Shown here piece after piece: positions 1 to 28,581 of a DNA stretch of 28,581 nucleotides. The notes beneath the pieces were generated by a model. That model made no database searches and was not told the DNA's origin. It saw nothing but the letters and a program-made list of their open reading frames with translations. This stretch comes from Bdellovibrio sp. (GTDB lineage: Bacteria; Myxococcota; SpSt-1050), in NCBI GenBank assembly GCA_020725805.1, contig DYEF01000037.1:1-28581 (forward strand). Direction: 5' to 3'. The position numbers and the translations under genes were made by a program. Numbering within the stretch: position 1 is the stretch's first letter; every line of letters starts with the position of its first letter.

Positions 1-23
1 TTTCTTTATATCCAAACCTATTA

Positions 24-67
24 AATGTAACATTTCTACTTTGCAGATAATGTAACATTTCTATTTT
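24..67. repeat. Tandem palindromic direct repeat (possible IS21-like end or operator)
   Basis: Two 19-bp copies occur at 24-42 and 49-67, identical except for one base and offset by 25 bp. Each contains the perfect palindrome AATGTAACATT (24-34 and 49-59). They lie 27 bp or more upstream of the cysteine desulfurase promoter. Multiple short terminal repeats of this kind are known at ends of IS21-family elements, and the stretch ends in CA at 76, as such elements do. The window starts too close to see any transposase. The alternative is a tandem operator for a dimeric regulator. Confidence 0.5.
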
Positions 68-93
68 GGAACAACATACATACAATATGGGTG

Positions 94-122
94 TTGACTT
101 TGTGCGATAATGTTAATAATAT
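94..122 (+). promoter_or_regulatory. Sigma-70 promoter of the cysteine desulfurase operon
   Basis: The -35 TTGACT (94-99) and -10 TAATAT (117-122) are separated by exactly 17 bp. Transcription would start near 129, giving a leader of about 30 nt that contains the ribosome binding site AGGAG (143-147). Confidence 0.7.
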
Positions 123-158
123 TAGTGTGGCTTTTCACCGAAAGGAGACAAGTTTCCT

Positions 159-1391
159 ATGGAACATAAGATATATTTCGATAACAACGCAACGACACCG
201 GTCAGGAAAGAGGCATATGAGAAGATGTTGCCGTTTCTGACCGAGCATTTCGGTAATCCGAGTTCTGTCCACTGGGCCGGCAGGAATGTCCATCAGGCAA
301 TAGAGGAGGCAAGGAGTAATGTAGCCGGACTTCTGAATGCAACGGATAAGGAGATTGTGTTCAATGCCGGCGGCTCTGAGTCTGACAATCACGCTATCAA
401 AGGGGCATTCTTTGCAAACAAACAGAGAGGAAGACATATTATTACAACCAGTGTGGAACATCCGGCCGTTCTTGAGACGGTAAAGGACCTCAAGAAATTC
501 GGCGCGGAGGTTACATTTTTAGGTGTTGATGAAAACGGTGAACTGGACCTTGGTGAACTCGAGAAGGCGGTCAGGCCCGACACGATTCTTGTCTCTGTTA
601 TGTATGCCAACAATGAGACAGGTGTAATCTTCCCGATAAAGGAGATTACAAGGATAGTAAAGAAGAAGAATCCCGAGACTCTCGTTCATACTGATGCGGT
701 TCAGGTGGCGGGTAAGGAGAGGATTGATGTACTGGATCTGGGTGTGGACCTTCTTTCGATATCCGGACACAAACTCTATGCGCCAAAGGGTGTAGGTGCA
801 TTGTACATCAAAAGAGGTATCAGGATAGAAAGGCTTATTTCCGGCGGTCATCAGGAGAGAAACAGACGTGCGGGGACCGAAAATGTTGCATCGATAGTCG
901 CATTTGGTGAGGCCGCAAGACTTGCTGCAGACGAGATTGAGGAAGAAAAGAAGAGACTCTCATATCTGAGAGACAAACTGGAAAATGCGATTCTGGAAAA
1001 AATTCCGTATGTCAAGCTGAATGGTCATAAAGCCCACAGACTCTGCAATACTACGAATCTTTCATTCAGGTATGTTGAGGGAGAGGGAATACTTCTCTCG
1101 CTTGATATGGTAGGTATCGCAGCGTCTTCCGGTTCTGCCTGTACAAGCGGTTCTCTCGACCCCTCACACGTCCTGCTGGCAATGGGGCTGGACCACGAGA
1201 CTGCACATGGCTCTGTCAGGATATCGCTGGGCAGATTCAATACAGAGGAGGAGATAGATTATTTAATCAGGGAACTGCCGCCTATTATTGAGAGACTCAG
1301 ACAGATGTCTCCTCTTTACAACAGAAGACCGGATGAGCCGGAACCCTTCAGGGTAGAAACCTGTCACAACCACGAACACGGGGAGGAATAA
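159..1391 (+). CDS. Cysteine desulfurase (NifS/IscS family)
   Basis: This PLP-dependent enzyme (fold type I) takes sulfur from L-cysteine as a persulfide and releases alanine, supplying Fe-S cluster or other thiocofactor assembly in the cytosol. The 410-residue protein has the usual family length. Visible hallmarks are the N-terminal YFDNNATTP, H101 in the SVEHPA segment stacking on PLP, the PLP lysine K205 in SGHKLYAPKG, and the catalytic loop cysteine C328 in SSGSACTSGS. The tail is His/Glu-rich (CHNHEHGEE). The ATG start follows AGGAG and a strong promoter. No IscU/NifU scaffold gene is in the window, so the sulfur acceptor is unknown; a small CxxC protein follows with a 1-bp overlap. Fe-S-rich proteins encoded further along (radical SAM, polyferredoxin) are plausible but indirect clients. 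It is closer to the NifS/IscS group than to SufS, judged from the loop; an exact symbol is not assigned. Confidence 0.95.
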   Translation: MEHKIYFDNNATTPVRKEAYEKMLPFLTEHFGNPSSVHWAGRNVHQAIEEARSNVAGLLNATDKEIVFNAGGSESDNHAIKGAFFANKQRGRHIITTSVEHPAVLETVKDLKKFGAEVTFLGVDENGELDLGELEKAVRPDTILVSVMYANNETGVIFPIKEITRIVKKKNPETLVHTDAVQVAGKERIDVLDLGVDLLSISGHKLYAPKGVGALYIKRGIRIERLISGGHQERNRRAGTENVASIVAFGEAARLAADEIEEEKKRLSYLRDKLENAILEKIPYVKLNGHKAHRLCNTTNLSFRYVEGEGILLSLDMVGIAASSGSACTSGSLDPSHVLLAMGLDHETAHGSVRISLGRFNTEEEIDYLIRELPPIIERLRQMSPLYNRRPDEPEPFRVETCHNHEHGEE

Positions 1392-1600
1392 TGCCTAATC
1401 AGAAATGCACAAGAAGCGGTCAGCGGAAAGTAAAGTGTGTAAAATGTCTCTCTCTTGTAGATGAACTGCTCAAACAGGAAGACCTGAGCGAAGAAGAGGT
1501 TCTTAAACTCACCAGAATCAAAAAGACACTTGATAAGGGGACGGTAATAAGCGAGTCTCAGGTCAGCTACATTTACGAACTCTGGGAACGTTATCAGTAA
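1391..1600 (+). CDS. Small CxxC hypothetical protein
   Basis: I do not recognise this 69-residue protein. It is basic at its N-terminus, with C6 and a C16-V-K-C19 pair, followed by two predicted helices rich in Leu, Glu and Lys and ending in YELWERYQ. There is no signal peptide or membrane segment. Its ATG overlaps the stop of the cysteine desulfurase gene by one base (TAATG) and is preceded by GGGGAGGA at 1380-1387, so translation is probably real and coupled. The position suggests a persulfide acceptor, a metal-binding partner or a small zinc-type protein linked to the desulfurase. This role is inferred from position and cysteines only. Confidence 0.65.
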   Translation: MPNQKCTRSGQRKVKCVKCLSLVDELLKQEDLSEEEVLKLTRIKKTLDKGTVISESQVSYIYELWERYQ

Positions 1601-1637
1601 GATATGGAATATTTTACCGCCTTTTCTGTTTTATACT

Positions 1638-2264
1638 ATGATGAGAGAGAATAAGAGAAGAGAGCTTATCAAGTCCGAATTTCTGAAGCATCTGAAAGAT
1701 GTATATAATCTCTGTCTCTATCTCACCAGAAACAGGGAAGATGCTGAGGACCTGACTCAGGAGACATTTGCCAGAGCCCTTGAATATATAGATTCATATA
1801 CCCCGAATACGAATGCAAAGGCATATCTCTTCAGAATAGCAACTACGACCTTTTACAACAATCAGAGCAAGAGTAATACAGAACAGAATCATCTGGAGTT
1901 CAGGAGTTTTACCGAGAATGACGGCTCTGAGATAATAGGAAGGGACCTCACCCTTATAGAGGACGAGGAGGAGAGGTTCATAAGGGAATACTCCTCGAGA
2001 GAGGTAGAGAGGCTGTTATTAAATCTTTCGTTCGAACACCGGAGTATACTGATTCTCGCGGACATTGAGGAATTCTCGTATGAAGAGATTTCGAAGATTC
2101 TGAATATTCCTATAGGGACTGTTATGAGCAGACTCAGCAGGGCGAGGAGTGCCCTCAAGAAGGAACTGCTAAAACGCGAGGAGACAATCCGCAGGGAATC
2201 GAACGGAGAGAATATTGTCAGGCTTGATAGAGAATCTTTTGTTAACAATAAGCTGAGGAACTGA
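1638..2264 (+). CDS. ECF-type RNA polymerase sigma factor
   Basis: This 208-residue alternative sigma factor has sigma-70 region 2 at about residues 14-80 (including NREDAEDLTQETF, the core-binding and -10-recognition segment). It has region 4 at about 120-178, with the helix-turn-helix FSYEEISKILNIPIG (146-160) followed by TVMSRLSRAR. Region 3 is absent, as expected for ECF factors; an acidic linker joins the two domains. The next gene, overlapping by one base, encodes a zinc-type anti-sigma factor, the standard arrangement. The start is uncertain: no Shine-Dalgarno sequence precedes ATG 1638 or ATG 1641, and conserved region 2 begins only about 12 residues in, so either ATG is possible. The 37-bp gap to the upstream gene shows no convincing promoter, so it may be read from the desulfurase transcript. 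Target promoters are unknown. Confidence 0.93.
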   Translation: MMRENKRRELIKSEFLKHLKDVYNLCLYLTRNREDAEDLTQETFARALEYIDSYTPNTNAKAYLFRIATTTFYNNQSKSNTEQNHLEFRSFTENDGSEIIGRDLTLIEDEEERFIREYSSREVERLLLNLSFEHRSILILADIEEFSYEEISKILNIPIGTVMSRLSRARSALKKELLKREETIRRESNGENIVRLDRESFVNNKLRN

Positions 2265-2992
2265 TGGACTGCAGGGAAGTCAAAAGGCTCATTACACTAT
2301 ACGTCGACGGCGAACTCGATGCGTCGGAAAACCGCGATATGGTAGAACATATCTCTATGTGTGAGTCCTGCTATTTTGCCGTCAGGTCCGAAAGATTTGT
2401 AAAGAGGCTTCTGAAAAAGTCCTTAAATTACGAAGAACCCCCGCTCGGTCTTGTCTCCAGAATCAATGATATGTACGAAGAAAAGAAGAGTATATTTCCG
2501 GTTCTTTTCAGGTTTGCGCCGGCTCTTTTGCTCGTCTTCTTTCTGGCACTCGCCTTTTATCACAAGATGAACCAGCAACGCCTCGACAATAAAATTTTCA
2601 GGACTATTACGAATCCGCCGCTGAGTGCCTCGGTGAGCGATGTAAATAAGTTCTTCTCAATCTTTAAGAACAGTACAGACAGGTTGTTTATAAACAAAAA
2701 CAGTTCACCAAATATCAAATTCGTCGGACTGAGATATAACAGATTCGAAGACAGGGATGCCGCACACATTTACTATAATCACAAGGGGAGGAATATCTCT
2801 GTCTTTGCAATAAGCGGGGCGATAAATGACAAGATATTCTTTACTTCACTGAAACCCTACAAAGGCAATTCGTTTATTACGAGTCGTGACGGGAAGAATC
2901 TGCTGCTCTCCAGCGACAAGGATATCACCTATGCAGTGGCAGGAGATGCCGACGAGAACGAACTCTACGAAATTCTCTCAAGCCTCAGATGA
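2264..2992 (+). CDS. Membrane-anchored zinc-finger (ZAS) anti-sigma factor
   Basis: This 242-residue protein is predicted to hold the preceding ECF sigma factor inactive at the inner membrane. The cytoplasmic N-terminal domain carries the zinc anti-sigma motif H29-x3-C33-x2-C36, with C3 as the fourth likely ligand. A single hydrophobic segment lies at about 79-99, followed by a Lys/Gln-rich stretch and a ~140-residue extracytoplasmic domain. The C-terminal motif (TYAVAGDADENELYEIL) resembles the terminal strand-helix of other membrane anti-sigma factors. It overlaps the sigma gene by one base (TGATG) and the next gene by four (ATGA), indicating translational coupling. How the signal is sensed is not visible. 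Confidence 0.88.
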   Translation: MDCREVKRLITLYVDGELDASENRDMVEHISMCESCYFAVRSERFVKRLLKKSLNYEEPPLGLVSRINDMYEEKKSIFPVLFRFAPALLLVFFLALAFYHKMNQQRLDNKIFRTITNPPLSASVSDVNKFFSIFKNSTDRLFINKNSSPNIKFVGLRYNRFEDRDAAHIYYNHKGRNISVFAISGAINDKIFFTSLKPYKGNSFITSRDGKNLLLSSDKDITYAVAGDADENELYEILSSLR

Positions 2993-3777
2993 GACAAATT
3001 GCAATAATTACTGATTTCGGCAGTTCCCATTATGCGGGGATTCTGAAAGGAGTAATTTCGTCTGTCAGCCCTGAGATTAAGACGGTAGATATTACACACC
3101 ATATAAGTCCGCAGAATATTACGGAGGCCGCCTTCGTTCTGAAGGAATCGGTTCTTTATTTCGGAAGGGATACGGTATTTCTGGTGATTGTCGACCCCGG
3201 GGTCGGGTCTTCAAGAAGAGGTATAGTTGTAAAATCGGAAGGAAGATACTTTGTGGGACCCGACAACGGAATCTTCGAGTATATCTATTCGGATGGTGCA
3301 TACGAGCTTTACGAGATTGCAAGAAAGGATTTTTTTACAAGCAGTATTTCAAATACCTTTCACGGCAGAGATATATTTGCTCCCCTTGCGGCATATATTG
3401 CGGCAGATAAAGATATAAGGGATATAGTCGTGAGTGCAGAAAACCCTGTGCGGCTTGATATTCCCAGACCGGAATTCCTGAATAATAAGATAGTCGGAGA
3501 GATTCTCTACATAGATAGTTTCGGAAATATCATAACAAATATTCCGTATGAATCGGTCAGAAACCTTAACTGCTCGGTAAAATTCAGGAGCAGAAGACTC
3601 GGAAGAATAAGGAATACCTATTCGGATGTCCCAAACGGTATTCCGGTTGCAGTTGTTGGTTCATCGGGTATGATAGAGATAGCAGTCAATTCCGGTTCGG
3701 CAGAGAAATGGTTCAATATCAAAAGGGACCGTACCGGCAGGATGAAGATTCTGGTGAATATCAGGGGACAGCACTAA
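2989..3777 (+). CDS. SAM hydroxide adenosyltransferase (DUF62 family)
   Basis: This 262-residue protein belongs to the DUF62/fluorinase-like family, whose characterised members hydrolyse S-adenosylmethionine to adenosine and methionine using water or hydroxide. Family hallmarks visible are the N-terminal ITDFG (D9), VDPGVGSSRR (68-77), FVGPDNGIF (88-96) and NTFHGRDIFAP (122-132), then the C-terminal IDSFGNIITNI. The conserved Asp-Arg-His triad of hydrolytic members is probably met by D69, R76 or R77, and H125. The smaller C-terminal beta-barrel domain is present. It begins inside the anti-sigma stop codon (4-bp overlap) with no good ribosome binding site, so it depends on coupling. The link with a sigma/anti-sigma pair is unusual and its meaning is unknown. 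Confidence 0.9.
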   Translation: MRQIAIITDFGSSHYAGILKGVISSVSPEIKTVDITHHISPQNITEAAFVLKESVLYFGRDTVFLVIVDPGVGSSRRGIVVKSEGRYFVGPDNGIFEYIYSDGAYELYEIARKDFFTSSISNTFHGRDIFAPLAAYIAADKDIRDIVVSAENPVRLDIPRPEFLNNKIVGEILYIDSFGNIITNIPYESVRNLNCSVKFRSRRLGRIRNTYSDVPNGIPVAVVGSSGMIEIAVNSGSAEKWFNIKRDRTGRMKILVNIRGQH

Positions 3778-3929
3778 GTTATAATAATCAAAACCGGGGT
3801 ATAATCCGGCAGGGGGCATTTTGCAATACCGGAATTTTAGACTAAAAGAGCAAATACAGGCAGATTGATATATAGCTTTGCTGATTCTTTATTAAAATTT
3901 TGGGTATCTTGGGCGGATGAAAAATATGG

Positions 3930-3958
3930 TTGATAATCCGGTGAGTAATGTGTACAAT
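3930..3958 (+). promoter_or_regulatory. Sigma-70-like promoter for the 428-residue lipoprotein gene
   Basis: TTGATA (3930-3935) and TACAAT (3953-3958) are separated by 17 bp, 24 bp upstream of the ATG. GGAGG at 3972-3976 is the ribosome binding site. The rest of the 204-bp gap upstream (3778-3929) is AT-rich and holds no clear gene. Confidence 0.6.
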
Positions 3959-3981
3959 TTAAGAGGATAACGGAGGATATA

Positions 3982-5268
3982 ATGGATAATAATCCGGATA
4001 ATGATTGCAGGGTAATTTTCATTTCTGTATTTCTGGCACTTCTTATCGCCGGCTGTGAAGTCGGTTACCGGTTGGACACAGGGAATGTAAATTCTGACGT
4101 TTTAGTATATGAGGATATTGATGAAGCATCAGAGACTGGTTCCGGGACAGATACCTCCGGAGATGCAAGCGACATACATATTGATAGAAATACAAAGAGC
4201 GGAAATTATTATGCTGAGGTAACTCTTCATTCTTCAGATGGCAATGAAACCCTGATAACGCCGGTCTCAATACCGGTAATCTTTCCGGAGGGGAGAGATT
4301 CAGGCAAACCTGTTTACTTTTATCAGACGTCTTTCTGCACAGGTGTACTCCAATATGAAAAATATGTGCTTGATGAGAATTTATATGCCCGGATAGATAT
4401 CGGATACGGGAAGGAATGTGACTTTTTCCTTCTGAACGGATATTTTCAGGGGGATATTATAAAAGGAGATTGCAGGTTTTATAAAAATGCCTGTCTCGGA
4501 GGAGCTGAGGAATATAAGGGAGAGATAGAACTGAAAAACAGAGGGGAGATTGAATATTCTCCGCAAATCTTTTTTGCAAAAAAATATCTGCACCCGTTTG
4601 ATATTCTCCATCTTCTCCCGAACTTCCCTGTGGATATGGATACCCTCAGACCTCAGATATTGATTGACGGGAAATCTGTACAGTTCAGGATAGAAGAATC
4701 GGATGGCATTAAAATTATTCCGGAAGAACCGCTCTGGTTCAACAGGGACTTAAAGGTATTGCTGGGTGATGTAAAGGATATCCTCGGGAAGAAATTCGAG
4801 ATTCCGGCTACATTAGTAAATATTAAATTTTACAACTATATTGAGGACCTCGAGTTTAATCTGCCTCTACCCAAGCATTCATACAGTATTGAGGAATACG
4901 GGAATAACCAGATAAAGGTTAAAGACAACTACCTCAGATTGATAGTAAATAATATTAGCTTTTCACAGGGGAAAGGGTATGCCTCGCTCTTCTTCGGGAA
5001 GAGGAGCGGAAATGCTGTCAGAATAAATATGAAATTCGAACCGAAAGACAGGACCCGCAATGTAAAGTGGTACATATTCAGTGACAGGAAAATCTATGGA
5101 CCGAATGAGTTTTCTCAAGATGGTGAGTTTCAGGATTATCTGATTCAGACAGATGGCGAGGACAACTACTACTTTCTCTTTGAATATGATACATTCCTCA
5201 ACTGTGCAAATGATAATTTTGATATCTTCGACTATCAGCTGGAGATAGACTATGTAAGATTTGAGTAG
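3982..5268 (+). CDS. Predicted lipoprotein, unknown function
   Basis: This 428-residue protein is predicted to be an exported lipoprotein. The N-terminus has a polar start, a hydrophobic core (VIFISVFLALLIAG) and a lipobox ending at C25, with Glu rather than Asp next. A Ser/Thr/Gly/Asp-rich spacer follows at about 40-75. Residues ~195-285 resemble a degenerate Ig-like domain of the kind in the downstream giant proteins (…VLLGDVKDILGKKFE). The last ~135 residues look like a beta-sandwich, possibly carbohydrate-binding, ending YQLEIDYVRFE; that is judged by pattern only. Four cysteines lie at about 110-175, perhaps as disulfides. It has its own promoter and a strong ribosome binding site. It is separated from the next operon by 172 bp, so it is probably a related but separately transcribed surface protein. 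No function can be named. Confidence 0.8.
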   Translation: MDNNPDNDCRVIFISVFLALLIAGCEVGYRLDTGNVNSDVLVYEDIDEASETGSGTDTSGDASDIHIDRNTKSGNYYAEVTLHSSDGNETLITPVSIPVIFPEGRDSGKPVYFYQTSFCTGVLQYEKYVLDENLYARIDIGYGKECDFFLLNGYFQGDIIKGDCRFYKNACLGGAEEYKGEIELKNRGEIEYSPQIFFAKKYLHPFDILHLLPNFPVDMDTLRPQILIDGKSVQFRIEESDGIKIIPEEPLWFNRDLKVLLGDVKDILGKKFEIPATLVNIKFYNYIEDLEFNLPLPKHSYSIEEYGNNQIKVKDNYLRLIVNNISFSQGKGYASLFFGKRSGNAVRINMKFEPKDRTRNVKWYIFSDRKIYGPNEFSQDGEFQDYLIQTDGEDNYYFLFEYDTFLNCANDNFDIFDYQLEIDYVRFE

Positions 5269-5366
5269 TCTTTTTATGGATTGTGCAGGTAAATCAGATA
5301 TTCAAAAAATGACCTTCCTTTGCAACTATTCTGCATAATTTGTGTTTAAAAGAACGCAACAGTTAC

Positions 5367-5396
5367 TTGCACTTGACATATATTTTGTCTTATGAA
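5367..5396 (+). promoter_or_regulatory. Candidate promoter of the surface-protein operon
   Basis: TTGCAC (5367-5372) and TATGAA (5391-5396) are separated by 18 bp. An overlapping TTGACA (5373-5378) is a perfect -35 hexamer but has only a poor -10 (AACTAT, 5396-5401). One of the two probably drives the three-gene operon. The start codon at 5441 is preceded by a very strong ribosome binding site, AAGGAGGAG (5429-5437). Confidence 0.45.
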
Positions 5397-5440
5397 ACTA
5401 TTGTCGCGATATTCTGAAATCCCCTATTAAGGAGGAGTAT

Positions 5441-8400
5441 ATGCCTCTTAAGAAAGCCTTCCCTTTTATTTTATCTTCCCTTTTGCTTTTAATCAGTTGT
5501 GCAGATGAATATGTAGCTGTCGGTAAGGAGGATATGTCACCCCTTTATGTGACAAATACCGTTCCTGAAAACGGCGCTGCAGGTGTTGCAAGAGACCTTG
5601 CCCCTCTTGGTGCAGTGGTTATCAGTTTCAGCAAAAGCCTTGATGAAAAATTCGTAAACGAAGGATTCTTTGATTTTACCTGCAACGGTATCAGACCTGA
5701 ATCAAAGATTACTATCTCCGAAGATAAGAAGACTGTATCTTTCAAGCTGAAGCAGGGCGTTATATTGCCCGAGCGGGCATTCTGCAGGGTTGTTATCTCG
5801 AAGCTCATCCGTGATTCGGCGGGACTGCCTTTCTATCTCTCGGAAAACAGCGTATCGGCTTCATTGATTGATATCGATGGTGGCACAGTGACCGATACAT
5901 CACAGGATTCATCGCAGAATACTTATCAGGACAAGAGGACCGGTGAGGGAGATTATATACTGGAATTTACAACTTTATTTGAACCACTGAAGATTACATC
6001 GGTTTCACCAGAAGATAGGGCAAAGATTCCGGCAGATGCATTTTCATCATTTCAGGGGATTCTCATAAAATTCAACAAGAGTCTCGACGAAGAGAGTGTG
6101 AACATCTCCAATTTTATTATTCCGGGAGAACCTTATGAACTGATGCTATCCGAAGATAAGAAAGATGTTACCATAAAACTTGCGGAAGGCCTTAAGGAGG
6201 GCAGAACATATAATCTGACCGTTATGCCTTTTGTGAGCGATGAATCGGGTATCCTTCTGGGAGAGACCTACAGTTTTTCGTTCGAGACAGAACTGATCAG
6301 ACCGGAAGTCACTTTAATCGACCCGTCTGACGGAGTAATGAATGCGGATTATAAATTAAAGAGTATCCGAATCGAGTTTAATAAGGATATTAATCCGGCA
6401 TCGGTTAATGAAAATACGGTTGTGCTCACAAATGTTGAGAAGTACAGTGTCAGGTATGAAAATAAAGTTGCCTATATCGAGGATTTTCTTTTAAAAGAGA
6501 ACAGGGATTATACAGTAATAGTTTCGTCTCAGATAGAGGATATTTCCGGATTTACTCTTGAAAAGACATATTACTCAAATTTCAGGACGACGTTTGATAC
6601 ACCTTTTGTAAAGACCATTTTCCCCTCTTTAGGTGCAAAGAATGTGCCGTCAAATCTTCAGAGTATCGATATCGAATTTTCCGAGGATATGGATTTCGGG
6701 AATATCGATGCTCCTATGTTTCTGATAAGGCCGGAAATCCGGTTTTCAGTAGCTGTTACGGACAGTAAAACGGTTAAACTGATGCTCAAAGAGCCACTTC
6801 TCTCTGGTAATTCGTACAATATAACAGTGAAAAGCTATCTTACGGATCTGTCCGGTATAAAAATGGATAAGGATTTTGAGTCGGACTTTACAGTAAGTTT
6901 ACTTCCGGATAATAATCCCCCGTCCGACGTCGTGATTTATTCAAAAGATATTACTGAACCAAAGGATGATAGGAGGAGAGGATTTATTATTGAATGGAAG
7001 GCACCTGCATCGGATATTGTTGATGGGAAACTTACAGGAAAAGTTAAAGGTTATACACTTGTATATGCTGAGACACCATTTGATAAGACTGAGTTTTCCA
7101 ATATGACAGAGCTTGCGAATATCCCTACACCTTCTAATCCGGGAGATATTCAGAATATCACCCTTTATTCGCTGATAGATAAGGAGAATAACGAGAAGCC
7201 GATTATCTATAATAAACCATACTACTTTATGCTCAGGGCGACTGACGGGACAAATTTTGTCTATTCGAATCTTTTATCTGCGGGGATACTTGCCGAAAGA
7301 GCCAGAGTCCATCAGGGAACCAAATACTCAGGCCTTTCAATGAAATATATTTCAAACTTCGATAAAAAGGATGTTTTTGCAATCGGAGATACCGATGATT
7401 CTCAGAACGGAAAGGTTGTGGGCTCTGTCGGCATTTATAAGCTTGCAGATGGGAGTTTGAAGGAACTTTTCAGGATATACGGCAAATCAGAGAATTCACT
7501 CTTCGGATATCAGGTCGAATCTGCTGATTTCGATAATGATGGTTGTCAGGACCTCATAGTCTCGGCGCCGCTGGACGGGACCGGGAGAGAAGGGGCGATA
7601 TATATCTATGCTCAGTCAAAGAACGGGTCGGACTGTCTCTTTACTCCGGCAGAACCGGTTAGGATAAGCGGCGGGACAAAAGATTCTATGTTCGGACTTT
7701 CATTGCATAAATTTGTTATGAATCAGAAGGAGCATCTCCTTGTCGGTGCCCCTGCATACGGAGATTTGAATACAGGTGCAGCATTTATCTATATGAACAG
7801 AGATAACATCTCGGAGGTTCCGCAGAGCGGAGACAGGATTATTTCGGGAAAAGTCAGTGGCTCTTCTTTCGGTTACAGCATCTTTACTGACGACCTGAAT
7901 CAGGACGGCTGTGTGGATATAATTATTTCATCTCCTGATGCGTTGACAAAGAGCAGGGGGAGTGTATATGTCCTGTATTCGTCCTCGTCAGTTTCCGGTT
8001 GTCTGATTCAGAATACTGACATAAGCAATGCCAGTCTGAAAATAGACGGAGTTAATGATTATGAAAGGCTCGGATATAATCTTCTGACAAACGACCTCAA
8101 CGGGGACTCTCTGCCTGAACTTATTATGAGCGGCAGAGATGAACAGAATAACAGTGGACTTATCCTGATCAGAAACGGCAAAAATGGGGATATCCTGCAA
8201 ATAAAGGGTGAAGCAGGAGGAAATTTCGGATTTTATCTGAAGGGAGCATCTGATTTCAGAAAGGACGGATGCAAAGGTGGAACAAATGATAAGTGCAGAG
8301 ACCTCTTTGTATCTGACGAAAAGTTGTCAAAAGTATATCTTCTGGAAGGGAGAGAGGATATCTCAGGCTATACTCTCAGTGACCTTATTCCGTTTACTGA

Positions 8401-8533
8401 CAAAAGCAATCCTGCCTCGTTTGGATATACATTCACAATCTTTACGGAAACCACCTATGAAAACATACTTATTGCTGCCCCGTTTGTAAGGAGTTTCGGC
8501 GATTATATTTCGGAATTCTATATATACAGATAA
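5441..8533 (+). CDS. Large lipoprotein: Ig-like (SbsA/Big_5) repeats plus FG-GAP propeller
   Basis: This 1030-residue predicted surface or periplasmic lipoprotein has a basic start and hydrophobic core with lipobox LLIS ending at C20. Four bacterial Ig-like domains of the SbsA/Big_5 type begin near residues 33, 182, 286 and 386, each opening with a P-x-[DEN]-G-type motif and an I-x-F-[SN]-K/E strand. A fibronectin-like segment (~490-620) contains KGYTLVYAETPF and PYYFMLRATDG. The C-terminal ~400 residues are FG-GAP/integrin-alpha-like beta-propeller blades with calcium loops DFDNDGCQD, DLNQDGCVD and DLNGDSLPE, each near F/L-G-Y/F motifs. Several calcium loops carry a cysteine right after DG, paired with another about 35 residues on. 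It is first in a three-gene operon, 12 bp before the barrel gene. A role in adhesion or surface architecture is inferred. No protease or sugar-active domain is seen. Confidence 0.9.
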   Translation: MPLKKAFPFILSSLLLLISCADEYVAVGKEDMSPLYVTNTVPENGAAGVARDLAPLGAVVISFSKSLDEKFVNEGFFDFTCNGIRPESKITISEDKKTVSFKLKQGVILPERAFCRVVISKLIRDSAGLPFYLSENSVSASLIDIDGGTVTDTSQDSSQNTYQDKRTGEGDYILEFTTLFEPLKITSVSPEDRAKIPADAFSSFQGILIKFNKSLDEESVNISNFIIPGEPYELMLSEDKKDVTIKLAEGLKEGRTYNLTVMPFVSDESGILLGETYSFSFETELIRPEVTLIDPSDGVMNADYKLKSIRIEFNKDINPASVNENTVVLTNVEKYSVRYENKVAYIEDFLLKENRDYTVIVSSQIEDISGFTLEKTYYSNFRTTFDTPFVKTIFPSLGAKNVPSNLQSIDIEFSEDMDFGNIDAPMFLIRPEIRFSVAVTDSKTVKLMLKEPLLSGNSYNITVKSYLTDLSGIKMDKDFESDFTVSLLPDNNPPSDVVIYSKDITEPKDDRRRGFIIEWKAPASDIVDGKLTGKVKGYTLVYAETPFDKTEFSNMTELANIPTPSNPGDIQNITLYSLIDKENNEKPIIYNKPYYFMLRATDGTNFVYSNLLSAGILAERARVHQGTKYSGLSMKYISNFDKKDVFAIGDTDDSQNGKVVGSVGIYKLADGSLKELFRIYGKSENSLFGYQVESADFDNDGCQDLIVSAPLDGTGREGAIYIYAQSKNGSDCLFTPAEPVRISGGTKDSMFGLSLHKFVMNQKEHLLVGAPAYGDLNTGAAFIYMNRDNISEVPQSGDRIISGKVSGSSFGYSIFTDDLNQDGCVDIIISSPDALTKSRGSVYVLYSSSSVSGCLIQNTDISNASLKIDGVNDYERLGYNLLTNDLNGDSLPELIMSGRDEQNNSGLILIRNGKNGDILQIKGEAGGNFGFYLKGASDFRKDGCKGGTNDKCRDLFVSDEKLSKVYLLEGREDISGYTLSDLIPFTDKSNPASFGYTFTIFTETTYENILIAAPFVRSFGDYISEFYIYR

Positions 8534-8537
8534 GGAG
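8532..8537 (+). promoter_or_regulatory. Ribosome binding site that selects ATG 8546
   Basis: AAGGAG at 8532-8537 lies 8 bp before ATG 8546 but only 2 bp before the in-frame TTG at 8540. The ATG is therefore the more likely start for the barrel protein. Confidence 0.7.
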
Positions 8538-8545
8538 TCTTGCCT

Positions 8546-9718
8546 ATGAGATTATTTAATTTAGTAGTCTTATTCTCTTTTTTCCTGTTCCCTGTGATAT
8601 TATCATCGCAGGAACTGAAAATTACGAGCAAACACTCTGACTTTTCAATTTCAGAGCAGGGAAAACCACAAAAGTATATTCACCTCAAATCCGATCAGGA
8701 CCTTGTAATAAATGTCAGAGGTCCGATGTATATCAACATAAAATTCAGGGCACTTGTAAGTGCGGAGAAGAAGGGTAGTGCTACATTTACACTTTCATAT
8801 TTAAGAGATGGTGCCTTCAGGTCAAATAATGAGTACACATTGAAACTCGAGCCCAAAAAACAGAACAGAAAGATTGATGTGATTACAGAAGGCGGGTATT
8901 GGGCAACTGAGCACAGATGGATCCAGATCAAGGTTCCCGATGGTGAACATATATACCAGATTCCGCGGCCCGCGGAGCTTCCTGAAGGACTTATTCTGAA
9001 AGTTTATAAGGCTGAGAAAGAAGATTCTGCAATACTGGCAAAACCGGAGGTCTCCGATATCCCGATTGCGCCGATACCTGTAAAAAAAGAGGAGAAAGTA
9101 ATTGTTGCTGAAAAAGTCAGTGACAAGAAACCTGTTATAACTGCTGAAAATAAGGAAGTATCCCATAAGAGACCTGCGGAAAAAACCAGATATTTCAGCG
9201 CTGCATTGAAGGCAAATGTACTCATCCCCACAAGCAGGGTAGATTCTACCTACGCATTATCCCTCGACCTCAAATATATCAGTCCGCTCTTAAATAACCG
9301 TCTGGCATTCGGTATAGAGGCAGGTTACTATCCTCTCTCGGGAAGCGGAAAGAATATGGACCCCCAGATCGGGCTCTTCGAGTATTCCTTCTCTATAACG
9401 AATATTCCGGTCTTCATAGGCGCGGAGTATCTCCTTCCTTTGAATGCTCTGCCTCTGGGAATATATGTAAACGGCGGGTATGCGATGGTCTTTTCGTATT
9501 CTACCTCGAAGGTCTTCGAAGGAGAGAGTTATACCGACGGCATTGCATATGGTTATTATCTCGGCTCCGGTGTTCAGATATCGCCGGGTTACGGATTTAT
9601 TATCTCTGAGTTGAGATATTCAAGTGCTTATCTGAAATATGATACGAAAGTGGATATCGGGGAGACAGGGAATGTGGGCGGGACTAATTTCTATATAGGT
9701 TACAAACTCGTTTTTTAA
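8546..9718 (+). CDS. Outer-membrane beta-barrel protein with novel N-terminal domain
   Basis: Starting at ATG 8546 gives 390 residues; an in-frame TTG at 8540 would add two but is too near the ribosome binding site. A signal peptide (hydrophobic 3-20, SSQ cleavage region) has no lipobox cysteine. Residues ~23-148 form a beta-rich domain I do not recognise. Residues ~150-215 are a Lys/Glu/Pro/Val-rich linker that could span the periplasm. Residues ~216-390 alternate hydrophobic and polar residues with many Tyr and Gly, typical of a small (about 8-strand) outer-membrane barrel, and end in YKLVF, the C-terminal phenylalanine signal for barrel insertion. No cysteines are seen in the mature part. 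It sits between two large lipoprotein genes (12 and 13 bp gaps), so it may anchor or export them; this is inferred. Confidence 0.8.
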   Translation: MRLFNLVVLFSFFLFPVILSSQELKITSKHSDFSISEQGKPQKYIHLKSDQDLVINVRGPMYINIKFRALVSAEKKGSATFTLSYLRDGAFRSNNEYTLKLEPKKQNRKIDVITEGGYWATEHRWIQIKVPDGEHIYQIPRPAELPEGLILKVYKAEKEDSAILAKPEVSDIPIAPIPVKKEEKVIVAEKVSDKKPVITAENKEVSHKRPAEKTRYFSAALKANVLIPTSRVDSTYALSLDLKYISPLLNNRLAFGIEAGYYPLSGSGKNMDPQIGLFEYSFSITNIPVFIGAEYLLPLNALPLGIYVNGGYAMVFSYSTSKVFEGESYTDGIAYGYYLGSGVQISPGYGFIISELRYSSAYLKYDTKVDIGETGNVGGTNFYIGYKLVF

Positions 9719-9731
9719 GGAGGAATAAGAT

Positions 9732-12700
9732 ATGAGAAAGTATTTTGGTATTTTGATTTTTCTGGTTTTTGCAATCCTTTCCTGCAGTGACCAGCCATTT
9801 GTAGTAGGTGTAGATTCTCCGTTAAGGGTTGTGTATATATCCCCCACGGACTCTGCTCTGAATGTATCAAGGGATGTAACGGTTAAGATAGTCTTTTCCG
9901 AAGAGGTTGCAGAGAGCACACTATCAGAGAATGTAGTCCTTTATGACTATTCAAAAAAGGACGAGAGTATAAAGGTGGAGACTGACCTCACATATTCAAA
10001 AGAGACAAATACAGTCTCTCTCAAACCTAAAAAGAGCCTGAATTTTGCCACGCAATACCTTATCAGGGTAAAGTCGGGTCTGACCAAGGTGGATACGAAG
10101 GACTCCAAAGGCGGCAAGCTGTCAAGAGAGATAAGCGCGGTCTTTACAACGGAGTACATCGATGACCTGAAGGTAATTTCTGTATATCCTGCAAACGGTG
10201 CAACCGGTGTCTCTCCGGATGCAAGTATTGTGGTTACCTTCTCTGAGGCGATTGACAATACACCGCCCAGTTTCGACCAGACCTCTTCATTTGTAGTATG
10301 TGATACAGGAACGGCTGACTCTTATAAAGACGGTAAATGCAATACCCCGATTGCCGGCAACTGGACTTTCGACGAAAAGAAGCTGGTTGCTACATTCAGG
10401 CCGGAAGTAAGTTTCGGATATACAAGGTCTGTTAAACTTATTCTCTCAACTGCAATCCGTTCACAGAGGGCGAAGGACTTCGGAGACAAGGTTGGAAGCA
10501 CATACTACGGACATCTGAAGGCAGATTATACCGTTGATTTTATGACAAAGCTTTTAGACAGATTCGATGTCCTCTCTGTTTCACCGGCAAACGGCTCGAA
10601 TGGTGTCGGACTTGATTCACAGATAGTTATTAAATTCTCAGAGGCGGCCAATCCCGAATCTGTGATTTTTTACAATAAAAAGGGAGATGAGACATCTCTC
10701 AAGGATACAGCCACACTTTTTGTAGAGGATATAACAGATAACAAAAATGTAACGTCGTATTTTGTAAAAGGCGAGTGGGATTCGTCAAACAGGATTCTGA
10801 CTCTTACAAATATTGACCCGGAAGACGGTGAGACCAAAAGGGATTTCCCCTATTCGAGAAATATTAGAATTACGCTCAGCCCGAAGATCCAGTCCGTGAG
10901 AGGTAAGGCCCTTGTAAATCCGCCGGACGGGCTGAAGGCATCTCAGGGATTTCTCAATAACGGTGAGAGCGATTTCGTCTCCGCTTTTTCGACTATTGAC
11001 CCCCCCGAACTCCTGATCGTAAACAAAATACCGGATTCGGGTACAAAGAATGTATCAATCAGAAGTGATGTCAGGATTACATTCTCGGATGCCGTGAATA
11101 TTGCAACATTGGTCTATCCGCAGAGTATTGATTCGAAGGACTACACCTTCCGGATGACAGATATAACGGATATCGACAATCCTGTACTTGTCGAACCCTC
11201 TGACAGTGCAAACCCGTTCAGGATAAATTCCCAAACCCCCAATACGGTTATATTCGTACCGAAGTATCCTCTTGACTATCTGCATACATACCAGATCGAG
11301 ATTAAGGAGGGGATCGCAAGTGAGAGGGCTACGGATAAAAGTGGTTTCTTAAAGATTCCGCTTGTTTATAATTTTACAACAGAGGGTGTGGAGAAGTTTT
11401 TCATTACCTCTGTTAATCCGGAGGATGGCAGCGAAAATAATGGTATCTATTCGAAGACAAGGGTGAGATTCAACAGATCATTCAGAACGGATTCGCTGAA
11501 GACATTGGTATCGGGTGGAAATGTTACTGAGGTAAGCGGCAGGAGTATAACTGACAATAACGGGTCTTTTCTGCCTGAATCATTAAAAGGATATATAGTC
11601 AGATTTTCCGGTAATAACCTTTCGTGTTCCGGTTTTATCGTGAATAATACCGATAAATCTTTTGAGCTCTCGGAAAATCCGTCCTGTGGTGTCGACAATA
11701 CATTTACCTATGAAATCATTAAGCCCGCTCTGTTATTATCTAACTCATCCTCATATATAGAACCGGTGAGCACGGATGAACCGTTATTTTATTACAAGTC
11801 ATATCTCGCGTCCGGATTTGTAAGCAGCTCTGCGAGTCAGACGGTTACCGATAGTCAGAAATCTTTTGGTGCGGATGAACTAAAGGGTAAGGTGCTGAGG
11901 TTTGTCAGAGGAAAGCTAGCAGGTGAGAATTATCCAATTGAGTCGAATACTGCCGATACAATTACGATTAGCGGTCAGTTCCCGGACCTGCCTGATACTA
12001 CTTCGGAGTATATCATTGTAGAAAGTTCAGAGATAATGAAGAGCCTTATTACCTCATCTGACAGAAGGAGTGTCAGAATAGAAGGGTCTGATTTCGGTAT
12101 TGACGAACTTAAAGGACTCGAACTCTATGTCTTGGACGGGACAGGGAAGGGACAGGTCAGGGGAATTATCGCCAATGACAAAGATACAGTATTTGTTGAT
12201 GAAGACTTTGAGACGGCACTGGACAGCACCAGTCAGATTGCTGTAAGGGATGCAAGGGAGTTCATATTTGTCCCCAAAAATACCTTAGCATATAACTCGC
12301 TGATTAACGGAAAGGTTACGGATACAGTAAGAGGGTCAATCTCCGATTCACTCAATAATAAAACAGAAGAACTGAACTTTTCGTTTGGTATCATCAAGGC
12401 ACCCGAACTCGTAATTAAATCGGTTTCGCCATCAGATAAGGCAGATAATATCGACACAGAAGTTACGATAAAGGTCTTCTTCTCTGAATCAGTAGACCCC
12501 GCCTCAGTGAAAAAGGAATCCGGAAATATTCTTCTTCTTGACAGCAGCGCAAATCCGGTCGATTTCACTATTCTTCCCGTCGGGACTGAGACAGATAATA
12601 TCGAGATAATTCCTGTCAGAACCGCACTGAACCAGCCAAGACTTAAGTATTCTGAGCAATACTCGCTTACTCTTAAATCACAGATTACATCAGTAAGGGG

Positions 12701-15700
12701 CGGAGCGCTCGGAAGAGATTATTCGTTTACTTTCAAGACGATTGACCCGCCACCACTTGCAGTTCTGTATTCAGAACCATCGAATGCAGAGGGTAAAATT
12801 ACGACAGGTATCAAGCGAGAGACCCAGCAAAACAGCGGCATACCTACCTCTTTTGTAATTGCCTTCTCCGAAGGTTTGAAACAGGCGAATATAGATGCAA
12901 CATCCCTGATACTGGAGAATGTAAGCAATCTTGCAAATCCCTTCGATATTTCTCAGGCAGGGACGCCGATATTATATAGCACTCAATTTAATTCATCTGA
13001 TACCCCGCCAGATGGTTCACTGGGTAGGGGAGAGGATAATATCCTGACAATTACACCCTCTGACCTGATCGATTATTCTGCCGTTGTCAGAATTGTGATA
13101 AAAGGTCAGGATGACCCGCAGGGGACTGATTGTGCATCTGTTTCTACTTGCAGGACATCCGGTATATTTACGAGTGACAGGGCTACTTACGAGGGTGGAC
13201 AACTCAGGAATACAAAGGTCATCGTCTTCAGAATGGAAGACCCCGAGCCTTTGAGAATTATTCAGGTAGCATCTGAGAAAGGGAATCAGTATCTCCGAAG
13301 AAATCTCAGCGGCAGTACCGAATCGGTTCTTGTCAGATTCACTGAAGGAGTAAAACAGAGTTCGTTTAGTCTCAATAAGACCGTCTTCTTAGAGGACGTC
13401 ACAGGTGTTGCAGACCCGGTAAACGGAAATGCATTAGCAGCAATACCGGCCTCTGTCTCATTCCTCGACAATCAGGGGAATATTGCTTCCGATGACCCGA
13501 CTACAACAGACCTGATCGGTAAGGATTCTGTCGCAAAGATTTCTCCAAGTAGTTTACTTGGCTATGCAACAGTCGTGAGATTGAGAATCAAAGGCGATAA
13601 TCCGCCTTCATTTTCGGGAGTCTATTCCGACAGGGCAACAATAATTAACGGACAATTGCCTCGCTGTACACCTCAGTCCGGATACAACTGCAACAATCAG
13701 GGTGAATATGTATATCTTTTCAGTGTTGAGAGTATCAAAGACCTGTATGTAAAATCAGTAACACCGGGAGACGGCTCGACAGGGATTCCTCAGGATGCTA
13801 AAGATATTTCTATAGTCTTTTCAGAGCCACTGGATTGCACATCAGTCAGTTCCGGCAGCGTCAGGGTAGAGCAGGTATATCCTTCGCTCTCAACTATTTC
13901 AGGAGTATTGAATTGTAATAGTGATATAGTAACCTTTACCGCAAATCAGGGTTTTGGATACAGCAAGGATATAAGAGTCACTATCTCAACCGGTGTCAGA
14001 AGTTATGAGGCCCAGTTTGTAAATCCTGCAGCAGACCCGCTAATGGGACATATAAGGACATCATTTGTCTCTACTTTCTCAACCGAGGACCCGCCGGCTC
14101 CCTATATAGTCAGTATGAACCCCGGCCCCATATCCACGAATGTAGCCAGAGATTCTGAGGTCATTGTGACTTTTAATGAGGCACTAAATCCATCATCGGT
14201 TAATACTGCAAACTTCAGTATAACCGACCTTTCCTCGATGAGTATAATTACCTGCGCTACACTAGAGCTTATCAATTCCAATACAACTATCAGATGTGTA
14301 CCTGCCTCATTCTTTGCATATTCGCACAGTATCGCTGTTTCAATAAGAGGCGGCGCAACTGGAATCAGAAGTGCGATAGCAACGGAGAGAGGAGGGTGGT
14401 TTAATCCTGTTCCGAATCCGTACACTTACACATTCAGCATTATTGATATCCCTGTACTTACTGTACTTGCTACCAATTTCTCCGGAACTGAAAACTTTGC
14501 ACCGAATGCCAATCTCCAGATTATCTTCAGCAGCTATGTTAATTTTACGGATGTCGTTGGGAATCCGGCTGATATCGCAGATGATAAAATCATACTTGTA
14601 AAACAGTCCGATATAAATACCCGCATACCTGTTACAATCACGAATCCTGTAGCGGGCAGTGCAGGTTCTCCGTCTACTATAAGGATTACACCGACGGCAT
14701 CGCTTGACTATTCAACACAATATTCGGTCTTTGTCTTTGGTGGTTATCCTTCCGGTGTGTGCAGGCCCGAGAGAGACGGAACGAACAATGGAGGTTGCAT
14801 AGTTGACGAGGTAATATCGGGTACTCCGTATAATGGTCTCAGATTCGATTTTGCAGTCGCGAGTGCCCCGGGTCTTATGGTCGAATCTGTTGTGCCGCAG
14901 GATGAAGCAACAGGAATAGACAGAAAGCCCGAAATCAGAATAACTTTCAATAATCCGATTCAGTTTGGAACTGTAAGCGGGAATATATGTCTTACAAAGG
15001 GAGATAATCAATCTACCAACTGCTCCGGTCCCCTCGCGATTCCTCTCGACCCGTTTACTCAGATCGATTCAAGGACTGTATCAACCTATCCGTCAGGTGA
15101 GCTCGATTTCGATACTACATATACGATAGTTGTAACAAAAGGCGTAATAGATATATACGGAGATTCTCTCGATTCGTACTATACTTCGGTCTTTACAACT
15201 ATTACCTCCACACTCGTGCAGGATATTACAGTATGGGACGGGACACAGTATTCAAATTATATGTTCTATGACATCAACGATGCATACTTCAGAATCAGAT
15301 TTACAAAGGATATGGATACAACCACACTGAACAACGGAACCATCTATCTGACATACAGAGACGAGTTTGGCAGAATTGTTCCGCTCAGAGGGAATCTTGT
15401 ATGGGAGGTCGCTCCGAACGATAAGCGAATTTTGTATTTTACCCCTGATATCTACAATATTTCTGTGTGTGACGGAGGTGAGATATACGGATGGGGGAAT
15501 GACGGAAAGGTCAGCAATACAGCACCTGACCAGTTTACATCCTCATCGTATAATTTTGATGCGACATTTATCGGCAAAAAATTATATATCTCAGGCTCTG
15601 TAAACGGTTATAATGGTTATTATAATATAACAAATGTCAGTTCAGGAGCACTGGTTCTTGAAAATGCGTCATTCACTATTGCTGAGAGCGGGCTCGAATT

Positions 15701-18161
15701 CAGGATATTCAGCCCATCATCTTCAATTCCGTATAACACACCCGTATTCATTCACCTCACAACGAACATTGTCAGCGCGGACCATACAGAGAATATTTCA
15801 CCTTCTTCAGGTGACAGTGAACTGATAAAGGAATTCAGATCCGGTTCGGATGCAAGACTCAATTCGATTGTGTACTCCAATTCTATAATGCGTGGCACTA
15901 ATGAGTATTTCTTTGTCTACGATACTAATCTCTTTGATGCAAAGGATGTTCCTGTTACATCGAAGTTCAAGGCAAGATTCTCAGAGGCGCTCGACCCATC
16001 GTCAGTAGATTACAGGTCAGTCATTCTCTCTGACCTCAGAGGTGAAGACGGCTCGGTTACAGCAGGCAGTAATATATTCAAGATAACTACTTCGTCATTT
16101 AAGTCTTCTGATGTTGGCAAATATATCTGGATTATGCTGAGAGACAAAATCGATGGTCCCTACGAGATAACAGCATTTATCGATGCTAATAATGTAAGGC
16201 TGGACGATTCTTTTGCAACGTCGCTTGACAATCTGCCATTCATCAAGGGGCTCAATGCGACTGCGGCCGGTGTAATTACTCTTGCAGATTCGAACAAGAC
16301 CATAGTATTTGACTCTTCGAAACTCGGTACGCTCGAGTACAGCAGGGATTACTCGCTGATACTGATGGGAAAGACCAGCAGAAGTTATGCAAATATAGTA
16401 AAAGCAGCAAACGGGAATTATATCAAGGGTATAATCTCTGCCGGATTTACAACATCTCAAGAGACGACTGTCGAATTCAATCCTGTAGATTATACAACAA
16501 CAAGTGAAATCAATGACCCGATGCTCTTTGTGGCGATGTTCTCGAGACCTATTGATATCTCGACCGTCGACGAGGAGTCATTCTATGTTATTCAGGTAGG
16601 ACAGAAACTGCCGGCACTCTTTGCGCATTACCCTGAATTCCCCAATATTGTTACAATGATACCAATACCGGCATTCAGGACCGGAACTACAGCAGATTTT
16701 ACGGTAAATCAGAATGTCAGAGATTACAGAGGGAATCCGCTTGGGAAGGTCTGGACGAGCTCTCTCACTGTTGCATCGGCACCCGGAGGTGCGGCCCTTA
16801 CACTTGAAAATCCGAATTCAGTTACACCTTCAAGCGGTTCGGTAGTGAGCCCTGACCTCAAGGTTTCACTCAAATGGGCATCGGCTGGTGGCAACTTCAG
16901 GGACCTCCTGCTTCCGACATCTTTTAACAATTACTCAATCAAACTCAGAAATAATGCTGATTCGACATACGTTTCGGTCACTACCCAGCTGATACCGGGT
17001 GGCAGCAGCGGAGACACAATTATTATAAAACCTGTTTCGAATCTCAGAGGTGGTACTTCATATACACTTACAGTTGACCTTACGAAGTGCGCAAACCTCT
17101 ACAGACTGCCCGGAGGTGCGACACTTACATACACTTACACGGTCGAGAATAATCCGCCTCAGGTTCTGGCTGCAGGTCCCACAGGTTCAGGCAATTCTGC
17201 ACTCTCAAAAATCTGGATAGCCTTTAATGAGCAGATAGATATTGCATCGGTGAGCACATCTACGGTTATTCTGCAGAATCTCGATACAATGAATACGATA
17301 TCCGGCAGATATTCACAGAAGTATGATAATACGACATCCAGATGGGTTGTATACTTTGAGCCATCGGTCCCGCTCAGAAACTCACTTGCAGGGTACAGGG
17401 TTACGGTAAAATCGGGTAACAGCGGAGTTAAGGACCTCGGAGGAACGCCTCTTGCTGCAGATTATACCTATACATTCGGCGTCGACAATATTGCTCCACA
17501 GGTAATCTCTGTAAATCCTCCGAACGGAACCTCGAATGTGTCTGTCAGCTCCGGTATATCTGTTACATTTAATGAGGCAATTTCTCCCTCGTCGGTATTC
17601 GGGGCAACAGAATCCTCAAACGGTTCTGTTAACATAATCTATAATTCAGCCTGCGGAACAAATAAACAGTCCTATGCCTGTATAAGACTCTCGACAAATA
17701 TGTCTGTAATCAATATCATTCCGGCCGAGCCATACAGACTGGTGGGTAACCGTAACTACAGTGTCGATCTGAACGAGACCGTCATATCCGACCTTGCAGG
17801 TAATGTGATGAATTTCCTTGACCTTCCACCTGTTTCGACATTCTCTACTGTCAACGACCTCCCTGTCCTTGATTGTGAGATGGCTCCGGCTGCTCCAAAC
17901 AATCCGATAATGCTCTTCTTCAATGAGACTGTGGACTATTCCGCTGTCAACTCTGTGATTGTCTACAGGATTGATACCGGAAGTGCCATTGCGGTAGACC
18001 TGATGGGTGTATCCAACCCGAGCGGATATGTGGTGACGGTCTTCCCGCAGGCGGGGAACTGGACGAGCGGTGATTACGGATACATTGTGACCAGAAATAT
18101 CAAAGACCTGAACGGTAATCAGCTCATCAGGGAATACAACGGGTATTTCACAATCCCGTAG
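9732..18161 (+). CDS. Giant multi-domain lipoprotein with ~19 Ig-like domains
   Basis: This 2809-residue protein starts after AAGGAGGA (9717-9724). Its lipoprotein signal peptide ends ILS-C18, followed by SDQPF. I count about 19 SbsA/Big_5-type Ig-like domains, beginning near residues 30, 146, 277, 427, 556, 893, 1009, 1174, 1338, 1457, 1576, 1715, 1830, 2042, 2247, 2353, 2476, 2589 and 2710. Typical openings are SVSPANGSNGV and SVNPPNGTSNV, then a FSE/FNE strand. Domain ends often read F-S-T-x-D-P-P. Five copies of a different ~70-residue module lie within or between these domains. Most cysteines fall in close local pairs, suggesting disulfides outside the cytoplasm. It ends flush with the last Ig domain, with no LPXTG, autotransporter or T9SS-type tail, so attachment is presumably by the lipid. 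It is last in the operon, before a strong terminator. A stalk or adhesin role is inferred. Confidence 0.92.
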   Translation: MRKYFGILIFLVFAILSCSDQPFVVGVDSPLRVVYISPTDSALNVSRDVTVKIVFSEEVAESTLSENVVLYDYSKKDESIKVETDLTYSKETNTVSLKPKKSLNFATQYLIRVKSGLTKVDTKDSKGGKLSREISAVFTTEYIDDLKVISVYPANGATGVSPDASIVVTFSEAIDNTPPSFDQTSSFVVCDTGTADSYKDGKCNTPIAGNWTFDEKKLVATFRPEVSFGYTRSVKLILSTAIRSQRAKDFGDKVGSTYYGHLKADYTVDFMTKLLDRFDVLSVSPANGSNGVGLDSQIVIKFSEAANPESVIFYNKKGDETSLKDTATLFVEDITDNKNVTSYFVKGEWDSSNRILTLTNIDPEDGETKRDFPYSRNIRITLSPKIQSVRGKALVNPPDGLKASQGFLNNGESDFVSAFSTIDPPELLIVNKIPDSGTKNVSIRSDVRITFSDAVNIATLVYPQSIDSKDYTFRMTDITDIDNPVLVEPSDSANPFRINSQTPNTVIFVPKYPLDYLHTYQIEIKEGIASERATDKSGFLKIPLVYNFTTEGVEKFFITSVNPEDGSENNGIYSKTRVRFNRSFRTDSLKTLVSGGNVTEVSGRSITDNNGSFLPESLKGYIVRFSGNNLSCSGFIVNNTDKSFELSENPSCGVDNTFTYEIIKPALLLSNSSSYIEPVSTDEPLFYYKSYLASGFVSSSASQTVTDSQKSFGADELKGKVLRFVRGKLAGENYPIESNTADTITISGQFPDLPDTTSEYIIVESSEIMKSLITSSDRRSVRIEGSDFGIDELKGLELYVLDGTGKGQVRGIIANDKDTVFVDEDFETALDSTSQIAVRDAREFIFVPKNTLAYNSLINGKVTDTVRGSISDSLNNKTEELNFSFGIIKAPELVIKSVSPSDKADNIDTEVTIKVFFSESVDPASVKKESGNILLLDSSANPVDFTILPVGTETDNIEIIPVRTALNQPRLKYSEQYSLTLKSQITSVRGGALGRDYSFTFKTIDPPPLAVLYSEPSNAEGKITTGIKRETQQNSGIPTSFVIAFSEGLKQANIDATSLILENVSNLANPFDISQAGTPILYSTQFNSSDTPPDGSLGRGEDNILTITPSDLIDYSAVVRIVIKGQDDPQGTDCASVSTCRTSGIFTSDRATYEGGQLRNTKVIVFRMEDPEPLRIIQVASEKGNQYLRRNLSGSTESVLVRFTEGVKQSSFSLNKTVFLEDVTGVADPVNGNALAAIPASVSFLDNQGNIASDDPTTTDLIGKDSVAKISPSSLLGYATVVRLRIKGDNPPSFSGVYSDRATIINGQLPRCTPQSGYNCNNQGEYVYLFSVESIKDLYVKSVTPGDGSTGIPQDAKDISIVFSEPLDCTSVSSGSVRVEQVYPSLSTISGVLNCNSDIVTFTANQGFGYSKDIRVTISTGVRSYEAQFVNPAADPLMGHIRTSFVSTFSTEDPPAPYIVSMNPGPISTNVARDSEVIVTFNEALNPSSVNTANFSITDLSSMSIITCATLELINSNTTIRCVPASFFAYSHSIAVSIRGGATGIRSAIATERGGWFNPVPNPYTYTFSIIDIPVLTVLATNFSGTENFAPNANLQIIFSSYVNFTDVVGNPADIADDKIILVKQSDINTRIPVTITNPVAGSAGSPSTIRITPTASLDYSTQYSVFVFGGYPSGVCRPERDGTNNGGCIVDEVISGTPYNGLRFDFAVASAPGLMVESVVPQDEATGIDRKPEIRITFNNPIQFGTVSGNICLTKGDNQSTNCSGPLAIPLDPFTQIDSRTVSTYPSGELDFDTTYTIVVTKGVIDIYGDSLDSYYTSVFTTITSTLVQDITVWDGTQYSNYMFYDINDAYFRIRFTKDMDTTTLNNGTIYLTYRDEFGRIVPLRGNLVWEVAPNDKRILYFTPDIYNISVCDGGEIYGWGNDGKVSNTAPDQFTSSSYNFDATFIGKKLYISGSVNGYNGYYNITNVSSGALVLENASFTIAESGLEFRIFSPSSSIPYNTPVFIHLTTNIVSADHTENISPSSGDSELIKEFRSGSDARLNSIVYSNSIMRGTNEYFFVYDTNLFDAKDVPVTSKFKARFSEALDPSSVDYRSVILSDLRGEDGSVTAGSNIFKITTSSFKSSDVGKYIWIMLRDKIDGPYEITAFIDANNVRLDDSFATSLDNLPFIKGLNATAAGVITLADSNKTIVFDSSKLGTLEYSRDYSLILMGKTSRSYANIVKAANGNYIKGIISAGFTTSQETTVEFNPVDYTTTSEINDPMLFVAMFSRPIDISTVDEESFYVIQVGQKLPALFAHYPEFPNIVTMIPIPAFRTGTTADFTVNQNVRDYRGNPLGKVWTSSLTVASAPGGAALTLENPNSVTPSSGSVVSPDLKVSLKWASAGGNFRDLLLPTSFNNYSIKLRNNADSTYVSVTTQLIPGGSSGDTIIIKPVSNLRGGTSYTLTVDLTKCANLYRLPGGATLTYTYTVENNPPQVLAAGPTGSGNSALSKIWIAFNEQIDIASVSTSTVILQNLDTMNTISGRYSQKYDNTTSRWVVYFEPSVPLRNSLAGYRVTVKSGNSGVKDLGGTPLAADYTYTFGVDNIAPQVISVNPPNGTSNVSVSSGISVTFNEAISPSSVFGATESSNGSVNIIYNSACGTNKQSYACIRLSTNMSVINIIPAEPYRLVGNRNYSVDLNETVISDLAGNVMNFLDLPPVSTFSTVNDLPVLDCEMAPAAPNNPIMLFFNETVDYSAVNSVIVYRIDTGSAIAVDLMGVSNPSGYVVTVFPQAGNWTSGDYGYIVTRNIKDLNGNQLIREYNGYFTIP
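11514..12254 (+). repeat. Three consecutive non-Ig modules (A, B, C) inside the giant lipoprotein
   Basis: Module A covers 11514-11726, B 11811-12029 and C 12030-12254 (residues 595-665, 694-766, 767-841). They share a core: F-x-x-[DE]-x-L-K-G (FLPESLKG, FGADELKG, FGIDELKG), then a strand, then an I-x-x-N turn (VNNTDKSF, ESNTADTI, IANDKDTV). They interrupt the Ig-like domain that starts at residue 556. The copies are diverged in DNA, so this is a protein-level repeat rather than a recent duplication. Confidence 0.7.
15477..15716 (+). repeat. Non-Ig module D inside the giant lipoprotein
   Basis: Residues 1916-1995 contain FDATFIGKKLYISG, NGYYNITNVSSG and LVLENASF, matching the F-x4-[LFV]-x-G-K … Y-x-I-x-x … hydrophobic strand pattern of modules A-C. 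It follows an Ig-like strand (ILYFTPDIYNI), and Ig-like sequence resumes after it (SIPYNTPVFIHL), so it looks like a loop insertion. Confidence 0.6.
16041..16250 (+). repeat. Non-Ig module E inside the giant lipoprotein
   Basis: Residues 2104-2173 contain FKSSDVGKYIWIM, GPYEITAFIDANN and VRLDDSF, the same module pattern. The host Ig domain begins SKFKARFSEALDPSSV and resumes with TIVFDSSKLGTLEYSRDYSL, so the module is inserted between its strands. Confidence 0.6.
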
Positions 18162-18182
18162 AACTGATAATTGCCTCTTTTC

Positions 18183-18209
18183 AGGGGACCAAAGCAGGTC
18201 CCCTTTTTT
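18183..18209 (+). terminator. Intrinsic terminator of the surface-protein operon
   Basis: A perfect GC-rich stem, GGGGACC (18184-18190) and GGTCCCC (18197-18203), with a 6-nt loop (AAAGCA), is followed directly by six T residues (18204-18209). It lies 22 bp after the stop of the giant lipoprotein gene. Confidence 0.93.
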
Positions 18210-18216
18210 ATTTCTA

Positions 18217-18245
18217 TTGTGAAAATTGCGCTGATTGTGTATGAT
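18217..18245 (+). promoter_or_regulatory. Promoter of the radical SAM/DUF362/polyferredoxin operon
   Basis: TTGTGA (18217-18222) and TATGAT (18240-18245) are separated by 17 bp, just after the terminator of the preceding operon and about 30 bp before the start codon. Confidence 0.5.
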
Positions 18246-18259
18246 ACGTTTTAGCATCC

Positions 18260-18265
18260 GAGGGA
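18260..18265 (+). promoter_or_regulatory. Ribosome binding site that selects ATG 18275
   Basis: GAGGGA at 18260-18265 is 9 bp before ATG 18275 but only 3 bp before the in-frame TTG at 18269, favouring the ATG. Confidence 0.6.
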
Positions 18266-18274
18266 CTTTTGCAG

Positions 18275-19561
18275 ATGCCAAAATCAGACCCGATTATAGA
18301 AAGACTTAAAATCCTTGCTCAGGGTGCAAGGTTTGATGCCTCCTGTGCCTCTGATCAGGGAGGCGGACTTACCTTTAATCAGAGAAGAAAGGATGTCTCG
18401 AGATATATCTATCACAGCTGGACGGAAAACGGCAGATGTGTTCCTATATTAAAAGTCCTTCTCACAAATTACTGTATCTATGACTGTGCCTATTGTCACA
18501 ACAGGAGGTCTAATGATATCGAGAGAAGCTCATTTGCCCCCGAAGAACTTGCGTCGGTTACGTTTGAACTCTACAAAAAGGGAAAGATAGAAGGGCTCTT
18601 TTTAAGCTCCGGTGTGATAAAAAGCTCTGATTACACTATGGAGATGATGCTGAGGACGCTCGAACTTCTGAGAAAGACATACGAATTTAAGGGATATATC
18701 CACTGCAAGATTCTGCCGGCAACCGATGAGCTGCTTATAGAGAGAATAGGGAGACTCTCTGACAGGATATCCGTAAATATAGAATTGCCTTCTGAGGAGT
18801 CACTGAAATATCTTGCTCCCGAAAAAGACAGAGATAAAATAATCAGACCGGTTATCAGGATTGCAGAACTTATCAGGAAATACAACGATGAAAACAGGAG
18901 ATTCGGTTCAACACTTAGGTTCTCCCCTTCAGGGCAGAGTACACAGATAATTGTCGGGGCAACGAATGATACAGACCTAAAAATGCTTCTTTTATCAGAC
19001 TATCTTTATAAGAAACTGAATATGTCGAGGGTGTACTATTCTGCCTATGTCCCTGTAAATCAGGATAAGAGACTTCCGAGAATCAGTGAGCCTCCTCTGA
19101 GAAGAGAACACAGGTTATATCAGGCTGACTGGCTGATTAGGGATTACGGATTTGATATTTTGGAGATTGTCAACGAAGAGAGGCCGGATTTATATGTTGA
19201 GCTCGACCCGAAGACGGTCTGGGCGCTCGAGAATATCTGCAGATTTCCGGTCGAGATAAATCGGGCTGAATATGAGGAACTCATTCGCATACCCGGTGTA
19301 GGGAAGAGAACAGCTAAAAAGATAATTTCGTTAAGAAAGGCGCATTCTATTACAGAAGAAGATATAAAAAGATTAAGATTGCCATTAAAGAAAATGCGTC
19401 ACTTTATTACAATAGGCGGAAGATATAAAGGAGAGAAGCTGGACAGTCTGTATATAAAAGAGAGGTTGCTGGGGGTAAAGGGCTACAGACAGTTGACATT
19501 TGGTTTTGACAAGGAAGATATTAAAGATAATATAATTGCAAGTAACACGGGAGAGTTCTGA
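18275..19561 (+). CDS. Radical SAM protein with helix-hairpin-helix (putative DNA modification/repair)
   Basis: Starting at ATG 18275 gives 428 residues. The radical SAM cluster motif is C67-x3-C71-x2-C74 in NYCIYDCAYCHNR, preceded by hydrophobic strand LKVLL. Downstream are a typical SAM-binding barrel region with FSPSGQSTQIIVGAT and a C-terminal helix-hairpin-helix, IPGVGKRTAKKI (339-350), a non-specific DNA-binding element. This layout and length match the family named putative DNA modification/repair radical SAM protein. In many genomes that family sits beside a uracil-DNA-glycosylase-like/DUF4130 partner, which is absent here. Its substrate is not established. It overlaps the DUF362 gene by one base, so the three genes to 21999 form one operon. 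The ferredoxin-like products could in principle supply electrons for radical generation, but they are predicted to be membrane-bound or exported. Confidence 0.88.
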   Translation: MPKSDPIIERLKILAQGARFDASCASDQGGGLTFNQRRKDVSRYIYHSWTENGRCVPILKVLLTNYCIYDCAYCHNRRSNDIERSSFAPEELASVTFELYKKGKIEGLFLSSGVIKSSDYTMEMMLRTLELLRKTYEFKGYIHCKILPATDELLIERIGRLSDRISVNIELPSEESLKYLAPEKDRDKIIRPVIRIAELIRKYNDENRRFGSTLRFSPSGQSTQIIVGATNDTDLKMLLLSDYLYKKLNMSRVYYSAYVPVNQDKRLPRISEPPLRREHRLYQADWLIRDYGFDILEIVNEERPDLYVELDPKTVWALENICRFPVEINRAEYEELIRIPGVGKRTAKKIISLRKAHSITEEDIKRLRLPLKKMRHFITIGGRYKGEKLDSLYIKERLLGVKGYRQLTFGFDKEDIKDNIIASNTGEF

Positions 19562-20457
19562 TGAGAAGAAGAGAGTTTATTAAAAAGTCTGCCATTCTTG
19601 CCGGAGGCATTGCATTTTCGGGTTCGATAGCTGATACACTCTTTGCGCAGGATAAGATTCCGGATTTAGTTGTTGTCAGGGGGAAAGATATTTTCAAAAT
19701 GGTAGATACAATGTTCAAATCCCTTGGCGGGATCGATTCGTTTATTAAAAAAGGAGATACAGTTGTAATAAAGCCGAATATTGGCTGGGACAGAAAGCCC
19801 GAGTATGCGGCAAATACAAACCCCATTCTTGTCGGTGCATTGGTCAGGGCCTGCAGAGATGCCGGCGCAAAGAGAGTAAAGGTGTTTGACTATACAGTCA
19901 ACAATCCTCAGAAGTGTTATAAAAATAGTGGTATAAAGGATGAGGCAGAGAAATACGGGGCGGAGGTGAGTTATATCGATGAAAACAGATTCAGGGATGT
20001 GATTATCAAGGGTAAAGTTATAAAATCCTGGCCGGTCTACAGAGATGTTATCGAGGCGGATAAATTTATCAATGTGCCGGTAGCCAAGACACACGGGATA
20101 GCAAGACTGACTTTAGGTATCAAGAATCTTATGGGCATAATCGGGGGTTCAAGGAGGAAGTTTCATCAGGATATCGACCAGTCCCTCGTTGACCTGCTGA
20201 CTGCTGTAAGACCGACACTGACTGTGCTGGACGCGATAAGGGTACTGACCAATAACGGTCCTACGGGAGGGGATCTGGAAGACGTCAGGAGACTTGATAC
20301 AATAGTTGCCGGAAGGGACATTGTAGCAGTTGACGCCTACGGCTGCTCTTTCTTTCAGGTCATTCCAGCCGATATCGGCTATATCCATCTTGCACACAAA
20401 TCAGGACTTGGCAGAGAGGATATTGAAAATCTGAATATAAAAAAGATAGAGTTATAA
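19561..20457 (+). CDS. Tat-exported DUF362 domain protein
   Basis: This 298-residue protein begins with a twin-arginine signal (RRREFIKKS, hydrophobic 11-21, likely cleavage near A29), so it is probably folded before export to the periplasm. Residues ~35-290 match the DUF362 family, with VVIKPNIGWDRK, NVPVAKTHGIARLTLGIKN, LMGIIGG and a C-terminal DIVAVDAYG. The 4Fe-4S ferredoxin tail that some DUF362 proteins carry is missing; the following gene supplies many such clusters. The function of DUF362 is not known, though it is frequently next to ferredoxin-like genes. Its start overlaps the radical SAM stop by one base (TGATG), with GGGAGAG at 19549-19555 as the ribosome binding site. Only 3 bp separate it from the next gene. 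Confidence 0.9.
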   Translation: MRRREFIKKSAILAGGIAFSGSIADTLFAQDKIPDLVVVRGKDIFKMVDTMFKSLGGIDSFIKKGDTVVIKPNIGWDRKPEYAANTNPILVGALVRACRDAGAKRVKVFDYTVNNPQKCYKNSGIKDEAEKYGAEVSYIDENRFRDVIIKGKVIKSWPVYRDVIEADKFINVPVAKTHGIARLTLGIKNLMGIIGGSRRKFHQDIDQSLVDLLTAVRPTLTVLDAIRVLTNNGPTGGDLEDVRRLDTIVAGRDIVAVDAYGCSFFQVIPADIGYIHLAHKSGLGREDIENLNIKKIEL

Positions 20458-20460
20458 TTT

Positions 20461-21999
20461 ATGAGAAGATACAGGATAATTACCCAGACAATCTTTCTGG
20501 TGCTCTTTCTCTTTTTATTTGTCTTTACAAAATCAGACGCAGAGAACGGAACTTTTGCGGATATATCAGTCGTTTTCTATATCGACCCCCTGATTTTACT
20601 GTCGAACCTTATCTCATATCATAATCTGAATATTTTGTTTTTATTCTCACTGATCACGGTTGCTCTTACTTTTGCGACCGGCAGGAGTTTCTGTGGCTGG
20701 GTCTGTCCGCTCGGTACACTGAATGATATCACAGGGAGACTGAAGAAGAGGGAGAAGGAACTTGTAAAGAAGGAGAATCTGAAAATTAAATATTATATTC
20801 TGATATTTCTTATAGTTCTCGCGGTATTTGGTGTAAATCTTGCGGGTTTTCTTGACCCGCTCTCACTTCTTGTAAGGTCATTTACAATAATATTTTATCC
20901 TTTGTTCAATCTGCTTATTCACTCGGTTTATGATATTTTCGTTGCTATAGCACCAAACTCCGAATCTCTTCCCAATATCTATTCATTCCTCAGGACATAT
21001 CTTATCGAAAATCACAGGGTATACTTCTCTCAGTCTATATTTATCGGTGCACTCTTCCTGCTTGTATTATTTTCTAATCTTATATCGAAAAGATTCTGGT
21101 GCAGGTATATCTGTCCTCTCGGGGCATTACTCGGATTGATGGGGAGATATTCACTTCTCAAAAGGGAGATAAAACCCTGTAATGATTGTGGTATATGCGA
21201 AGTCAACTGCAATGGCGGGGCTGTTTCCCCAAAGACGGATAAAGAGAACGGCTCCGAATGTATTCTGTGTATGAACTGTTCCAGTCTTTGTCCCGAAGAG
21301 TCTGTAAATTTTGTCTTTTCAAAGAAACCGGCTAACAGGGGTATCGATATAGGGAAGAGGCAGCTCTTTATTTCTGCCGGCACGGCTGTAATATCATATC
21401 CGCTCTTTAAGTCGTCCCTTTCTGCCTCACCGAATTTTCACAATCCTCTGCTCATCCGTCCGCCGGGCTCGGTTAGAGAAGATTTGTTTGTCAAAAAGTG
21501 CATCAAGTGCGGAGCCTGTTTGAAGGTCTGTATTACGAACGGACTGCAGCCGACCCTATTTGAGGCCGGGCTGGAGGGTATGTGGACGCCTCATCTCGTC
21601 CCGAGGGTAGGGCATTGTGAATACAACTGCAATCTCTGCTCTACAGTCTGTCCGACCGGCGCTATAAGGCCTATTACTATCAGTGAGAAGGTAAAGACAA
21701 AGATCGGGACCGCCCATATCAATAAGAACAGGTGTATTGTCTACAAGGAGGGAAAAGGCTGCCTTGTCTGCGAAGAGGTCTGCCCCGTGCCGGAAAAAGC
21801 GATTAAGATAGAAAATATTCAGGTGCAGATAAATAACAATATCAGGAATCTGAAGGCGCCGCGCGTGGTTTCGTCACTCTGTATCGGCTGTGGCATTTGT
21901 GAAAAGAACTGCCCTGTTGTGGATTCGCCTGCAATATATGTGACCTCTGTCGGAGAGAAGAGGTCGGAAGAGAATCAGGAACTTTTAGAGCAGATATAA
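20461..21999 (+). CDS. Membrane polyferredoxin, NapH-like plus NapG/MauM-like
   Basis: This 512-residue protein has an N-terminal membrane half with about five helices (near 7-23, 57-74, 110-130, 138-160, 190-208). Two cytoplasm-facing C-x3-CP motifs (FCGWVCPLG, 78-85; WCRYICPLG, 213-221) are the hallmark of NapH/NosR-type quinol-to-ferredoxin proteins. Two 4Fe-4S motifs follow (C240-C250, C267-C277). A KRQLFISAG hydrophobic stretch (299-315), resembling a Tat signal, leads to a second half with four more clusters (C347-C357, C386-C397, C425-C441, C474-C484) in the order of NapG/MauM proteins. The whole resembles a natural NapH-NapG fusion for electron transfer between the quinone pool and a periplasmic partner, perhaps the DUF362 protein. 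It overlaps the convergent hypF by 25 bp. Confidence 0.88.
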   Translation: MRRYRIITQTIFLVLFLFLFVFTKSDAENGTFADISVVFYIDPLILLSNLISYHNLNILFLFSLITVALTFATGRSFCGWVCPLGTLNDITGRLKKREKELVKKENLKIKYYILIFLIVLAVFGVNLAGFLDPLSLLVRSFTIIFYPLFNLLIHSVYDIFVAIAPNSESLPNIYSFLRTYLIENHRVYFSQSIFIGALFLLVLFSNLISKRFWCRYICPLGALLGLMGRYSLLKREIKPCNDCGICEVNCNGGAVSPKTDKENGSECILCMNCSSLCPEESVNFVFSKKPANRGIDIGKRQLFISAGTAVISYPLFKSSLSASPNFHNPLLIRPPGSVREDLFVKKCIKCGACLKVCITNGLQPTLFEAGLEGMWTPHLVPRVGHCEYNCNLCSTVCPTGAIRPITISEKVKTKIGTAHINKNRCIVYKEGKGCLVCEEVCPVPEKAIKIENIQVQINNNIRNLKAPRVVSSLCIGCGICEKNCPVVDSPAIYVTSVGEKRSEENQELLEQI

Positions 22000-24263
22000 T
22001 GTCCCATCTGTCCGAATGATATTCCCCCGTCATTCGGCGGGACTCTTCTGTTTATCAGTATTTCAAAACCATCTTTTCTTAGTAGTTTTATAGTCCTGTA
22101 AAGAAGATATCTGTTCTGAAAGACACCGCCGGATAATGCTACGGTATTTGTCCCTGATTTCTCCCTTATCATTACTGATAATCTGAGTATTGTGTCTGAA
22201 ATCCAGTTGTGAAAACGAGAAGATATCCTTGATGGCTCTGTCTTTCGCTTTAGATCATCTTGTATCTGGTACAGAAGACTCTCTATATCAATTTCAATAC
22301 AGTCACTGTTGCCGGTCAGAGATATTTCATAAGAATCATTACATTCTTTGTCTGCTATATATTCAAGTGCCATTGCTGCCTCACCCTCAAACGAATTTTT
22401 GGTCCTGATTCCTGTCAGAAATGCGACTGCATCGAATAACCTCCCCATACTTGAACTTCTGTGGAGATTTATTCTGTTTAAGAGAGAGAATCTTAAAAGT
22501 TCTATTTCTTCACTCTTTATGTCTCTGAAGGCTTCCAGCTTCTCTATCTCAATTCCTGAAGATATAAGATAGGAAATTGCGGGTATATAGCAAAGTTCCG
22601 ACGCCGAATCTCCTCCTGCCATATCTGTATATTTCAGATGTCCTACTCTCTTGTATTCTCTGATATTGCAGAAAAAGGCTTCGCTGCCCCAGACGGCTCC
22701 GTCATCTCCGTAGCCTGTACCGTCGAACGCAAACCCGATAACATCATTTTCATAATCATTCTCGAATAAAACGGAACAGATATGAGCATAGTGATGCTGA
22801 ACCTCGGTTGTGTCAGATATACCTATTCTTCTGACAATCTCTCTTGTCAGGTAATTTGGGTGTTTATCGAGTATTGCCTTTGATGGGCTGATTCGCAGGA
22901 TATCCGTAAGAAGATTGTATGTGTGGATAAAAAAATTCAATCCCTCTTCGGTCTTCAGGTCTCCCATGTGCTGGCTCAGTATTATATTTCTGTCTCTGTT
23001 TAGGGCAAAACACCCTTTGAGTTCAGCGCCTGTTGCAACTACTGATTCTTTTGAGGATTTACCTGTAATTACCGGGACGGGGACATACCCCCTTGCCCGT
23101 CTCAGGAGTATCTCATTATTTTCAAAGATATATGTAATTGAATCATCGATCCTGTTGTAGATATCCCTGTTGTGCACAAGGAAACAGTCGGCGATATTAT
23201 GCAGTTTTTCGAACGCATCATCGTTTGTAAATTCGATCGGGAGATCGCTTATATTCCCGCTTGTCATAACGAGGGCGTCATAATCATATTCTCCGGTATC
23301 CGGATTAAAAAACAGTAGTGTATGCAGAGGGGTGTAGGGTAACATTATTCCTATTCTCTCGTTCTGGTAGGAGATCTCCTCAGGGAGTGCAAAGTCGTCC
23401 GACTTTTTCAGAAGCACTATGGGAGACTGAGGAGAGGATAATAATCTCTTTTCTGAGTCCGTAATCACTGCAAATTTTTCGGCAGCGGATATGTCCGGTA
23501 CCATAATGGCAAAGGGCTTCATACTCCTTCTTTTTCTCTCTCTCAGAGTATTTACCGCATTTTTATTTCTGGCGTTGCAGGCTATATGAAACCCGCCCAG
23601 TCCCTTGATTGCGACAATCTTTCCCTCTTTTAAAAATTCTTTTACTTTTCTGATTGCCTCATACCCTGAAGATATAATTCTCTTATCCGGAAGGAGCAGG
23701 AAGACCTGAGGTCCGCATACAGGACAGGCATCCGGCTGGGCGTGAAATCTCCTGTCGGACGGCGAGTGATATTCTGCCGAACAGTTACTGCACATTACAA
23801 AATCCTTCATTGTGGTATTTGGCCGGTCATACGGTATCTTTCTTATAATTGAATATCTCGGACCACAGTTTGTGCAGTTGATGAACGGGTATAGAAATCT
23901 TCTGTCTTCCGGGTTCAGCAATTCGGCACGGCAGTCTGCGCATAATGCTATATCGGGCGATATCGATGTCTCAATAATATCTTCTTCGGAAGAGAGTATA
24001 ATGGAGAAATCTGCAAAATCTTTTGTCTCTGTTCTGTTTACAATAATCTCGCTAATCTTTGAGGCACTTGGTGCAGATTCCCTGATTCTGGTGAGAAACT
24101 CATTTATAATGCTGTCTTCGCCTGTTACATATATCTCGACACCCCTTGAACTGTTTTTTACGGTCCCTTTTAGTCCAAGTTCAGTTGCAAGTCTGTAGAT
24201 AAAAGGCCTCATCCCCACCCCCTGAACAATTCCGTTTATTCTGATATAAGAGCTAATCTTCAT
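21975..24263 (-). CDS. hypF: [NiFe]-hydrogenase maturation carbamoyltransferase HypF
   Basis: HypF makes the thiocarbamoyl group on HypE from carbamoyl phosphate, the source of the CN ligands of [NiFe]-hydrogenase. The 762-residue protein is full length, with all domains in order. It has an acylphosphatase domain (GIVQGVGMRPF, 11-21, R19) and two zinc fingers (C108/C111/C130/C133 and C158/C161/C180/C183). A YrdC-like domain (~200-395) contains KGLGGFHIACN, TPLHTL and TSGNISDLPI. A Kae1-like domain (~400-762) contains VQHHYAH (488-494), FDGTGYGDDG (513-522), SGGVFQN and PPNDGGISFGQ. No other hyp or hydrogenase genes are in the window. It is the last gene of a four-gene minus-strand operon whose other members look like glycan genes. 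Its start overlaps the glycosyltransferase stop by 11 bp. No missing key residue was noticed. Confidence 0.96.
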   Translation of the reverse strand: MKISSYIRINGIVQGVGMRPFIYRLATELGLKGTVKNSSRGVEIYVTGEDSIINEFLTRIRESAPSASKISEIIVNRTETKDFADFSIILSSEEDIIETSISPDIALCADCRAELLNPEDRRFLYPFINCTNCGPRYSIIRKIPYDRPNTTMKDFVMCSNCSAEYHSPSDRRFHAQPDACPVCGPQVFLLLPDKRIISSGYEAIRKVKEFLKEGKIVAIKGLGGFHIACNARNKNAVNTLRERKRRSMKPFAIMVPDISAAEKFAVITDSEKRLLSSPQSPIVLLKKSDDFALPEEISYQNERIGIMLPYTPLHTLLFFNPDTGEYDYDALVMTSGNISDLPIEFTNDDAFEKLHNIADCFLVHNRDIYNRIDDSITYIFENNEILLRRARGYVPVPVITGKSSKESVVATGAELKGCFALNRDRNIILSQHMGDLKTEEGLNFFIHTYNLLTDILRISPSKAILDKHPNYLTREIVRRIGISDTTEVQHHYAHICSVLFENDYENDVIGFAFDGTGYGDDGAVWGSEAFFCNIREYKRVGHLKYTDMAGGDSASELCYIPAISYLISSGIEIEKLEAFRDIKSEEIELLRFSLLNRINLHRSSSMGRLFDAVAFLTGIRTKNSFEGEAAMALEYIADKECNDSYEISLTGNSDCIEIDIESLLYQIQDDLKRKTEPSRISSRFHNWISDTILRLSVMIREKSGTNTVALSGGVFQNRYLLYRTIKLLRKDGFEILINRRVPPNDGGISFGQMGHYICSKSS
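22012..22037. other. 8-bp perfect hairpin at the convergent junction
   Basis: CCGAATGA (22012-22019) and TCATTCGG (22030-22037) form a perfect stem with a 10-nt loop, 12 bp beyond the polyferredoxin stop and inside the 3' end of hypF. It lacks a U tract. It encodes part of the conserved HypF PPNDGGISFG motif, so the symmetry may be codon-driven. It could still act as a weak bidirectional terminator or RNA end. Confidence 0.3.
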
Positions 24264-25272
24264 TTGTCATTACAACTCTTTTGAAAAGCCGTATATACTC
24301 GTCTGCTATGTTTTCCCATCTGTAACGTGACAATAACTCTCTCCCGTTCTTTCTGAGATTTTCGATAATATTCGGATTATTCAGTACGGTATAGATTGCA
24401 TGGGATATACTATCGTCGTCGAACCCCGAGGTAAAGAATACGGCATCACCGGCAATCTCCTTTACAGCATCGAGAGGAGTGCATACAACAGGGACAGAAG
24501 AGGCAACAGCCTCCAGAACCGGGAAGCAGAAACTCTCATACCGCGACGGCATTACAAAGAGAGAGGCATCTCTGTACATTGTAATTAGTTTTTCGTCAGG
24601 TAGGTTGTAATAAATAGTAATTCTATCTGATAGTCTGAAAGAAGTATCTGGCTTTTTATACGGATGGCTGACGACGATTACAAGATTGTGGTTTATTTTA
24701 TCACTTACCTTGTTGAAGGCATCTATCATTGAGTTCATGTTTTTTGCACTCAAATGGGAAATAACGCTCAGAATATATTGTTGTCTTTCGGAATTATCCT
24801 GAATAAATTTTTCGTCAATTCCGTTATAGATGACTGAGATCTTGTTTTTGGCATCGGGGTAATAATTCAGAATCCTCTGCTTTTCAGAGTTCGAAACAGT
24901 AACAATATGGTCGGCAATTTCGATAATGTGCGGAATGACATTTCTGTAGTATTCCTTGAACATTTTTGAATATGAATTGGATGCGTCAAGATAGGCAACG
25001 GAGTGAAGGGTTACAACGAGTCTTACTCCCTCGGGTACCCAGACAGGTGCGATATTTGCCGGACAGAACAGGAGGTCATATTCGAGTGCCTTGAAAGGGA
25101 GGCAGAAGTGTTCCCAGATATGCTGACTTATCTTGCTGTCGGATGCGGGTTTCAGGAGGTCAACCTCAACCCCCCCGATACGGCTGAGATATTTCAGCAG
25201 CAGAGATGTGTATCTCTCGACTCCGCTTGTCGTATTGTGTCTGAGCACTCTGCCGTCAACAAGAATCTTCAT
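24253..25272 (-). CDS. GT4-family glycosyltransferase
   Basis: This 339-residue GT-B fold enzyme is likely to transfer a sugar from a nucleotide-sugar donor to a growing glycan on the cytoplasmic face of the membrane. The N-terminal acceptor domain has ILVDGRVLRHNTTSGVERY. The linker region includes ISVIYNGID. The C-terminal donor domain has the retaining-enzyme E-x7-E motif, E246…E254, in SRYESFCFPVLEA, followed by PVVCTPLDAVKEIAGDA. There is no signal or membrane segment. AGGAG lies just upstream of the ATG. It starts 11 bp after the previous glycosyltransferase and overlaps hypF by 11 bp, so it is mid-operon. Sugar specificity cannot be read. Confidence 0.92.
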   Translation of the reverse strand: MKILVDGRVLRHNTTSGVERYTSLLLKYLSRIGGVEVDLLKPASDSKISQHIWEHFCLPFKALEYDLLFCPANIAPVWVPEGVRLVVTLHSVAYLDASNSYSKMFKEYYRNVIPHIIEIADHIVTVSNSEKQRILNYYPDAKNKISVIYNGIDEKFIQDNSERQQYILSVISHLSAKNMNSMIDAFNKVSDKINHNLVIVVSHPYKKPDTSFRLSDRITIYYNLPDEKLITMYRDASLFVMPSRYESFCFPVLEAVASSVPVVCTPLDAVKEIAGDAVFFTSGFDDDSISHAIYTVLNNPNIIENLRKNGRELLSRYRWENIADEYIRLFKRVVMTNED

Positions 25273-25283
25273 CCTGACTCCTG

Positions 25284-26429
25284 TTATTTCTCTTTCAGAA
25301 AAAGTTCGAGTTGCAGAAAGATATTCTTCCAGCTATGCCTTTCTGCAGTAAGTGAAATTTCTGCTCTCTCATCATGACTGATTATATCTGTTTTTCTGAT
25401 AGTCTCAATAAATAACTTATGGTCCCTGATGTTTTTGAAGTATCTGTTTTTATCCTCGGAATCTGCAAGACCTGTGGCGATGACATAGAGTCCTGCGGCC
25501 AGATATTCGTAATACTTAAGTGGTTTCTCGACAAAATCAATGAGTCTCTCTTTTCTGAAAGGAATAATTCCGATATCGCAGGCCTTAAGAAGTGAAGGAA
25601 TCTCTGAATATCTTCTGGGTCCGAGATAAACGACATTTGGTAGAGAAATCAGTTTCCCGATATCCACATAGGACGGTCCTATAAGAACAATCACGGAGTC
25701 ATCCGAAAGGGCCTTTGCCGTCTCGTAGAGAAGATTTACATCTACCCAGAAATCGATTCCGCCGGAAAAGACAATTTTCTTCTTCTTTATTTTCATAAGT
25801 TCTCTGTCGGGCTCGGCATTTCTGAAAAGTTCTGTATCCACCCCGTTCGGCAGCACCTTTATCCTGTTATAGTCTTTATATCTCTCCCTGAGATGAGCGG
25901 AGAGTCTTTCGTTGACCGTTAGTATCAGAGGGTTTTTTCCGGTTATGAATCTCTTTTCGTGTTCAGAGAGTTTAATCGGATGCCGGGAAAAACCTTCGAG
26001 TATATCATTGTATCTGTAGATAAAACGTCCGGACTTTACATAATCTGTCCATAAAAGCATAAATCCCTGTGAGGTGATGCACAGGTCATACTCCTTTTCT
26101 GAGAGTGAGGAAAGTCTGAATCCGGCACAGAATAGTGACAGATTCAGGTCCGAACCGAGTAAAAGATTATTTCTTACCGGCAGAAACGAGAGCGGGGTAT
26201 ACTGACAGAGATTCTCTTCAATCCTCATGCCGGATGCAAAATGGTTCTTCAATGTCTTCAGGCGGTTTTTCAAAAAAGGTACAAATAAATCTGCAAGGTA
26301 TGCCGGTGGAGTAACGAAGTCTACCTCATCACCGTTGCGTGCAAAATAGAGTGCAAGGTGATTGGTATCAATGAATTCGTTTGGAAAATTAAACGGGAAG
26401 TTCCCGAATATAAGAATCTTTCTACCCAT
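25284..26429 (-). CDS. Glycosyltransferase, GT-B/GT4-like
   Basis: This 381-residue protein has an N-terminal Rossmann half (RKILIFGNFPF, then HLALYFARNGDEVDFVT). The hinge motif is VLPNGVDTELF (192-202). The C-terminal half has IVFSGGIDFWVD, VVYLGPRRYSEIPSLL, CDIGIIPF and EKPLKYYEYLAAGLYVIAT (301-319). The last is the donor-site segment of many polysaccharide glycosyltransferases. Similar proteins often occur in O-antigen and exopolysaccharide loci. The gene overlaps the asparagine synthetase stop by 8 bp and precedes the next glycosyltransferase by 11 bp. It is cytosolic or peripheral to the membrane; the donor sugar is unknown. Confidence 0.85.
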   Translation of the reverse strand: MGRKILIFGNFPFNFPNEFIDTNHLALYFARNGDEVDFVTPPAYLADLFVPFLKNRLKTLKNHFASGMRIEENLCQYTPLSFLPVRNNLLLGSDLNLSLFCAGFRLSSLSEKEYDLCITSQGFMLLWTDYVKSGRFIYRYNDILEGFSRHPIKLSEHEKRFITGKNPLILTVNERLSAHLRERYKDYNRIKVLPNGVDTELFRNAEPDRELMKIKKKKIVFSGGIDFWVDVNLLYETAKALSDDSVIVLIGPSYVDIGKLISLPNVVYLGPRRYSEIPSLLKACDIGIIPFRKERLIDFVEKPLKYYEYLAAGLYVIATGLADSEDKNRYFKNIRDHKLFIETIRKTDIISHDERAEISLTAERHSWKNIFLQLELFLKEK

Positions 26430-28293
26430 CGAGAAAATTATTAAAGAACAGTTCCAGAGACAAGACTCCCCAGAGTCCGCGTGAGAATTTCATATCGGAT
26501 AATATAAGTTTTTCGATTGCTGAACTGTTGAATAAACCTCTTTCCCTGCTTTTTTTCGAGAGCAATACGTCACAGAAGAAATCCTTTAATTCCGCTTTGG
26601 CCCAGATATTCAGGGGGACAGGAAATCCCATCTTGTCCCGTCTGTCAATAATCTCCTGCGGGATTATGTTTCTGACCGCATTCTTCAGGAGATATTTGGG
26701 TTCGCCGTTTCTGAATTTGATTACGGGCAGGGTCGAAGTTATATGTTCGACTATCCGGTAGTCTAAAAACGGGACTCTGGACTCGAGTCCCCATGCCATC
26801 GATGTCCGGTCTTCTACCTGTAAAAGTGATTGCAGATGATATTTCAGGTCGAAGTACTGGATTTTATTGATATAGGATGTATTCCCCGGCCTTGTAAATA
26901 TCTGTTCGAATTTCTCAAACTCCCTGACAGCAGAGATTTTCAGGTCTTTGCTCAAAAGGTCATCTATATCGGAAAACCTGTTCATCAGCCTGAAATACCT
27001 TCTTGTCTGATTTTCGAAGAGCCCGTCCCTGAAGAAATTTTTAATCATCGGGACATAATTATTGAGAAGTTTCAGATTCGGAATAATGGTTTTGAGCGTG
27101 GCAACGTATTCGGCATTCTCGGCGGTATCATATATTGCACCTTTGAGACACTCCTCGAGATACGCCACGAGGTATCTTGCATATCCGAGAAAGATTTCGT
27201 CTCCTCCCTGACCGCCAAGTACGACCTTGACCTTCTCTGATGCAAGTTTCGAGACAAAAAACTGGGGAAAAAGACCGGGACCCGCAGCAGGTTCATCCAT
27301 ATAAAAGATAATCTTTCTGATGCTTTCCCTGAAATCAGATGCTCTGAGAACTATTTCATTGTAATCTGTTGAAAATTTCTGACTGACAAGCCTTGCATAC
27401 TCTGTCTCGTCGAATTCCTTACCTTCTTCGAATTTGCCGGTAAATGTGTTTATTCTGATATCGTTTAGGGTAAGCCTTGAAAGTCCCACAATGGTAGATG
27501 AGTCGAGACCACCTGAGAGATGCGCACCTAAGGGTACATCCGAACGCATCCTGATTCTTACGGAATCGTTTAAAAGATATTTGAGTTTGTCAATAATCTG
27601 GCTTTCATTTCTTTCGTCGCTGACATTGAACCTGATATCCCAGTATTCTGTCTTTGTGAGCTGTTTGTTCTGTATATCAAAGGTGAGATTATACCCCGGT
27701 TCGAGTTTCTTTATTCCCTTGAAGAGGGTATTTTCATCGAGGGACATCTGAAATACCAGATAGTCAGAGAGTGCCTCTGAATTGAGCTCGGGGGATACGA
27801 ACTTTAAGATTGATTTTATCTCAGATGCAAAGATGAAATTCTCTTTGCCGGAGAAATAGTAAAATGGTTTTATCCCGAGTCTGTCCCTTGAACAAAACAA
27901 CTTGTTGTTGTGGCTGTCATATATTGCAAATGCCCACATTCCGTTGAATCTCTTTACACACTCCTCACCCCATTGCTCGTAGGCATGAATGATTACTTCG
28001 GTATCGGTATTGGTGTAGAATCTGTGCCCGCAACCCCTTAATTCCTGAGCAATCTCCAGATAATTGTAAATACACCCGTTGAATATAATTACCTTACTTT
28101 TATCTTCGTTGAATATCGGCTGCCGTCCTGAAGACAGGTCAATAATTGATAATCTTCTGTGTCCGAGATACAGACTCCTGTCACCCGAAATATACTCTCC
28201 CCATTCGTCCGGTCCTCTGTGTGACAAGAGATTGAGAGCCTCTCTTGACCTTTCAACTTCGAATTTTCCGCAAATGCCAAATATACCACACAT
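26422..28293 (-). CDS. asnB: Asparagine synthase-family amidotransferase (AsnB-like)
   Basis: This glutamine-hydrolysing amidotransferase is expected to convert aspartate, or another carboxylate, to an amide using ATP. The 623-residue protein opens with MCGIFGICG, exposing the nucleophile Cys2 after Met removal. The glutaminase domain (2-~195) has HRRLSIID, NTDTEV and RDRLGIKPFYY. The synthase domain has the pyrophosphate loop SGGLDSS (260-266), then GGQGGDEIF, EDRTSMAWGLESRVPFLD and a C-terminal DKMGFPVP. An oddity is that the usual NGEIYN motif reads NGCIYN (72-77), replacing a Glu often seen at the glutamine site by Cys. It heads a four-gene operon with two glycosyltransferases. Such AsnB-like enzymes are common in surface-glycan loci, where they may amidate sugars instead of making free asparagine. 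No Shine-Dalgarno sequence precedes the ATG. Confidence 0.93.
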   Translation of the reverse strand: MCGIFGICGKFEVERSREALNLLSHRGPDEWGEYISGDRSLYLGHRRLSIIDLSSGRQPIFNEDKSKVIIFNGCIYNYLEIAQELRGCGHRFYTNTDTEVIIHAYEQWGEECVKRFNGMWAFAIYDSHNNKLFCSRDRLGIKPFYYFSGKENFIFASEIKSILKFVSPELNSEALSDYLVFQMSLDENTLFKGIKKLEPGYNLTFDIQNKQLTKTEYWDIRFNVSDERNESQIIDKLKYLLNDSVRIRMRSDVPLGAHLSGGLDSSTIVGLSRLTLNDIRINTFTGKFEEGKEFDETEYARLVSQKFSTDYNEIVLRASDFRESIRKIIFYMDEPAAGPGLFPQFFVSKLASEKVKVVLGGQGGDEIFLGYARYLVAYLEECLKGAIYDTAENAEYVATLKTIIPNLKLLNNYVPMIKNFFRDGLFENQTRRYFRLMNRFSDIDDLLSKDLKISAVREFEKFEQIFTRPGNTSYINKIQYFDLKYHLQSLLQVEDRTSMAWGLESRVPFLDYRIVEHITSTLPVIKFRNGEPKYLLKNAVRNIIPQEIIDRRDKMGFPVPLNIWAKAELKDFFCDVLLSKKSRERGLFNSSAIEKLILSDMKFSRGLWGVLSLELFFNNFLDG

Positions 28294-28324
28294 ATCAGCA
28301 AGGCTTTTATTATAATTTCACAAC

Positions 28325-28352
28325 ATTATCAATATCTTTTCTTGTTTTGCAA
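28325..28352 (-). promoter_or_regulatory. Candidate promoter of the minus-strand operon
   Basis: On the minus strand, TTGCAA (28352-28347) and GATAAT (28330-28325) are separated by 16 bp, about 31 bp before the start codon. A second -10-like TATAAT (28314-28309) is nearer but lacks a -35. The region 28353-28581 is AT-rich and holds no convincing gene; it contains only short repeats (11-bp GCTGAAGGCGA at 28431 and 28457). Confidence 0.4.
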
Positions 28353-28581
28353 AAATCTCATAATAAATTAGTTTTATTCTCTATGGTTGGTGAAGTTTCT
28401 TCTTTTTTATTTAATGTTGAGTGCTATAAAGCTGAAGGCGAAATTAGTGATATAGTGCTGAAGGCGATAGTGTAGAGGGATTGGGACTTAAGATTTAGGG
28501 ATTTTCGATTTAGTGGTTTTTTGATTTTTTACGCGGGTATAATAATTTGTGCTTTAATGCCTTAGACTTGGTATTGCAAAA

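Follow-up and report, generated by a model that had tools for sequence, protein, structure and literature searches.

A giant Ig-repeat lipoprotein that probably bears five loop-insertion barrels of the phage tail-hub type

Loop-inserted barrels have already been described singly in phage proteins. Lambda gpJ carries an extra domain inserted between two HDIV strands (PMC10721106), which has been called OB (PMC11101478), and the tailspike LKA1 gp49 has a six-stranded insertion barrel (PMC5701251), which corresponds to residues 283-370. In the iron-sulphur domain of gpL/GTA hubs, four cysteines coordinate a 4Fe-4S cluster around a domain that forms part of the tail-tip architecture in phage hubs (PMC10721106). 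Carbohydrate-binding modules are also carried in loops by the evolved Dit proteins of phage adhesion devices (PMC7291167).

The window analysed herein, a whole stretch of 28,581 nucleotides from Bdellovibrio sp. (GCA_020725805.1, contig DYEF01000037.1), encodes a giant Ig-repeat lipoprotein together with two companion proteins, as listed below.

9732..18161, + strand: giant Big_5 (SbsA-type Ig) lipoprotein, an open frame of 2809 aa
9732..9785, + strand: its signal peptide, ending in a lipobox-like cysteine (residue 18), MRKYFGILIFLVFAILSC
5441..8533, + strand: companion lipoprotein of 1030 aa with four Big_5 domains and FG-GAP propeller repeats (Pfam)
8540..9718, + strand: companion protein of 392 aa with a signal peptide and a putative C-terminal outer-membrane beta-barrel ending in F

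The giant protein matched the Pfam model of Big_5 (PF13205) in 15 stretches with 434.9 bits (whole-protein E 9.8e-133), above the curated cut-off of 23.6 bits. Its signal-peptide cysteine has a counterpart at the same place in a related species (..LVIAAC), and the protein is presumably lipid-anchored. The 392-aa companion, for which no Pfam match was obtained, resembles an outer-membrane barrel protein, the barrel itself being a predicted one. The three genes (5441-18161) are separated by 6 and 13 bases, and their order is kept in a congeneric second species; there, the companion lipoprotein is retained beside the giant gene with 58.6% identity and the 392-aa protein with 67.8%. The same ribosome-binding site precedes the giant gene in both species. 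Farther upstream in the window, an ECF-type sigma factor gene adjoins a zinc-finger anti-sigma-like gene (1638-2992), followed by a SAM hydroxide adenosyltransferase gene (2989-3777), and a 428-aa lipoprotein with a clear lipobox (3982-5268) gave no Pfam or NCBIfam match. On the downstream side (18269-21999) lies a Radical-SAM rSAM_link_UDG protein (TIGR03916), whose name implies a uracil-DNA-glycosylase-like partner; the proteins encoded after it are instead a DUF362 protein and a NapH/NapG-like fused ferredoxin. In genome G001, the opposite strand has, upstream of the lipoprotein cluster, three genes resembling these in size, a comparison of size only.

A first-pass annotation of this DNA had pointed to five segments of ~70 residues in the giant protein as copies of a second, unrelated module. 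Segments of this kind were located near the residues it had given, and are listed below with their profile scores.

11508..11732, + strand: module A, variant 1, residues 593-667 (phage-only profile, 19.1 bits)
11802..12026, + strand: module B, variant 1, the most canonical copy, residues 691-765 (phage-only profile, 58.0 bits)
12033..12257, + strand: module C, variant 1, in tandem with B, residues 768-842 (phage-only profile, 38.0 bits)
15492..15719, + strand: module D, variant 2, the weakest by sequence, residues 1921-1996 (variant-2 profile, 9.1 bits)
16041..16253, + strand: module E, variant 2, residues 2104-2174 (variant-2 profile, 20.1 bits)

The similarity of the segments within the giant protein alone was not above chance. 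Leave-one-out profiles gave 21.5 bits for B and weak scores for A, C, and E (2-5.5 bits), and missed D. Sets of segments drawn at random from the giant protein, itself repetitive, did as well in 5 of 40 trials, such profiles thus not being discriminating in a repeat protein. A first scan of the genome contigs with the A-C region found no relative; a search with the same region recovered the orthologue and also unrelated proteins from other genomes of the phylum, in which a clearer motif was seen (SGTGAGQxRxIxSNTxTxLTVxxxWxxxPDxTSxY). The alignment of those proteins led to 232 viral stretches (one pattern), and 80 loci were kept. From 54 phage modules, a phage-only profile was built without any sequence from the window or its relatives, and 1000 shuffles of each segment served as the control, the criterion being that a segment outscore every shuffle under a profile containing no window sequence.

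The phage-only profile scored A, B, and C above their shuffle maxima of 7.7, 5.4, and 9.8 bits, respectively, and these three were its sole positive matches on the whole giant protein; D and E went undetected by it. A profile of the second variant, whose sources were a cytochrome, Burkholderia phage BcepMigl, and IMG/VR contigs and whose motif was GTVSVxxGxxxVTGxGTxWxxxxxG..IxF....YxIxSVxSxTxLTL, scored E at 20.1 bits against a best shuffle of 10.7 and B at 11.1 against 8.4, whereas D, at 9.1 bits, fell below its shuffle maximum of 10.1 and within the top 1%. By hhalign, E matched the variant-2 alignment at 76%, and the two variants aligned to each other over 70 columns with 85% probability. 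A, B, C, and E accordingly exceeded all of their 1000 shuffles, and D was significant at the 1% level only. Since the phage-only profile picks A-C and the variant-2 profile picks E and marginally D, the five segments are, as far as profile matching can assign them, two sequence variants of one superfamily and not five equal copies, with D the least certain member. The proposal of five related segments therefore stood in the sense of a common superfamily, but had to be divided into two variants, with D marginal. Neither D as a query nor a written variant-2 consensus found a match among phages. Scans of the window protein or the modules against Pfam, NCBIfam, and PHROG gave no clear module family, with PHROG 32881 (E 9e-4 for module E), 32649, and 778 as weak leads, and when the module profiles were run against PDB sequences, nothing convincing emerged, some of the hits being KOW-like fragments with E values of 0.35 and above.

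Modules B and D were modelled with AlphaFold2 as isolated modules outside their host, the input alignment of D containing variant-2 rows. The models showed the same order of six strands, with pLDDT values of 95 and 91.6, respectively. In the VIA comparison, the best solved match of B was the RcGTA tail hub (6tba, residues 167-250; Z 10.2, rmsd 2.4 over 77 residues), followed by the hubs of phage Chi (8vjh, Z 8.8) and JBD30 (8rk3, Z 8.4). All of these top three matches are tail hubs aligned over the Phage_BR0599 domain, and unrelated ubiquitin E1 barrels scored about 7.3. The structural matches of D (Z 7.3 and below, including 7.2 for lambda gpJ 492-566) equal the level of those unrelated barrels and may reflect a common arrangement only.

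With the Pfam model of Phage_BR0599 itself (PF09356, curated cut-off 22.9 bits), no match was found in the whole giant protein at E 0.1 or in single B, C, D, and E at E 10. Matches below the cut-off were obtained on module relatives, namely a phage protein (L080, 2.3e-4) and a bacterial multihaem cytochrome (L056, 8.9e-4). When profiles were compared by hhalign, variant 1 aligned with the Phage_BR0599 domain of aligned tail hubs over 74 columns at 77%, whereas the hub N-terminal domain, used as a control, gave 0.2-0.5%; the iterated variant-2 set reached 28%. Both the same fold and a colinear profile were found for the superfamily comparison, and as the best explanation of the whole, the modules probably share a fold superfamily with Phage_BR0599, the C-terminal domain of GTA-type tail hubs. 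The likeness to phage structural proteins that the annotation had noted is real, as indicated by the matches of the phage-only profile and the tail-hub matches of the predicted B fold.

The relation of the modules to the surrounding Ig domains was assessed with the Big_5 profile, which delimited two split host domains.

11382..12407, + strand: single Big_5 domain split by A and B+C, residues 551-892 (Big_5 profile)
15894..16466, + strand: Big_5 domain split by E, residues 2055-2245 (Big_5 profile)

In the former, the profile matched a piece preceding A and then, colinearly, one following C, and the removal of A and B+C gave one continuous match over most of the model with 17.9 bits, a value that random cuts of equal size reached in 6 of 150 trials. 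In the latter, the flanks of E matched with 15.4 and 7.3 bits and merged upon its removal into one match of 31.6 bits, which random cuts reached in 9 of 150 trials. Given these random-cut frequencies, the evidence from module removal is moderate by itself. When the E host was aligned with other Big_5 domains of the window, a clean gap was left at E, although fragments of modules were wrongly placed on Ig strands by the aligner. These profile matches showed A, B+C, and E to lie inside predicted single Big_5 domains, B and C sitting in tandem in one loop, and at least four of the five modules are nested in Ig-domain loops. For D, five boundaries were tried, and its removal restored no Big_5 match. 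The suggestion that D and E are each flanked by the strands of one Ig domain was therefore upheld for E, and extended to A and B+C, but found no support for D, whose host Ig domain was not recovered.

The giant protein of the related species, whose contig ends after 1963 residues of it, aligned over 1957 residues without a gap at 72.8% identity, and retains modules A-C (60-71% identity) and the start of D. Modules A and C are conserved below the protein average in this two-species comparison. The ungapped alignment with A-C at such identities indicates that the modules are old and have been kept.

As the annotation had anticipated, the modules recur in other large surface proteins, and cytochromes as well as LamG, DUF11, and LVIVD proteins were found among the hosts. 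In a LamG-repeat protein from a Paceibacterota bin (L191), the GTLT/PTWT loop is filled in two repeats, with module copies at protein residues 413-488 and 937-1007, and empty in two. Homologous multihaem cytochromes share an inter-haem slot that is occupied by variant 1 in one protein and by variant 2 in another. Further carriers are MtrC/OmcA-like proteins and one protein from a Pacearchaeota bin, and those of phages include relatives of the central tail fibre J, phrog_376 tail proteins, a tail fibre, and a virion protein. The giant gene was the sole carrier detected in its own genome. We put at about even the chance that these sequences belong to a mobile, uncatalogued superfamily (the hub-type insertion barrel, including Phage_BR0599) that moves as a loop cassette across phages, bacteria, and archaea, and would constitute a general plug-in decoration of unrelated extracellular scaffolds, including Ig lipoproteins, LamG proteins, and MtrC/OmcA-like cytochromes. 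Several individual carriers are unusual in themselves: two very large multihaem cytochromes (L063 from G061, and L170) hold both variants between their haem motifs, and a 1201-aa protein with no Pfam match (L068, G174:C702) consists largely of eight diverged module copies. Several copies also occur at 265-2892 of L151 in Pseudanabaena phage Pam2, in a "flagellar hook-length control protein", an annotation that looks wrong.

On the whole, the giant protein is probably a long, lipid-anchored surface or outer-membrane Big_5 protein that bears five ~75-residue, six-stranded loop-insertion barrels of the hub-type superfamily. In such a protein, the Big_5 Ig array would act as a stalk or fibre, a loop could take up a barrel module with the host fold left intact, and the barrels might serve as side decorations touching glycans, the cell wall, or partner proteins. 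Such contacts have been proposed for the inserted barrels and carbohydrate-binding modules of phage adhesion devices, and by analogy with their loop-borne binding modules, decoration would be the most likely role. Its main rival, which we regard as a tentative possibility, holds that the modules have no ligand and serve the Ig array structurally, as spacers or stiffeners that set its bend, its spacing, or its resistance to proteases. The length of A-C is unchanged between the two species and the modules are not hypervariable (60-71% identity), and the hub counterpart domain belongs to a tail-tip architecture (PMC10721106), all of which would suit a spacer; however, only a few Ig domains are filled, and a common spacing is harder to see across the many unrelated hosts, including cytochromes and propellers.

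It appears unlikely that the modules are selfish or neutral insertions, that is, recombination debris of phage tail genes tolerated by loops. Relatives are indeed encoded by the 232 viral stretches (one pattern), filled and empty loops coexist in the LamG protein L191, and the giant gene stands alone in its genome as a detected carrier, but A-C and the start of D are kept with zero gaps in a second species at 27% protein divergence, and both the reading frame and the fold are maintained. A recent arrival, considered on the basis of deviating base composition, was not seen: the third-position G+C of the modules lies within about 1.3 s.d. of the gene, so that any arrival of the modules would be old. 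To regard the segments as ordinary Ig strands or linkers whose motif arose by coincidence would accord with a within-protein similarity no better than that of random segments of a repeat protein. This reading is nevertheless highly improbable, and the data on A, B, C, and E already contradict it, as profiles made without this protein pick these four well above 1000 shuffles, the predicted fold of B matches tail-hub barrels and not Ig sandwiches, and the Big_5 matches stop and then resume around A, B+C, and E. The initial view of the segments as a second module distinct from Ig strands was in this respect supported, through the external profiles for A, B, C, and E and the tail-hub barrel fold of B.

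Under the preferred reading of the modules as decorating barrels of hub type, a recurrent, unnamed segment of giant bacterial surface proteins becomes tied to a solved phage tail-tip fold. The filled and empty loops and the interchangeable variants in one slot offer direct cases of domain spread by loop insertion. With a family model, annotation would reach these positions, now blank, in many phage tail proteins and surface cytochromes, and the putative binding role would become testable. No description of an Ig lipoprotein with five barrels, or of this breadth of hosts, was found in the literature searched, and as far as Pfam, NCBIfam, PHROG, and that literature go, both the combination and a general module family are undescribed. 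The earlier claim of an undescribed architecture accordingly holds for these two, but not for single inserted barrels, which are known.

Compared with described systems, the giant lipoprotein with its 15 Big_5 stretches and the neighbouring lipoprotein with its four resemble the multi-Ig bacterial surface proteins of the Big_5 (PF13205) type, while the Big_5 model is without the loop-inserted barrels seen in the former. In GTA-type hubs (RcGTA gp13, phage Chi, JBD30), the six-stranded Phage_BR0599 barrel is colinear with the modules over the 74 aligned columns and lies between two cysteine-bearing stretches. The window modules differ in scoring below the Pfam cut-off and in being present as several copies in the lipoprotein, whereas the hub has one, and no cysteine quartet flanks them in the sequence, B and C having zero cysteines and A two inside. 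Among the singly inserted barrels, LKA1 gp49 (4ru4) gave VIA Z scores of 7.7 with B and 6.3 with D, a comparison of folds only in which values below 8 may denote a common arrangement, and the OB domain of lambda gpJ (8k35) gave 6.9 with B and 7.2 with D, likewise a fold comparison only and below the clear level of the tool. Both proteins carry the barrel in a loop of the host fold as do A, B+C, and E, although the hosts differ. The Dit proteins differ in modules and hosts alike, and their loop-nested binding modules may work in a manner similar to the barrels of the window.
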